Shown in pieces: positions 1-64,000 of a stretch of DNA of 64,000 nucleotides. Positions within the stretch are counted from its first letter, which is position 1; every line of letters begins with the position of its first letter. The DNA is from Halorhabdus tiamatea SARL4B (GTDB lineage Archaea > Halobacteriota > Halobacteria > Halobacteriales > Haloarculaceae): the NCBI RefSeq assembly GCF_000470655.1, contig NC_021921.1, positions 2,108,001-2,172,000 of the forward strand, read 5' to 3'. The position numbers and the translations under genes are program-made. The notes beneath the pieces were generated by a model. The model did not search any database. It had not been told where the DNA came from and was given only the letters and a program-made list of their open reading frames with translations.

Positions 1-564
1 GACGCGTTCGACGGGGCCAGTCCGGACGCCCTCCAACCGTCCTTCGACGTCGACGTCGGTGAAGAGAATGCCAGCCGCCCCAAGGTCGGCGTACCGCCCG
101 GCAGCCGCCGCGGGGTCGAGACCGGTGGCCTCTGTCCATCCCGAGACGACCACCTCGCCGTCGCTGGCATCCAGGCTGACGAGCACGCTGTTCGGGTGGG
201 TCTCGCTGATTTCGGCGACGATGTCGGGCTCTTCGACGGCAGCGGTCCCGAGGATGACCCGGTCGACGCCGGCGTCCAGCAGGGTTCGGGCGTCCTCGGC
301 CGTGCGAATTCCCCCGCCGAGCTGGAGGTCGACGTCGACGGCCGCCCGAATCGCCTCGATAGCGTCGGCGTTCGCGCGCTCACCCTCGAAGGCCCCGTCC
401 AGGTCGATCAGATGGAGCGTCTCGGCCCCCGCCTCGACCCACCGCTTTGCCGCGCTAACGGGGTCGCCGTAGGTCTTGCCCGTGCCGCGCTCGCCACCGA
501 CCAACTGGACGACCTGGCCCGCCTGCATGTCGACCGCCGGGATGACTGCGAAGTCGGGAAACAT
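1..564 (-). CDS. hisA: HisA, ProFAR isomerase (3' end outside window)
   Basis: Phosphoribosyl-formimino-AICAR-phosphate isomerase, a (beta/alpha)8 barrel of histidine biosynthesis. The reading frame starts at the ATG read leftward from 564 and is still open at base 1, giving 188 codons of a usual ~240. Visible family marks are the N-terminal IPAVDMQAG (general base Asp12), the phosphate-binding LGGGIRT, VILGTAAV, and FTDVDVEG with Asp170 as likely general acid. It is transcribed away from the thermosome gene, so the 278-bp gap holds both promoters. Assignment is firm; only the last ~50 residues are unseen. Confidence 0.95.
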   Translation of the reverse strand, partial: MFPDFAVIPAVDMQAGQVVQLVGGERGTGKTYGDPVSAAKRWVEAGAETLHLIDLDGAFEGERANADAIEAIRAAVDVDLQLGGGIRTAEDARTLLDAGVDRVILGTAAVEEPDIVAEISETHPNSVLVSLDASDGEVVVSGWTEATGLDPAAAAGRYADLGAAGILFTDVDVEGRLEGVRTGPVERV

Positions 565-807
565 ACCAGCGAATCGACCGTCGCCGGCGTAAAGCGTGTC
601 GGTCCAACGGTTGAACCGCGAATTGTAGCCGTGAGCACTCGCGACGCTTCCGCTCCCCATATAAGGATGTATACTAGGGGTCGGGGTACCTGTCTCTCAG
701 TACTGTGCGATCTCCCGTAGAGACCGGTTCTACACGGCCATAGATCGGTTTCGCTGGGCCCGTGGACGTGTTGGTCAACGCTGTGGGGATGGATCGAAAC
801 CCGCACA

Positions 808-815
808 TTTATATA
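808..815 (+). promoter_or_regulatory. TATA box of the thermosome gene
   Basis: TTTATATA, preceded by the purine-rich GATCGAAAC at 792-800 that fits a BRE. About 25 bp downstream lies the ATG at 843, so transcription should start at or just before the start codon and the mRNA is nearly leaderless. This also favours 843 over the in-frame upstream ATG at 762, which lies before the TATA box. Confidence 0.75.
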
Positions 816-842
816 GAACCACAGACAAACATGCTACCGATT

Positions 843-2519
<1,677 letters not shown>

Positions 2520-2569
2520 GTTCGGCCCGTCCCACGACGAATCGTCGCGGTCGTACACCGACGTTTTTC

Positions 2570-2806
2570 TGCATTGTACCGGACCTGAGGGGTAACTATC
2601 CCGACGGCGTCAAGTACGCGATGCAGTACGGAAATGCGGCCGGGGAAACGATCGTTCGATACGACAACTTCCCCGATCATCCCGATGTCAGCCGCCACCA
2701 CAAACATCGGGCTGACGGTACTGTCGAAGCGATCGAGTTCGAGGGATTGCGGGCGCTGTACGAACGATTCAAAACAGAGGTGATTCAGCATGGCCACGAC
2801 TGGTAA
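2570..2806 (+). pseudogene. 5'-truncated TumE-like toxin
   Basis: The C-terminal part of a TumE-family (DUF6516) protein: YPDGVKYAMQYG, ETIVRYDNFPDHPD, HHKH and a helical end. Homology-like sequence continues upstream of the first ATG (2621) to about 2570, but there is no usable start codon in that frame between the thermosome stop and 2621. The N-terminal ~40 residues expected for this family, as I remember it, are missing. A 61-residue product from 2621 is possible but would lack the first half. It overlaps the downstream HTH gene by 17 bp, the usual coupling of TumE with TumA. Most likely a decayed toxin retained next to an intact antitoxin. Confidence 0.6.
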
Positions 2807-3212
2807 CGAGGAACACAGTCCCGTTCGCACGCTCCACGTTCGGTTCCGTGAGGGTGAGGACGAAGCACTGGCGGACGCACTGGATGCCCTTGATCGGGGC
2901 GAATCACCGGATCCGCATCTCGAAGTCGTCTATCACGATCCGGCGGATATCCATCAGGTAACCCGGCCGAGAACCCTTGCACTACTCCGGACGATCGTCC
3001 AGCACGAACCGGCAAGTATCCGCGAAACGGCACGTCTCGTCGATCGCGACGTCAGTCAGGTCCACCGGAACTTACAGGAACTCGCTGACCTGCATCTCGT
3101 CGAGTTGATCGACGACGGAAACGCCAAGCGTCCCTCGGTGTGGTACGACGCCATTGACATCGACCTCCCGCTCACTCAGTCTGCGGTCGATCCGGAGAAC
3201 GTCCGCGCCTGA
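2790..3212 (+). CDS. HTH regulator, TumA/HVO_A0114-type antitoxin
   Basis: 140-residue DNA-binding protein. The region from about residue 60 is a winged helix: RPRTLALLRTIVQHEPASI, then RETARLVDRDVSQVHRNL as the recognition helix and a wing ending before SVWYDAIDIDLP. This is the haloarchaeal antitoxin-like regulator that normally pairs with a TumE toxin and represses the pair. It overlaps the truncated tumE by 17 bp. With the toxin damaged, it may now act alone or be on the way to loss. Confidence 0.7.
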   Translation: MATTGNEEHSPVRTLHVRFREGEDEALADALDALDRGESPDPHLEVVYHDPADIHQVTRPRTLALLRTIVQHEPASIRETARLVDRDVSQVHRNLQELADLHLVELIDDGNAKRPSVWYDAIDIDLPLTQSAVDPENVRA

Positions 3213-3300
3213 TCGTCGGCCAGTCGATGTGACTGCCGTTTGTTTCTGCAGTGCTTTTTCCGATCGTGCGCCGAGGAGTCTCGGCAACGCCTCTGCGCCC

Positions 3301-3930
3301 TCAACAGACCGGCTTCGGGTTGACGCCCATCGACTCCAGCGATTCAGTGTAGGCGTCGTAGGCCGTCTGGATGGCTTCCGTCGCCGCCGCGGCGGCCTGT
3401 TCCCAGTCCTCGTCGCTCTCACAGACCGATTCGAGCAACTCGCCGGCACGCTCCAGTTGCGGGCCGAGATCCGACCCCACGTCGCGGAAGAGCTGTGCCG
3501 TCTGTGGGTCGGCCTCGCCGACGAAGTAGCCGGTGAACTGCTCTTTGGACTTCTCGGCGGCGATCGTGCGGCCGACGAACCCACCGAGCCGTTCGACCGT
3601 CCCGTCGAGTTCGCGGAGCTGTGCCTGGATGGCCGGGACGTCCTCGCCGGGCTCGTGATCGTCGAGTTCCCCGGCGACGCGTTCGTAGTGGTCGCGTTCC
3701 TCGGCGGCCGTCTCGGCGAACGCGTCGGCCACCGTGTCGTCGGCTTCGTCCTCGGCCCACTCCTCGTAGGTCACGGCGGCGTGGTACTCGGCGTCGGCGG
3801 CAGCCGAGAGCACGGTCTCCTCGTCCATTTCGCCTGCCGTGTCGGCGTACAGCGCCTTCGAGGACCCCAGTCGCGAGAGGGCGGTGTCGTTGTCGTCGCG
3901 GATACGCTCGATGAACTGTGCTGCGTTCAT
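3301..3930 (-). CDS. Rubrerythrin-like ferritin-superfamily protein
   Basis: 209-residue, very acidic, all-helical protein. DAEYHAAVTYEEWAEDEA and AAEERDHYERVAGEL carry the spaced Glu/His residues expected of a di-iron four-helix bundle. There is no C-terminal rubredoxin domain, and the second half is a further helical region. Haloarchaeal proteins of this kind are annotated as rubrerythrin family and assumed to act in peroxide detoxification; the substrate here is inference. It is transcribed alone, convergent with the HTH gene upstream. Confidence 0.7.
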   Translation of the reverse strand: MNAAQFIERIRDDNDTALSRLGSSKALYADTAGEMDEETVLSAAADAEYHAAVTYEEWAEDEADDTVADAFAETAAEERDHYERVAGELDDHEPGEDVPAIQAQLRELDGTVERLGGFVGRTIAAEKSKEQFTGYFVGEADPQTAQLFRDVGSDLGPQLERAGELLESVCESDEDWEQAAAAATEAIQTAYDAYTESLESMGVNPKPVC

Positions 3931-4034
3931 AGTCCGTCGATCGCACGCCGCGGGTTAGAAGCCACCGATGCCTGCAATCCTGCCGGGGTCCCGACGGCTA
4001 TCGCCGTAACACACAAGCACGCCCGCCGGGATCC

Positions 4035-4877
4035 ATGGGTATGGAACGCATCCCCCTGGGTATCCAGCGGATGGACTCGATCGTCAACGGCGGGGCCCCG
4101 CGGGGAACCGTCGTGTTGCTCTCGGGCGAATCGGGGGCCGGGGCGCGGGAGTTCATGTACACCAGTGCGCTCATCAACGGGCTTGCGGCGGGCGATTCCG
4201 AACTCCATGACCTCTACTACGGCGACCTCGCGGCCGACGCGACGCTGCCCGAGGAGATTCACTACGTCTCCTTTACCGCCGGGGAATCGCAGTTCCGGTG
4301 GGAGGTCTCCCAGACGATCGACGAGGAGATCGTCGAGGCCGGACTGGATGCGGTGGCGTTTCACGATCTCTCGGCGCATTTCTTCCACGAGAGTCCCATC
4401 CCGCGGGACTGGTACGCCGAGCGGACCGCAAGCGTGACCGATCTCCGGTCTCGAACCGACCGCGAGGAGTTACTGTCGGCGTTCGGCGATCTCATGTCCG
4501 ATCACGGCCCGGGCAACCTCGTCGTGATCGACTCGCTGACTGACCTCATCAGCACGACCGGCGAGGAAGTCTCCTGGTCGGACGTCAACTACGTGGTCAA
4601 GGGGCTCCAGAAGGCCGCTCACTCCTGGGACGGGCTGATCCTCGCCCACGTCAACCACGAGACGATCTCGGCCGAACGCCTCGGCCAGTTAGTCGACGCC
4701 GTCAACGGGACGATGCGCTTCGAGTGGGAGAGCGGCGGCAGCACGCGCGCCAGGACGCTCGTCATCAAACAGTTCCGTGGCGTGCTCTCACAGCTCGAGG
4801 ACGAGGACATCGTGCGCTTCGAGACTGAGATCGACGACGCCGGCTTCGACATCAGTGACGTCCGGAAGATCCGGTAG
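4035..4877 (+). CDS. RecA/KaiC-like (RAD55 family) protein with degenerate Walker A
   Basis: 280-residue protein with a KaiC-like layout: IPLGIQRMDSIVNGGAPRGT at the start, VVLLSGESGAGAREF where the P-loop should be, and NLVVIDSLTDLI as Walker B. The P-loop reads GESGAGARE, so the invariant Lys and the following Thr/Ser are absent and normal ATP hydrolysis is unlikely. The C-terminal part resembles the HTR-like or RAD55-family proteins of haloarchaea, of unknown function. Start ATG 4035 is followed in frame by another ATG at 4041; both fit. Confidence 0.65.
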   Translation: MGMERIPLGIQRMDSIVNGGAPRGTVVLLSGESGAGAREFMYTSALINGLAAGDSELHDLYYGDLAADATLPEEIHYVSFTAGESQFRWEVSQTIDEEIVEAGLDAVAFHDLSAHFFHESPIPRDWYAERTASVTDLRSRTDREELLSAFGDLMSDHGPGNLVVIDSLTDLISTTGEEVSWSDVNYVVKGLQKAAHSWDGLILAHVNHETISAERLGQLVDAVNGTMRFEWESGGSTRARTLVIKQFRGVLSQLEDEDIVRFETEIDDAGFDISDVRKIR

Positions 4878-4949
4878 GTCCGTTCCGGCAATATCGATCG
4901 CGGAAATCGGTGGCAAACCCTTAACTATCCGCTCGCGGAATTTCCGGTG

Positions 4950-5852
4950 ATGGCGAGCGAGTCCACGGATTCGCCGGAGACCGCCGTTTGGCTGCCGCCC
5001 GAGCTCGGCGAGTGGCTCGAGGAACACGCGGCCGAACTCGACGTCGAACGGGACGTGCTCGTGGCCCAACTTCTCGCGACGTATCGGACGACCGCTACAC
5101 ATGAGGGAGATATCGATCCAGACTCCCTCGCGGCCACCGACCGCGAACGCATCGAGTCGATCGTCCGGGAGGTACTGGACGACCACGATCTGACGGCTCC
5201 CGACGAAGCGATCGAGGCAATCGCCGAGCGCATCGACGACGTCGAGGACTCCTTTCAGACCAAACTCGAGGACGTCCGCTCGCGTGTCGTCCAGGTCAAA
5301 CGGGAGGCCGACGCCAAAGCCGACGCCGACCACGACCACGACGCGTTCGATCGCCTCGATACGATCGAGGACCGCATAGACTCGCTCACCGCCGATATCG
5401 CGGACCTCTCCGCCGACGTCGACTCGCGTGCCACACAGTCGACGGTCGCGGAGCTGGCCGACGACGTCGACGCTCACGCCGACTCGCTTACCGCCCAGGA
5501 CGACCGCCTCGAAGACGTCGAGGACAAACTCCAGACGGTCGCCTGGGCGATCAGCGACCTCCGGGACGCCCAGGCCAGCAACGAGACAGAGACCGTCGAC
5601 CGGATCAAGGCCGCCGCCGCCCGCCACGACGTGAGCCGCGCCGTCTGTGAGAGCTGCGGCGAGGGCGTCGAGATCGCGCTCATGACGCGGGCCGCCTGCC
5701 CGCACTGCGAGGCCGCGGTCACCACCGTCGAGCCGTCGAGTGGCTTCTTCGGCAAACCGCGGCTCGTCGCCGCCACGCCGATCGAGGGCACCGTCGACGG
5801 CGAGTCCGGCGACGACATCGAGGCTCCCGACCGGCGGAGTGATCAGCCGTGA
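4950..5852 (+). CDS. Coiled-coil protein with N-terminal RHH-like segment and zinc knuckle
   Basis: 300-residue protein, function unknown. Residues ~13-45 (VWLPPELGEWLEEHAAELDV onward) look like a ribbon-helix-helix or related N-terminal element. Residues ~60-205 are a long acidic coiled coil with heptad-like runs. Near the end CESCGEG and CPHCEAA give four cysteines for one zinc ribbon. The ATG at 4950 was preferred because a TTAACT element lies ~27 bp upstream. It overlaps the next gene by 4 bp, so the two are probably translated together. A DNA-associated structural or regulatory role is only a guess. Confidence 0.55.
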   Translation: MASESTDSPETAVWLPPELGEWLEEHAAELDVERDVLVAQLLATYRTTATHEGDIDPDSLAATDRERIESIVREVLDDHDLTAPDEAIEAIAERIDDVEDSFQTKLEDVRSRVVQVKREADAKADADHDHDAFDRLDTIEDRIDSLTADIADLSADVDSRATQSTVAELADDVDAHADSLTAQDDRLEDVEDKLQTVAWAISDLRDAQASNETETVDRIKAAAARHDVSRAVCESCGEGVEIALMTRAACPHCEAAVTTVEPSSGFFGKPRLVAATPIEGTVDGESGDDIEAPDRRSDQP

Positions 5853-6559
5853 GCGACGACGGGTCCGACGAACGGGACGACGACCGCGCCGACTCACAGC
5901 GGGACGATTTCGTTCTCGACGAGGCCGACGACGGAGAGTCCGGTGGTCCATTCGACGATGCCTCCGAGGAGAAGGCCGATCCGTTCGAACGACTCGGCGT
6001 GCCAGACTCCCCGGACGACCGCGACCGGGACCCGTTCGCAGAGATCGACGACGGACCCGACCCGGAGCACTCCGCAAGTGACCCGCCGTCGTTCGACGAG
6101 TTCGGCTTCCAACGTCGTGGCGAGGAAGCCGACAGCCACGCGCCGAGCCCGGCCAGCTCTGAGGAGCGTGCTGACCCATCGGCCGGGGACCGCCCAGACG
6201 AACCGGCCGACGATCCGTTCGATCGGCTCGGCGGCGGGCCACGTGACGGTGACCCGTTCGAGGGCCTGGGCGAGGTGGGCGGCCCCCAGGCTGGCGAGCA
6301 ATTCAACGACGAACTTTGGGACGATCTCTCGCGGTCGATGGCCGAGCCCGAAACCGAGCAACGCGGGCAGCGGCGCTTCGCCGAAGTGAACAAACACAGC
6401 TACTGTGAGAACTGCGAGTACTTCTCGGAACCGCCCGACGTCGAGTGTGCCCACGAGGGGACCGACATCGTCGAGTTCGTCGACTTCGAGACGGTCAGGG
6501 TTGCCGACTGCCCGATCGTCGCCGAGCGCGAGGAGCTGGCGGAGATCGACGCCGAGTAG
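5849..6559 (+). CDS. Acidic low-complexity protein with C-terminal Cys cluster
   Basis: 236 residues, GTG start overlapping the upstream stop. The first ~170 residues are Asp/Glu/Ser/Pro-rich and repeat short units of the type DPFERLG, DPFAEI, DPFDRLGGG and DPFEGLG, which suggests a disordered region with repeated short linear motifs. The end folds as CENCEYFSEPPDVECAHEG then DCPIVAERE, probably a small zinc site. I do not recognise a named family. Its tight coupling to the preceding coiled-coil protein suggests a common complex. Confidence 0.55.
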   Translation: MSDDGSDERDDDRADSQRDDFVLDEADDGESGGPFDDASEEKADPFERLGVPDSPDDRDRDPFAEIDDGPDPEHSASDPPSFDEFGFQRRGEEADSHAPSPASSEERADPSAGDRPDEPADDPFDRLGGGPRDGDPFEGLGEVGGPQAGEQFNDELWDDLSRSMAEPETEQRGQRRFAEVNKHSYCENCEYFSEPPDVECAHEGTDIVEFVDFETVRVADCPIVAEREELAEIDAE

Positions 6560-6610
6560 CGGGCGAAGACCGGTGGTTTTTGACCTTCAGGCGCGTTCTC
6601 CCGGGCAAGA

Positions 6611-6934
6611 ATGCAATTCTGTGACGAGTGCGGATCCATGATGCACGCGGATGGTGAGGAGATGGTCTGTCAGAGCTGTGGGTATCGCGAGCCAAAGGAT
6701 CAGGAATTGGCCGAGGACTTCGTCTCGACGCAGGACCAGACCGACGACGACGTCATCGAGACCGAGGAGGACGCCAACTTCGAGGGGAAACCGACGGCCG
6801 ACGACGTCGTGTGTGACGAGTGTGGCCACGGGGTTGCCTGGTACACGATCAAGCAGACCGGGTCCGCGGACGAACCGCCGACGCGCTTTTTCAAGTGCAA
6901 AGAGTGTGGGCACCGCTGGCGGGGGTACAGCTGA
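6611..6934 (+). CDS. Transcription factor S (TFS)
   Basis: 107-residue archaeal transcript-cleavage factor, homologous to TFIIS and Rpb9. N-terminal zinc ribbon MQFCDECGSMM with CQSCGY; C-terminal zinc ribbon VCDECGHG with CKECGHRW. Between them is SADEPPTRFFKC, whose Asp-Glu pair enters the RNA polymerase active site to stimulate cleavage of backtracked RNA. Length and both ribbons are complete, so it should be active. Monocistronic as far as can be seen. Confidence 0.95.
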   Translation: MQFCDECGSMMHADGEEMVCQSCGYREPKDQELAEDFVSTQDQTDDDVIETEEDANFEGKPTADDVVCDECGHGVAWYTIKQTGSADEPPTRFFKCKECGHRWRGYS

Positions 6935-6951
6935 CGATTGCCAGCGTTCCA

Positions 6952-7440
6952 TCACTCCTCGAACAACTCTCTCGCCCGCCGATAGATCGGCGCACCGAGC
7001 CAGTCCCGCTCGGCAGCCAATCGCTCCACGTCTGCCAGTGCGTCCTCGACATCTAATACGTCGCGTTTGACCAGCGCCCGCAACACGATCGGCGAGATGG
7101 CGATCCGCGCTTCGGTCACCGCCTGGAGTTCCGGCAGCGCCCGCAGGTCGTCGGTGATGAGGAACGCAGCGTCGCGTTCCCGGGCGAGGACGGCCCCACT
7201 CCCTTCCCCTGCGTCGATCCGTCCGGTTTCGATCGGCTCGCCGACCGCGTTGACAGTGAGGTCATCTTTTCGGTCGAGCACCGCCTGTGCGGCCCTGCCG
7301 TGGCTGTCCGCGTAGTCGGCCGTCTCTTGCAGTTCCGAGACCACCGTCTCAGTCGTGTGCACGTCGAACTCCGCGAGGAGGAGATCCAGTCGGTCGATCG
7401 ACGCGAGCGAGACCAGCGCGCTCGTGTCCGCGACGATCAT
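6952..7440 (-). CDS. PIN-domain ribonuclease (VapC-like toxin)
   Basis: 162 residues. MIVADTSALVSLASIDRLDL gives the first PIN acidic residue (Asp4), VVSELQE a Glu, and FLITDDLRAL the central acidic pair that binds Mg2+/Mn2+. Proteins of this fold cut RNA. Its start codon overlaps the stop of the RHH gene upstream by 4 bp, the classic antitoxin-toxin coupling. The target RNA cannot be read from the sequence. Confidence 0.8.
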   Translation of the reverse strand: MIVADTSALVSLASIDRLDLLLAEFDVHTTETVVSELQETADYADSHGRAAQAVLDRKDDLTVNAVGEPIETGRIDAGEGSGAVLARERDAAFLITDDLRALPELQAVTEARIAISPIVLRALVKRDVLDVEDALADVERLAAERDWLGAPIYRRARELFEE

Positions 7441-7751
7441 GCCTCGTCGTCGAGCGCGGCGAGATCGACGGCCAACTCCGCACCGTCGTCGAGCAGTGAC
7501 TTCGAGGCCCGGACGGACTCGGCGTCTTGCCGCCCGACGAAGCTCTTCAGCACGTCGAATCCAATTTCGTCGTCCAGGTAGAGATCGACGACTGCCTCGC
7601 GGAACCGGTCGTCGTCCTCGACCTCGGCCAGATACTCCCGGAGAGCTTCCTTGACGATCTCCGTCCGGTCGGCGTGACTCACTTCGGCGGCCACGTCGGC
7701 CTTCTCGACCAGTTCATCCGGCAGTCGGAAGTTGACGCGTCTGGTCCCCAT
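7437..7751 (-). CDS. Ribbon-helix-helix antitoxin (VapB-like)
   Basis: 104 residues from the ATG at 7751. MGTRRVNFRLPDELVEKAD forms the DNA-binding beta strand and first helix, followed by SHADRTEIVKEALREYLAEV, a standard RHH/CopG module. The C-terminal half is acidic and probably wraps the PIN toxin. A longer frame upstream lacks RHH-like sequence, so the shorter start was chosen. It heads the two-gene toxin-antitoxin operon and should repress its own promoter. Confidence 0.8.
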   Translation of the reverse strand: MGTRRVNFRLPDELVEKADVAAEVSHADRTEIVKEALREYLAEVEDDDRFREAVVDLYLDDEIGFDVLKSFVGRQDAESVRASKSLLDDGAELAVDLAALDDEA

Positions 7752-7833
7752 CTGTGGGTACGTTGTATGTACAGATTCAAATCGGTTTCGCCGACTGCTT
7801 CGGCGGTACAACTGGAGACGGATGGGGCCCAAC

Positions 7834-8490
7834 TCACGCCAGCACGACGCGCTCAGGTGGGACCCGACGCAACGCGAGAAGTCCGAGCAGCGCCAGCAGG
7901 ACTGCCAGCGCCATCGTCCCGGCGACGGCCGTCTCCAGCGACAGTCCCCACTCGAGTAGCCGTTCCGGGAGGGCGTTCAATCCGATGAAGGCGATGATCC
8001 CGCCGAAAAAGACCAGCCGTGGCGTTTCGAAGTACAGCACTGCGGCGACCGCCCCGGCTGCCAGGCCGACGGCGAGGATACCGATGACCGGCGCGTATCC
8101 GAGGACGAGCCAGGGCGCGAACCCGGCGTGGACGCCCAGCGCGGCGATCGTCCCGTAGCCCAGGAGAAAGCTGATCCCCGCGATGGCCGTGACCTTCGCC
8201 CCGAGGATCTGCCAGGTCGCGCCCGGCATCGTGAACACACGATCGAAGACGTCGGCGTGTTTCTCGCGGATCGTCGCCGTCAGGCCCAGCGTCAGCACGA
8301 ACAGGTAGGTCACCTCGAACCCGAGGAAGAACAGGTAAAACCGCCGGACTGCCAGCGGAAGGGTCGATTGCGTCAGCAACTCCAGCAGTGGGGTCCCGGC
8401 GAACAGGAACCCAAGCACAACCACGGAGAGAAGCAGGCTCCGGTAGTTGACGTTGCGCGCCTCCAGCAGACAGAGCTGTCGGAAGGTCAT
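7834..8490 (-). CDS. ABC transporter permease
   Basis: 218-residue integral membrane protein with about six hydrophobic segments (for example SLLLSVVVLGFLFAG, FYLFFLGFEVTYLFVL, VLLALLGLLAL). The loop REKHADVFDRVFTMPGA after the second segment resembles the coupling region of ABC-2 type permeases of the NatB/CcmB kind. The start overlaps the stop of the ATPase gene by 4 bp. Together they form an exporter of unknown substrate. Confidence 0.75.
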   Translation of the reverse strand: MTFRQLCLLEARNVNYRSLLLSVVVLGFLFAGTPLLELLTQSTLPLAVRRFYLFFLGFEVTYLFVLTLGLTATIREKHADVFDRVFTMPGATWQILGAKVTAIAGISFLLGYGTIAALGVHAGFAPWLVLGYAPVIGILAVGLAAGAVAAVLYFETPRLVFFGGIIAFIGLNALPERLLEWGLSLETAVAGTMALAVLLALLGLLALRRVPPERVVLA

Positions 8491-9341
8491 GTTTCGACCC
8501 CCAACGCGGAGAAATAGAGTTCTTCGAGGTCGATTGTCCTGGCGTCGGCCGGCGGATCGTCGTCGCTGACGACGTACACCTCGCCCGCTTGCTCGGCCTC
8601 GATCTCGGGCCGTGGCTCCTCGATCACGCGCACCGATTCCGACAGCGGTGTCTCGACGACTGTCCGGCCATCGGCGATCACGGCGACACAGTCACAGAGC
8701 GCCTGGACGTGATCCAGGTCGTGAGAGCTGAACACGACCGTTCGGCCCGACTCCCGCAGGTCGTCGATCAACTCCCGCATCCGGGCCTGGGTACCGGGAT
8801 CGAGTCCGGACAGTGGCTCGTCGAGCACGAGCAAGTCGGGCTCGTGGAGCAGTGCCGTCGCGACCGACGCCTTGCGTTTCATGCCTTTCGAGAGGTCGCG
8901 GAACTCTCGATCGTGCGCCGCGGGTTCCAGGTCGACCTCGGCCAGGCAGGTCTCGATCCGATCGGTCGGGACGCCGTAGCCGTGACAGGCGTGGGCCATC
9001 GCGTCCCGGACTGACCAGGTGGGCTGGAGGGTTTCGTACTCGAAGACGACGCCGACGCGTTCGAGGACGGTGTCGTCCATCCGCGGATCGGTACCGAACA
9101 GCGACACCGATCCGCCGTCGACGGGGAGCAAGCCGAGCAGACAGCGGAAGGTCGTGGTCTTGCCCGCCCCGTTTGGGCCGACGACGCCGTAGGTCTCGCC
9201 CTCGCGGACGGAGAGGCCTACGCCGTCGAGAATCCGCGACCCGTCGATCGATTTTTCCAGGGCGGTCACTTCGAGGGCAGTCCCGGTGTCATCGGTCTGT
9301 GCATCACGGGGCTCGGTGGTCGTGGTAGTGTTCGCGTGCAT
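8487..9341 (-). CDS. ABC transporter ATP-binding protein
   Basis: 284 residues. Walker A GPNGAGKTTT, signature LSKGMKRKASVA, Walker B LLVLDEPLSGLDP and the switch SSHDLDH are all intact. It powers the permease encoded directly downstream. ATG 9341 was chosen; a GTG at 9347 that overlaps the regulator's stop is an alternative. The C-terminal ~55 residues after the ATPase core are a small extra domain seen in NatA/drug-export type ATPases. Regulation is likely through the XRE gene just upstream. Confidence 0.88.
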   Translation of the reverse strand: MHANTTTTTEPRDAQTDDTGTALEVTALEKSIDGSRILDGVGLSVREGETYGVVGPNGAGKTTTFRCLLGLLPVDGGSVSLFGTDPRMDDTVLERVGVVFEYETLQPTWSVRDAMAHACHGYGVPTDRIETCLAEVDLEPAAHDREFRDLSKGMKRKASVATALLHEPDLLVLDEPLSGLDPGTQARMRELIDDLRESGRTVVFSSHDLDHVQALCDCVAVIADGRTVVETPLSESVRVIEEPRPEIEAEQAGEVYVVSDDDPPADARTIDLEELYFSALGVET

Positions 9342-9343
9342 GC

Positions 9344-9562
9344 TCACATGGGATCGTCTGCCGTTTCTGGAAGGTCGAACACGTCCTCGATCCTTGCGTC
9401 GAACTCCCGGGCGATGCACCAGGCGAGTTCCAGCGAGGGGTTGTACTCGCCCTTCTCGACGTAGAGAATCGTCTGGCGGGTGACGCCGACAGCCTCGGCC
9501 AACTCGGCCTGGGTGAGTCCGGCGGCCTCGCGACGTTCTTTGATCGTCGTCTCGAATTCCAT
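9344..9562 (-). CDS. XRE-family HTH regulator
   Basis: 72-residue compact Cro/CI-type protein: [20 protein letters not shown], then [20 protein letters not shown] as the recognition part, close to YozG-like regulators that sit beside DUF2178 membrane proteins and ABC exporters. It lies between those two gene types, with spacing of 1-2 bp on both sides, so it is cotranscribed. The palindrome at 9994-10037 is its probable operator. Confidence 0.85.
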
Positions 9563-9563
9563 C

Positions 9564-10013
9564 CTATCCCTCCAGTCGACGACGGTGAAGTTGGTCGCCA
9601 GCTTTGTGGATTAGCGAGGACGCGATGGTCGCCGCGGCGGTCCAGACAGCAACGATTTCGGCCTGCTCGGTGAGCGTTGCCAGCGGTTCGGGTATCGACC
9701 CCCATGCCGTGACAGCAACCCCTCCGAGGTACAGGATGAACGCGACAGCAAAGAGCCCGAAGAGTGCGCGTGTCGCCGCCGTCCGGATCAATTGACGCGT
9801 CCGCTCGTCGTTCTGCTGTATCTCTGTTTTGCTTGCCAGCCACCTGCTCACCGGGAAGAACCCGAGAAACAGTACGATTGCGAGCCCGATCAGGGGCCAG
9901 GACGCGGTCGAGACGCCGACGTACATCGCCGCCACGTCGATCAGCATATACGCCGTTCGCCCGCCGTGATAGACCGTCCGTTGCGTCCTCAGGGTGTTAA
10001 CTCGATCTAACAT
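9564..10013 (-). CDS. DUF2178-like membrane protein
   Basis: 149 residues, four hydrophobic segments in two pairs with the charged [19 protein letters not shown] between them. This resembles the DUF2178 proteins often encoded with YozG-like regulators. ATG 10013 is in the middle of a 44-bp palindrome; a GTG at 10043 would add ten residues, but a TTAAGTG element at 10041-10047 fits a leaderless message from 10013. It is the first gene of a four-gene unit with the XRE regulator and the ABC exporter. Function unknown. Confidence 0.6.
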
Positions 10014-10037
10014 CTTTACGTTAGATTTGTTTAACAC
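9994..10037 (-). promoter_or_regulatory. 44-bp two-fold symmetric operator over the exporter operon start
   Basis: Nested inverted repeats share one centre: outer arms GTGTTAA (9994-10000) and TTAACAC (10031-10037), inner arms TCTAAC (10006-10011) and GTTAGA (10020-10025), with 8 bp between the inner arms. It covers the start codon and the region just downstream of the likely TATA box, so a bound protein would block transcription. The XRE regulator in the same operon is the natural candidate. Confidence 0.7.
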
Positions 10038-10110
10038 TGCCACTTAATTCCTGCGGCTACGCGTCAGCGGCCCAAAGAAATGCTGGACAATGGCTAGACG
10101 ATCGGGCTCG

Positions 10111-10290
10111 CTATTCGACGATCAGAGTTCCAGCCATTCCCACGGCTTCGTGAGGAATACAGACGTACTCGTGCTCGCCGGTCGTCTCGAAAGTGTGGAC
10201 GTAGGACCGCCCGGACTGGATCGCCCCTTCGGCGTTTTCCCACCCCTCGCAAGCGGTGTCCTCGCTGTGGCCGCTTCCGGATCCAGACAC
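10111..10290 (-). pseudogene. Halocyanin-like blue-copper protein remnant
   Basis: The C-terminal half of a plastocyanin/halocyanin domain: YVHTFETTGEHEYVCIPHEA followed by VGMAGTLIVE, which supplies the Cys, His and Met copper ligands. The first ligand His and the N-terminal strands are missing, and there is no signal peptide. The frame upstream runs into the end of the ZIP transporter gene without any halocyanin-like sequence. Copper could not be bound normally. It is a gene fragment, possibly left by a deletion joining it to the ZIP gene. Confidence 0.65.
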
Positions 10291-10310
10291 GTTCTGGGGT
10301 TTCCGACTGC

Positions 10311-11174
10311 CTATGCGACGACCAGCCACGCGACCACGACGGCGATGCCGCCCAGCGTCGTCGAGAAGACCGACTGGACGCGCAGGCGATCGAGCAGTTC
10401 GTGGGAGGTTTCGGTCATCCCGGCGGCCTGGTCGATCTCGCCGCCGACCTCACACGAGGGCAGGAAGTCCATCGCGATGTGGAGGAACACGCCGGCGGCG
10501 AACCCGAAGACGACGGCGTTAATCGCCGGCTCGTTCGGCAGGGCCACCATCGCGGCCGGCAGCGCCGTCAGGCCGACGCCGGCCGAGGGGAGCAACAGCG
10601 ACGTCGTGGACTTCCCGTCGAGCGCGAGTCGCCGGGCGGCGGCGTACCCCGCTGGACCCTTGTGGGAGACGATCGAGAGCCCGAGCAACAGGCCGAGTTC
10701 GGGCATCTGGCCGTAGATGATTCCGATGATCAACCCCGCAGAGAGCGCGTGGGCGGCGAGTTCCGTCGCCGTCGTGTCCATCGGCAGCTCGAGGTGGGAG
10801 AGCCGGTGACCGATCGTGTGGGCGTTGTACCCGACGAGGATGCCGGCGGCGATGCCGAACCCGCCGAGTCGCGCGTGCTGGCCGACGGCCTGCGGGACGA
10901 GAAACGCCGCGGCGCTCGCGATCATTGCACCGCTCGCGAGCCCGTAGCCCCAGACCAGCCCTCGCGGATGTGTCCCGCTGACTCGCGTGCCGACGAGTGC
11001 GCCGCCGGCCATCGCGCCGAAGGCGACCCACGCGATCACGACGAGTTTGCCGATCCCCGGCGGGGCCACGACGAACAGTCCGGCCCCGGTAAGACCCACG
11101 AGCAGGAGTGTCGAGAGAACGCCGATGGACGTCTCGGCGGGGACACGACGCGACGCGACACCGTCTGAACTCAT
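10311..11174 (-). CDS. ZIP-family metal cation transporter
   Basis: 287-residue membrane protein, about eight hydrophobic segments. The fourth and fifth carry the metal path: ATELAAHALSAGLIIGIIYG and LSIVSHKGPAGYAAA, the latter matching the HxxP(A)G-type motif of ZIP transporters, and HIAMDFLPSCE sits in a late segment. Likely uptake of zinc or other divalent metal. It is divergent from crtI with 128 bp between the starts. Confidence 0.75.
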   Translation of the reverse strand: MSSDGVASRRVPAETSIGVLSTLLLVGLTGAGLFVVAPPGIGKLVVIAWVAFGAMAGGALVGTRVSGTHPRGLVWGYGLASGAMIASAAAFLVPQAVGQHARLGGFGIAAGILVGYNAHTIGHRLSHLELPMDTTATELAAHALSAGLIIGIIYGQMPELGLLLGLSIVSHKGPAGYAAARRLALDGKSTTSLLLPSAGVGLTALPAAMVALPNEPAINAVVFGFAAGVFLHIAMDFLPSCEVGGEIDQAAGMTETSHELLDRLRVQSVFSTTLGGIAVVVAWLVVA

Positions 11175-11270
11175 TGCTTGTCCGCTTTATCCCGGTGACA
11201 GTCATAAGGATGCCGGACCTGCGTGCGCCGCCTTCTGGACCCCACAGCTGCGTGACGATCGGGCCGCACA

Positions 11271-11277
11271 TTTATCC
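11271..11277 (+). promoter_or_regulatory. TATA element of the carotenoid operon
   Basis: TTTATCC about 27-32 bp upstream of the crtI ATG at 11303, giving an almost leaderless mRNA. It supports the shorter start over in-frame codons further upstream. Confidence 0.55.
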
Positions 11278-11302
11278 GGGTTCCCCGCGTCGGTTTCACG
11301 CG

Positions 11303-12862
11303 ATGACTCCCACAACGGACGCCGACGTGACGATCGTCGGCGGGGGCTTCGGCGGGCTCTCGGCCGCCTGCCACCTCGCCGACGCCGGCGTAGACGTGAC
11401 CCTCCTCGAGAAGAACGACCAGGTCGGCGGGCGGGCCAGCCGCCTCGAACGTGACGGGTTCGTCTTCGACATGGGACCGTCGTGGTATCTCATGCCCGAA
11501 GTCTTCGAACGGTTCTTTTCCCATTTCGGTCACGAACCCGAGGACTATTACGAACTCGAACGGCTCGACCCCCACTACAAGATCTTCTTCAAGGACAGCG
11601 AGGCGCGAAGCGCCTCGGAACGTTCGAGCGGACAGCGTCCACAAAAAGGCGTCGACGAAGTGGACATCAGCGCCGACCGCAACGAGAACCGCGAACTCTT
11701 CGAGTCCTACGAGACGGGCGCGGGCGAGGCCTTCGACGACTACCTCGCGACGAGCCAGCGCCACTACGAGACGTCGATGGAGAACTTCGTCTACGAGTAT
11801 CGCCCGACCTGGCGGGACTGGATCGACCCGTCGCTGCTGAAGACGGGCACGCTCGGGCTGAAGTTACTCGGCTCGATGCAGGGCCACGTCGAGGACTATT
11901 TCGAGAACGAGAAACTCCAGCAGATCGTCCAGTACACGCTCGTCTTCCTCGGTGGCTCGCCGAAGAACACGCCCGCGATCTACAACATGATGAGTCACGC
12001 CGACTTCAACCTCGGCGTCTACTACCCCCAGCCAGCCGATGGCGGGCCGGGCGGAATCGGGGCCGTCGTCGACGCGGTCGTCGACCTCGCCGACGAATTG
12101 GGCGTCACCATCGAGACTGACACCGAAGTCACGGAGATCACCCGCCGCAAAGAAGGGTTCCTCGTGGAGACGGCCGACGGCGACCAGCGCCGGCCCGACG
12201 TCGTCGTCGCCAACGCCGACTACGCCCACGCCGAAGGCGACCTCATGCCCGCCCACGAGCGCCAGTACGACGCCGAGTACTGGGACGACCGGACCTACGC
12301 GCCCTCCGCGTTCTTGCTGTATCTCGGCGTCGAGGGCGAGGTGCCCGAACTCGCCCATCACACGCTGGTCCTCCCGACCGACTGGAACGAATACTTCGAC
12401 GACATCTTCGAGGATCCGGCCTGGCCCGAAGACCCGTCCTACTACCTCTGTGTTCCCTCGAAGACCGACGACGACGTCGCGCCCGAAGGGCACACAAACC
12501 TCTTTGCGCTGGTCCCGATCGCCACCGAACTCGACGACCCACAGGAGACGCGGGACCGCTATCGCGACAAGATACTCGCGGACATCGCCGAGAACACCGG
12601 CGTCGAGCTGGAGGACCGGATCGTCGTCGAGGAACAGTTCTCCATCTCGGAGTTCGCCAACCGGTACAACGCCACGAAGGGCACGGCGATGGGGCTGGCC
12701 CACACGCTTCGCCAGACGGCGATGTTCCGGCCGCCGATCGAGTCTTCGGCGGTCGAGGACCTGTACTTTACCGGCGGGTACACGACGCCAGGCGTCGGCG
12801 TCCCGATGACGTTGATTAGCGGCGAACACGCAGCCGAGGCAGTGCTTTCGAACAGTCGATGA
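11303..12862 (+). CDS. crtI: Phytoene desaturase (CrtI type)
   Basis: 519-residue FAD-dependent desaturase that introduces double bonds into phytoene or related carotenoids on the way to lycopene and bacterioruberin. N-terminal dinucleotide-binding motif DVTIVGGGFGGLSAACHLAD, then VGGRASRLERDGFVFDMGPS, and the C-terminal FAD motif FTGGYTTPGVGVPMTLISGE. It overlaps lyeJ by 4 bp. Unusual: between FFKD and VDISADR, where remembered homologues have only a few residues, there are ~20 extra residues (SEARSASERSSGQRPQKG...) encoded by a perfect hairpin flanked by 8-bp direct repeats. The reading frame is kept. Confidence 0.9.
   Translation: MTPTTDADVTIVGGGFGGLSAACHLADAGVDVTLLEKNDQVGGRASRLERDGFVFDMGPSWYLMPEVFERFFSHFGHEPEDYYELERLDPHYKIFFKDSEARSASERSSGQRPQKGVDEVDISADRNENRELFESYETGAGEAFDDYLATSQRHYETSMENFVYEYRPTWRDWIDPSLLKTGTLGLKLLGSMQGHVEDYFENEKLQQIVQYTLVFLGGSPKNTPAIYNMMSHADFNLGVYYPQPADGGPGGIGAVVDAVVDLADELGVTIETDTEVTEITRRKEGFLVETADGDQRRPDVVVANADYAHAEGDLMPAHERQYDAEYWDDRTYAPSAFLLYLGVEGEVPELAHHTLVLPTDWNEYFDDIFEDPAWPEDPSYYLCVPSKTDDDVAPEGHTNLFALVPIATELDDPQETRDRYRDKILADIAENTGVELEDRIVVEEQFSISEFANRYNATKGTAMGLAHTLRQTAMFRPPIESSAVEDLYFTGGYTTPGVGVPMTLISGEHAAEAVLSNSR
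11593..11637 (+). repeat. Palindromic element inserted in frame in crtI
   Basis: Perfect hairpin at 11599-11617: CGAGGCGC, loop GAA, GCGCCTCG. It is flanked by direct repeats GGACAGCG at 11593-11600 and 11630-11637. The coded residues (Ser, Glu, Ala, Arg rich) are unlike the rest of CrtI. It looks like a small mobile palindromic repeat, comparable in style to protein-coding palindromic elements known in some bacteria. Confidence 0.5.
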
Positions 12863-13740
12863 CGGCGACGGAGTTACGGCGCGGGCGGCGTTCGAGCCTG
12901 CTCGATGGCCTGCGGTACCTGCTGGTCCTCTCGCGCCCCCGCTTCTGGCTGTATCTCGCTGGGCCGGTAGTCGTGGGCGTCGTATACGCCGCCGGTTCGA
13001 CGGCCGAGTTGATCACGCCGCTGTCGGTCGCGCTATTCGCGTACTTCCTCGTTCCCGCGAACGTCTTCCTCTACGGCGTCAACGACGTCTTCGACGCCGA
13101 GATCGACACCGAGAATCCCAAGAAATCGGAGGGGCCGGAAGTCCGATTTTCCGGCGAGCGGTGGGTCCTGGCCGCAGTGATCGTCGCTGGCCTGCTCGCA
13201 GTTCCCTTCGCGCTGGTCGTCGGTCCTGCCGGGCAGGTTACGCTCGGGGCCTTTCTCGTTCTCGCCGTCGAGTACAGCGCGCCGCCGCTGCGGTTCAAGA
13301 CCACACCCGGCCTCGACTCGCTGTCGAACGGCCTGTACGTCCTGCCGGGCGTCTTGGCATTCACTGCCGTTGCGGGCGAGCTCCCGCCGGCCCCGGCGAT
13401 CGTCGGCGGGTGGCTCTGGACGATGGCGATGCACACGTTCTCGGCGATCCCCGACATCGAACCCGATCGCCAGGCCGGAATCGCCACGACGGCGACCGTC
13501 CTCGGTCAGCGTCGGACGTACGCCTACTGCGGGGTCGTGTGGGCACTCGCTGCCGGTGGGTTTGCCCTGGTCCACCCGCTTCTGGGCGCTGTCCTGGCAG
13601 TCTACCCGCTCTTGCAGGTTGCCATTGCCGTCTCGGGGGTCGACGTCGATCGCGCGTACTGGTGGTACCCGGCGATCAACACGGTCGTCGGCATGGCGCT
13701 GACGATGGGCTACCTCTGGAGGCTGATGTACGGTGGCTGA
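12859..13740 (+). CDS. lyeJ: Lycopene elongase / UbiA-family prenyltransferase
   Basis: 293-residue membrane prenyltransferase. The two Asp-rich motifs of the UbiA family are NDVFDAEID (~residues 75-83) and DIEPDRQAG (~200-208); many hydrophobic segments surround them. In haloarchaea this enzyme adds C5 units to lycopene, making the C50 backbone of bacterioruberin. Placement between crtI and cruF with 4- and 8-bp overlaps confirms the pathway role. Confidence 0.9.
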   Translation: MTATELRRGRRSSLLDGLRYLLVLSRPRFWLYLAGPVVVGVVYAAGSTAELITPLSVALFAYFLVPANVFLYGVNDVFDAEIDTENPKKSEGPEVRFSGERWVLAAVIVAGLLAVPFALVVGPAGQVTLGAFLVLAVEYSAPPLRFKTTPGLDSLSNGLYVLPGVLAFTAVAGELPPAPAIVGGWLWTMAMHTFSAIPDIEPDRQAGIATTATVLGQRRTYAYCGVVWALAAGGFALVHPLLGAVLAVYPLLQVAIAVSGVDVDRAYWWYPAINTVVGMALTMGYLWRLMYGG

Positions 13741-14617
13741 ATGGGACCGTCGCGCCGTTGAAGCACGACTCGACAGACTCGTCGCCGAAAACCGCTTCAC
13801 CATCGCGGTGATCTTCCCGGCGATCGGGGCGGTCATGCTCGTCGCCAGCGCGGAGGGCTGGTTCCCGGGCATCCTTGAGTTCAACCCCTACCTGGTGCTG
13901 TTCGGGACGGCGGTGATGCGCCTGCCATTGATCGCCGGTGTCGCCCCGTTAGTCGACCGCCGGGCCGCCCTCGCGATCGTCGGGCTGACGCTGTATACCT
14001 ACGGGATCGAGTTCCTCGGTGTGCTAACCGGGCTTCCCTACGGCGACTTCGAGTACGTCATCGACCTCGGGCCGATGCTGCTGGATACCGTCCCGGCGGC
14101 ACTCCCAATCTTCTTCTTCCCGCTGGTCCTGAACGCGTACCTGCTCTGTCTGCTCCTGCTTGGCGACCGTGCCGCGCTGACGCGAGTCCGCCTGCCGGCA
14201 GTCGTCGCGACCGTCCTCGCGATGGATCTCGTCCTCGATCCGGGAGCCGTGGGCCTGGGCTTCTGGGAGTATGCCCCCCCACTCGCGGGTGACGGTCTCT
14301 GGGCGAGTGCGACGGCGATTCACTTCTATGGCGTCCCGCTGTCGAACTACCTCGGGTGGATCCTGAGTGCGAGCGTCGCCGTCCTCGCCTTCGACCTGGG
14401 CTTCCAGCGGGCCGGCCTGCTCGACAGACTCGACCGGACCGGGTTCATGCTCGACGATCTGGTGAGTTTCGTGATCCTCTGGGGCGTGATCAACGCCTGG
14501 TATGGCAACTGGCTCGCGGTCGGTGTCGCCGGGCTGTTCGGCGCGGGCCTGCTGGCGACCGATCGCTTCGACTTCGCCGTCCGGGAGACGGTTCCGCTGG
14601 TCGACCCACGACAGTAA
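13733..14617 (+). CDS. cruF: CruF-type carotenoid hydratase (bacterioruberin)
   Basis: 294-residue membrane protein, GTG start overlapping lyeJ by 8 bp. Multiple transmembrane segments with conserved polar motifs YTYGIEFLGVLTGLPYGDFE and LGFWEY, plus LSNYLGWI, as in haloarchaeal CruF. It hydrates bisanhydrobacterioruberin, the last step to bacterioruberin. It ends the three-gene operon. Confidence 0.9.
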   Translation: MAEWDRRAVEARLDRLVAENRFTIAVIFPAIGAVMLVASAEGWFPGILEFNPYLVLFGTAVMRLPLIAGVAPLVDRRAALAIVGLTLYTYGIEFLGVLTGLPYGDFEYVIDLGPMLLDTVPAALPIFFFPLVLNAYLLCLLLLGDRAALTRVRLPAVVATVLAMDLVLDPGAVGLGFWEYAPPLAGDGLWASATAIHFYGVPLSNYLGWILSASVAVLAFDLGFQRAGLLDRLDRTGFMLDDLVSFVILWGVINAWYGNWLAVGVAGLFGAGLLATDRFDFAVRETVPLVDPRQ

Positions 14618-14723
14618 CCTGGCTCGGCGTCCCGTCGGAAACGGGCTCGTTCGCTGTCGGAGATACCGACCCGCCCTTGCCCCAGGCGTCACGCCTTTGG
14701 AAGCTCCTCTGCCATCTCGATTC

Positions 14724-14990
14724 ATGACACGAACCGAACTCGCGGCGGCGAGTGACACACTCGAATCAGCGGCAGACAGCGCAGGGGCGAACGCGGACCG
14801 ACTCGCCGATTTCGCAGGCCAACTCGCTCAACTCGCCGAGGCCGAGCGCGGCCCCGACCACGGTCGCATGGCGCGCATCCAGACCGGGCTCGACGAGATC
14901 CAACAGGAGGTCGACGACGGGACAGCCGCCACCATTCAGGACGCTCGGACGGCGATCAGCAACTACCGCGAGACCGTCGACGGCGTCTAA
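14724..14990 (+). CDS. Small haloarchaeal protein, DUF7553-like
   Basis: 88-residue, acidic, helical protein without cysteines or membrane segments. RGPDHGRMARIQTGLDEIQ and the ending ISNYRETVDGV match a conserved haloarchaeal family of unknown function that I recall as DUF7553. It stands 106 bp after cruF and probably has its own promoter. The start at ATG 14724 gives the expected family length. Confidence 0.65.
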   Translation: MTRTELAAASDTLESAADSAGANADRLADFAGQLAQLAEAERGPDHGRMARIQTGLDEIQQEVDDGTAATIQDARTAISNYRETVDGV

Positions 14991-15009
14991 CGTCGGCCGT
15001 CGTCGGTTC

Positions 15010-15402
15010 TCACTCTGTGTCGGGGACAGCCTCGACCCGGCGGTAGATGTCCCATTCGGTGTCACTGACATCGTCCAGTCGCCCGTAGAACTGCTTGAGT
15101 CCGGCGGTTTCGGTCGCCGGGAGCACGTGCAACTGGAGTGCGCCGTCCCGAATCGACACCCGGAACACGTCGCTCGTTTCATCGTCGCGGACCAGGTAGA
15201 CGACCATCGGGAGGTCGTGAAAGTCGCCGTGCCGGTACGGCCACGTCCGGAGGACAGTCTCAAGGAGGGCTCGAAGATCCACCTCCTCCGGATCCGTCGG
15301 TTCGAGCCGGAAGAGCACGGATCCCTCATACGAGAGCCGCCCCGCCCGGTCGTACTGTCGACGGGGGCGGGCCGGGATCGTGAACGACGGCGCATCTGTC
15401 AT
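15010..15402 (-). CDS. Conserved haloarchaeal hypothetical protein
   Basis: 130 residues from the ATG at 15402. No signal, membrane segment or metal motif. Seen: mixed alpha/beta sequence with GSVLFRLEPTDPEEVDLRAL, WPYRHGDFHDLPMVVYLVRD and FRVSIRDGALQLHVLPATE, which suggests one compact domain. I do not recognise a family. It follows the chemotaxis transducer on the same strand after 196 bp, in which I see no gene. Confidence 0.5.
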   Translation of the reverse strand: MTDAPSFTIPARPRRQYDRAGRLSYEGSVLFRLEPTDPEEVDLRALLETVLRTWPYRHGDFHDLPMVVYLVRDDETSDVFRVSIRDGALQLHVLPATETAGLKQFYGRLDDVSDTEWDIYRRVEAVPDTE

Positions 15403-15598
15403 GCAGACAGTGTGTCGTTGGGCGTCCCCTGATTTGAAGGTACGGCCCGCGACAGTCAGCACGGACTCGCTTCTCTCGAGTCGTGTTGGGCTCGAATCCG
15501 AGTCGTCTTTCGAAAATCCGCTGTCGGCAACGAACAATCGACGGGCAGTCCGCTTGAGTGACGTCCGCCGCCTGACTGGCGTCCTCCGCTCGACTTCG

Positions 15599-18223
15599 TC
15601 AGCGATCCGTCTCGCCACCGTCTGGTGTCGCGCTCTCCTCGTCCGCGGCGGGCGTCTCGTCGGCCAGCGGTTCGGCGTCGGCTTCGCTGCCGCTCTCGTC
15701 GTCGGCTTCGTCGCCGCTCTCGTCGTCGATCGTCACCTCCCTGTCCGCTCTGTCGGGCCCCTCACTCTCGTTCAGGCTGTCCTCGAGGGCTGCGTCGGCG
15801 TCTTCACGGCTGGCCTCTGTGCCGAACTCGAAGCCGGTGTCGTCGGCCGTTTCGTTCACCTCGCTGTCGGCTTCGAGTTCGAAGCGATCGATAGCCCCCC
15901 GGAGTTCGGTGGACTGCTCCGTCAGCGACTGGATCCGCTGGGTGACTTCAGTGATCGAGGCCGTCTGCTCCTCGGCGGCGGCCGAGACGTTCTCGGCCTG
16001 GCTCGCGGTCTCCTCGCTGATCGAGCCGACCTCGTCCATCATCGCGACGACCTCCTCGGTCGAGGCTGCCTGGTCGTCGGTCGCGTCGTTGATCGACTGG
16101 ATGCCGGTGTTGGCTTCCTCGACCTGCCCGACGAGTTCCTCCAAGAGCTGGACAGTGTCCTCGACCGTTCCGATGCCGTCGGTGACGCTATCGCCCATGT
16201 CGTGCATGTCCTCGGCGACGTGGTCGGTCGCCGCCTGGACGTCTTCGATGCGCTGCTCGATGTCCTGGGTCGCGTCGCTGGTCTCGGCGGCGAGGCTCTT
16301 GATCTCGTCGGCGACGACCGCGAACCCTTCACCGGCTTCGCCCGCGCGGGCGGCCTCGATCGAGGCGTTCAGCGCGAGCATGTTGGTCTGGTCGGCGATC
16401 TCGTCGATGAGTTCGACGATCTCCTCGATCTCGGTCATCGCCGATTCCAGGCTCTCGACCTCCTCGATGGTGGCCTCGGCCTGGCTCTCGACCGCGTTCA
16501 TCTCCGTGATCGCGTCCGAGCCGTATTCACGACCGGTCTCACCGAGTTCGGCGGCCTGCTGGGACTTCTGGGCGACTTCGTCTGCCGAGGAGGCCACTTC
16601 CTCGATGGCCGCCGAGAGGTCGGTCAACTCCTCGGAGGCAGCCTGGACGTTCTCGTTTTGACGGTCCGAACCGTTCGCAATCTCCTGGACCGAGGCACTC
16701 ACGTCCTCGCTGACGCGTTTGACCTCGCGGGCGTTCGTCGCGATCTCCTCGGCGGAGTCATCGACGTCCGCGGCGAAGGTCCGGACTCCGGCGAGTGCGT
16801 CCTCGAGTTCCTCGAGCATCTCGTTTGCGGCGACGGCGATGTCGGCCATCGCCTCGTTTTCGGCCGTCTCGTCGAGACGCTGGGTCAGGTCGCCCTCGGC
16901 CGCCTCGGCCATGACGGTGCTGAAATCGTCGGCCTTCGCCTGGAGGGACTCGGCCAGTTCGTTGGCCTCTTGCTCGGATACCTGGGCCTGCTTTCTGGCG
17001 GCCTCGATCTCCTCGATGGATTCCTGGAGATCCGTCCGCATCGTCTCGAGGGATTCGCCGAGGTCGCCCGGGACGTCCTCGTCGAGTACCGGATCCTCGA
17101 AGTCCTGGCGGGCCAGTGCTTCGGCCTGCTCCGCGACGACCCCGAGGTACGACTGTGTCTCCCTGAAGGCTCCACGGACCTCCCCAATCTCGTCGATCCG
17201 TCCGTCGTCTTTGATGTCGACGTCGAGGTTCCCGGCGGCAATCTCGTTTGCGCCGTCGCTGACAGACCTGATCGACGGGATGACGTCCTGACGGACGAAC
17301 AGCGTCAGCGCCAGCAGTCCCGCCAGCGTCGCCCCGATCACGATGATCAACTGAGTGGTGACCGAGTCACGTAGCGCGAAGGCCGCCGACTTCGGCGCGT
17401 GTTCGAGGACGATCCAGTCGGACCCGTTGACCGGCGCGTACCCGACCAGTTCGTCACCCCGATCTGCCACGCCGACGCTGCCGTTGTCGGCCTCTCGGAT
17501 CATCTCGACCGTTTCGTTGCCCTCGCTGTACTGTGTCAGCGTGGCGTTGCGGTCCGTATCAAAGAGAATCGTGCCGTCCTCGTCGACGACGGTCGTCGAT
17601 CCGTTCTCGATCGACGCCGTGAGCGCGTTCGCACGATCCAGGACGTCATAAACCAGAACCATCCCAGTCGTAGCCTCCGGCGTTCGACTGATGTAGGCGA
17701 CCCTTGTCTCCCCGCCGACGGTATAGAAGGTCCGGCGCCCCCGGCCCTCGTCGACGCCCGCCGGGTTGATACCGTCTCGCTCCCAAGAGAGGTTCCGGAC
17801 GGAGAGAGGTTCGCCCTGGAGCCCCTCCATCGTCGACCTGATTATCTCTCCGTTCTCGATGTCGACGTAGTGGATCGCAGCGAGGAGATCCCGGGACAAC
17901 ACCTCACTCTGCATCGTGTCCTTGATCCCGTTGGCATTGAACTGCGAGGTCGTGTAGTGGTTGGCGATCATCTCGGCGATATCCCTCTGGCGCTGGTCCC
18001 ACTGTTGCATCGAGTCTGCTGTCTGTGTGGCTGACGTCTCAAGTTGCTGGGTCCGCATGTCCGTCAACTGGGCCCCGACCGAGGACTGTGCGAGAACCCC
18101 GACGACCAAGACGAGGGTCGTGACAATCACGACGACGAGAAGGAACTTCCGAACGTATCGCTTCCTGATTTGATCCGGCAGTAACTGCTCGATCCGACTA
18201 CCGATCCCTGGCGACTTACTCAT
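15599..18223 (-). CDS. Methyl-accepting transducer (Htr type)
   Basis: 874-residue membrane sensor. A transmembrane helix at ~26-48, an extracellular Cache-like sensor domain at ~50-285 ([33 protein letters not shown]), a second membrane helix at ~290-310, a HAMP region with [19 protein letters not shown], a long coiled coil, and the kinase-control tip [20 protein letters not shown]. The end is a ~70-residue acidic low-complexity tail. It would signal to CheA/CheW. The ligand is unknown; the location of a cellulase island some 4 kb away may be chance. Confidence 0.9.
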
Positions 18224-18437
18224 TATATCTCACTGCTTTCACCGTTTCCCGAGTGTTCGCCTAAATGTTACCCCGGCAGTATCAAACAAAAAATGCGGAA
18301 TTGGATAAATCGAAAATATTGTGTGGTAGCGGGTTTCATTCGGCCGTGTGAGTGGCTCTCACTTGCCACGATCAATCGGTCGGCGGTGTCGGAAAAAGAA
18401 GACGCTTAAGTAGCTTCACGGGGTATTCCCGGTCACT
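18224..18437. promoter_or_regulatory. Divergent promoter region, transducer and rps12
   Basis: 214 bp between divergent starts, AT-richer than its surroundings around 18240-18340 (for example AAACAAAAAATGCGG). A CTTAAGTA element at 18404-18411 lies ~27-34 bp before the rps12 ATG and fits its TATA box. No gene seen. Confidence 0.5.
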
Positions 18438-18866
18438 ATGGCAAACGGCAAGTACGCCGCACGCAAGCTCAAGAAGGACCGCCAGCAACATCGGTGGTCC
18501 GACTCGAAGTACGCCCGCCGCGAGCGCGGTCTGGGCGCGAAGTCAGACCCCCTCGAAGGTGCACCCCAGGGCCGCGGTATCGTCCTGGAGAAGGTCGGGA
18601 TCGAGGCCAAACAGCCCAACTCGGCGATCCGAAAGTGTGTTCGGGTCCAGCTCATCAAGAACGGCAAACAGGTGACTGCGTTCTGTCCCGGCGACGGCGC
18701 GATCTCCTTCATCGACGAGCACGACGAGGTCACGATCGCGGGGATCGGTGGCGCGAAGGGTCGGGCGATGGGTGACCTTTCGGGTGTCAACTACAAGGTC
18801 GAGAAAGTCAACGGCGTCTCGATGATCGAACTCGTTCGGGGCAACGCCGAGAAACCGGTGCGATAA
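18438..18866 (+). CDS. rps12: 30S ribosomal protein uS12
   Basis: 142 residues, full length. The decoding-centre motif [19 protein letters not shown] is intact, as are the N-terminal basic extension and [18 protein letters not shown]. It sits 2 bp before rps7 in the conserved str-type operon. Confidence 0.97.
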
Positions 18867-18868
18867 CC

Positions 18869-19477
18869 ATGAGTGCCGAGACAGACTCAGAAGCCGACGC
18901 GGAGACCGAGACGGAGACGACTGGCGCGAAACTGTTCGGTAGCTGGGCGACCGACGACATCGAGTTCCGGGATCCCTCGACCGAACGCTACATTACGGTC
19001 ACGCCGATCGCGCACACGATGGGTCGCCACGCCAAAAAGCAGTTCCAGAAGTCCGAGATCTCCATCGTCGAGCGCCTCATCAACCGCCTCATGCAGACCG
19101 AGGAGAACACGGGCAAGAAACAACAGAGCACGCGTCTCGTCCGAGAAGCCTTCGAGATCGTCCACAACAACACCGACGAGAATCCGGTTCAGGTGCTCGT
19201 CCGGGCGATCGAGAACAGCGCCCCCCGCGAGGAGACCGTTCGGCTCAAGTACGGTGGCATCAGCGTGCCCAAGGCCGTCGATATCTCCCCGCAGCGCCGC
19301 GTCGATCAGGCCCTGAAGTTCCTCGCCGAGGGGACCCACAACGCCTCGTTCAAGACGCCGACTGACGCCGAGGAAGCGCTCGCCCAACAGCTGATGGGGG
19401 CCGCCAACAACGACGTCCAGACCTACGCCGTCAACCAGAAAGAGGAGAAAGAACGCGTCGCTGCTGCGGCCCGATAA
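18869..19477 (+). CDS. rps7: 30S ribosomal protein uS7
   Basis: 202 residues, archaeal S7 with an acidic N-terminal extension (Glu/Thr-rich first ~25 residues), IVERLINRLMQTEENTGKK, NPVQVLVRAIENSAPREE and the basic C-terminal helix. It is cotranscribed with rps12. Elongation factor 2, which often follows in archaea, is not here; the next gene, rpl15e, converges from the other side. Confidence 0.97.
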   Translation: MSAETDSEADAETETETTGAKLFGSWATDDIEFRDPSTERYITVTPIAHTMGRHAKKQFQKSEISIVERLINRLMQTEENTGKKQQSTRLVREAFEIVHNNTDENPVQVLVRAIENSAPREETVRLKYGGISVPKAVDISPQRRVDQALKFLAEGTHNASFKTPTDAEEALAQQLMGAANNDVQTYAVNQKEEKERVAAAAR

Positions 19478-19639
19478 TCGGTCTCTCTGCGTTCTGTCGT
19501 TGCACCGCTCGGGTTCGATTCTCTCCCGCTTCCTCGAGCCGTGCATCCATCGGTGAGGTGAGACACCAACGGCTCCGTTGAGCTAGTCCGACGACGCCGC
19601 TGTCGTCTTCGAAACCGATCGGCAAAAACGGAGGTTCGG

Positions 19640-20230
19640 TTACTTCGCGCGCCCGCTGTCGCCTGAGTTGCTCGGACGGGTGTGTTCGGTGCCTTTGCCG
19701 CGACCGTTGAGGCCACGGTTGCGCTGTCCGGCGCTGGTCAGGCCACGCATCGCGCGGTTCTCGTGGTCGTCGTCACAGATCCAGCTGAGGTCGTCGTCGT
19801 TCTCGATCGCGGGGTGGTTCGGATCGACCAGGATCGCTTCGAACCACTTCTGACTCCCGTCTTCGCCGACCCAGTAGGAGTTGAGTACGCGCAGGTTGCG
19901 GTACTTCCGGGTCGCGCGCTCCTCGGCGACGCGCTGGAGGTTCTTCCGGCGCGTGATCCGGGTGACGCCCTGGCGTTTCGAGCGTCGACCGGCAATGTGT
20001 CGTTCCTTGCGAGCGCTGCCCTTCCGGACACTCACGCGAGCGACGACGATACCCTGCTTTGCCTTGTAGCCGAGCGACCGGGCGCGGTCGAGGCGCGTCG
20101 GTCGCTCGACCCGTTCGATCGCACCTTGCTCGCGCCAGCGCTGCATGCGCTGCCACTGGAGTTCGGCGACCTTGCCTTCGTCGGGGTTCTTCCAGGCGTC
20201 TCGGATGTGCGAGTAGAAGCTTCGTGCCAT
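19640..20230 (-). CDS. rpl15e: 50S ribosomal protein eL15
   Basis: 196 residues from the ATG at 20230. [43 protein letters not shown]-type basic runs and [20 protein letters not shown] are diagnostic of archaeal L15e. The in-frame upstream extension to 20275 lacks family similarity. The basic tail ends [20 protein letters not shown]. Confidence 0.96.
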
Positions 20231-20430
20231 GTCTTTCACCGCGGGCGTTGGGTGGTTCAGCCGCGAGGCGGCCACATTCCGTCCTGCCTAAACAGGTGCC
20301 CGCTGGCTGCCCGCCGACCAGCGAGTTATCGGTACTACCGTGCTGGCACCCTTAAGCGATTCGAACTCCCGCCAGGCCGGGACGGTCGACCGTCGTATCT
20401 GCGGCCGGACGTTTCACTCGTTCCAAACAA

Positions 20431-20438
20431 TTATATAT
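20431..20438 (+). promoter_or_regulatory. TATA box of the trmB-like gene
   Basis: TTATATAT, with transcription expected near 20460 and the ATG at 20472. GGGGAAAG at 20461-20468 lies in the short leader and could serve as a ribosome binding site. Confidence 0.6.
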
Positions 20439-20471
20439 CAAACTGAGACAGTCAATTAGTGGGGAAAGACA

Positions 20472-21545
20472 ATGGATCGGGACACACTCGTGGCAGGTCT
20501 TTCGGACGCTGAACTCTCGACGTATCAGGCCGAGGCGTACGTGACGCTGCTAGAACAGGGGGTTTCGCCGGCTGTCGACGTCGCCAGACACTGTTCGATT
20601 CCAGCCCCACGCATCTACGACGTGTTGAAGGAACTCGAACAGATGGGGTACGTCGAGACGCTCGATCGGGAGACGCTACACGCACGCGCCAGCGACCCGG
20701 CCGACCTCGTCGCGGACCTTCAGGCGACGAGCGAGCGCCTCGGGGAGGTCGCCGGGGAGATCGAGGATCGGTGGGAACAGGCACCCCTCGGGGAACACGA
20801 GATGAACGTGAGCAAGCGGGCCGAGACGGCGATCGATCACGCCGAGGACCTGATCCGTGAGGCCGACTCGACGGTCGACCTCGCGCTCACCGACGAGCAA
20901 CTGGTGGCGTTCGAAAGCGCCCTCACGACGGCCGCCGAGAACGACGTGGTCGTCCGCGCGTCAGTGTTTCCGACTGCGGGCGAGCGGCCGGACCTCGTCG
21001 ACCATCCCGTCAGTGACGTCGTCACCGAACTGCGCCGGCGCTCGATTCAGAGTCCTTTTCTCGCGCTGATCGACCGGACTCAAGCGTCACTTGCGCCGAC
21101 GGCACGGCTTCCCGACCCCTACGGTGTCATTATCAACGACGACATCATCTCGTTTATTTTCCAGTGGTACTTCCAAACGTGCCTGTGGTCAGTCTGGGAA
21201 CCGATCGGGGACGGTCGAGCGTATCCACTGGTGTACGTCTGTCTCGAAGAGTTCGTCCGCGATGTCTATCCGCTGTGGTGGGACGGCGCGACCGTCTCGT
21301 TGACTGTCGAGGGTATCGATACGGACACTGGTGAGGAACGGACGATCTCGGGGGTCCTGCGCGACGTCGTCTACTCGGGGCAGACGGCGACCGACCGCCC
21401 GCCGACGCTCGCGGAACTCTCCGGACAGGCGTCGATGATCCTCTGGACGCCGACGGGCCGCCGTTCGATCGGCGGCTGGGGTGCGCTGATCGAGGATCTC
21501 GAAGCCCGCCGCATCACGCTTGAGGACATCGAACTCCCCACCTGA
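20472..21545 (+). CDS. TrmB-family sugar-responsive regulator
   Basis: 357 residues. N-terminal winged helix: LSTYQAEAYVTLLEQGVSP, then IPAPRIYDVLKELEQMGYVE; a short coiled coil (~75-105); then the large C-terminal TrmB effector domain, with INDDIISFIFQWYFQTCLWS and the sugar-binding beta-sandwich end. TrmB proteins bind sugars and switch sugar uptake or metabolism genes. It is co-directional with, and immediately upstream of, the polysaccharidase cluster, so it is the best candidate regulator of that cluster. This is inference from position. Confidence 0.85.
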   Translation: MDRDTLVAGLSDAELSTYQAEAYVTLLEQGVSPAVDVARHCSIPAPRIYDVLKELEQMGYVETLDRETLHARASDPADLVADLQATSERLGEVAGEIEDRWEQAPLGEHEMNVSKRAETAIDHAEDLIREADSTVDLALTDEQLVAFESALTTAAENDVVVRASVFPTAGERPDLVDHPVSDVVTELRRRSIQSPFLALIDRTQASLAPTARLPDPYGVIINDDIISFIFQWYFQTCLWSVWEPIGDGRAYPLVYVCLEEFVRDVYPLWWDGATVSLTVEGIDTDTGEERTISGVLRDVVYSGQTATDRPPTLAELSGQASMILWTPTGRRSIGGWGALIEDLEARRITLEDIELPT

Positions 21546-21952
21546 CGACGTCCCTGGGTGCCGTCCTGTCTCCCAAGGTCCAGCCGCTTCTATCGTCAGT
21601 TCCCCGGCCGAAACCGACTGTATTATATGAGCATTTACTTGTCAATAATATGTTTTTACATATCTAAAAAAGTCAATTGAACTTGAATAAACCACTGTTG
21701 CGCCCCTTTCCTTGCGTTTTACTATCCATCGGGAATTGAAATTAAAATTTACATATATGGGAACAGACTATTATATATAAGATTTAGTATATTTCTTTCA
21801 AACTCGGTATTCGGGCTCATTCTGAGTTTATTTCCGCTAAACGGGCATTTTACGTTCTGATAAATACATCACATCTCATTCAAGGGAAACTATTTTATAG
21901 TGGCAATACGTTGCAAATTCATACGCGCCAACTAGTGCGCGACAGGGGTAGT
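21546..21952 (+). promoter_or_regulatory. AT-rich control region before the cellulase cluster
   Basis: About 400 bp without a gene; from ~21620 to 21910 it is strikingly AT-rich against a GC-rich genome. It holds the palindrome ATATGT-TTTT-ACATAT at 21649-21664, a second CATATATG at 21752-21759, runs such as TATTATATATAAG near 21770, and TTTATA at 21893-21898 as the likely TATA box ~60 bp before the first cellulase ATG (leader of ~30 nt). Length and composition suggest several protein-binding sites. Confidence 0.6.
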
Positions 21953-24073
21953 ATGACAGATCCAGACAGACCCTCAAAAGGGGACAGAGAGGTATCGCAG
22001 TCGAACGGACCGCCGGGCGGGAAAGGGCCCTCGCGGCGGACGTTTCTGAAAAGTAGCGTCGTGACCGGCGCGTTAGCGTTCGGCGTCGGAACGGGCGCGC
22101 TCGGGAGTGCGTCAGCGTCGATCCCGACGCCCCGGCTCCACCGGGACGGGAACCTGATCAAGGATCCCGACGGAAATACCGTCACTCTTCGTGGCGTCAA
22201 CATCGCCGATCCAAAGCGGATCAACGAGACCGCCCAGGCGCGCGGGATGACGGCGACCCAGGTCATCGACATGCTCACCGACGAGTCAAACGGCTGGTAT
22301 CCGCGGATGATCCGCGTCCCGGTCCAGCCGGTCGACATCGGCGAGTACGAACCCGGCTCGGGGCCGCCCGTCCCGGCGTTCAACGAGAGCGAGCTCGAGT
22401 CGTATCTCACCGACCACCTCGACGAGGTCGTCGAGCGCTGTGCCGATCGGGGCGTCTACTGCATCATCGACTACCACCGCCATCGGGACGTCCAGTGGGC
22501 GGAGGGCCAGGACGGGCCGGTCAACACCGACCTCCAGGACGAGGTCGACCTGTTCTGGGACACGGTCGCGCCGCGGTACGCTGACCAATCGCACGTCCTC
22601 TATGAGGTGTACAACGAACCGACCGAGCCTGGGATGTGGGAAGACCCGACGACGACCCAGTGGGTCGCCGACATCTGGCAACTCTGGCTCGAGATGGCCC
22701 AGCCGTGGGTCGACACGATCCGGAGTCACGCCGACAACCTGATCCTGATGGGCTCGCCCAGTTGGACCCAGAGTCCGGAGGGCGCTCTCGTCGAGGAGTT
22801 CGACGGCGAGGACATCGCCTACACCTATCACATCTACCCCGGTCACAATTCCAGCCGGAATCAGGACTGGGAGGACGCTTCGACCAACGGCGAAGGCGTC
22901 GCCGGCGTCTACGAGCAGGCGCCGCTGTTCGTTACCGAGTTCGGCTGGGAAGAGAACGGTGGACAGTACATCGGCGGGACCGACGACTTCGGGACCGCCT
23001 TTCTGGAGTTCCTCGAGAAGAGCGAGGCGATCCACTGGACAGCCTGGTGTGCCGATCCGGTCTGGCGGCCCGTGATGTTCAGCCGGCCGTTCGCCGACAA
23101 CGCCGACGACTCGATCGGCGATCCCTACAACGGGTCGGTCCCCGAGGCTTGCTCGGACCCACCCTGCGAGTGGGAGCTGACCACCGGCAGCGGGGCCATG
23201 GGTGACGACGTCAAGGCGGCCCTCGAACAGTACCGCAACGACGGACTCCCCGGTGAAGGAACCGGTGGCGGTGGTGATGACGGTGGCGACGACGAGGACA
23301 TCACTCCACCCACGATGCCGAGTTCACTCTCGGTCCAGTCGACGACCGAAACCTCAGTCGAGGTCGCCTGGAGCGCGTCGACGGACTCGGGCGGGTCCGG
23401 CCTCGACAGCTACGTCGTCTCCGTCGACGGCTCGCCGGACCAGACAGTTCCGGCTGGCACGACGAGTGCGACGACCGACGGGCTCACTGCGGCGACGACC
23501 TACGAGATCGGCGTCTCGGCCGTCGACGCGGCTGGCAACGAGTCCGCCACGGCGACTGTACAGGCCACGACCGTGGCGGCCGACGACGGCGAGGGCGGTG
23601 ACGACGAAGACGAGAGCGACGACGAACCGCCCGCGGACGCCCTGGTGGTCAACGATTACGACAGCGACCCGGCGTGGTCGTCCAACCGGAACGATCTCGG
23701 CCAGTGGTGTGGGGCCGGGTCCTTCGAGAACGGTGGCGGCGAGGTTCAAGACGGCGCGGTGGTCCTCGAGTACGACAACGGCGGGTGGTTCGTCGAGCAG
23801 ATCGGCCAGGACGTCTCGGAATACTCGTCGGTCGTCCTCGAAGTCAGCGGGGCGAACGGCGGCGAAGAGGACGAGTTCCTCTTCGATATGGGTGGGGCCC
23901 GCGACCTTCTCGCGAACGTGACTGACGATTCGATTTCGACCTCGTCTTCGACGGTCGAAGTCGACTTCGAATCGGCCGGTATCGACCCGTCGGCTGGTGG
24001 GCTTTCAGTCCGACTGAACTTCTGGCAGGGCGGCACAAGCACCCTCGAAATCGAGGAGATCCGTCTCCAGTAA
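21953..24073 (+). CDS. Secreted GH5 glycanase, FnIII and CBM-X
   Basis: 706 residues. Twin-arginine signal SRRTFLKSSVVTGALAFGVG; GH5 (beta/alpha)8 catalytic domain ~55-435 with acid/base Glu222 in VYNEPTEP and nucleophile Glu329 in FVTEFGWEE; Gly/Asp linker; one FnIII domain ~452-540; C-terminal CBM-X ~563-706 ending LNFWQGGTSTLEIEEIRLQ. It should hydrolyse beta-1,4-glucan or a related backbone outside the cell; exact specificity is unknown. First gene of the cluster, 21 bp before the next one. The ATG at 21953 was chosen over a TTG at 21911. Confidence 0.88.
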   Translation: MTDPDRPSKGDREVSQSNGPPGGKGPSRRTFLKSSVVTGALAFGVGTGALGSASASIPTPRLHRDGNLIKDPDGNTVTLRGVNIADPKRINETAQARGMTATQVIDMLTDESNGWYPRMIRVPVQPVDIGEYEPGSGPPVPAFNESELESYLTDHLDEVVERCADRGVYCIIDYHRHRDVQWAEGQDGPVNTDLQDEVDLFWDTVAPRYADQSHVLYEVYNEPTEPGMWEDPTTTQWVADIWQLWLEMAQPWVDTIRSHADNLILMGSPSWTQSPEGALVEEFDGEDIAYTYHIYPGHNSSRNQDWEDASTNGEGVAGVYEQAPLFVTEFGWEENGGQYIGGTDDFGTAFLEFLEKSEAIHWTAWCADPVWRPVMFSRPFADNADDSIGDPYNGSVPEACSDPPCEWELTTGSGAMGDDVKAALEQYRNDGLPGEGTGGGGDDGGDDEDITPPTMPSSLSVQSTTETSVEVAWSASTDSGGSGLDSYVVSVDGSPDQTVPAGTTSATTDGLTAATTYEIGVSAVDAAGNESATATVQATTVAADDGEGGDDEDESDDEPPADALVVNDYDSDPAWSSNRNDLGQWCGAGSFENGGGEVQDGAVVLEYDNGGWFVEQIGQDVSEYSSVVLEVSGANGGEEDEFLFDMGGARDLLANVTDDSISTSSSTVEVDFESAGIDPSAGGLSVRLNFWQGGTSTLEIEEIRLQ

Positions 24074-24094
24074 CGCGGCTCGAAATACAGGACA

Positions 24095-26404
24095 ATGACA
24101 GATCACGACACACACGACGGCAGCGAATCGACGACGAACGACGGGCGAATCATCGACGATGTCTCGCGGCGGGACGTCCTCAAGGCGGCCGGGGCGAGTG
24201 CGATCACGGCCGGATTCGCGAGCAGTATCGTGGGTTCGGCCTCGGCAGTCGGCATCCCCACGCCGTGGCTTCACCGCGACGGCAATCTGATCAAGGACCC
24301 CGACGGCAACCAGGTCGTTCTTCGCGGGGTCAACATCGCCGATCCGGCCCGGCTGGCACGGTCCTGGCGAAGCAAGGATTCGATGGGTGTCTTCGAGAAG
24401 GCCACGAACACCGACGAGTCAAACGACGGCGGCTGGCACAACAATATCCTCCGGGTGCCGACCCAGCCCCAGGACATCGGCGACGCCGGGTCCGGCAGCA
24501 TCGGGAGTATGCCACACAACGACGACTGGGGGCCGCTGCTGCCCGGCCAGATCGACGAGTCGGACCTGGAGACGTACTTCTCAAACTACATCGACCCGAT
24601 CGTCGACGCCGCCGAGGAGGAGGGGCTGTACGTGATGGTCGACTATCACCGCCACTTCCCGATTTTCCACCAGCCCCAACACGAGGACGACCTCGGCGAC
24701 TACCAGTGTGGTAGCGAGTCCTTCGAGAACGACATCGGCTTCTGTGGCGAACGTGGCGTGCTCTGGCACTCCGAGGAGCAGGCCTCACAGCTCGATGGCT
24801 ACACCGAGGAGTACGCCGCCGAGCTCGACCAGGAGCTCCAGATGTACTGGAACTTCGTCGCGCCGCGGTACAACGACCGTTCGCACGTCGTCTACGACAT
24901 CTACAACGAGCCGACCGGTCCCTACGCGGGCGACTGGGGGTCGCCGACCGAAATGCCCTCGACTGGCGAGGAAGGTGAAGGCAACGCCGCTTACGACGCC
25001 GAAGAGAACCAGCAGTACTGGGACATGTGGGTCGACCGTGCTCAGCCGTGGATCGACACTGTCCGCGAGCATGCGCCCGACAACCTCGTCACGATCGGCT
25101 CCCCACGGTGGAGTCAGCTCACCTACTGGGCACCGACCAACGAGTTCGACGGCGAGAACATCTGTTACACCGGCCACATCTACGCCCACGAGGGGATGCG
25201 GCCGCTGTCGGACTCCTTTGGGATGGCAGCCGAGGAGGTTCCGGTGTTCCTCAGCGAGTTCGGCTGGGCCGAGGGCGGCGGTCGCGACGGCTTCAACTTC
25301 CTCGAAGGAACGACCTCCGAGTACGCCGACGGCTTCGAGAGCTTCATCGACGAGTACCCGATCCACCCGATCTGCTGGAACTTCGATCACACCTGGGAGC
25401 CCTCTTTCTTCGTCCACGACGAGAGTCAGGACGGCGACTGGGTCATCCACGACTACGAGGCCCGTCCTGCACAGTGGTGGCAGGAGTACCTCTATGAGAA
25501 CCGCAATAACGACCTGCCCGGAAGCGACAGCGACGGCGGCGACACGCAAGCGCCGTCGATTCCGTCGAACCTCTCCGTGACTGACGAGACGAGTTCCTCG
25601 ATCACGGTCTCCTGGAGCGCCGCCTCAGATTCGGGGACGGCCGGACTTGCCCAGTACAACGTCCTCGTCGACGGCACGCTGGAGCAGACGGTTTCGGCCG
25701 GCACGACGAGTGCGACCATCTCGGGGCTGGCTGCTGACACCTCCTATCAGATCGCGGTCTCGGCCGAGGACGCTGCCGGCAACACGTCCGGGACGACGAC
25801 GATCACGGCCGACACCGACGCCGGCAGCGACGACGGTGACACGCAAGCCCCGTCGGCCCCGTCGAACGTTTCGATCGAGTCGACGACCCAATCCTCGGTC
25901 GACGTGACCTGGAGCGCGTCGACGGATTCGGGCGGGTCCGGCCTCGACAGCTACGTCGTCTCCGTCGACGGCTCGCCGGACCAGACGGTTTCGGCGGGCA
26001 CGACGAGTGCGACGGTCGACGGATTGGACGCTGGAACGACCTACCAGATCGGCGTCACCGCGGTCGACGGTGCGGGCAACGAGTCCGCCGCGACGAGCGT
26101 CCAGGCCACGACGAGCGAGTCCGACGACGATGACAACGGAACGTCCGAGGGCTCGATCGCGACGATCGATGCGAGGATGACCTCGGCGTCGACCGGCGAT
26201 CTCGTCCAGTTCTGGATCTCCGACGAGACCGGCAACCAGACCTGGATCACCGGGCTGGAGTGGGAACTCGGCAACGGCACTTCGGGCCGTGGCTGGTACA
26301 CCGACGAGCGCTACCAGTCGACAGGTACCTACACGGTCACGCTGACTGCGACCAACAACGAGGGCGAGACGTCCACCGACCAGGTCGAGGTGACCATCTC
26401 CTGA
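24095..26404 (+). CDS. Secreted GH5 glycanase, two FnIII and PKD
   Basis: 769 residues. Tat motif SRRDVLKAAGASAITAG; GH5 domain ~53-470, with Glu272 (IYNEPTGPY) and Glu388 (FLSEFGWAEG) as acid/base and nucleophile. Relative to its neighbour it has a large extra loop after YHRHFPIF, including two Cys (YQCGSES, IGFCGERG). Then FnIII ~483-572 and ~582-672 and a terminal PKD domain ~686-769 (ATIDARMTSASTGDLVQFWI to the end). It lacks CBM-X. Cotranscribed with the preceding GH5. Cellulase-type activity is inferred from family. Confidence 0.87.
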   Translation: MTDHDTHDGSESTTNDGRIIDDVSRRDVLKAAGASAITAGFASSIVGSASAVGIPTPWLHRDGNLIKDPDGNQVVLRGVNIADPARLARSWRSKDSMGVFEKATNTDESNDGGWHNNILRVPTQPQDIGDAGSGSIGSMPHNDDWGPLLPGQIDESDLETYFSNYIDPIVDAAEEEGLYVMVDYHRHFPIFHQPQHEDDLGDYQCGSESFENDIGFCGERGVLWHSEEQASQLDGYTEEYAAELDQELQMYWNFVAPRYNDRSHVVYDIYNEPTGPYAGDWGSPTEMPSTGEEGEGNAAYDAEENQQYWDMWVDRAQPWIDTVREHAPDNLVTIGSPRWSQLTYWAPTNEFDGENICYTGHIYAHEGMRPLSDSFGMAAEEVPVFLSEFGWAEGGGRDGFNFLEGTTSEYADGFESFIDEYPIHPICWNFDHTWEPSFFVHDESQDGDWVIHDYEARPAQWWQEYLYENRNNDLPGSDSDGGDTQAPSIPSNLSVTDETSSSITVSWSAASDSGTAGLAQYNVLVDGTLEQTVSAGTTSATISGLAADTSYQIAVSAEDAAGNTSGTTTITADTDAGSDDGDTQAPSAPSNVSIESTTQSSVDVTWSASTDSGGSGLDSYVVSVDGSPDQTVSAGTTSATVDGLDAGTTYQIGVTAVDGAGNESAATSVQATTSESDDDDNGTSEGSIATIDARMTSASTGDLVQFWISDETGNQTWITGLEWELGNGTSGRGWYTDERYQSTGTYTVTLTATNNEGETSTDQVEVTIS

Positions 26405-26697
26405 TCCATCGACCGGGATTCCGCTCGTAGCGCCGGCACGCCCGCGGCGGTCGCGGGTCGACCGGCCAGCGGATGTCGGCCTCCCGGATATCGACCCGAT
26501 ACCGGGGTCCGATCGAGTGCAGACACGCATCGACCAATTAGCCATCCAGCGACCGGGGGGCAGCACGCGACGTTCGAACGTGCCCTTCCGACGACCACGA
26601 CAGCGCAGAACGACCCTGCTGGCCGGCCGTGTTACGGGGGTAACGGACGCCTGGCCGAGTTACGGGATCCGTTCTGGCGAAGCCACGGCCCACAGCC
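26405..26697. other. Intergenic region before the GH12 gene
   Basis: 293 bp with no gene I can support. It contains the small inverted repeat GTTAC-GGGG-GTAAC at 26631-26644 and another GTTACGG at 26659-26665, 54 bp before the ATG. This may be a control site for an internal promoter. Confidence 0.35.
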
Positions 26698-28218
26698 ATG
26701 ACACACGACAGCGACACGGACGAACCGACGGGAGAATCGACTACCAGTGACACGACTACCGATTCCGGGGGGCGATTACGCGATCGTCCGTCCGTCTCGG
26801 CCCAGACCCGTCGGCGGTTCCTCTTGACGGGAGCCGGCGTTGGATTGGGTGCGCTCGCGCTCAACGCCAGCGGGCCGGCCTCGGCGGCGGCGGTCGAGGA
26901 GGTCTGTAACTCCGACGAGTACGGATCGATCGACGTCGCCGACGGGTTCACCCTGGTCGACAACCAGTGGGGGAACTCCGAGGCGGATCAGTGTGTCTGG
27001 TTGAACGACGACGGCAGTTACGGCTACGACTTCGACGCAGCAGGCGGCAGCGGGATCAATTATCCCGAGGTGATCTGTGGGACGAAACCCTGGGGGACTG
27101 ACACCGGCGTCGCGGAGTTCCCGATCCGCCGGCGGGACGTCGAGGAACTCGTCATCGACGTCGAGGCCGAGTACACCGAATCCGGCGGCGAGTGGGACTT
27201 CGCCGAGGAGTGGTGGCTGATGGACCAGCCACCGAGCCAGGAGACCGGGACCCACGTCTACGAGATCATGCTCCTCCTGGACTGGAACGACCAGCACAGT
27301 CACGGTGCCGTCCAGGCCGAAACCGTCTGGACCGACCGCTTTGGCAACACCGTCGATCATTGGACGACCTACGCCGGCGGCGGGACGGACGCGACGTTCT
27401 ACATCTTCCGGATCCAGGGTGGCCACGACGGCGGCCGGATCGACCTGTCCGAGATCGTCGACTATCTCACCGCGGAACACGGTGTCGACGAGAGCCTCTG
27501 GCTCTCGGGTGTCGAACTCGGCAACGAGTACTGGGAGGGCAGTTCCGGCGAGACCACCTACAACACCTTCGACGTCACGATCAACGGGACGACCTACGAA
27601 AGCGGTAGCGGGACGGACACGCCGACGCCAACTCCGACCGAGACGCCGACGGAAACCGAGACGCCGACGGAAACCGAGACGCCGACGGAAACCGAGACGC
27701 CGACCGAGACAGAGACACCCACTGACACTGAGACCGAGACGCCGACAGAGACCGAGACGGAGACGGGCACGCCGTCGGGTGACGCCCTCGTCGTGAACGA
27801 CTACGACGGTGATCCGGCGTGGTCATCGAATCAGAACGACCTCGGTCAGTGGTGTGGGGCCGGGTCCTTCGAGAACGAGGGCGGCGACGTGCAGGACGGC
27901 GCACTCGTTATGGAGTATGACAACGCCGGCTGGTTCGTCGAACAGATCGGCCAGGACGTCTCGGGGTATTCGGACCTCGTCTTCGTCGTGAGCGGGGCCA
28001 ACGGCGGCGAAGAAGACGAGGTTCTGCTGGATTTCGGTGGCGCTCGCGGGCTCCTTTCGGCATTCACCGACGACGCCATCGGGACCTCGGCGTCGACGGT
28101 CACCGTCGACATGGATTCGGCAGGGATTGACCCGTCTTCCGGGGGGCTGTCGGTCCGACTGAACTTCTGGCAAGGCGGTGCCAGCACGCTCGAAATCGAC
28201 GAGATACGCTTCGAATAG
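26698..28218 (+). CDS. Secreted GH12 endoglucanase with TPTE linker and CBM-X
   Basis: 506 residues. Tat motif TRRRFLLTGAGVGLGALAL; GH12-type beta jelly roll ~66-300: LVDNQWGNSEADQCVWLNDD, INYPEVICGTKPWG, HVYEIMLLLDWND with nucleophile Glu189, and GVELGNEYWEG with acid/base Glu277. The 88-residue spacing of the two Glu fits GH12. A Thr/Pro/Glu linker (~307-359) made of 18-bp DNA repeats leads to CBM-X (~361-506). Expected endo-beta-1,4-glucanase. It differs from its neighbours in having no FnIII domain. Confidence 0.82.
   Translation: MTHDSDTDEPTGESTTSDTTTDSGGRLRDRPSVSAQTRRRFLLTGAGVGLGALALNASGPASAAAVEEVCNSDEYGSIDVADGFTLVDNQWGNSEADQCVWLNDDGSYGYDFDAAGGSGINYPEVICGTKPWGTDTGVAEFPIRRRDVEELVIDVEAEYTESGGEWDFAEEWWLMDQPPSQETGTHVYEIMLLLDWNDQHSHGAVQAETVWTDRFGNTVDHWTTYAGGGTDATFYIFRIQGGHDGGRIDLSEIVDYLTAEHGVDESLWLSGVELGNEYWEGSSGETTYNTFDVTINGTTYESGSGTDTPTPTPTETPTETETPTETETPTETETPTETETPTDTETETPTETETETGTPSGDALVVNDYDGDPAWSSNQNDLGQWCGAGSFENEGGDVQDGALVMEYDNAGWFVEQIGQDVSGYSDLVFVVSGANGGEEDEVLLDFGGARGLLSAFTDDAIGTSASTVTVDMDSAGIDPSSGGLSVRLNFWQGGASTLEIDEIRFE
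27640..27693 (+). repeat. 18-bp tandem repeat coding a TPTETE linker
   Basis: Three exact head-to-tail copies of GAGACGCCGACGGAAACC, followed by diverged copies to ~27765. They code the flexible linker between the GH12 domain and CBM-X. Such repeats change copy number easily. Confidence 0.85.
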
Positions 28219-28294
28219 CATTGCTCACGAACGGTCCAGGTCGCCCTTTCGTGGCAAGGGGGGTCGACCGGGCTAAACACACGGCTGACAACAG

Positions 28295-30553
28295 ATGACG
28301 ATACACAATCACGACACCGACGCATCGACGTCCGACTCCGTCGCGACCGACGATTCTGTCGGCTCGATGGGGCGGCGAGACTATCTCCAGACCGTCGCGG
28401 CAGCGGCCGCAGCCGTCGGAATTGGGACTTCCGCAACGGGAAGTGGGGCCGCCGAGACGGCTGACACTTCCTTGAGTATCGACGAACGCATCGAAGAACA
28501 CCGGACCGGCGATCTGGCGGTCGTCGTCGAGAACCCCGACGGTTCGACGGTCTCGGACGCCAAGGTCTCGATCGCCCAGCAGGAACACGCGTTCAGCTTC
28601 GGCACCGCCGTCAACGCCGACAGGCTCGTCAACGGGACCGACCCCGGCGACAACTACCGCGAGTACGTCCCGGCGCTGTTCAACACGGCGGTGCTCGGCA
28701 ACCACCACAAGTGGCGGTTCTGGGAGAACAACCAACAGGTCGCCGACGAGGCGACCACCTGGCTGCTCGATCAGGGGTTGGACATGCGCGGGCACGTCTG
28801 CCTCTGGGGTCGGGAGGACGTCGCGGCGATCCCGGACGACATCCAGACTGCGATCGAGGAGCGCGACGCCGAGACGATCCGCGAGCGCTCGATGGCTCAC
28901 ATCGAGGAGATCATCACTCACTACGGCGAGGACATCACCGACTGGGACGTCGTCAACGAGGCGATGCACGTCTACCAGCTCCAGCTCGGCGTCTACGGTG
29001 ACCGGATCGACACCGAGGAGCCCTGGAACGGTGAGGTCGTGCCCTGGACCTCCCCACTCCTGGCGGATTGGTACGAGCAGGCCGCGTCGGTCATCGAGGA
29101 GAACGACCTCGACGTCGGCATCGCGGTCAACGACTTCAACCAGTTCCCCTACGCCTACACAGACAACCGTTACGAGTCGGAGATCGAGCACATCAACACC
29201 GACGGAGCAGAGCTGGACACCCTCGGCCTCCAGGCACATATCGCCGCCCGGCAGGGCGAGTTCAACTCCAACGACGACCCGGACGGCCGGATCGACGCCG
29301 ATCAGGTCGTCTCGGAGATCAACACGTGGGCCGACCACGGCGCACGCGTGAAGATCACGGAGTTCGACACCTACAACGGCGACGACTGGAACGGAGACGA
29401 GGAGCGCGCCGACGTGACGGAGAACTACCTCAAAGGTGCGTTCAGCCATCCGGGCGTCGACGCGTTCATCATGTGGGGCTTCTGGGATGGCGACCACTGG
29501 GAGGACGAGGCGCCGCTGTTCTACGAGGACTGGTCACAGAAACCTGCATACGACGTCTGGACCGGCCTGGTCTACGACGAGTGGTGGACCGACGACAGCG
29601 GGACGACCGATGGCAGTGGGACCTACGCCACGACGGCGTTCCTGGGCGACCACGAGATCACGGTCAGCACCGACAGCGCGGAGACGACTGAGACAGTGTC
29701 GGTCTCGGACGCCTCTGGGACGACGACGGTGACAGTCACCGTCGAGGGTGACGCCAGCGCTGCGGACGACACCCAGCCACCGTCGGTGCCGGCGAACCTG
29801 ACCGCCACGGACGCGACGCCCTCCTCGATCACCGTCTCCTGGGACGGCGTCACCGACAACGGCACGTCCGGGCTGGACCAGTACGTCGTCTCCGTGGACG
29901 GCTCGCCGGACCAGACGGTCGGTGTCGGGATGACGACGGCGACGATCGAGGGGCTGTCGGCCGATAGCGCCTACGAGATCGCCGTCTCGGCGGTCGACGG
30001 TGCGGGCAACGAGTCCGAGGCCGCGACGGTATCGGCGACGACCGCGGCGAGTGATGATGGTACCGTCGGTGGTGATGGTGACGGTGGCGATGGCACCGAC
30101 GACGAGGAGACGCCTGCCGGGGCGCTGGTCGTCGACGACTACGACGGCGATCCGGGCTGGTCGTCGAACCGGAACGACCTCGGCCAGTGGTGTGGCGCGG
30201 GCTCCTTCGAGAACGGGGGCGGTGAGGTCGAAGACGGCGCACTCGTCCTCGAATACGACAACGCGGGGTGGTTCGTCGAACAGATCGGCCAGGACGTCAG
30301 CGAGTACTCGGATCTGGTGATGGTCCTGGGCGGTGACGACGCGCACGCGGACGAGTTCCTGCTGGATATCGGGGGCGTTCGCGGACTCCTCTCGAGATTC
30401 ACCGACGACACCATCGGGAGTTCGGCCTCGGCCGTCACCGTCGACATGGAATCGGCAGGCATCGACCCGTCGACCGGGGGACTCTCGGTTCGACTGAACT
30501 TCTGGCAGGGCGGCAGTGGCACGCTCGAAATCGAGGAGATCCGCTTCCAGTAG
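28295..30553 (+). CDS. Secreted GH10 xylanase, FnIII and CBM-X
   Basis: 752 residues. Tat motif GRRDYLQTVAAAAAAVG; a short N-terminal beta domain (VVVENPDGSTVSDAKVSI); GH10 catalytic barrel ~100-430 with acid/base Glu222 in DVVNEAMH and nucleophile Glu356 in KITEFDTYN; WGFWDGDHWEDEAP and VYDEWWTDDSGTT at its end; FnIII ~491-584; CBM-X ~609-752. Expected endo-beta-1,4-xylanase. It is closely related to the GH10 gene that follows, with nearly identical DNA stretches. Confidence 0.9.
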   Translation: MTIHNHDTDASTSDSVATDDSVGSMGRRDYLQTVAAAAAAVGIGTSATGSGAAETADTSLSIDERIEEHRTGDLAVVVENPDGSTVSDAKVSIAQQEHAFSFGTAVNADRLVNGTDPGDNYREYVPALFNTAVLGNHHKWRFWENNQQVADEATTWLLDQGLDMRGHVCLWGREDVAAIPDDIQTAIEERDAETIRERSMAHIEEIITHYGEDITDWDVVNEAMHVYQLQLGVYGDRIDTEEPWNGEVVPWTSPLLADWYEQAASVIEENDLDVGIAVNDFNQFPYAYTDNRYESEIEHINTDGAELDTLGLQAHIAARQGEFNSNDDPDGRIDADQVVSEINTWADHGARVKITEFDTYNGDDWNGDEERADVTENYLKGAFSHPGVDAFIMWGFWDGDHWEDEAPLFYEDWSQKPAYDVWTGLVYDEWWTDDSGTTDGSGTYATTAFLGDHEITVSTDSAETTETVSVSDASGTTTVTVTVEGDASAADDTQPPSVPANLTATDATPSSITVSWDGVTDNGTSGLDQYVVSVDGSPDQTVGVGMTTATIEGLSADSAYEIAVSAVDGAGNESEAATVSATTAASDDGTVGGDGDGGDGTDDEETPAGALVVDDYDGDPGWSSNRNDLGQWCGAGSFENGGGEVEDGALVLEYDNAGWFVEQIGQDVSEYSDLVMVLGGDDAHADEFLLDIGGVRGLLSRFTDDTIGSSASAVTVDMESAGIDPSTGGLSVRLNFWQGGSGTLEIEEIRFQ

Positions 30554-30587
30554 CGGATCGCCCTCGAAACGCAAACACCAACTCACG

Positions 30588-32936
30588 ATGACGCACGACG
30601 ATACACACGACAACGACGCATCGACGCACGAATCAGACGCCGTCGAAGACGGAAACGAGGTGAACGAACGCACGACTGGTCAAGCAGAGCCCGTCGCTTC
30701 GATGGGCCGGCGGGACTATCTCCGGGGCGTCGCAGCGGCGGCCGCGGCGGCCGGACTCGGCACGGCTGCCACGGGCAGTGGGGCCGCCGAGACCGCGGAC
30801 ACCTCCCTCGACGTCGACGAGCGCATCGCGGAACACCGCACGGGCGACCTCGAAGTCGTCGTCGAGAACCCCGATGGCTCGACAGTCTCCGGGGCCGACG
30901 TCTCGGTCGCTCAGCAGTCCCACGACTTCAACTGGGGGACGGCAGTCCACGCCGACACCCTGATCAACCAGAGCAGTGCCGGCGATAACTACCGGGAGTA
31001 CATCCCGGAGCTGTTCAACACGGCCGTGATGGAGAACCAGCACAAGTGGGCGCTGTGGGAGGACAACCAGCAACTCGCCGACGACGCCACGAACTGGATC
31101 CTGGACCAGGGGCTGAACATGCGCGGCCACGTCTGCGTCTACGGGGTCGACTACGCGGTTCCGTCGGACGTCCAGACGGCGATCGACAACGGGGACACCC
31201 AGACCATCCGCGAGCGGTCGATGGCCCACATCGACGAGATAATGAACCATTACGGGAGCGACATCCACGAGTGGGAGGTCGTCAACGAGGTCCAGCACTC
31301 GACGACGATCTTCGATCCGTTCACTTCGAATCCGACCACTTCCGACATCGTAGCCGACTGGTACCAGCAGGCCCAGGACGTCCGCCCTGACGGCGTCTCG
31401 CTCGCGATCAACGACTACAACGCCCTCGCGGGCAACTACGGCGGCGAGATCAGCACCTATCAGTCCCACGCCCAGCACCTCCTCGACAACGGCATCGACC
31501 TCGGGACGATCGGGCTCCAGTGTCACTTCGGCCAGAACGAGACGCTCTCGACGAGCCAGATCCTCCAGACGCTGAACGACTACGGCCAGCTCACGGATTC
31601 GATCAAGATCACCGAGTACGACCAGTCTGGCTCGGGGTGGTCTGAGGCCGAGAAGGCCGACTGGTTCGAACGCTTCCTCCGCGTGACCTTCAGTCACCCG
31701 GGCGTCGAGTCCTTCCTCGTCTGGGGCTTCTGGGACGGTCGCCACTGGGAGGACGACGCGCCGTTCTTCTACGAAGACTGGTCCACCAAGCCGAGCTACG
31801 ACGTCTGGACCGGCCTGGTCTACGACGAGTGGTGGACCGACGACAGCGGGACGACCGATGGCAGTGGAACCTACAGTACCGTGGCGTTCCTCGGCGAGCA
31901 CGAGATCTCGGTCAGTACCGACAGCGACTCGGTAACGACTACGACCTCCGTGACCGATTCCGACGGCACGACGACAGTCACGGTTACCGTCGAGGGCGAC
32001 GGCGGCGAGACCGGCGACACCCAGTCACCATCGACACCGACGAACCTGACCGCGACCGACGCGACGCCCTCCTCGATCACCGTCTCCTGGGACGGCGTCA
32101 CCGACAACGGCACGTCGGGACTCGATCACTATCGCGTCTTCCTCGACGGCAGCGAGGACCAGCAGGTGGGTGCCGGGATGACGACCGCGACGACCGACGG
32201 TCTCGACGCGGCGACGACCTACGGGATCGGGGTTTCAGCCGTCGATGGCGCGGGCAACGAGTCCGCGACGGCGACCGTCGAAGCGACGACAGGCGAGGCT
32301 GACGACGGCGAGGGAGACGACGCGGACGACCTGATCGCCGAGATGAATCCGAGTACGACCAGTCCCGGTGTCGGCGAGCGGGTCACGTTCAGCGTGACGG
32401 ACACGACCGACGCGGACAACTGGATCTCCTCGCTGTCGTGGGACTTCGGCGACGGCGCGACCGCGAGTGGTTGGTGGGCCGAACACACCTACGATTCCGC
32501 CGGGACGTACACCGTCTCGCTGACCGCGACCAACAACGACGACGAGTCCACCACTCACGAGGTCGAACTCGTCGTTGGCGACGGTCAGGGCGACGACCAG
32601 GACGGAGATGGCGGCGACGATGGCGATGGAGGGGACGGAAGCGACGACGGAGAAGGCGACGACGGCGATGGCACGACCGGCGATCTCGTCGCGGAGATCG
32701 ACCCGAGTACGACAGAGGCCAGCGTCGGCGAGACGGTCCAGTTCTGGCTGAACGATACGAGTGGTGGTGGCAACTGGATCACGGGCATCGACTGGGACCT
32801 CGGCAACGGCGACACGGCGAGTGGCTGGTACGCCGAGACGACTTACGCGTCGGCCGGCACCTACACCGTCTCGCTGACCGCGACCAACAACGCCGACGAA
32901 TCGACTACCGACGAGGTGACCATCACGGTCTCCTGA
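30588..32936 (+). CDS. Secreted GH10 xylanase, FnIII and two PKD
   Basis: 782 residues from the ATG at 30588, which matches the MTHD-type starts of its neighbours. Tat motif GRRDYLRGVAAAAAAAG; GH10 with Glu234 (EVVNEVQH) and Glu343 (KITEYDQSG); FnIII from ~478; PKD from ~581; Gly/Asp linker; second PKD ~700-782. It forms a pair with the GH10 upstream: same catalytic family, but a PKD end in place of CBM-X. The gap of 34 bp implies one transcript. Confidence 0.9.
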   Translation: MTHDDTHDNDASTHESDAVEDGNEVNERTTGQAEPVASMGRRDYLRGVAAAAAAAGLGTAATGSGAAETADTSLDVDERIAEHRTGDLEVVVENPDGSTVSGADVSVAQQSHDFNWGTAVHADTLINQSSAGDNYREYIPELFNTAVMENQHKWALWEDNQQLADDATNWILDQGLNMRGHVCVYGVDYAVPSDVQTAIDNGDTQTIRERSMAHIDEIMNHYGSDIHEWEVVNEVQHSTTIFDPFTSNPTTSDIVADWYQQAQDVRPDGVSLAINDYNALAGNYGGEISTYQSHAQHLLDNGIDLGTIGLQCHFGQNETLSTSQILQTLNDYGQLTDSIKITEYDQSGSGWSEAEKADWFERFLRVTFSHPGVESFLVWGFWDGRHWEDDAPFFYEDWSTKPSYDVWTGLVYDEWWTDDSGTTDGSGTYSTVAFLGEHEISVSTDSDSVTTTTSVTDSDGTTTVTVTVEGDGGETGDTQSPSTPTNLTATDATPSSITVSWDGVTDNGTSGLDHYRVFLDGSEDQQVGAGMTTATTDGLDAATTYGIGVSAVDGAGNESATATVEATTGEADDGEGDDADDLIAEMNPSTTSPGVGERVTFSVTDTTDADNWISSLSWDFGDGATASGWWAEHTYDSAGTYTVSLTATNNDDESTTHEVELVVGDGQGDDQDGDGGDDGDGGDGSDDGEGDDGDGTTGDLVAEIDPSTTEASVGETVQFWLNDTSGGGNWITGIDWDLGNGDTASGWYAETTYASAGTYTVSLTATNNADESTTDEVTITVS

Positions 32937-33081
32937 TCGGACCGTTCCACTGTCCGCCGTCGGTCGGCCGGGAACACGCAGAGGGACGTCACGACCGGCC
33001 CACTGGCGGCGGAGGTGTGACACTGTCGATGCGAAGGCGAGGCGACCCAAAGGGGCAATCACACGGATTGACCGGCGGACA

Positions 33082-33326
33082 CATGATCGACAACACGACA
33101 CGAACGACGGGACCGGCGGACACCCAGCGAACGATCTCGGGGGGTACGTCAGGACGCCAAGCGCTGGGTCACCTCGCTGTCGTGGGACTTCGACGACGGT
33201 ACGACCGTGCATGGCTGGTGGGTATAACACATCCACGAGTCGGCTGGCACAGACGCAATCGCGCTGACAGCGACCGACAACCAGGGGGGAGAGTACCACA
33301 CACGACTAGCGGTTACAGTCTCCTGA
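33082..33326 (+). pseudogene. Decayed secreted-enzyme gene: start plus PKD remnant
   Basis: An ATG at 33084 opens MIDNTTRTTGPADTQRTI, similar in tone to the acidic/Thr-rich starts of the neighbouring enzymes. From 33163, in another frame, the DNA reads WVTSLSWDFDDGTTVHGWW, a TAA stop, then HESAGTDAIALTATDNQGGE and LAVTVS before a TGA at 33324. That is a recognisable PKD domain with an internal stop. The Tat signal and catalytic domain are absent. A deletion inside an eleventh modular gene explains it best. Confidence 0.6.
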
Positions 33327-33447
33327 GCAGTCGCCCGATCCTCGCCGGATCGACGGCAGTCGGCGCAAGCGGCTCGGTCGGCAGCGACGGACCGACGCAG
33401 ACCGAACAGTCCGGCCCATGATCGGCGACGGACGGACACACCACACA

Positions 33448-35712
33448 ATGACACCAGACAGACCGACACCGCGAACCGAGACGGACGAATCGACGACTGA
33501 ACGAGACGAAGTCACGCACGAGGACGCCGAGACGTATCGCGCGCCAGGGACGTCCAGACGGTCGTTTCTGCAGACGACCGCGGCTGCGGGACTGGCCGGC
33601 CTGGGCGTCGGGAGCGGTGTCGTCGGCTCAGCGGCTGCAGCCGGTATTCCAACGCCGTGGCTCGAGGTCAATGGCAACCTCCTGCGGGACCCGGAGGGTA
33701 ACAAGGTGATCCTGCGGGGTGTGAACGTGATCGACCCCGCGCGGGCGGCCGAGGAGTGGCGCAAGAACATCGAGCCGCTGATCGAGTTGGCGACCGATCC
33801 GGGCGAGGGCTGGCACGCCCACGTCGTCCGGCTCCCGATGCAGCCCCAGGACATCGGGGGGCATGGCCCCGGGACGGCGGCCCCGACGCCCGGGTTCAGC
33901 CAGAGCGACTTACAGACCTACCTCGAGGCGTACGTCGATCCGGCGGTTGCGGCCGCCGCGGACGTCGGCGCGTACATCATGCTGGACTATCATCGCCACT
34001 ATCCGGAGGGGCCAGACTGGGACTCGCCGGAACTCGACGAGGAAATCCGGCTGTTCTGGAACGAAGTTGCGCCCCGCTACAGCGACCGTTCGCACGTCAT
34101 CTACGAACTCTACAACGAACCCAATACGCCCTATCCAGGGGCCGGCGATCCGACCGACGACGTCGGGATCACGGACCCCCGCGCCGAGGAGAACTATCTC
34201 TACTGGCGCGAGACGGCCCAGCCGTGGGTCGATCTCATCCGCGAGCACGCTTTACGGAACCTGATCGTCATCGGGTCGCCGCGCTGGAGTCAGTTCACCT
34301 ACTGGGCGGGCAAACACGAGTTCGAGGGCGACAACCTCGCCTACGCGGGGCACGTCTACGCCCACGAGAACCTCCGGCCGCTGTCGACGTACTTCGGCGA
34401 CCCCTCCGAGGAAGTCCCGGTGTTCATGAGCGAATTTGGGTACGGCACCGAGGGCTCGCCCTACCTCGTCGGGACCAACGAGGTCGAGGGCCAGCAGTTT
34501 CTCGAGCTCTTCGACGCCCACGACATCCACTGGCAGGCCTGGTGTTTCGACCACACGTGGTCGCCCGGCATGTTGAATCGCGACTACGAGGTCGACAGCC
34601 CACACGGCCGGCTGTTCAAGGAGCGACTTCGCGAGAAGCGCAACGACGACCTGCCAGCGAGCGCCGGCGGCGGTGACGAGACACCGCCTTCGACCCCGTC
34701 GAACCTCGCCGTGACCGAAACCAGCACCAACAGCGTCGCGCTGGCGTGGGACGCCACCACTGATTCCGGCGGATCCGGCCTCGAAAACTACGCCGTTTAC
34801 GTCGACAGCGCGCTCGACCATCGGGTCAGCGCCGGACCGACCACGACAGCGGTCGGTGGCCTGCTGCCGGAGACGACCTACGAGTTCGCCGTGAGCGCAA
34901 TCGACGGTGCTGGCAACGAGTCTACTCCGGCGACGGTGACGGTCGCGACGACCGACGGCGACGACGAGCAAGCGCCCACGATGCCGGAGAACCTCTCGGT
35001 GACTGGCTCGACTTCGGAATCCATCTCCGTGTCCTGGGACGCCGCGACCGACGAGGGTGGGTCCGGGCTGGATCACTACCTCGTCTACTTCGACGGGAGT
35101 CAGGACCAGCAGGTCGCGGCCGGCACGACCGAGGCCACCGTCAGCGGTCTCGACGCGGCGACGACCTACGAGATTGCGGTTTCGGCCGTCGACGCGGCGG
35201 GCAACGAGTCCGCCACGGCGACTGTACAGGCCACGACCGCGACGACCGAGGACGGCGGGGAAGACCCGCCCGAAGACGCCTTGGTCGACGACTACGACGG
35301 TGACCCGGCGTGGTCGAACCACCGGAACGATCTGGGCAACTGGTGTGGGGCCGGCTCCTTCGAGAACGGGGGCGGCGAGGTCAAGGACGGCGCACTCGTT
35401 CTCGAATACGACAACGCGGGATGGTTCGTCGAGCAGATCCTGGAAGACATTTCCGCGTACTCGGAGATCGTCTTCTCGATCGCCGGTGCGAGCGGCGGCG
35501 AGGGTGAACACTTCGTCGTCAGTGTCGGCGGCGCTCGAGGGCCCTTCAGCGACCTCGCGAGTAGCTCGATCGGAACGAGTCCCAGCGAGGTCGCCATCGA
35601 CCTAGATTCAGCCGGCGTCGACGCCGAAAACCCCGGTGAACTCCGCCTGAACTTCTGGCAGGCTGGCTCCGGAAGTGGGACGCTCCGGATCGAGGACATC
35701 AGACTGGAGTGA
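33448..35712 (+). CDS. Secreted GH5 glycanase, two FnIII and CBM-X
   Basis: 754 residues from ATG 33448 (an in-frame ATG at 33418 would add ten). Tat motif SRRSFLQTTAAAGLAGLGV; GH5 domain ~65-400, with Glu224 (LYNEPNTPY) and Glu329 (FMSEFGYGTEG); FnIII ~412-500 and ~508-600; CBM-X ~610-754, here shortened at the start (ALVDDYDGDPAW) and with a variant end. The catalytic part resembles the GH5 at 24095 more than the one at 21953. The stop overlaps a possible GTG start of the pectate lyase gene. Confidence 0.87.
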   Translation: MTPDRPTPRTETDESTTERDEVTHEDAETYRAPGTSRRSFLQTTAAAGLAGLGVGSGVVGSAAAAGIPTPWLEVNGNLLRDPEGNKVILRGVNVIDPARAAEEWRKNIEPLIELATDPGEGWHAHVVRLPMQPQDIGGHGPGTAAPTPGFSQSDLQTYLEAYVDPAVAAAADVGAYIMLDYHRHYPEGPDWDSPELDEEIRLFWNEVAPRYSDRSHVIYELYNEPNTPYPGAGDPTDDVGITDPRAEENYLYWRETAQPWVDLIREHALRNLIVIGSPRWSQFTYWAGKHEFEGDNLAYAGHVYAHENLRPLSTYFGDPSEEVPVFMSEFGYGTEGSPYLVGTNEVEGQQFLELFDAHDIHWQAWCFDHTWSPGMLNRDYEVDSPHGRLFKERLREKRNDDLPASAGGGDETPPSTPSNLAVTETSTNSVALAWDATTDSGGSGLENYAVYVDSALDHRVSAGPTTTAVGGLLPETTYEFAVSAIDGAGNESTPATVTVATTDGDDEQAPTMPENLSVTGSTSESISVSWDAATDEGGSGLDHYLVYFDGSQDQQVAAGTTEATVSGLDAATTYEIAVSAVDAAGNESATATVQATTATTEDGGEDPPEDALVDDYDGDPAWSNHRNDLGNWCGAGSFENGGGEVKDGALVLEYDNAGWFVEQILEDISAYSEIVFSIAGASGGEGEHFVVSVGGARGPFSDLASSSIGTSPSEVAIDLDSAGVDAENPGELRLNFWQAGSGSGTLRIEDIRLE

Positions 35713-35717
35713 CCACG

Positions 35718-37364
35718 ATGGCACGCCAAACAGGCGATAGCGACGTGGCCAGGAACTCGAATCTGACGCGCCGGCGGGTGCTGCAGGCGGGGGCCAGCGG
35801 ACTCCTCGCCGCGACCGTCGGGACAGGGGCACTTACCGCGACGGCTGGCGCAGTCACCACCGCGCAGATTTCTCCGACTGACGGGTTCGCGGATGTCGGG
35901 ACATGGCTCGAAGACGAAGATACGGACGTCTATCGGATTCAGGAGCCGACACGCTCGGCCGTCGAAGAGGCGTTCCACGCCTCTGGGCCGCGCGTCGTGA
36001 TCTTCGAGACAAGCGGGACGATCGACCTCGGCGGTGAGGCACTCGCGATCACCGAAGACAAGTGCTGGGTCGCAGGTCAGACGGCACCGTCACCGGGGAT
36101 CACGTTCGTCAAGGGGATGGTCCAGGTCGACGCCGACGACTGCGTCGTCCAGCACATCCGATTCCGGCACGGCCCCGGTTCGGACGGGGAGATCCAGAGC
36201 AACGACTCGCTCAACACGGCCGACGGGACGGAGAACAACGTCATCGATCACGTCACGGCCTCCTGGGGCACCGACGAGTGTCTCTCGGTCGGCTACGACA
36301 CCACCGACACGACGGTCACGAACTGCCTGGTCTACGAGGGACTGTACGATCCCTACGGCGACGGCTCGGATCACAACTACGCGACGCTGGTCGGCGACGG
36401 TGCCGAGAACGTCACGCTGGCGGGCAACGTCTGGGCGAAGTGTCGCGGTCGAGTCCCGCGATTGAAGAGCGAGACCCGGAGCGTCGTCGCGAACAACGTG
36501 ATGTACTTCTTCAACGAGGCGACCAACATGGACGGCGACACGGCGGCCGCCATCGTCGGGAACGTCTACATTCCCCAGGACGTCGAGGACACGCCGATCG
36601 AGGACGGCAACGCCTCTCTCTCGGACAACGTCACGGAGCCGAGTTCGACGCCGCTAACGGGTGGGACGGAGGCGTTGTCGGGTCGGCCGCTCTGGCCCGC
36701 TGAGTTCGACGCCTTGGACGCGAGTGCGGTCGAGTCACACAATCTCTCGAACGCCGGGGCGCGACCGGCCGACCGGACCGACAACGACGACCGAATCGTC
36801 TCCGAGATCCGGGATCGCGCCGGCGATGACTCCCTCGACTCGCCGTACGACTACTGGATCCCGCATCCAGATGCCGTCGGGGGATACCCTGACCTGCCTG
36901 TCAACACCCACTCGCTTTCGGTTCCTGACGCCGGCCTGCGTGAGTGGCTCGCCGAATGGGCCGCCGTCGTCGAGGACGGCAGCGGCGACCCCGATACCGG
37001 CGGGGGCGAAAGTGACAGGAATGACGACAGTTCGGGAAGCGGCGATGGTAGCCGCGATGCTACCAGTAGCGACGACAGCAGCGAGCGAGACGACGACACG
37101 AGTAGCGATGATCTGATCGCCGAACTCGATCCGGGGACGACGGATGCTGCAGTGGGTGAGTGGGTCCCGTTCGCGATCGTCGACACCACCGACAGCGATC
37201 ACTGGATCACGGGACTGTCCTGGTCTTTCGGCGACGGGACGACGGCGACTGGGTGGTGGAACGCCCACACGTACGAGTCGGCGGGGACCTACACCGTCGC
37301 GCTGACCGCGACGAACGACGCTGGCGAGTCGACCACCCACGAGGTGATAGTCACGGTTTCGTGA
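35718..37364 (+). CDS. Secreted pectate lyase (PL1-like) with PKD
   Basis: 548 residues. Tat motif TRRRVLQAGASGLLAATVG; parallel beta-helix ~55-410 with VVIFETSGTIDLGG, TAPSPGITFVKG, VVQHIRFRHGPG and VIDHVTASWGTDE, as in PL1 lyases; SRGRVPRLKS-like basic segment CRGRVPRLKSETR near the active site; acidic Ser/Asp linker; PKD ~465-548. It would cleave polygalacturonate by beta-elimination using Ca2+ and an Arg. ATG 35718 was chosen over GTG 35709. Confidence 0.83.
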   Translation: MARQTGDSDVARNSNLTRRRVLQAGASGLLAATVGTGALTATAGAVTTAQISPTDGFADVGTWLEDEDTDVYRIQEPTRSAVEEAFHASGPRVVIFETSGTIDLGGEALAITEDKCWVAGQTAPSPGITFVKGMVQVDADDCVVQHIRFRHGPGSDGEIQSNDSLNTADGTENNVIDHVTASWGTDECLSVGYDTTDTTVTNCLVYEGLYDPYGDGSDHNYATLVGDGAENVTLAGNVWAKCRGRVPRLKSETRSVVANNVMYFFNEATNMDGDTAAAIVGNVYIPQDVEDTPIEDGNASLSDNVTEPSSTPLTGGTEALSGRPLWPAEFDALDASAVESHNLSNAGARPADRTDNDDRIVSEIRDRAGDDSLDSPYDYWIPHPDAVGGYPDLPVNTHSLSVPDAGLREWLAEWAAVVEDGSGDPDTGGGESDRNDDSSGSGDGSRDATSSDDSSERDDDTSSDDLIAELDPGTTDAAVGEWVPFAIVDTTDSDHWITGLSWSFGDGTTATGWWNAHTYESAGTYTVALTATNDAGESTTHEVIVTVS

Positions 37365-37506
37365 TGGACTGAAACGGCCACATCAACGGCTTCCGGCCGA
37401 TACAGTGGCCGTCTTCCCTGCCGGAACGGCTCGTTCCCGGGTACCGGGGGGTGCTGGCCTGCTTGACTGCATCGGGGGATGACTGCACGCGAAGACATGA
37501 CAACAG

Positions 37507-40500
37507 ATGACAGACGACACGACTGAACCGACTCACGCATCGACGACTGATCACACTGACGAGACGGCTGGGAACCGGAAGGATCCCGGCCTCACGCCGT
37601 CACGCCGGACGTTCCTCGGAGCGATGGCGAGTGCTGGGACGATCGGTGCCGGGCTTTCGGTGAGCGTCGGGACCGGCGCCGCCGGCGTGCCAACACCACG
37701 CCTGCACACCGAAGGGCGATGGATCCGGGATCCGGCGGGCAACGACGTGACGCTCCGGGGCATGGCACCTGCTGACCCCGGCTTCTACCGGCAGTACCAT
37801 CCAAAGAGCTTCGAGGAAGTCCTCGAGTCGGCGACTGACACGGATCGGGGCTGGTATCCCAACACGGTCCGGCTACCCTGTACGCAGGACTCGATCGACG
37901 CGCTGGGGCTGGAAACGTACGTCACCGAGGTCCTCCGACCGGCGGTCGACCTGCTGGCCGCGCGTGACGTCTACGCGCTGGTTGATTTCCACCTCATCAG
38001 GCCCTACACACAGGACGCGACCGAGACCTACAACGAGGAAAACGACGAGGAACTCGCGCCGATCAACGACGTAATGACGACCTTCTGGGACCGGGTCGCC
38101 CCGGAGTTCGCCGAGGACGAACACGTCCTCTACGAGCTGTTCAACGAGCCGACCCAGCCGGCGATGTACGGCGACGACGCCGGAGCGTTCCAGGCCTGGC
38201 GGGACGCGGCCCAGCCCTGGGTCGACCTCGTCCGCGAACACGCACCGGAGACGCCCATCATCATCGGCTCGCCGCGGTGGACGTCGGTGACCCACATGGC
38301 CCCGGAGTATCCTTTCGAGGGGGAGAACCTGATCTACGCTGCCCACATCTACCCGGACAACGGCGCACCCGCTGACTTCGACCAGTGGTATGGTGAACCC
38401 GCCGCGGATGTCCCGGTCGTCGTCACGGAGTTCGGCTGGGATCCGGCCGGCGGGAGCGTCGATCAGGGCACTACGTCGGGGTGGGGCGAGCCGTTCCGCG
38501 AGTGGGTCGAGGGCTACGAGAACGTGGGGTGGATCTCGTGGTGTTTCGACGACTCCTGGGAGCCGGCCTTCTTCGAATCGCCGGATTCGGGCGCGAACGA
38601 GCCCTGGACGCTCAAGGACGACGCCGATCAGATGGGCGGATACATCAAGACCTGGCTCGAGGCAACCAAAGATCGGGGCATCCCTGAAAGTACGATCGAC
38701 GACGCCATCGCGCCGCCGGTTCCTTCTGGGTTCGAGGTAACTCGCTTGACCGAGATCGGCGTCGAGATCGCCTGGAACGCCGTCACCGACGAGGGCGAGG
38801 CCGGCCTTTCGCACTACAACGTCTACGTCGACGGCGAGCGCCGCGGGCAGGTGATCGACGGGACGGCGACGACGGTCGACGGTCTTCAGGCGAGTTCGAC
38901 CTACGAGATCGGGGTTTCTGCCGTCGACGAGGCCGGAAACGAGTCCAATCAGACGACGACGGTCGCCGAGACGGTCGCCACCGACGCCGGGCAGTCGGCG
39001 TTCGTCGAGCACGAGCTGCCCGGTCGGATCCAGGCCGAGGACTTCGACGAGGGTGGCCAGGGGATCGCCTATCACGACACGGGATCCGCCAACGAGGCCG
39101 GGGCCGACTACCGCGAGACGAGCGTCGACGTCGGGACGGCCGTCGAGTCGGGGTACAACGTCGGCTACACCGAGACCGGCGAGTGGCTGGAGTACACTGT
39201 TACCGTCGAGTCCGGCAGCAGCTACGAGGCCACCGTTCGGGTTGCCAACGGCGCTGAGTCGGGTGGCGACCTCCGGATCGAGGTCGACCGCGCCGAGGTG
39301 GCGACACAGAACGTCTGGCCGACCGGCGGCTGGGGCAACTTCGAGGAGATCCGTGTCGGCGAGGTCGACCTCCCGGCGGGCGAACACGTCGTCCGGATCG
39401 TCGTCGAGACCAGCGGCTGGAACTTCGACTGGATCGAGTTCACTGGCGGCGACGGTGGCGGCGGGGACGTGACCCCGCCGACTGCTCCCTCGAACCTCTC
39501 GGTGACCACGACGACGCCGTCATCCGCCGAGATCGCGTGGGATGCCGCGACCGACGAGGGCGGGAGCGGACTCGACCATTACGCAATTTCCGTCGACGGC
39601 AGTCTCGATCAGCAGGTTCCGGTCGGGACCACGTCGGCGACGATCGCCGATCTCGCGGCCGAGACGAGCTACGAGATCGGCGTCTCGGCCGTCGACGCGG
39701 CCGGCAACGAGTCGGCGACGGTGACTGTCGAAGCGACGACCGAGGGCGGCGACGACACGACGCCGCCGACCGTCCCGGGGGATCTCTCGGTCGAGAGCAC
39801 GAGCGAGTCCTCGATCGGTGTCGCCTGGAGCGCCGCTTCGGACGCCGGCACGGGCGTCGACACCTACGCCGTCTACGTCGACGGGAGTCTCGATCACGAG
39901 GTCGCAGCGGACCTCACGTCGGCGACGACCGACGGTCTGTCGGCGGCGACGACCTACGAGGTCGGCGTCAGCGCGATCGACGCGGCCGGCAACGAGTCGG
40001 CGACCGCGACCGTCGAAGCCCCGTCCGCGAAAGCCGATGACAGCGAAGGGGATGAGGACGACGAATCGACGGCAGACGCCCTCGTCGTCAACGACTACGA
40101 CGGCGACCCGGCATGGGCTGATCACCGCAACGACCTCGGCCAGTGGTGTGGGGCCGGGTCCTTCGAGAACGACAGCGGCGACGTCGAGGACGGGGCCTTG
40201 GTCTTCGAATACGACAACGCCGGGTGGTTCGTCGAGCAGGTCGCCCAGGACGTCAGCGACTACTCGACGGTCGTGTTGCGGGTCCGTGGTGAAAGCGGCG
40301 GCGAGGAGAGCGACCTCCGCTTCGACATGGGCGGCGCGCGTGACCTCCTCGCGAATCTGACCGACGACTCGATCGGGACGGACTTCACCGACGTCGCGAT
40401 CGACATGGCGTCGGCCGGGATCGACCCGTCGACCGGCGGCCTCTCGATCGGCCTGAACTTCTGGCAAGGGGGTGCGAGCACGCTCGAAATCGACGAGATC

Positions 40501-40512
40501 CGACTCGAATAG
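37507..40512 (+). CDS. Secreted GH5 glycanase with CBM6, three FnIII and CBM-X
   Basis: 1001 residues, the longest in the window. Tat motif SRRTFLGAMASAGTIGAGL; GH5 ~60-390 with Glu214 (LFNEPTQPA) and Glu308 (VVTEFGWDP); FnIII ~402-490; CBM6 ~501-647 (LPGRIQAEDFDEGGQG, VGYTETGEWLEYTV, FDWIEF); FnIII ~656-744 and ~751-838; CBM-X ~858-1001. CBM6 and CBM-X together suggest two substrate contacts. The catalytic part is the most diverged of the four GH5 copies. A 142-bp gap upstream may hold its own promoter. Confidence 0.9.
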   Translation: MTDDTTEPTHASTTDHTDETAGNRKDPGLTPSRRTFLGAMASAGTIGAGLSVSVGTGAAGVPTPRLHTEGRWIRDPAGNDVTLRGMAPADPGFYRQYHPKSFEEVLESATDTDRGWYPNTVRLPCTQDSIDALGLETYVTEVLRPAVDLLAARDVYALVDFHLIRPYTQDATETYNEENDEELAPINDVMTTFWDRVAPEFAEDEHVLYELFNEPTQPAMYGDDAGAFQAWRDAAQPWVDLVREHAPETPIIIGSPRWTSVTHMAPEYPFEGENLIYAAHIYPDNGAPADFDQWYGEPAADVPVVVTEFGWDPAGGSVDQGTTSGWGEPFREWVEGYENVGWISWCFDDSWEPAFFESPDSGANEPWTLKDDADQMGGYIKTWLEATKDRGIPESTIDDAIAPPVPSGFEVTRLTEIGVEIAWNAVTDEGEAGLSHYNVYVDGERRGQVIDGTATTVDGLQASSTYEIGVSAVDEAGNESNQTTTVAETVATDAGQSAFVEHELPGRIQAEDFDEGGQGIAYHDTGSANEAGADYRETSVDVGTAVESGYNVGYTETGEWLEYTVTVESGSSYEATVRVANGAESGGDLRIEVDRAEVATQNVWPTGGWGNFEEIRVGEVDLPAGEHVVRIVVETSGWNFDWIEFTGGDGGGGDVTPPTAPSNLSVTTTTPSSAEIAWDAATDEGGSGLDHYAISVDGSLDQQVPVGTTSATIADLAAETSYEIGVSAVDAAGNESATVTVEATTEGGDDTTPPTVPGDLSVESTSESSIGVAWSAASDAGTGVDTYAVYVDGSLDHEVAADLTSATTDGLSAATTYEVGVSAIDAAGNESATATVEAPSAKADDSEGDEDDESTADALVVNDYDGDPAWADHRNDLGQWCGAGSFENDSGDVEDGALVFEYDNAGWFVEQVAQDVSDYSTVVLRVRGESGGEESDLRFDMGGARDLLANLTDDSIGTDFTDVAIDMASAGIDPSTGGLSIGLNFWQGGASTLEIDEIRLE

Positions 40513-40614
40513 GCATCGAATCGCTCGATCACACGCCACCGGAAACCTCGGTATTGGCTGGGGTGAGGACGGCCGCGCTGTCCGGTGACCCGACCAACCA
40601 ACGACACGATATCC

Positions 40615-43569
40615 ATGACACATCACGACGCGAACTCACGGGGAATGGGACGGACGAACACTGACCGGGACGACGGATTGTTCCGTCGGGATCTGCTCGC
40701 GGCGATGGGGCTGGGCGCGGGATCGGTCGCACTCGGGACGGACGTCGGCACGCCGAGTGTGATCTCCCGCGCAGCCGGGCAGACGAGTCTGGAGCTTGAC
40801 TACGCCCACGCGCTCCAGCAGTCACTGTACTTCTACGACGCCAATCGCTGCGGCGCGACGACGATGGGCGAGCGTCTCCAGTGGCGCGGGGAGTGCCACC
40901 ATTCGGACACTGAGATCTCGCTCGATGCGGCGACCGAGGACGGCGGAACTAACCTCTCTGCGAGTTTCATCGATGAGTACAGCGACGTACTCGGTCCCGA
41001 CGGCACCGGGACGGTCGACGTCAGCGGCGGCTTTCACGACGCCGGCGACCACATGAAGTTCGGGCTTCCCCAGAGCTTCAGCGCCTCGACGCTTTCCTGG
41101 GCGCTCTACGAGTTCGAGGACGCCTTCCGGGACGTCGGGGTCTACGATCACATGGTCGACATCTTGCGACACTTCGCCGATTACTTCCTGCAGTCGACGT
41201 TCAGAAGCCAAGACGGTGACGTCGTCGCCTTCTGCTATCACGTCGGCGAGGGGAGCATCGATCACAACTACTGGGGGCCGCCGGAACTCCAGTCCTCCGA
41301 GGAGTATCCCCGGCCTGCCTACTTCGCCACCGCGGAGGATCCGGCCAGCGACCAGTGTGCCGGGGCGGCCGCGGCGCTTGCGATCACGTCGCTCGTCCTG
41401 GAGTCCGAGGACGCCGAGTACGCTGTGGAGTGTCTCGACACCGCCCAAGCCCTCTATGACTTCGCCGTCGAGAACCGCGGACTGGGGTACGACGGCGGCT
41501 TCTACGACTCGAGTTACGACGAGGACGAACTCTCCTGGGCGGCGGTCTGGTTGCACATCGCGACCGACGACGACGCGTATCTGGACGACATCCTCGCCAC
41601 CGACGATTCGGGCAACTACGCCGGGTATCTCGGACAGATCATCGACTCGACCGACGACGACTGGCAGAACATCTGGGTCCACTCCTGGGATACCGTCTGG
41701 AGCGGCGTCTTCCTCAAACTCGCGCCGATCACCGACGACCCCGAACACTGGCAGATCGCCCGCTGGAACCTGGAGTACCTCTCGGGCGGGGCAGTCGAAC
41801 ATGGGGACGACAACGACACGAACTACGCCTCGACCTCCGACGCCGGTTTCACCGTGCTCAACACGTGGGGATCGGCCCGGTACAACGCCGCCGCGCAGTT
41901 CCAGGCGATGGTCTACCGGAAGTACCGCGACACCGAGAAGGCAGTCGCGCTCACTGACTGGGCAGCAACCCAGATGAATTACATCATGGGTGCGAATCCG
42001 TTCGGGTACTCGCTGATCGTCGGGTTTACCGACGACCACGCCGAGCATCCCCACCACCGGGCGGCCCACGGCTCGAAGACAAACAGCATGGAGGAACCCG
42101 AAGAACACCGCCATACGCTGTGGGGTGCCCTGGTCGGCGGTCCCGACGAGGACGACACCCACGTCGACGAGACCTCCGACTACGTCTACAACGAGGTCGC
42201 GATCGACTTCAACGCAGGACTGGTCGGCGCGCTGGCCGGGTTCAACACGTTCTATTCGGATACCGGCGACCCGGTCGCGGCGTTCCCGCCGGACGAGGAA
42301 CCGATCGACGCCTACTACGCCGAGGGGGAGGTCCTCCAGGAGAACGCCGACCGGACACAGGTTCGGGTCACGATCCACAACGAGTCGATCCACCCGCCCC
42401 ATCGCGAGGACGGCCTCAGCGCACGCTACTTCATCGATATTAGCGAGTTGCGTGAGGCCGGCCAGTCGATCGACGCCGTCTCGGTCGAGGTCCAGTACGA
42501 CCAGCAAGCAACCGAGGGCGACGGGTCGACGGACGTCTCGGGGCCGATCGCCTGGGACGAGGACGCCGGCATCTACTACATCGAACTCGACTGGTCGGGC
42601 AACCAGATCTATGGCGCACGGGAGATTCAGATCTCGATGATCGCCGAGCAGGATGACAACTGGGAGAGCAACTGGGATCCATCGAACGACCCGAGCTTCC
42701 AGGACATCGGCGAGGAGGCGACCGTCACCGAGGCGATCCCCGTCTACCTCGACGGCGAACTGGTTTACGGCCAGCTTCCGGGTGAGTCCGAGTCCGAGCC
42801 CGACGACACGACCGCTCCGACGGCTCCCTCGAACCTCTTTGTGGTCGAGACGACAGCGTCCTCGGCCGAGATCGAGTGGGAGGCCGCCAGCGACGAGGGC
42901 GGTAGCGGCCTCGATCACTACACCATCTCCGTTGCGGGCGACTTCGATCAGCAGGTCGAGGCCGAAACGACGGGTACGACCGTCGAGGAACTGGACGCCG
43001 AGACGACCTACGAGATCGGCGTCTCGGCGGTCGACGCTGCCGGCAACGAGTCCGATACGGTAACCGTCGAGGCGACGACCGACGAGGCCGACGACGGCGA
43101 GGACGACAGCGATGACGAGGAATCACCGACGGATGCCCTCGTCGTCAACGACTACGATGGCGACCCGGCGTGGTCGAGCAATCGCAATGACCTCGGCCAG
43201 TGGTGTGGGGCCGGCTCCTTCGAGAACGGGAGCGGCGATGTCGAAGACGGTGCCCTGGTCCTCGAATACGACAACGGCGGCTGGTATCAAGAGCAGATCA
43301 ACCAGGCGGTCGACGACTATTCGAGCGTCGTGCTCGAAGTCAGCGGTGCCAACGGCGGCGAAGAGAGCGAGATCCGCTTCGCGATGGATGGCGTCTCGGA
43401 CTTGCTTGCGAACCTGACTGACGATTCGATCGGGGCGAGTGCCGGCGAGGTACGGATCGACATGGAGTCGGCGGGTATCGATCCGGCCGCTCAGGGGCTT
43501 GCAGTCCGGCTAAACTTCTGGCAAGGAGGCAACAGTACGCTCGAAATCAAGGAAGTCCGACTCGAGTGA
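40615..43569 (+). CDS. Secreted GH9 cellulase with CBM3-like domain, FnIII and CBM-X
   Basis: 984 residues from ATG 40615. Tat-like FRRDLLAAMGLGAGSVAL; GH9 (alpha/alpha)6 barrel ~58-555 with base Asp142/Asp145 in GGFHDAGDHMKF and acid Glu527 in YVYNEVAIDFNAG; MGANPFGYSLIVGFTDDH. Residues ~561-722 (VRVTIHNESIHPPHREDGLS, ISMIAEQDDNWESNWDPSND) match a family-3 module, as in processive GH9-CBM3c endoglucanases. Then FnIII ~731-822 and CBM-X ~840-984. It is the only inverting cellulase of the set. Confidence 0.9.
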   Translation: MTHHDANSRGMGRTNTDRDDGLFRRDLLAAMGLGAGSVALGTDVGTPSVISRAAGQTSLELDYAHALQQSLYFYDANRCGATTMGERLQWRGECHHSDTEISLDAATEDGGTNLSASFIDEYSDVLGPDGTGTVDVSGGFHDAGDHMKFGLPQSFSASTLSWALYEFEDAFRDVGVYDHMVDILRHFADYFLQSTFRSQDGDVVAFCYHVGEGSIDHNYWGPPELQSSEEYPRPAYFATAEDPASDQCAGAAAALAITSLVLESEDAEYAVECLDTAQALYDFAVENRGLGYDGGFYDSSYDEDELSWAAVWLHIATDDDAYLDDILATDDSGNYAGYLGQIIDSTDDDWQNIWVHSWDTVWSGVFLKLAPITDDPEHWQIARWNLEYLSGGAVEHGDDNDTNYASTSDAGFTVLNTWGSARYNAAAQFQAMVYRKYRDTEKAVALTDWAATQMNYIMGANPFGYSLIVGFTDDHAEHPHHRAAHGSKTNSMEEPEEHRHTLWGALVGGPDEDDTHVDETSDYVYNEVAIDFNAGLVGALAGFNTFYSDTGDPVAAFPPDEEPIDAYYAEGEVLQENADRTQVRVTIHNESIHPPHREDGLSARYFIDISELREAGQSIDAVSVEVQYDQQATEGDGSTDVSGPIAWDEDAGIYYIELDWSGNQIYGAREIQISMIAEQDDNWESNWDPSNDPSFQDIGEEATVTEAIPVYLDGELVYGQLPGESESEPDDTTAPTAPSNLFVVETTASSAEIEWEAASDEGGSGLDHYTISVAGDFDQQVEAETTGTTVEELDAETTYEIGVSAVDAAGNESDTVTVEATTDEADDGEDDSDDEESPTDALVVNDYDGDPAWSSNRNDLGQWCGAGSFENGSGDVEDGALVLEYDNGGWYQEQINQAVDDYSSVVLEVSGANGGEESEIRFAMDGVSDLLANLTDDSIGASAGEVRIDMESAGIDPAAQGLAVRLNFWQGGNSTLEIKEVRLE

Positions 43570-43684
43570 GTGGTCCGCCGCTCGCTCTGATCTCCGAACA
43601 CGTGTCGTCTCGGTGACGATCGCCGGCGAAGGTTTTTCCGGTTCCCTCACTCTTTTAGACAATACACTGGTACTATCAATTGGT

Positions 43685-45469
43685 ATGGTCAAACGAAGGG
43701 CTGTATTGAAGGGGAGTATCGCATTCGGGAGTCTGGGTCTGGCGACGTCGGTCCTGGGTCAGGATCACTCGCCGCTGGTCGTCCACGCGTTCGACGGGGG
43801 AACCTATCCGGGCTCCAACGACCTCGGCAACTGGGCCGACGCGGGGAGTTTCGCCAACGGGAGCGGATCGGGCGAGATCGAAAACGGTGCCCTCCGCCTG
43901 GAGTACGACAACGCCGGCTGGTTCGGGAGCAACGTTTCCCAGTCGATCGGCGACTATCAGTATCTCACCCTTCGAATTCGGGGGGACGAGGGTGGCGAGC
44001 AATCGGATTTCACACTCAAGATCGGTGGCGTCTCGGATCTCCTGGGCAACCTGACTGACGATTCTATCGGGACCGAGTATTCGACTGTCTCGATCGACCT
44101 CGAATCAGTCGGTGCTGATCTCGAAAACCCACAGGCAGTCAGATTCAACTTCTGGCAAGGGTCCTCGGGGGCCGTCGAGATCGATCGGATCGCGGTGACG
44201 ACAGACCCCGACGACGACGGTTCGGAGACGCCAACGGAGACGCCCGAAGACACGCCGACCGAGACGGAACCCGACGACGGGGAGTCGACCTGGGACGTCC
44301 CGTTCCTGGACCGGCCCCCGGAGCCTGATACGCTCCCCGCCGATATCACCGGCAGCACGACGGTCGCCGAACTGTACGAACACTTCGACGACCCCTACTA
44401 CGTCCCGCGTGACTTCACGGACTATCTGCCCGGCGAGACGTCCTCGACCGGCCAGGCCTGGACGGACGCCGAGAAGGCCGAGGAGTTCGGCTACGACGAG
44501 ACGGCCGTCCAGAACAACATCAGCGACGGGTCGCTGACCCTCGACCAGCTCGGCACGCAGGCGTTGCCCTACGTCCAGCAACTCGCCGACAACGACTTCC
44601 CCGCCCATGCGACCGTGAAACTTCTCCCGCGGCTCGCGCTGTTGCCGGATGAGACCGAAGACCCCGGCACGCACGACGACCCCGACAACATCTGGGACGA
44701 GACCGCAGGCCCGACCCAAGCGACGAACGGTCCCGACCAGTTCATCCAGGACCGTTGGCCGACGGACGCCCGAACGTACCAGCCTGACGAGGTCCGCGTG
44801 CGTGACCGCGTCCACGACCAGCCGGAGTACGACGACAGCCGCGAGTGGGGGAGTTCGGCTGACCTGCCAGAGGACGTCCTCAACAACCCGGACAACCCCA
44901 TCCACGAGATGGTGGCCGACAAGGTCGATCCGCGGACCGGCGAGTCGCTTGGCGGCGACGGCTTCACTGCCAACGCGCCGATGGAGGCGTCCGTCGAGAT
45001 CCACGAGAACGGCGGCGGCTACTGGAACCAGTACCTCGTTCTGAAGAACACCAGCGAGGTGCCGTACTTCCAGGACGGCATGGTCATCACGTGGCTCGGC
45101 CCGTCGGGTGACGCCGCGAACCTCGCGGACGGCCACTGGAACAATCCTCACCGACCGAGCCAGTCGCTGGGCCATCCTCAGCGCGACGTCATCGAGGTCA
45201 TCCATCCCGACTACGAAGGCATGTCGGCCTACGCCGTCCGGTGTGCGAACCACGACGAGCCCTACCACATGCGGACGATCTACCCGAACCAGCAGGTCGC
45301 CATGGAGATCGGGACCCCCGCGAACGCGGACCGCTGGTCCTCGTCTTCGGAGCGCCAGGACGCAGTCGAGACGATGCTCGACTCGCTACACGTCGAACTC
45401 GAGACCAACCTCAGCCGGAACGACCGCCTCATCGACGCCATCGACCTGACGTATCGCGTCCCGAACTGA
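43685..45469 (+). CDS. Tat-exported protein: N-terminal CBM-X and unknown C-terminal domain
   Basis: 594 residues. Tat motif VKRRAVLKGSIAFGSLGL; a CBM-X copy, unusually N-terminal, at ~30-180 (LEYDNAGWFGSNVSQSIGD, RFNFWQGSSGAVEIDRI); TPTETPEDTPTE linker; then ~395 residues that match no family I know. That domain has one Cys, many Asp/Pro, and motifs such as VEIHENGGGYWNQYLVLKN, WLGPSGDAANLADGHWNNPH and CANHDEPYHMRTIYPNQQ, with several His, Tyr and Trp that could line an active site. Being last in a cluster of polysaccharidases and joined to CBM-X, it may be a new carbohydrate-active enzyme. Start ATG 43685 puts the Tat signal at the N-terminus. Confidence 0.7.
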   Translation: MVKRRAVLKGSIAFGSLGLATSVLGQDHSPLVVHAFDGGTYPGSNDLGNWADAGSFANGSGSGEIENGALRLEYDNAGWFGSNVSQSIGDYQYLTLRIRGDEGGEQSDFTLKIGGVSDLLGNLTDDSIGTEYSTVSIDLESVGADLENPQAVRFNFWQGSSGAVEIDRIAVTTDPDDDGSETPTETPEDTPTETEPDDGESTWDVPFLDRPPEPDTLPADITGSTTVAELYEHFDDPYYVPRDFTDYLPGETSSTGQAWTDAEKAEEFGYDETAVQNNISDGSLTLDQLGTQALPYVQQLADNDFPAHATVKLLPRLALLPDETEDPGTHDDPDNIWDETAGPTQATNGPDQFIQDRWPTDARTYQPDEVRVRDRVHDQPEYDDSREWGSSADLPEDVLNNPDNPIHEMVADKVDPRTGESLGGDGFTANAPMEASVEIHENGGGYWNQYLVLKNTSEVPYFQDGMVITWLGPSGDAANLADGHWNNPHRPSQSLGHPQRDVIEVIHPDYEGMSAYAVRCANHDEPYHMRTIYPNQQVAMEIGTPANADRWSSSSERQDAVETMLDSLHVELETNLSRNDRLIDAIDLTYRVPN

Positions 45470-45644
45470 TCGTAGACGGGTTAGCCCGCGCCCAGCACAC
45501 GGATCCCACTTTTCGCACAATTTTCCTCCGCTGCCCAAGGTATGGCGGCATATTTAATATAGCCAATAATGGTTTATACGTGTGGCGCGAGTCGGATTCT
45601 TCTCCGTGGTAACTGTCTGTTTGACGGTAGAGATGGGCGAATTC

Positions 45645-46553
45645 TCAGGTTTCGCCCGAATCGATCGAGTCGAAGCGCCCTTCGGCGATGGCAGCGGCGA
45701 CTGTCGTGTCCTCCACGTCCTCGATCGCGTGGGGGTATTTCCGGGTGAAGTACCCAAGAATATTCGTGACGTCGCGTTCGAGCAGCTCGCGGGCGTTTTC
45801 GTGCTCTGTCGGGACAGCCTGGGGCCAATCGAAGACCGTGACTCCGTCCTTGCCGACGAAAATATTGTACTCGCTCATGTCGGCGTGGACGTACCCCGCT
45901 TCGTAGGCATTCTGGACTTCTTCGAGAATCAGGTCCAGGACTGGACGGACCTGCTGGTCTTCGAGCTTCGTCCGGGAGAGTTCGACGCCGTCCATGCGCT
46001 CCATCACGATCGCGTGACGGTTGTGATCGACCGGTCTCGGCACGCTTACCCCTGGGTAGAGGTCTTCGAGCGCGGTATACTCGCGTTCGGCGGCCTTCCG
46101 GGCGGTGTACAGCCAGGAGACGTGCTCGCGATCGGCGGTGTACTCGCGCTCACGCATCACTTCCCGGAAGTTCGTATACCCCTCACGGTGGTACTTCAGC
46201 GCCAGGGGTTTGTACGATTGGACCTCGTAGACGTCACTTTCCTTGCCCACGCCGAGGCTCGAACCAACTCCCTGGATGGACTCACGTTCGGCGAAGGTGT
46301 GCAGTGCCAGTGCGTCGTAGCCCTCGAACGTCAGGGTAAACCCCTGGTACTGGATCGTCTTCCGCTCGATCAACCCCCGGTCCTCACACCGGTCGAGCCG
46401 GTAATCGACGTTCTCGCTAGTCAGCCGGGAGAACTCCGGGATCTTCTCGCGGGCGACCCACTCCGAGAACCGCATCCCCTGCTCGATCCCCGAGAGAAGA
46501 TGAAAGTCCTCCGGCTCGAGCTCGGCCATCACCCCTGCGACGTTCGAGACCAT
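45645..46553 (-). CDS. rio2: RIO2-family protein kinase
   Basis: 302 residues from the ATG at 46553 (two GTG codons lie just before). N-terminal winged helix (ELEPEDFHLLSGIEQGMRF, NVDYRLDRCEDRGLIE), then the RIO kinase fold: GVGKESDVYEV as P-loop, ALKYHREG with the lysine, VHADMSEYNIFV as catalytic loop and VFDWPQAV as the metal-binding motif. RIO2 acts in late 40S/30S ribosome maturation. Unrelated to the cellulase cluster, which ends 176 bp before it on the other strand. Confidence 0.93.
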   Translation of the reverse strand: MVSNVAGVMAELEPEDFHLLSGIEQGMRFSEWVAREKIPEFSRLTSENVDYRLDRCEDRGLIERKTIQYQGFTLTFEGYDALALHTFAERESIQGVGSSLGVGKESDVYEVQSYKPLALKYHREGYTNFREVMREREYTADREHVSWLYTARKAAEREYTALEDLYPGVSVPRPVDHNRHAIVMERMDGVELSRTKLEDQQVRPVLDLILEEVQNAYEAGYVHADMSEYNIFVGKDGVTVFDWPQAVPTEHENARELLERDVTNILGYFTRKYPHAIEDVEDTTVAAAIAEGRFDSIDSGET

Positions 46554-46809
46554 CACCACTCGGTAGGGGTTTGACCGGCAAAAGCCCGACGTGTCGGCTC
46601 GTTCACCCAGATATAAACCTGATATCGCTATACGAAGTCCGGCTGACGCGGTGTCCCGAGTCTCCAGTTTGGTTTCTACAAACTAGTTCTTGATTGATAT
46701 TTAATCCCCGAGTGAGTAATGCGCGGTGTCAATAGGGGACTGAACTGACCATATATCAAGAAATAGAGAAAATAAACAGGTCAACCAGGGTATTAGAGAT
46801 TGCAGCTGT
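46554..46809. other. Intergenic region between rio2 and the IS element
   Basis: 256 bp. GATATAAACC and CTATACG around 46610-46635 could be promoter elements of rio2. From ~46680 the DNA becomes AT-richer and I see no gene. Confidence 0.35.
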
Positions 46810-47753
46810 CGCTCATCTGTAGCAGTGAATACTTTGTGAGTGGAGTTCGTAGCTGACTCCAAGATGGTAAGCAGAGAGAGCGTGGATGAGGTCTTTCTGC
46901 CTGACAAAGATGATTGTCTAGAGTATCTCCGTGAACAGCGATGGCCAGAAGAGGTAATGTGTCCGCACTGCGAGAGTGCGGACACGATCAAGAAGGGGAC
47001 GACGAGAAAGGGTGCTCAACGCTATCGCTGTCACAACTGTGATAGTATTTTCAACGATCTTACCGAGACCATATTTGCCGAGCACAAGCTTTCACTCCCG
47101 GAGATGTTCCATATCATTCGAGGGATGGAAGAGGACAAAACATCACAGATAACTCAGGAACTTGACCGAACATACAAGACGGTCTTGGACTTCGTCCATG
47201 AAGTCCAAGACGCTCTTGACGACGATCCAGAGTTTGATCTCACTGGTGTTTGCGAAGCTGACGAGGTCTACGTCGTGGCTGGTGAGAAAGGTACCAAGCA
47301 GGCGAGTCCGCGCTCGCGCGGACTCAAAAAAAGGGACGCGGAACGTTCGAGTCAGACAAACCGCCAGTCGTGACACTCGTCCGTCGCTCCGACGGACGAG
47401 TTCGGTTCCTCGTTCGTGAAGATCTCGAAGATGTAGACGAGGACATCGTCGAATACGGCGATGAAGACGATCCGGCGATCCTCTGCACCGATCAGTACAG
47501 CATCTACGACGGTATCGACGAGTACGACGAGATTGATGGCCATCTCGCCATCAATCACGACGAACACTACGTCGTCGGTGATGCTCACACGAACAGCTGT
47601 GAGAACCGCCATAGCTTCCTTCGCAACTGGTTGCGAAGGTTCCGAGGCGTCTCAAAACACCACTTACAGGGCTATTTGAACTTCTTCAGTCTCACACTCA
47701 ACACAGATCGCTGGTTCGAGAAAATCCTAAGTACTGACTTCTACAGATGAGCG
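46810..47753 (+). mobile_element. IS1595-type insertion sequence
   Basis: Terminal inverted repeats of 25 bp, 22 matching: left 46810-46834 begins CGCTCATCTGTAG, right 47729-47753 read on the other strand begins the same. They enclose one transposase region. The outer 8 bp on each side are not identical, so no target duplication is visible. Confidence 0.75.
46864..47750 (+). pseudogene. IS1595-family transposase, frameshifted
   Basis: N-terminal part: zinc ribbon CPHCESADTIKKG with CHNCDSIF, helix-turn-helix, then CEADEVYVVAGEKG with the first catalytic Asp. After a run of seven A at 47326-47332 the frame must shift by -1 to continue as GRGTFESDKPPVVTLVRR, CTDQYSIYDG (second Asp) and GDAHTNSCENRHSFLRNWLR, with the last catalytic Asn/Glu/His. 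One extra A would restore a full protein. Just before the A run is a perfect hairpin (47304-47312 with 47317-47325). The transposase is probably inactive. Confidence 0.8.
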
Positions 47754-47779
47754 TTCTTTGATACTCCCGAACAAAATAT

Positions 47780-48379
47780 ATGAATCGCCGCCAGTTCCTT
47801 ACCACGATCGGGAGCGGAACAGGCATATCTCTCGCTGGATGTATTTCTTTTGCGAATACACCCACAAACCCATCCGGGGACGGGTCGTTTCAACGACGTT
47901 CTGTGTCCATCATTTCCCGCGATGAAATACCCGATGATGTCTCCGCATCACTTTCCGTTGATGCCATCTCAGATGTAGCGGCTCCCGATAAGATGGTCAA
48001 ATTTCAATTCACGCTCACTAATCGATACGACAATGTTCGATCTTTTGATGTGGGTAGCATTCCCGTCCCGAATCTTCTAATTGGAAAGAGTGACCCACCT
48101 CACTACGTGCTTCTACAACCATCACACTGGACGGCAGACGACCGACGCGCTAACTGTTGGGAGAGCAACGCACCCGATAAAGACCCCTACCGAGTAGTGC
48201 CTGAGGAGAGACAAGTAGACCTGGAACCAAGCGAATCCCACTCTGGTGACGCCGCACTGTGGGGAAGCGTAGAGGATGATGTGTGTTGGCCGACAGGAAA
48301 ATACAGATTTAGAAATGACGTAAGTCTTGATGGTACCATATTCACGTGGGGATTCCGGTTTGAAGTGGCCAAGCAGTGA
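47780..48379 (+). CDS. Tat-exported lipoprotein, unknown function
   Basis: 199 residues. MNRRQFLTTIGSGTGISLAG directly before Cys21 gives a twin-arginine signal with a lipobox, so the mature protein should be anchored by lipid outside the membrane. The mature part is a ~170-residue domain with VKFQFTLTNRYDNVRSFDVG, a conserved-looking Ig-like start, and two Cys (RRANCWES, DDVCWPTG). Similar proteins are common beside haloarchaeal mobile DNA. Base composition is clearly less GC-rich than the genome, which suggests recent transfer. Confidence 0.65.
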   Translation: MNRRQFLTTIGSGTGISLAGCISFANTPTNPSGDGSFQRRSVSIISRDEIPDDVSASLSVDAISDVAAPDKMVKFQFTLTNRYDNVRSFDVGSIPVPNLLIGKSDPPHYVLLQPSHWTADDRRANCWESNAPDKDPYRVVPEERQVDLEPSESHSGDAALWGSVEDDVCWPTGKYRFRNDVSLDGTIFTWGFRFEVAKQ

Positions 48380-49004
48380 TTCCATCCAGCTACCGGTAGT
48401 TCACCGACTTTCTGTTGAAGTAGCATCAACGGAAAAGTGGATTGCGCGTCTGTGTTGGCCGCAGATGAATATTTTGAGCTCATTGCATCTGTGCTGATTC
48501 CGCTAGACTAATCGGCTAAGCCCTCGCTGAGTCCACCGCTTGAGTGGCGACGCTATTCAGTAGCGCAGAATCCACGCAATTTCCCACACTTCTCCGATAA
48601 TCACGCCCGCAAGCATTTGAGATCGACTCTCCATCGCCGAGAAAAACACAAATCAACTTATTTTGGTGGTGTTTAGTTATGCGTGAAAAGTGAGGCAGGA
48701 AAATTTTCGGATGGTCTTTGGCCGAAATCACCCATCTCAGCAGCAAGCAGTAGTGAGTGGATCGAATTAGATTTTGTGGAGCGCGAACAGACACCGCCCC
48801 AGCTGATGGAGTTGAGTACTGGATTGTATTTGGCCGGACTATAACTATTTTTTGATGACTGGCTCGCCAGCACCGTAGACTCTAGTTTCACCATTCAACC
48901 ACGTCGTTCACCCCCTGATTTCGCTTGTAGATTTCTCAAACTGCCAATCCGGGGGTGTTGTCACTGTCGAAGCGCCTATGTCCGGCAGGGCCGAGGGTCG
49001 AAAC
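48380..49004. other. Gene-poor, AT-richer stretch
   Basis: About 625 bp after the lipoprotein gene. Short open frames exist on the minus strand (up to ~90 codons at 48516-48794) but none has a recognisable motif, haloarchaeal acidity or a convincing start. Probably degraded acquired DNA plus the promoter of the endonuclease IV gene. Confidence 0.4.
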
Positions 49005-49835
49005 ATGCAAATCGGGGCTCACACCTCCATCGCCGGCGGCGTTTCCAACGCCGTCGAGGAACAGGTCGAGTACGACGGCAACTGCGGTCAGATCTTCTCA
49101 CACTCACCGCAGGTCTGGCAGGAACCGTCGATCGAGGACAGCGAGGCCGAGGCGTTTCGCGACCGATCGGTCGAGGCCGACGTCGGGCCGTGGGTGATCC
49201 ATGCCTCGTATCTGGTCAACCTCTGTACGCCCAAGGACGACCTCCGGGAGAAGTCGATCGCGAGTCTCCAAGAGGAGGTCGACGCCGCGGCGACACTCGA
49301 CATCGAGTACGTCAACGTCCACCTCGGGGCCCACACGGGCGCGGGCGTCGAACAGGGGCTGGCGAATGCCGCCAGCGCGCTCGACGAACTTGACGTTCCC
49401 GAGGACGTGACCGTCCTCATCGAGTCGGACGCCGGCAGCGGGACGAAGCTCGGTGACGACTTCGAGCACCTCGCGACAGTCCTGGACGCGAGCGAGCAGG
49501 ACCTCGGTGTCTGTCTCGACACCGCCCACCTCTTCGCTGCGGGGTACGACCTTTCGACGCCCGACGCGGTCGCGGAGACCGTCGCCGAATTCGACGGGAA
49601 GGTGGGCCTGGACCACCTGGAATGTCTCCACCTCAACGACTCGAAACACGCCTGCGGGACGAACAAGGACGAACACGCCCACCTCGGCGAGGGCGAGATC
49701 GGCGAGGCCGGCATCGCGGCCGTCGTCACTCACGACGCCTTGCGGGAGTTGCCGTTCGTTCTGGAGACGCCGACCGAGGACGGCCGGGGCTTCGCCTGGA
49801 ACGTCGAGCGAGCGCGGGAACTCTGTGAGGCCTGA
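49005..49835 (+). CDS. nfo: Endonuclease IV (AP endonuclease)
   Basis: 276 residues from ATG 49005. [91 protein letters not shown] and FVLETPTED contain the His/Glu/Asp ligands of the three zinc ions in this TIM-barrel enzyme. It cuts DNA 5' to abasic sites in base-excision repair. An in-frame ATG at 48978 is less likely because the family starts at MQIGAH. Confidence 0.94.
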
Positions 49836-49895
49836 AGACGGCGTCATCGCACTGCGGATCGACCACCTTTTGGACGCCCGTCGGCTATCGCGGGT

Positions 49896-50684
49896 ATGCG
49901 CCGGTTCGACGCCGAGTACCTCACGCACACTCGCCGCGGCATGTGGATGGACTCTCATGGAGCGCTTTCCCCTCTCGATCTGTCGACTCGCGAACGGGTG
50001 CTCGACGTCGGCAGCGGCACGGGGGCGCTCACCAGGGTTCTCCGGGCGGAAGCTGCGGGGGACGTCGTCGCTGTCGATGCGGATCCGAAGCTCCTCGACC
50101 ACGTGGAGGGGCCGACGGTCGTCGGTGACGCGTTCCGACTCCCCTTTCCCGAGGACACCTTCGATCTGGTGATCTGTCAGGCACTCCTGATCAATCTGCC
50201 TGAACCCGTCGACGCCCTTCGGGAGTTCGCCCGTGTCTCCCGGGACGGCGTCGCGGTGATCGAACCGGACAACGGGAGCGTGACGGTCGACTCGACCGTC
50301 GGCGGTGAATCGGCACTCGCTGGTCAAGCCCGCGAGCACTACCTCGCCGGCGTCGACACCGACGTCACGCTCGGGTCGGACGCGGAGTCGATCCTTGCCG
50401 ACGCCGGCCTGGATTCGATCGAGGTCACACGATACGATCACGACCGCACCATCTCGCCCCCGTACGACGAGGCCGACGTCGAATCCGCCCGTCGAAAGGC
50501 CAGCGGTGACGGGCTCGCAACCGATCGTGAGACGATGCTCGACGGCGGGTTGACAGCCGATGGATACGACTCTCTCAGACAGCGCTGGCGGCAAATGGGA
50601 CGGGACGTGATCGAACAGATGGCCGAGCGGACCTACGAGCGGACCGAAACCGTCCCGTTCTACGTCGCGGTGGGACAGGTCTGA
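49896..50684 (+). CDS. Class I SAM-dependent methyltransferase
   Basis: 262 residues. Motif I VLDVGSGTGALTRVL, motif II VVAVDADPKLLDHVE, acidic loop VVGDAFRLPFPEDTFD, then LVICQALLINLPEPVDALRE. It has the Rossmann-type fold of small-molecule methyltransferases (UbiE/COQ5 style). Substrate unknown. Its start lies 60 bp after nfo on the same strand. Confidence 0.85.
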   Translation: MRRFDAEYLTHTRRGMWMDSHGALSPLDLSTRERVLDVGSGTGALTRVLRAEAAGDVVAVDADPKLLDHVEGPTVVGDAFRLPFPEDTFDLVICQALLINLPEPVDALREFARVSRDGVAVIEPDNGSVTVDSTVGGESALAGQAREHYLAGVDTDVTLGSDAESILADAGLDSIEVTRYDHDRTISPPYDEADVESARRKASGDGLATDRETMLDGGLTADGYDSLRQRWRQMGRDVIEQMAERTYERTETVPFYVAVGQV

Positions 50685-50708
50685 GGGCGGACCACAGCTG
50701 TCGCCCAC

Positions 50709-51362
50709 TCAGACGACGTCGCCACGCACGCTGACGCCGTCCTGGCGTTCCCGGTAGGTCTCGACGGCGTCTGCAGCCTCCCGTGCGACGCTCTCTTCGG
50801 CTCCGAGCATCTCGAGTGCGCCCGAAAGCGGCGGGAAGACATACTCACCATCCCGGAGTTTGGTGAACGCGTCACCGGACCGTTCGCCGTCGATCCACAG
50901 GCAGACCCCTCGGGGATCGAGGATGTTTTCGTAGGACTCCCGAGCGAGTGCACCCTCGAGTCGCTGGGTGACGTTGTCCTCGAAGGAGGCGTTACAGACC
51001 TCGAGGTGGATCGGTTCGTCCTCGCCGAAGAGGTGGGCCCCGAGACACTTCTCCGGGGCGACGTGGCCACTCGGGTTCGCCCGCACTGCGTCGGGGTGCT
51101 CGCGCGCCCACTCGGTGCGGACCGTCTCGCCGATCCCCTCGACGCCGAAACGGTCGTTCAGTTCGGCCGCACGTTCGTCGGCCCGGCCGAACAGCAGGTC
51201 CTTCGTGAGATAGACATCGAGGCGCTCGACCGGATCGACGCCGAGCGCGAGATCCCCGTAGACCCAGACTTCCCGGACGGGGACGGGCATCGTCTCGTCC
51301 TCGATCGTCTCAAGCAAGGTTTCGAGACGATCGACGGCCGCCTCGCGGTCGAGTTCCGTCAT
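50709..51362 (-). CDS. Haloarchaeal protein, DUF7095-like
   Basis: 217 residues from the ATG at 51362. VPVREVWVYGDLALGVDPVE followed by RLDVYLTKDLL, then CLGAHLFGEDEPIHLEVCNA, NVTQRLEGALARESYENILD and GVCLWIDGERS match a conserved haloarchaeal family that I recall as DUF7095. Function is not known. The GDLALG...RLDVYL part looks somewhat like the Gly-Ser...Asp-x-Asp signature of nucleotidyltransferases, with Gly-Asp in place of Gly-Ser. Confidence 0.65.
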   Translation of the reverse strand: MTELDREAAVDRLETLLETIEDETMPVPVREVWVYGDLALGVDPVERLDVYLTKDLLFGRADERAAELNDRFGVEGIGETVRTEWAREHPDAVRANPSGHVAPEKCLGAHLFGEDEPIHLEVCNASFEDNVTQRLEGALARESYENILDPRGVCLWIDGERSGDAFTKLRDGEYVFPPLSGALEMLGAEESVAREAADAVETYRERQDGVSVRGDVV

Positions 51363-51438
51363 CAGCGGGGCTACCGCTCGCGGCGCGAAAACGGTTGCCC
51401 CGCGCAGGCTTTTTGCCGACAGTCCACGATTGTGAACC

Positions 51439-52131
51439 ATGCACACGGAGAGTTACGGGACGGGAGCTGACCTCGTGTTCGTCCTCGGGTGGGGGAACAA
51501 GCCCGAACACGAGACCGTCCGCTGGCTGATCGACCGCCTCGTCGAGGCTGGGTATCGCGTCCACGCAATCGAGATCCCGACGACGATCACTGACTTCGAC
51601 GCCGAGTACCGCCAGCCGGTCGCCGAGTACGTCGCGACGCTGTCGTCGTATCGCCTCCTCACCCACAGCACGGGTGGGCTCATCGGCGCGTTCCTCACTG
51701 GGCCGGACACCCGCGTCTACCTCAGTCCATGGTGGGGGATCCACGAGGACCAGGACGGACTCCTCGCGAGGTTGTTCGCCCGTCTCCCGATCGCCCGTCC
51801 GCTCTTCCCGACGGGAATCGACGCCGAGGCCATCGGGACGCTCGCTTCTGGGGACCAACTGGCCGACGGTCCCGACGCCATCGCACCGACGTTTCTCCGG
51901 GAAGTCAGACGTGCTCAGGCGTCGTTACCGCCGTTCCGATCGGATAGCGTCGTCTTCTTCTCTCCCGACGATCGGGTCGTCAGCCCGGCGGCGATACAGG
52001 AACGCGCGCCGGCGGACAATCGGGTCCCATACGACGGCGGGCACGAACTGTTCTCCTCACCGGGACGCGAAGAGTACCTCCCGCTCGTGCTGGTGGCGAT
52101 CGAGTCCGGGGCCGGCGCGTTAGAGCCGTAA
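51439..52131 (+). CDS. Alpha/beta-hydrolase
   Basis: 230 residues. VFVLGWGNKPEHETVRWLID at the start, nucleophile elbow LLTHSTGGLIGAF (Ser), SPDDRVVSP with the acid, and YDGGHELFSSP with the catalytic His: a complete triad in the usual order. No signal peptide, so it is cytosolic. Substrate unknown. Divergent from the DUF7095-like gene, with 76 bp between starts. Confidence 0.8.
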   Translation: MHTESYGTGADLVFVLGWGNKPEHETVRWLIDRLVEAGYRVHAIEIPTTITDFDAEYRQPVAEYVATLSSYRLLTHSTGGLIGAFLTGPDTRVYLSPWWGIHEDQDGLLARLFARLPIARPLFPTGIDAEAIGTLASGDQLADGPDAIAPTFLREVRRAQASLPPFRSDSVVFFSPDDRVVSPAAIQERAPADNRVPYDGGHELFSSPGREEYLPLVLVAIESGAGALEP

Positions 52132-52165
52132 CGGTCAACCGTGCCCCTCCGCTACCCGGGAGCGA

Positions 52166-53125
52166 ATGGATTGCGATAGGTGCGGTGAGGATGCGGTCAT
52201 GCACGCGGCCTACTCCGGGGCCCATCTCTGTGCGACGCACTTTCGCCGCTCGGTCGAGAAACGGATGCGTCGGCGGATCCGCGAGGACGGCCTCGTCCCC
52301 CGTGACGCGACGCCCGAGGACCCGGTGACGTGGCTGATCGGCCTCTCGGGCGGGAAGGATAGCGTCGTGCTCACCCAACTCCTGGCCGAAACCTTCGCCG
52401 AGGACCCACGGATCGAACTCGTCGCCCTTTCTATCCACGAAGGAATCGAGGGGTACCGCGACGAGAGCCTCGACGCCGCCGAGGCGCTCACCGACGACCT
52501 CGCCCTCCGCCACGAGACTGTCAGCTACAGCGAGGAGTTCGGCGTCCGGATGGACGATGTCGTCGAGGACGACCCAGAGAACATGGCGGCCTGTGCCTAT
52601 TGTGGCGTGTTCCGCCGGGACCTTCTCTCGCGGTACGCCGACGAGTACGACGCCGACCTGCTGTTGACCGGCCACAACCTCGACGACGAGGCCGAGACGG
52701 CACTCATGAACTTCTTCGAGGGCGACGTCGACCAGATGGCCAAGCACTTCGACGCCAGTCTCGGACCCATGCCCGAGCGATCGCTGACTGACAAGCACGT
52801 GCCGCGTGCCAAGCCGCTGCGGGACGTTCCGGAGAAGGAGGTCGCGCTATACGCCCGCCTGGCCGACCTGCCGGCACACATCACCGAGTGTCCCCATGCC
52901 GAGGAGGCCTACCGCGGCGAGATCCAGGAGTTGCTCTATTCGATGGAGGAAGCCCATCCAGGGACGCGCCACTCGATCATGGCCGGCTACGAGCAGTTGG
53001 CGCGATATGCGGCCGAACGCGTCGACACTGATGACGGTGCGTACGACGCGTGTGACACCTGCGGTGCGCCGACGTCGGGCGATCGATGTCGGAAGTGCCA
53101 GTTGCTGAGTGCTCTTGCGGCCTGA
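52166..53125 (+). CDS. ncsA: tRNA 2-thiolation protein NcsA (TtcA/Ncs6 family)
   Basis: 319 residues. N-terminal zinc finger (CDRCGEDAVMH, HLCATHFRR), PP-loop LIGLSGGKDSVVL, catalytic CAYCGVFRRDLL, DADLLLTGHNLDDEAETALM, and a C-terminal zinc ribbon CDTCGAPTSGDRCRKC. It adenylates U34 of Lys/Glu/Gln tRNAs and transfers sulfur from a SAMP ubiquitin-like carrier. It converges on ftsZ2; ncsA beside ftsZ2 is, as I recall, a common haloarchaeal arrangement. Confidence 0.9.
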   Translation: MDCDRCGEDAVMHAAYSGAHLCATHFRRSVEKRMRRRIREDGLVPRDATPEDPVTWLIGLSGGKDSVVLTQLLAETFAEDPRIELVALSIHEGIEGYRDESLDAAEALTDDLALRHETVSYSEEFGVRMDDVVEDDPENMAACAYCGVFRRDLLSRYADEYDADLLLTGHNLDDEAETALMNFFEGDVDQMAKHFDASLGPMPERSLTDKHVPRAKPLRDVPEKEVALYARLADLPAHITECPHAEEAYRGEIQELLYSMEEAHPGTRHSIMAGYEQLARYAAERVDTDDGAYDACDTCGAPTSGDRCRKCQLLSALAA

Positions 53126-53148
53126 GAGAGACGGAGAAACGGTTGGAC

Positions 53149-54351
53149 TCAGTCCGTCCGGATGACGTCGAGTCCGTTGTTCTTCTCGACTTCGCTGCGG
53201 CCGCCGTCAGTCTCGCCGAAGTTGCGCTGTCCGGTTCCGATCTCGGTGTCCACGTTCGCGCTCGCGTCGAAGGCCTCCTCGCCTATGTCTTCGCCGTCGA
53301 TCGCCGCGCGGGACTTGTTGGCCTGCTTCTGGGTCGTCGGACCGAGAACCTGTGCGGACTGGACGCCGGTCATGATCGCCATGACCCGCACCTTCCCCTT
53401 GTAGTCGTCCTCGATGCGCGCGCCCCAGATGACGTTGGCGTTGGCCTCCAGACGGTCGGTGATGTTGCTCGCGATGCCCTCTGCCTCGTCGAGGGTGAGA
53501 TCCGGTCCCCCGGTGATGTGGACCAGTCCGCCGCTCGCGCCGCGGTAGTCGACGTCGAGCAGCGGATGGTTCATCGCGTCGCTGACCACCTCTTGGGTCT
53601 TGTTCTTGTCCTGGGTCTCGCCGACGAGCATCACTGCCACGCCACCCTGGTTCATGATCGCGGACATGTCCGCGTAGTCCAGGTTGATCAGGCTGGGCTG
53701 GGTGATCGTCTCGCTGATCCCCTTGACCGTCTCGGCGATGATCTGATCCATCACCGAGAAGGCCTTGCCGATCGGGAGGTTCGGGACGTAATCCAGCAGG
53801 CGGTTGTTGTCGAGGACGATGATCGAGTCGGCCTCGTTGCGGAGGTTTTCGAGCCCCTCCTCGGCCTTGACCGTCCGTGCGCGCTCGACGTTGAACGGCG
53901 TCGAGACCATGCCGACGACGATTGCGCCCTGCTCCTTGGCGATCTTCGAGACGACGGGGGCCGCGCCGGTCCCGGTCCCGCCGCCCATGCCCGCCGTCAC
54001 GAACACGAGATCGGCGTCGCCCAGTACTTCCTTGATCGTGCCCTGGGCCATCTCGGTGGCGCGCTCGCCCATCGAGGGGTCGCCGCCCGCCCCGAGCCCA
54101 TTAGTCAGGGACTTGCCGACGAGGATCTTCGTGTCGGCTTCGATCATCTTGAGGTGTTGTTTGTCGGTGTTCAGCGCGATCGTGTCCGCGCCGTCGACGC
54201 CGATGTTGTAGAGGCGATTGACCGTGTTGTTACCCGCACCGCCACAGCCGACGATCACGATCCGCGGGTCGCCGAACTCGTCACTCTCTGCGTCCATCTC
54301 GCGCTGTTCTTCCTCCTCGTGTTTCAGGGCGGAGTTGACTATATCCTGCAT
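53149..54351 (-). CDS. ftsZ2: Cell-division protein FtsZ2
   Basis: 400 residues. GTP-binding motifs [20 protein letters not shown] (T1) and the tubulin signature [15 protein letters not shown] (T4), synergy loop [17 protein letters not shown] (T7), then the C-terminal domain and a ~50-residue acidic tail. The NNTVNRLYN sequence and the start MQDIV, plus its position behind cdrS, identify the FtsZ2 type, which drives constriction at the division site. Three bases separate it from the cdrS stop, so it is cotranscribed with cdrS. Confidence 0.92.
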
Positions 54352-54354
54352 AGT

Positions 54355-54543
54355 CTACACCTTCGCCCACGTCCGGCGCTTGCGCTTCTCGGACGGACGT
54401 TCTTTTGCCGTGTCCTGCTCGGCGAGCATATCTCGGACGGCCGCCCGGATCGCCTCGCTCCGGTTGGGGTACTCCCCCGTTTCGACCATCCGCTCGACCT
54501 CCTCGATCTGTTGCTTCGGAATCCGTAGTGTCACACGCTCCAT
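54355..54543 (-). CDS. cdrS: CdrS, ribbon-helix-helix cell-division regulator
   Basis: 62 residues from the ATG at 54543. [20 protein letters not shown] gives the RHH strand and first helix, [19 protein letters not shown] the second helix, and the tail is basic ([12 protein letters not shown]). CdrS is the published haloarchaeal regulator encoded directly ahead of ftsZ2 and needed for division control. Upstream in-frame sequence is not RHH-like. Its leader of ~125 nt is long for a haloarchaeon and contains repeated GTAAGAC sites. Confidence 0.9.
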
Positions 54544-54564
54544 GTTTTTATCGTTCCCCTTTGG

Positions 54565-54718
54565 GTAAGACGGGGATGCGGCACGTGTGCCTGTCTTACA
54601 CGATCGAACCGCCAGACGGCGGCCGGTGGCGAGCGAACCGCCACGGTGTAAGACGACCCGTCTTACGCATACCGTACCACAGACTGAATCATTATAAAAG
54701 TTTCCCCGAGTGTAAGAC
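54565..54718 (-). promoter_or_regulatory. cdrS-ftsZ2 control region with five GTAAGAC sites
   Basis: GTAAGAC at 54565-54571, 54648-54654 and 54712-54718; GTCTTAC at 54593-54599 and 54660-54666. The pair 54648/54660 forms an inverted repeat with a 5-bp spacer. On the minus strand CTTTTATAAT (54691-54700) is the TATA box; transcription should start near 54667, so the paired site covers the start and the 54712 site lies just upstream of the TATA box. A repressor or autoregulatory RHH protein (CdrL or CdrS) is the likely reader. Confidence 0.6.
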
Positions 54719-54765
54719 ACTCGGGCGTGAACGCGCGTAAACGCCGTAGAGACGGCGTTTACGCG
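54705..54765 (-). terminator. Double hairpin after cdrL
   Basis: Perfect 14-bp stem 54734-54747 with 54752-54765 (loop AGAG), 3 bp after the cdrL stop codon, and a second perfect 9-bp stem 54705-54713 with 54717-54725 (loop AAG). The first probably ends or stabilises the cdrL mRNA. The second contains one GTAAGAC site and leads into the cdrS promoter. Confidence 0.5.
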
Positions 54766-54768
54766 GGC

Positions 54769-55302
54769 TTACTGATCGAGGACGTCAGCCGCTGCCGTCC
54801 GTCTGCCACAGCTGGGGCAGAACGACCAGTCCGAGCGGAGTTCGTCGCCGCACTCACAGAAGACACGTCGAGCGGTCTTCTCGCCGCAGTTAGGGCAGTA
54901 GACGTGGTCGTCGGCCACTGTCTCGCCACATTGTGAGCACGTTCGCTCGGTGGAACGTTCGGTGACGGCGTCCGTCGGCTCTGTCTCGTCCGACGCTGTC
55001 TTGGATGGCGTCGAGGTGGTTGCGACGGCGTCTTCCAGCGAGATGTTCACGTTGACGTCCTGTGGCTGGGGTCGCCTGCGCTCGCCCAGTCGCTCGGCGA
55101 GTACTGCGTCGACACGTTCCACGATGAGGTCGTCGAGGCTCTCCTCGGCGCTCGTCGGTTCCGGCGTTGATTCGGACGGTTCTCCGTCCGCATCTTCGAG
55201 GTACGTCCGGAGTGCCTCGCGCATGACCTCGCTCTTGGATGCGTCGAACGCTTCCAGTTGCGCGACGAGGTCGTCGTCAGCGCGGAACGTGATCTTGCTC
55301 AT
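54769..55302 (-). CDS. cdrL: CdrL, RHH and zinc-ribbon regulator of cdrS-ftsZ2
   Basis: 177 residues from ATG 55302 (ATG 55314 is also possible). N-terminal RHH domain MSKITFRADDDLVAQLEAFD and SKSEVMREALRTYLEDA; acidic linker with a predicted helix (LDDLIVERVDAVLAERLG); C-terminal double zinc ribbon CSQCGETVADDHVYCPNCGE and CECGDEL...SFCPSCGRR. This layout and its place upstream of cdrS fit CdrL, described as a regulator of the cdrS-ftsZ2 unit. Confidence 0.82.
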   Translation of the reverse strand: MSKITFRADDDLVAQLEAFDASKSEVMREALRTYLEDADGEPSESTPEPTSAEESLDDLIVERVDAVLAERLGERRRPQPQDVNVNISLEDAVATTSTPSKTASDETEPTDAVTERSTERTCSQCGETVADDHVYCPNCGEKTARRVFCECGDELRSDWSFCPSCGRRTAAADVLDQ

Positions 55303-55452
55303 ACGGCCTGTCATACCCGTTGTCAGCCATCCTACTTTAATCTTCGTGAATGTCTGACGCGCGTCATCCCCGTCTGGGCGGGGCTGTCGGGTCTGGGTTT
55401 CGTTCCGAATGGCAACCGTTAAGTCCGACACCCGACCAAGATGTAGGTGCGC

Positions 55453-55526
55453 CCGCCCTTAGCTCAGACTGGTAGAGCAGTCGACTGTAGATCGACTTGT
55501 CCCCCGTTCAAATCGGGGAGGGCGGA
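55453..55526 (+). tRNA. tRNA-Tyr (GTA anticodon)
   Basis: 74-nt cloverleaf without intron. Acceptor CCGCCCT (55453-55459) pairs with AGGGCGG (55519-55525), discriminator A55526; D-arm AGCTCAGACTGGTAGAGC; anticodon stem CGACT/AGTCG-type with loop CTGTAGA (anticodon GTA); T-arm CCCCCGTTCAAATCGGGG. First pair C1-G72 is the archaeal tyrosine identity element. CCA is not encoded. Confidence 0.93.
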
Positions 55527-55657
55527 CTCGTTCTGACGCCGACTACGAACGAAGTGAGCCAGCGGCGTCTATCGAGTTTCCCACGACCCGATTTGAGCCT
55601 GGAAGTCGCAGCCCCGGAACGGCGCGTAGCGCCGCAGGCCCGGAACGTCTCTCATCT

Positions 55658-55680
55658 GTTCAAATCGGGGAGGGCGGACT
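55658..55680 (+). repeat. 23-bp copy of the tRNA-Tyr 3' end
   Basis: Exact duplicate of 55506-55528 (GTTCAAATCGG...GGCGGACT): T-loop, acceptor 3' strand and two bases beyond. It lies 152 bp downstream in the same orientation, as an attachment site pair left by a tRNA-targeting integrase would. The 129 bp between the copies and the ~150 bp after hold no gene; a small hairpin GGCGC-GTA-GCGCC is at 55621-55633. Confidence 0.7.
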
Positions 55681-55833
55681 GCGAGACTCGAACCTCGTGA
55701 GAGTCTCGACTAGCGAGCGGCCCAGCCGCGAGCAGACTTCTTCCGAGCGGAGAGAAGCCTCGGTTTTGTGGAGCGGCGAACATCGTGAGCCCCGAGTGAC
55801 TTCTCGCGACACTCACGGGCGTCGCGTGTGTAT

Positions 55834-56802
55834 TCACCGGCTGTAGGCGTCGAAGGGGTTTTCGTGGACGATCGTCTCGATAGCGGCGTCGTCGACGCTG
55901 GACGCGCGGAGTTTCGGCAGGAATGACTCGACGATGTAGGTATAGGGGTCGATGTCGCCGCCGTCCGGCTCACTCGGGTCGTAGTAGCCCCGGTCCTGGC
56001 TCAACAGAACGCGATCGGTGTACCCGCGCTCGGTCATGTGTGCGACGAGGTCGATGTAGGTCTGGTCGTCCTGGTCGTCACCGCCGATCCAGTCGTACTC
56101 GACGAACGCACCGCGCTCTGCCGCGCGCTCGTGGGAGTCGCGGTCCGCCTCGGCCTGGGCGTGGATCCAGATGAACCGCGACGGGTCGTACCCTTCGGCT
56201 TTGATGATATCGAGTTGCTGGTCGACGACATCGCCGTGCAGCGTGTGGCTGCCGATTACCGCACCCGTCTCGGCGCCGGCCCGCGCCGCGGCCCGGAGGA
56301 TCTTTTCCTCGTCCGGCGAGAGCCCCTCGGGATCGTCGTCGTCAGTGCTCACCTTGATCCAGGCTGCCCGAACGCCGGTGTCGTCGATCCCCTCGGTCAA
56401 CTCCGCGAGCATCCAGTCGGTGAGATCCTCGACGCTCATGTCCCGGGCCCACTGGGGGATGTTCGGTTCCTGGTAGATCCCGGTCGGGACGACGATCGGG
56501 AAGTCCGTCGCTTCAGAGACCGCGAGGTCGATGTCGACGCGTCGTCCGACACCCTCCGGCGTACACTCGACGAGTGCGTCGATCCCGGCGTCTATCGCGC
56601 GTTCGATCTCCGGGCCGATCCGATCGATCACTGCCTCGGCTTGGGCGTCCTTCCAGTTTTCGTCCGCCATCGGACCGAGGTCGACGAAGACGTGTTCGTG
56701 TGCCAATAGCAGGTCGATCTCGTCCCGCTCGAACGTCCCCTGCGTGGTGATGAGGTGTGACACGATAGCTCTCTCGGCGGTAGTCGGGAAGTACGTTTTC
56801 AT
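55834..56802 (-). CDS. Phosphotriesterase-family metal hydrolase
   Basis: 322 residues from the ATG at 56802. TIM-barrel metal ligands in the PTE order: LAHEHVFVDL (His35, His37), RAAWIKVSTD (bridging Lys), GSHTLHG (His), WIHAQAEAD (His) and LLSQDRG (Asp). Such proteins hydrolyse lactones, phosphotriesters or related esters; the natural substrate is probably a lactone or unknown. Monocistronic, just beyond the tRNA attachment-site footprint. Confidence 0.85.
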   Translation of the reverse strand: MKTYFPTTAERAIVSHLITTQGTFERDEIDLLLAHEHVFVDLGPMADENWKDAQAEAVIDRIGPEIERAIDAGIDALVECTPEGVGRRVDIDLAVSEATDFPIVVPTGIYQEPNIPQWARDMSVEDLTDWMLAELTEGIDDTGVRAAWIKVSTDDDDPEGLSPDEEKILRAAARAGAETGAVIGSHTLHGDVVDQQLDIIKAEGYDPSRFIWIHAQAEADRDSHERAAERGAFVEYDWIGGDDQDDQTYIDLVAHMTERGYTDRVLLSQDRGYYDPSEPDGGDIDPYTYIVESFLPKLRASSVDDAAIETIVHENPFDAYSR

Positions 56803-56988
56803 CACTGGGATCGAACTGGTCCATGAAGGGGGTCAATTCAGCGCGTTTCTGTCGCCATCGAGTTTTGCGGCCGTGGCTGTCCGCTTTGACTTCCCTCGGA
56901 GACGATCGACAGACGTGGATACGATCTATCCGGATAAACGATCGCATCGTTTTTTGGTGGCGGGTTGTGGATTCAAAGTGTGGTTCCA

Positions 56989-57144
56989 ATGGGTGTCTTC
57001 AGCAGGGACCGATCGGGGTCGGCGGCGGGAGGGTCACGACCCTACATCTGTCTGTCCTGTGAAACGCGGTTTTCCGTCCAGTACCACGCGTGCCCGGAGT
57101 GTGGGAGTTACGACGTCCGTCACGTGAAGTGGGTCGAGGCCTGA
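56989..57144 (+). CDS. Small zinc-ribbon protein
   Basis: 51 residues. After a short Gly/Ser/Arg start comes YICLSCETRFSVQYHACPEC, then GSYDVRHVKWVEA: four Cys in two CxxC pairs, one compact zinc ribbon. Small proteins of this type are widespread in haloarchaea and mostly uncharacterised. ATG 56989 is the only sensible start. Confidence 0.75.
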   Translation: MGVFSRDRSGSAAGGSRPYICLSCETRFSVQYHACPECGSYDVRHVKWVEA

Positions 57145-57226
57145 AGCGGTCGGGCCGGCCAGTCGTCGAGCGTGGGTGTGGTAGCACCGCGGCCAGGACG
57201 AACCCTCGAAGAGCACGTCGGAGAAC

Positions 57227-57499
57227 ATGACGATGGCCCAGATGGCCCTGCGGTGGATCCTGGGTCACGACGCTGTTTCCACGGTGATTCCTGAAGCGAC
57301 CTCGCCCGAGCACATCCGGGACAACGTTGAAGCCGCGGAGATGGACCCGCTGTCTCATGAGGCCCACGGCGCAGTGCGGGACATTTACGAGGAGTTCGTC
57401 TCCGAGATGTCCACCACCGCTGGTGAGGGGTGGGCAGACTCTGTCGGCAGCTCCGGTCTCGCTGTGGCGTCGTCTGTCCAGCGCGTAAACCGAATTTAG
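57227..57499 (+). pseudogene. Aldo/keto reductase C-terminal remnant
   Basis: MAQMALRWILGHDAVSTVIP, then ATSPEHIRDNVEAAEMDPLS and AVRDIYEEFV are the last ~60 residues of an aldo/keto reductase (the NADPH-binding end). The catalytic Tyr/Lys/His part is absent; upstream sequence is unrelated and only ~80 bp separate it from the zinc-ribbon gene. The last ~30 codons of the frame do not look like AKR. A gene fragment. Confidence 0.65.
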
Positions 57500-57630
57500 G
57501 GATAAATAATCGTGTGGTAGTTGTCCTCATGACCTGTGTGTCCATGCTTGTCCGTTTCATTCGCCGGCGAATGTCGATCACAACACACAGTGCGAAGTGG
57601 TAACGCTCATGCCGCTCCGAACAGAAGGCC

Positions 57631-58545
57631 ATGCCGATGCAGGTAGACCGCCGGACGGTGGGTATCATCGTCGTCGGGGTGCTCGGCGTTCTCGGACTCG
57701 TTCTCTCGGCGGCGACGCTGACTGACCCGGTCGGGGAGGACGTTGACGGTGAATGGGCCGATCCCGGAATCGGCGAGGATCCGGCGGGCGAAATCTTCAG
57801 CGGCTCACTCGATCTGCCGATTCCACCGCTGTATCTCGACGTGCTCTGGACAGTTTTGGCTGTCGGCTCGCTCGTCTTGTTGCTCGGCAGTCTCGCACTC
57901 CTCGATACGGACGAGTTGGTCCGCATTTTGCTACTGCTGGCCGTTTCGGCGATCTTTTTCGTCGGCCAGGTCTGGCTGCTGGACGGGGCTGGAGGGGGCC
58001 GTCTCTTCGATTTCGCGGGAAATCTGTCGGTGGGCAACGAGACAGTGCCCTCGCTTTCGACCGGCGAGTCGGCGTCGCCGGGCGGTGGCGGGGTTTCGCC
58101 GTATCTGCTCGGGGCTGGGGCTCTCGTGGTCGTGGTCACCGCTGGCCTCCTCTACGCGCGGTCAGGTGACGAAGCGGCGATCGACACTCCTGGGGAGGGT
58201 CCAGACGGGAACGCAGGCGAGGCCCGACTCAGCGCGATCGGCCAAGCGGCCGGTCGGGCGGCCGACGCCCTCGACACGACGGATGTCGGGGCGAGCAACG
58301 CCGTCTACGAGGCCTGGGTCGAGATGACGGAGCCACTCGACGTGACGGATCCGGACACGACGACTGCCGGCGAGTTCGCCGACGTCGCGATCGCGGCCGG
58401 GATGGCTCCCGGAGACGTCGAGGAACTCACACAGATCTTCGAGGACGTTCGGTACGGCGACGCACCCGTTTCTCCGGAGCGTGCCGAACGCGCCCGGGCG
58501 GCGCTGCGACATATCGAGGCGACCTACGCGGGTGAGGACCGATGA
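57631..58545 (+). CDS. DUF4129 membrane protein, copy 1
   Basis: 304 residues. Four hydrophobic segments in the first ~175 residues (VGIIVVGVLGVLGLVLSAAT, VLWTVLAVGSLVLLLGSLAL and others), then a cytoplasmic C-terminal DUF4129 domain: NAVYEAWVEMTEPLDV, TTAGEFADVAIAAGMAPGDV, LTQIFEDVRYGDAPVS. DUF4129 proteins occur with MoxR ATPases and DUF58 proteins, probably in assembly of cell-surface or secreted complexes. A second copy is 3.7 kb downstream. It overlaps the DUF58 gene by 4 bp. Confidence 0.8.
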   Translation: MPMQVDRRTVGIIVVGVLGVLGLVLSAATLTDPVGEDVDGEWADPGIGEDPAGEIFSGSLDLPIPPLYLDVLWTVLAVGSLVLLLGSLALLDTDELVRILLLLAVSAIFFVGQVWLLDGAGGGRLFDFAGNLSVGNETVPSLSTGESASPGGGGVSPYLLGAGALVVVVTAGLLYARSGDEAAIDTPGEGPDGNAGEARLSAIGQAAGRAADALDTTDVGASNAVYEAWVEMTEPLDVTDPDTTTAGEFADVAIAAGMAPGDVEELTQIFEDVRYGDAPVSPERAERARAALRHIEATYAGEDR

Positions 58546-60434
58546 CGTCGGACGAGTCTTCCACATCCGAGCTGCGTCTTCCACACGTCGGACGCCTCCG
58601 CGGCGCGATCGCCTTGCTTGCGGTCCTCGGGGGCATCGCGATCATCGTCCGACCGTCCCTCGCGTCGGACGTGGCCCTGGAATACGGGATCGTGCCGGTA
58701 CTCGGCGTGGCCGTCCTGGCGGTGGCGCTCCGCTACTGGATCGGTCTCGCGTTGACGTCGATCGAGTCAGCAACGTTGCCCACAGTCGAGGGTCGCGCGT
58801 CGATTTCCGTCCCGGGTGGGGCGTTCGACCGGACGATCGCCGACCGGCGCGTCTCCTCGATCACCCGACTCCGGGCCAGAGAGGCGGTCCTCGACCGACT
58901 CCGGTCGGTGGCCGAGCAACTGTCCGGGCGCGATCGTACCGGCCCGGAGGGGACGTCGGCCGGTAGCGACGACGCCGTCGACGCGCTATTCGAGGACGGT
59001 GCGGGGCTACGCGAGCGATTGAGAGATGCCAGGACAGGCGAGACGGCGTTTCAGCGCCAGGTGAGGGCCGCCGTCGCCGCTCTCGCCGACCGCCACGATG
59101 GCGAGCGGCCGTCGATCGAACTCGACGTGACCGCGGACGAACCAGTGCCCACGCCGACCCAGCCAGGGCTGCGGGCGACCAATCGGTGGCGACTCCTCAA
59201 ACCGATGGGGCTTACGGCCGTCGGGATCGGCGCGGTGTTCGGCTCGGCGACGCTCTTGCTCGTGGGCGCGCTCGTCGGCGGCGTCGCCGTCGTTGCTGCG
59301 GCTGGTTCCGCCCCGTCGACCTCGATTCGGATTACCCGACAAGTCGAATCCACCCAGCCGACGCCCGGCGAGGCCGTGCGGGTGACCATCGAGGTCGAGA
59401 ACGTGGGCAATCGCTTCGTCCCCGACCTCCGGGTCGTCGATCGGGTTCCCGAGGGCCTCTCGGTCACGGCTGGCTCGCCCCGGTACGGAACCGCGCTTCG
59501 GCCGGGCGCGACAGCGACCTACGACTATCGGGTCACGTCCGTCCGGGGCCGTCACGAGTTCGGCGACGCGGCCCTTTCGGTCCGGAATTTTTCCGGGACT
59601 CTCGAACGCGTCGAAGACGTTTCCGTCGCGGGTGACGCGGCGGTGACGTACGACGTGAGGCGAGCTATGGAGCGCGCTGTGCCAGTACGCGACCAGACGT
59701 CCCGGAGCGTCGGGCGCGTGGTCACCGACGTCGGCGGCAGCGGCGTCGAGTTTCACTCGGTCAGACAGTACCGGACCGGCGACCCGCTCAACCGGATCGA
59801 CTGGAGCCGAGCGGCTCGCGGCGAGGGCCTGGCGACCCTGCAGTTCCGTGAGGAGCGCTCGGCGACGGTCGTGGTTCTCGTCGATGCGCGCCGGGAGGCC
59901 TACGTCGCCCCCGAGACGGACGCCCCCTCGGCCGTCGACCGGAGCGTCCTCGCGGCGGCGGAGATCACCTCGGCGCTGCTCGACAGCGACGATCAGGTGG
60001 GCCTGGCCGCGCTCTCGCCTCGACAGTGCTGGGTGTCGCCAGGCTCCGGTCACGCTCATCTGACCCGGCTGCAGGCGGCGCTCGCGAACGCGGACGCGTT
60101 CGACCCGCGACCGCCCGAGCAGGCGTTCAAGCCCGCGATCCGGCTCCCGTCGATCCGCAAGCGACTCCCGGGCGTTGCCCAGCTGATCGTCCTCTCGCCG
60201 GTCTGTGACGACGAGCTCCTCACGGTCGTCCGCCAGCTCCAGGCCAGCGGCCATTCGGCGACGGTCGTCAGCCCGGACGCCACGGGCGGCGTGACGCCGG
60301 GGCGGACGCTGGCCCGGATCGAACGCGACCGCCGCCTCTCGAAACTCCGGGAGGCCGGGGTCCGCGTCGTCGACTGGGACCCGGCGGATCCGCTCGCGCT
60401 GGCGCTCTCGGCGGCCGCCCGGAGGTGGTCGTGA
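58542..60434 (+). CDS. DUF58 protein, copy 1
   Basis: 630 residues. Two membrane segments near ~20-65, a second pair near ~222-260, then a CARDB/DUF11-like beta domain (VRVTIEVENVGNRFVPDLRV), then DUF58: FHSVRQYRTGDPLNRIDWSR, TLQFREERSATVVVLVDARR, followed by a von Willebrand A-like fold (VLVDARR as the MIDAS-like strand). Role unknown; it acts with DUF4129 and DUF7519 partners. Cotranscribed. Confidence 0.8.
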   Translation: MTSDESSTSELRLPHVGRLRGAIALLAVLGGIAIIVRPSLASDVALEYGIVPVLGVAVLAVALRYWIGLALTSIESATLPTVEGRASISVPGGAFDRTIADRRVSSITRLRAREAVLDRLRSVAEQLSGRDRTGPEGTSAGSDDAVDALFEDGAGLRERLRDARTGETAFQRQVRAAVAALADRHDGERPSIELDVTADEPVPTPTQPGLRATNRWRLLKPMGLTAVGIGAVFGSATLLLVGALVGGVAVVAAAGSAPSTSIRITRQVESTQPTPGEAVRVTIEVENVGNRFVPDLRVVDRVPEGLSVTAGSPRYGTALRPGATATYDYRVTSVRGRHEFGDAALSVRNFSGTLERVEDVSVAGDAAVTYDVRRAMERAVPVRDQTSRSVGRVVTDVGGSGVEFHSVRQYRTGDPLNRIDWSRAARGEGLATLQFREERSATVVVLVDARREAYVAPETDAPSAVDRSVLAAAEITSALLDSDDQVGLAALSPRQCWVSPGSGHAHLTRLQAALANADAFDPRPPEQAFKPAIRLPSIRKRLPGVAQLIVLSPVCDDELLTVVRQLQASGHSATVVSPDATGGVTPGRTLARIERDRRLSKLREAGVRVVDWDPADPLALALSAAARRWS

Positions 60435-60925
60435 TGGCGGATCGGGAGACGCCACCGCGGCGGACGGTCGCGCCGGCTGTCGCTGCCGCGGTGTTCGTCG
60501 TCGTGGCGACGAGTCCGGTCCCGATCGCGGGGCTGGTGGCGATCATCGGCGTCGGCGCGGTGATCGTTGGACTCACCCGGGGATCGCGTGGCGTCCTGCT
60601 GGTCGGTGTCACGGTTCAGTTCGGTAGCGTGCTCGTGGCTGCACTGGGTGCGCTCCGGCTCGAACTCGTCCTCGCCGCGTCCCTCGCAGTCTTGCTCGCC
60701 TGGGACCTCGGCGAACAGGCAATCTCCGTCGCCGAGCAATTGGCTGTGGCCGGTCGTGGCACCCGACCGCTGGTCGTCCACGCGGCCGGGGCGACGCTCG
60801 TCGGGACACTGTTGTTCGCCAGCGTTTACGGACTGTACCGGCTGGCCGGCAACGGCCAACCCGTGCCCGCACTCGCGTTGCTTCTGGGTGGGGGCGTCCT
60901 CGTCATCGCGGGGATGCGCCTCTGA
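60434..60925 (+). CDS. Membrane protein, DUF7519-like
   Basis: 163 residues, ATG overlapping the DUF58 stop (TGATG). Five to six hydrophobic segments, few charged residues, ending LLLGGGVLVIAGMRL. In haloarchaea a protein of this kind closes the DUF4129-DUF58 cassette; I recall the name DUF7519. Function unknown. Confidence 0.6.
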   Translation: MADRETPPRRTVAPAVAAAVFVVVATSPVPIAGLVAIIGVGAVIVGLTRGSRGVLLVGVTVQFGSVLVAALGALRLELVLAASLAVLLAWDLGEQAISVAEQLAVAGRGTRPLVVHAAGATLVGTLLFASVYGLYRLAGNGQPVPALALLLGGGVLVIAGMRL

Positions 60926-60945
60926 GGTGCCGACTGGCCCACCCC

Positions 60946-61182
60946 CTATCCATCGACGTGAACGGCGATCCACCACACGCGGCTCCGACCGCCGACCTTC
61001 TTGGAGGTCACGTCTGCGGTCTCCTGGAGCTCGTGGAGTTTGTTGAGCGCGGTCCGGCGTGAACATCCGAGCGCGTCGGCGACGTCGCCGGCAGTCAGCG
61101 GTTCGGCGTAATCTGTTCGTTCGGCGAAGACGCCTGCCACGTCTTCGACAGTGTACTCGATCTCACGTCCCGGTTCGGCCAT
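60946..61182 (-). CDS. Small winged-helix regulator
   Basis: 78 residues. YTVEDVAGVFAERTDYAEPL then TAGDVADALGCSRRTALNKL, HELQETADVTSKKVGGRSR and VWWIAVH form a complete winged helix with the wing at the end. It lies between the two DUF4129-DUF58 cassettes, convergent with the first and divergent from the second. It might control the second cassette; this is a guess from position. Confidence 0.75.
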   Translation of the reverse strand: MAEPGREIEYTVEDVAGVFAERTDYAEPLTAGDVADALGCSRRTALNKLHELQETADVTSKKVGGRSRVWWIAVHVDG

Positions 61183-61338
61183 GGACGTTGGTTCGGAACG
61201 ATCCTATATATTCCTCACGTGGGTATTCTTCGAGTCGACGTCGACCGCCGTGGTGACGTCGCCGTCGTCTCTTCCGAGTGATCCAGGCCGTTGTCGGGGG
61301 GACAACACTCACATTGGTCCATCGACTACCCATCGGCA

Positions 61339-62241
61339 GTGCAACTCGATCGACGGACGGTCGGGGTGGTGGTCGTCGGCGTACTGGGGGCGCTCGCGCT
61401 TACGTTCGCCGCCGGAACGCTGGCGAACCCTGCCGCACAGGGGAGCGGGAGTCTCGTCTCCGAAGACGGGGACTCGAGTGCGGTGTTCCAGGCCGACGAC
61501 GCACTCGAACCGGACCCACAGCCGCTCCCGGAACTCGGCCCCGTGTTACAGACGGCCCTGCTGGGTCTGCTCGGACTGACGTTCGTGGTTGCCCTGTACG
61601 TCCTCTCTATCCGCGATCTGCTCAGTGTCGTGCTCGCCGTCCTCACGGCCGGTATCGGGTTCTGGCTTCTCATGGAGCTGATCATCGCGCTGACGGGTCC
61701 CGGGAGTGACGTCGGCTTCGGCCAGGACGCCGGGGCTGGCCCCCCTGGCGGGGCCGACGGCATCGCCCCCGAGGTCGGCGTGTCGACGCCACCGTCAGCC
61801 TTTCTTCTGGGGATTATCGCCGTCGTTGCGGTGCTCGCCCTGGTCGTGCTGTTCGGGCTCTCCACCGACGAGGGGCCGTCCGAACCGGACGCCGACGTCG
61901 CGGACGACGCCACGCCGGAGACGCTCACGCCCATCGGAGCCGCGGCCGGTCGCGCGGCCGCGGAAATCCAAGACGAGACGACCTCGACGTCGAACGCGGT
62001 CTATCGCGCCTGGGTAGACATGACCGACGCGCTCGACGTTCCCAATCGGGCGGCGACGACGCCAGGGGAGTTCGCCGACGTCGCGATCGAGGCCGGGATG
62101 GCACCGCGGGACGTCGAGGAACTCACGCGGCTGTTCGAGGATGTCCGGTACGGCGACGCGCCCGTCTCGGCGGCGCGAGAGCGCCAGGCGACCGACGCCC
62201 TGCGGCGGATCGAATCGACCTACGCCGGTGATGAGTCGTGA
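61339..62241 (+). CDS. DUF4129 membrane protein, copy 2
   Basis: 300 residues from the GTG at 61339, which gives MQLDRRTVGVVVVGVLG, parallel to MQVDRRTVG in copy 1. Membrane segments in the first ~180 residues, then DUF4129: NAVYRAWVDMTDALDV, TTPGEFADVAIEAGMAPRDV, LTRLFEDVRYGDAPVS. It is clearly a paralogue of the protein at 57631. The stop overlaps the next GTG by 3 bases. Confidence 0.78.
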   Translation: MQLDRRTVGVVVVGVLGALALTFAAGTLANPAAQGSGSLVSEDGDSSAVFQADDALEPDPQPLPELGPVLQTALLGLLGLTFVVALYVLSIRDLLSVVLAVLTAGIGFWLLMELIIALTGPGSDVGFGQDAGAGPPGGADGIAPEVGVSTPPSAFLLGIIAVVAVLALVVLFGLSTDEGPSEPDADVADDATPETLTPIGAAAGRAAAEIQDETTSTSNAVYRAWVDMTDALDVPNRAATTPGEFADVAIEAGMAPRDVEELTRLFEDVRYGDAPVSAARERQATDALRRIESTYAGDES

Positions 62242-64000
62242 GCCGGACGACCGACCGCTCCCGACGCCCCGACGACGAGGTCGACGAGGCCTCCGCGGTC
62301 GGCCTGCGACGGTTCCTGAGTGTCCTCGGGGTGTTCGTGGTCGCCGCCGGATTCGTCGTGTTGCTCTCGCCCGACGTCGGGCGGTCGCTCTCGGTCCAGT
62401 ACCTGGTCGTGATGGGCGTCGGCGTCCTGTTGATCGTCTTCGCCGCCCGCCGGTGGTTCAAGCGCTTGCTCTCGTCGGTCGATACTGTCCGAACCCCGCC
62501 CGTCGAGCGCCGGACGACGGTGTCGGTGCCGGGCGCGGACTTCGACGCGTTGCTGGCTGCGGACGCACAGAACGCCATTGGCCGACTCCAGGTCAGGACG
62601 ACGGCACAGGACCGCATCCGGACGGCGGCCGAGACGGTCCTCGAAGGGGACGGCGGGGCTGTCGACGAGCAACTCGCGGCCGGGTCCTGGAGCGACGATC
62701 CCGACGCAGTCGCGCTGTTCGCCGACGAACCGACCAGCGTCCGCGATCGGGTGTCGTCGTTCGTCAGCGGGACGTCGATCCTCCAGCGACGGGTCCGCAG
62801 CGCGATCGCGGCCCTGGGACGTCTCGCTGACGAGGACGTCTCGTGGGACGAGTCCACGGCCGACACCGAAGGGACCGAACCGGCCGATCCGGGCACCCAC
62901 GCGACCGATCGCTGGAACGGACTCACCGCGATCGCGCTGACCACCGTCGGCCTCGGTGTTCTCACGAGTCAGGCCAGCCTGGTTCTGGTGGGGGCCGCCC
63001 TTTCGGGACTCGGTGCGTACGCGGTCGCCGGGTCCTCGCCGTCGACGGCCGTGCGGATCTCACGGGAACTCCAGCCGGCCGATCCGCGCCCCGGCGAGTC
63101 CGTCGACGTCACCGTCGAAGTCGAAAACGTCGGCGAGCAACTCCTCTCAGACCTCCGGGTCGTCGACGGCGTGCCGGCCGATCTCACCATCGAGGCGGAC
63201 AGTCCGCGCCACGGGACCGCACTCCGGCCGGGCGCGACGATGGAATATACCTACACCGTGGCTGGTATCCGGGGGAGTCACACTTTCGAGGACGCCTTCG
63301 TCGTCTCGCGGAACCTGCCGGGGACGCTCGAAGCAGTCGAGACAGTCGGTGTCGAGGGCGATCAGACGGTCACCTACGACGTCTCGACGGTGCTGGATCT
63401 GTCGGTCCCGCTTCGCAAACAGGCCTCGATGGATGTCGGGCGCGTGTTGACCGACACCGCCGGGAGTGGCCTGGAGTTCCATTCGATCAGGGAGTACCGC
63501 AGCAGCGATCCGCTGACGCGCATCGACTGGAGCCGGGCGGCCCGCGGTGAGGACCTGGCGACCTTGCAGTTTCGCGAGGAGCGCTCGGCGACGGTCGTCG
63601 TGGTGATCGACGCCCGCAAGGAAGCGTACGTCGCCAGCGACGACGACTCCCCCTCGGCCGTCGACCGGAGCGTCCTCGCGGCGGCTCAACTCGCATCGGC
63701 GCTGTCGGCTGCCGACGACCGGGTTGGGCTGGCCGCGCTCTCGCCCCGGCAATGCTGGCTGGCCCCCGGGGCCGGACACACCCACCTCGCACGCCTCCAG
63801 GACGTCCTCGCGACCGACGACGCCTTCGCACCGTCACCGCCGACGCTCCCGTACTACCGGCGCATCAACCTGCCAGCCCTCCGGAAACGACTCTCGACCG
63901 ACAGCCAGCTGATCGTGTTCTCGCCGCTGGTCGACGACGAGGTCCTCGCGGTCGTCCGGAAACTCCACGCGGCCGGCCATCCGGCCACGGTCATCAGCCC
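62238..64000 (+). CDS. DUF58 protein, copy 2 (3' end outside window)
   Basis: 587 codons visible, still open at the window edge; copy 1 has 630. GTG start overlapping the DUF4129 stop. Same order as copy 1: two membrane segments, a second hydrophobic pair near ~230-270, the beta domain (VDVTVEVENVGEQLLSDLRV) and DUF58 (FHSIREYRSSDPLTRIDWSR, TLQFREERSATVVVVIDARK). Together with the preceding gene it repeats the first cassette. Confidence 0.8.
   Translation, partial: MSRTTDRSRRPDDEVDEASAVGLRRFLSVLGVFVVAAGFVVLLSPDVGRSLSVQYLVVMGVGVLLIVFAARRWFKRLLSSVDTVRTPPVERRTTVSVPGADFDALLAADAQNAIGRLQVRTTAQDRIRTAAETVLEGDGGAVDEQLAAGSWSDDPDAVALFADEPTSVRDRVSSFVSGTSILQRRVRSAIAALGRLADEDVSWDESTADTEGTEPADPGTHATDRWNGLTAIALTTVGLGVLTSQASLVLVGAALSGLGAYAVAGSSPSTAVRISRELQPADPRPGESVDVTVEVENVGEQLLSDLRVVDGVPADLTIEADSPRHGTALRPGATMEYTYTVAGIRGSHTFEDAFVVSRNLPGTLEAVETVGVEGDQTVTYDVSTVLDLSVPLRKQASMDVGRVLTDTAGSGLEFHSIREYRSSDPLTRIDWSRAARGEDLATLQFREERSATVVVVIDARKEAYVASDDDSPSAVDRSVLAAAQLASALSAADDRVGLAALSPRQCWLAPGAGHTHLARLQDVLATDDAFAPSPPTLPYYRRINLPALRKRLSTDSQLIVFSPLVDDEVLAVVRKLHAAGHPATVIS

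Follow-up and report, generated by a model that had tools for sequence, protein, structure and literature searches.

A conserved, unclassified haloarchaeal domain with exchangeable carbohydrate-binding modules: a possible new enzyme class in cellulose and chitin gene clusters

The window analysed here is a stretch of 64,000 nucleotides from Halorhabdus tiamatea SARL4B, whose genome comprises 3,146,160 bases in two contigs, and it carries a co-oriented island of cellulase and xylanase genes. The gene that closes the island encodes a protein of secretion-type architecture in which a carbohydrate-binding module, termed CBM-X, precedes a long conserved domain, termed DOM. The features are as follows, with DOM residues numbered from residue 1 at window position 44276.

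21911..40512, + strand: the greater part of the island, in the order GH5, GH5, GH12, GH10, GH10, GH5, pectate-lyase-like, GH5, several with a C-terminal CBM-X (profile matches, CBM-X search)
40585..43569, + strand: GH9 cellulase with CBM3, fn3 and a C-terminal CBM-X, the upstream neighbour of the DOM gene (profile matches, CBM-X search)
43685..43768, + strand: Tat-type signal peptide, MVKRRAVLKGSIAFGSLGLATSVLG and a few residues (read from the sequence)
43775..44200, + strand: CBM-X, the putative N-terminal carbohydrate-binding module (copy count in the window, AlphaFold, fold matches)
44201..44329, + strand: linker rich in Thr, Glu and Pro, TETPEDTPTETE... (about 44200-44280), and spacer (sequence)
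44330..45466, + strand: DOM, unclassified conserved domain of about 379 residues (database negatives and homologs)
45002..45004, + strand: His243, a possible ligand or catalytic residue (conserved in 45/46)
45170..45187, + strand: GHPQRD motif, with H300, R303 and D304 invariant in 46/46 (alignment)
45242..45277, + strand: CANHDEPYHMRT motif, with H326, P329, Y330 and R333 invariant, C323 and H331 not conserved (alignment)
45389..45397, + strand: HVE motif, with H372 and E374 invariant in 46/46 (alignment)
45467-45469, + strand: stop codon of the DOM gene

The gene lies within an uninterrupted open reading frame of 618 codons (43613-45469, + strand, from the list of frames in the window). Its probable start is the ATG at 43685, from which a Tat-like MVKRRAVLKG is read; the RR-x-x-LK pattern recurs in DOM homologs, and the mature N-terminus of the window protein is not a His. 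A sequence-only reading of this DNA had described the gene as the last of the island, with CBM-X at the N-terminus rather than the end, a TPTE linker and a long unrecognised domain, and this description is borne out. The following coding gene (45645-46559) is on the opposite strand; six of the seven CBM-X copies in the window sit at the C-terminus of glycoside hydrolases (end positions 24061, 28206, 30541, 35700, 40500 and 43557), leaving that of the DOM protein as the sole N-terminal one; and both linker and domain are found within 43685-45469, the domain having no database match. The GH9 protein (40585-43569) is itself an archaeal enzyme uniting CBM3 (PF00942, E 1.6e-11), fn3 and CBM-X in a single chain. 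Just 3' of the island, at 46840-47750, is a transposase-like gene with a zinc-ribbon, IS1595-like by eye, broken into two overlapping frames (46840-47373 and 47370-47750).

Pfam CBM profiles find no match for CBM-X in 43613-44275. An AlphaFold model built from an alignment of 28 copies (from the window and loci L002-L006) has a pLDDT of 79, with low confidence at residues 9-32. Its top fold match is CBM30 (2c24; Z 12.8, rmsd 2.8 over 127 aligned residues; Foldseek E 3.1e-5), followed by CBM11 (6r31; Z 11.4), with CBM29 and CBM4 ranking behind. All four are jelly-roll modules binding cellulose and beta-glucans. The model has the same beta-jelly-roll fold as CBM30 and CBM11, which are cellulosomal modules of Clostridium thermocellum, although identity to them is just ~21% and ~15%, respectively. 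This resemblance supports the assignment of CBM-X as a carbohydrate-binding module.

DOM has no match among Pfam, NCBIfam, PHROGs or PDB sequences. GH catalytic profiles from Pfam and NCBIfam do not match it, those from Pfam do not match its relatives either, and a literature search found no published description of it as a domain. Homologs (37-96% identity) are present in 39 of 391 Halobacteria genomes, spread over 20 of 86 genera, and dN/dS against four relatives is 0.09-0.29. By these sequence measures DOM is a real coding domain under purifying selection, forming an unclassified family. In a draw of 295 genomes across its own phylum, matches were exclusively halobacterial and in the window's own order; searches of viral contigs found none, and a plasmid search with the chitin-side members described below matched only Halocatena. 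Confinement to the Halobacteria, as judged from the phylum draw, plasmids and viral contigs, is provisional. Matches on Rhizobium plasmids (tblastn, E 0.5-8) were rejected as chance, one of them reading as a fumarylacetoacetate-hydrolase-type protein, and a weak match to PDB 9kkt, of that same type of family, was likewise taken as chance. At one locus (L106, genome G638), DOM is represented by its C-terminal third alone (profile positions 263-390 in a 177-codon frame), as a remnant or split gene.

The 40 copies fall into two sets by architecture. CBM-X is the fusion partner in Halorhabdus-like and Halosimplex genomes and in some Natrialbaceae-like ones; in Halocatena DOM stands bare behind a signal peptide, and the remaining copies are fused to CBM5/12 and/or PKD domains (genus names in these groups are inferred, save those of named loci). 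Genes for GH5, GH9, GH10 or GH12 cellulases and xylanases lie within 10 kb of 16 of the 18 CBM-X or bare copies, and GH18 within 10 kb of one. For the 22 CBM5/12 or PKD copies the picture is reversed, with GH18 chitinase genes within 10 kb of 15 and cellulases near none. Nine copies lack a matching GH gene at this distance, one of these being on a broken contig; one CBM5 copy is close to a contig end, and the GH18 of its genome is on a different contig. When a tree is built from DOM alone, the copies with CBM-X and the bare ones group in a single clade (support 100/100), and therefore exchange of the binding module coincides with the change of neighbourhood. One genome (G321) holds both paralogs, a CBM-X copy (L048) in a cellulase cluster and a CBM5-PKD copy (L049) in a chitinase cluster. 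At the level of whole genomes, GH18 or GH9 occurs in 37 of 39 DOM genomes vs 24 of 352 others (Fisher p 4e-33, a value inflated by genome relatedness).

The sequence-only reading had argued from guilt by association for polysaccharide breakdown or modification. The association extends far beyond this locus, to cellulase and chitinase clusters alike, and the CBM suits the cluster type. Among the substrates it had listed, cellulose is supported and chitin has to be added, while xylan and pectin find no support. The cellulose-side distribution is in line with the predictions of a comparative study of cellulose-using haloarchaea, in which H. tiamatea, H. utahensis and Halosimplex carlsbadense were predicted to be cellulotrophic (PMC10267330). 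GH18 clusters have been noted in the literature to contain one or two CBM5/PKD proteins each, and these very probably include chitin-side DOM members; the text consulted records their presence alone and describes no conserved domain, cellulose-side counterpart, CBM exchange or activity. The chitin clusters contain other CBM5-PKD proteins (L065:5846-7267 and L049:10554-11894), the other ~300 residues of which match nothing in Pfam. They may be divergent GH18-like enzymes, since a similar protein (L058:5082-6452) weakly matches GH18.

Within DOM, H300, H326, H372, D304 and E374 are invariant in all 46 distinct sequences, as are D177, R293, R303, R322, R333, R394, Y330, Y336, W161 and W191; H243 is kept in 45. 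The two motifs that had been proposed as part of a catalytic or copper site, ENGGGYWNQYLVLKN (45005-45049) and CANHDEPYHMRT (45242-45277), are both present, but conservation singles out only some of their residues: H326, P329, Y330 and R333 never change, whereas Cys323, His331 and the ENGGG stretch vary. Cys323 is ruled out as a metal ligand on this ground, and the conserved H243 sits just N-terminal of the variable ENGGG stretch. An alignment of 27 sequences that share 37-80% identity with the window contains 36 invariant columns, of which 26 are H, D, E, R, N, Q, W or Y and three are His. This pattern looks like an active site. With no known family matching and so many invariant polar residues, three or four His among them, DOM may represent a new enzyme class. 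An AlphaFold run on DOM, from an alignment of six close sequences (the window and five relatives), gave a pLDDT of 36, too low for a usable model.

The same residues bear on whether DOM is an enzyme at all. Its combination with CBMs and PKD domains would befit a non-catalytic module that either loosens polymers in the manner of expansin or swollenin or is a large module for binding or for attachment to the cell surface, and a dual role on cellulose and chitin would come easily to such a module. So many invariant polar and aromatic columns at this divergence are nevertheless more active-site-like, the invariant residues of CBM-X being, by contrast, chiefly Gly, Asp and Trp, and no anchor domain is seen in the window protein. 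We consider a non-catalytic DOM quite unlikely. A further reading makes DOM an esterase, deacetylase or lyase that leaves the main chain alone and modifies its side groups or the polymers associated with it. The invariant His and Asp could build a metal hydrolase site, and other deacetylases (CE14) occur in chitin clusters (PMC12343721), but cellulose has no acetyl groups, yet an entire DOM clade is found in cellulase clusters, and neither CE nor PL profiles match the domain; this reading is improbable.

Starting from the observed secretion-type architecture, matching of CBM to cluster, co-occurrence and invariant residues, we infer that DOM is an auxiliary catalytic domain acting on insoluble beta-1,4-polysaccharides through a metal-dependent, probably redox centre, and we give this explanation, the best available, a probability of roughly 0.42. 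The secreted protein would act at the surface of insoluble beta-1,4-linked polysaccharides, positioned by its N-terminal module, with CBM-X directing it to cellulose and CBM5/12 to chitin. DOM would attack or loosen the chain surface, and the neighbouring GH5/9/10/12 or GH18/20 enzymes would digest the loosened or cut chains. The proposed centre would be formed by the invariant H300, H326 and H372 together with H243, with D304, E374 and nearby Tyr and Arg residues. The parts of this scheme differ in strength. A CBM-targeted auxiliary role in cellulose and chitin breakdown is likely; metal-dependent, perhaps oxidative, catalysis is a tentative proposal that falls somewhat short of even odds.

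Lytic polysaccharide monooxygenases (LPMOs) of family AA10 (PF03067) are the obvious comparison. They too are secreted, fused to CBMs, found in polysaccharide degraders and, as one family, serve for both cellulose and chitin. The likeness ends at the sequence. PF03067 matches neither DOM nor 26 relatives, and profile-profile comparison of DOM with haloarchaeal AA10 gives a probability of 0.2%. DOM is ~380 residues long vs ~180 for AA10. AA10 proteins of the same class read ..AAAHG.., with His directly after the signal peptide, whereas DOM proteins never open the mature chain with the N-terminal His of a histidine brace, their signal peptides leading instead to GQES.., GQSAP.., AD.. or a CBM. 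From the missing profile match and N-terminal His, we conclude that DOM is not an LPMO by sequence, although its genomic habits are LPMO-like; it would fill the LPMO role without being one. AA10 LPMOs occur in only four of the 39 DOM genomes, the window's own being among the 35 without. Genuine AA10 genes were found in four haloarchaeal genomes (L086-L089, in G041, G059, G113 and G308), and in two of them (L086, L089) the His after the signal peptide is accompanied by CBM5-type modules.

A hint of redox chemistry comes from four genomes in which the DOM polypeptide (L063, L064, L066, L067) also carries CBM5/12 modules, five PKD domains and a cupredoxin domain of the plastocyanin/azurin type (PF00127). 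The type-1 copper ligands H, C, H and M were read as PH...YxCxxHPxxM in L063, L064 and L067 and pattern-matched in L066; PF00127 scores 24.0 bits on L063 (cut-off 21.2) and 18.4, below the cut-off, on L064. The cupredoxin is a domain separate from DOM, which does not itself match PF00127, and it is absent from the window protein; the fused copies form a single sub-branch, and their four genes are not adjacent to GH18. Because a copper electron carrier shares its chain in this sub-branch, the fusion suggests redox chemistry for DOM. The boldest form of the proposal is doubtful: it makes DOM a metal-dependent oxidative polysaccharide-degrading enzyme of a new class, with no relation to LPMOs, which haloarchaea would use on cellulose and chitin alike, the substrate being set by CBM exchange and some species having a built-in copper electron-transfer domain.

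The main argument against an LPMO-like reaction is that O2-dependent chemistry fits poorly with H. tiamatea, described as a fermenter isolated from oxygen-free brine (PMC7074082). Despite this origin, DOM is under purifying selection there, with a dN/dS of 0.09 against a same-genus relative. Oxygen is not required if DOM is a new family of glycoside hydrolase, or another non-redox chain-cutting enzyme, for beta-1,4-glucan and beta-1,4-GlcNAc, which fits the fermenting host (PMC7074082). The invariant Asp and Glu of DOM suit a hydrolase equally well, several acids, for example D177, D304 and E374, being available for the purpose, and its neighbours are nearly all hydrolases sharing the same CBMs. 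Against this, DOM is usually present as one gene per genome beside many GH genes, as expected for an auxiliary activity, where hydrolase families are multi-copy; His, Arg, Asn and Gln outweigh the acids among its invariant residues; GH profiles fail to match it; and the cupredoxin fusion is left unexplained. A hydrolase is accordingly an unlikely reading, though it ranks above the other rivals.

Little is known of the means by which haloarchaea break down crystalline cellulose and chitin (PMC10267330). DOM offers a specific candidate for the missing auxiliary activity, being conserved, secreted, associated with both substrates and able to swap its binding module, in genomes that mostly have no AA10. 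The activity, if it is DOM's, would be salt-tolerant. DOM is also a sequence marker linking cellulose-using and chitin-using haloarchaea.

Some DOM genomes also carry dockerins and cohesins. One of 2.7 Mb (G002, with loci L053 and L108) has 56 dockerin and two cohesin matches. Of 12 genomes tested, cohesins are present in exactly eight (G002, G062, G077, G103, G104, G264, G321 and G344) and absent from G000, G050, G160 and G360; the eight are those with a separate protein of 239-266 residues combining CBM-X and dockerin near DOM. From these matches, G002 and the other seven are candidates for a haloarchaeal cellulosome. At four loci of dockerin-bearing genomes (L045, L046, L048 and L075), several cellulase-cluster proteins end in dockerin-like C-termini, which replace the CBM-X of their Halorhabdus and Halosimplex counterparts, as if targeting had shifted from the individual enzymes to a shared partner.
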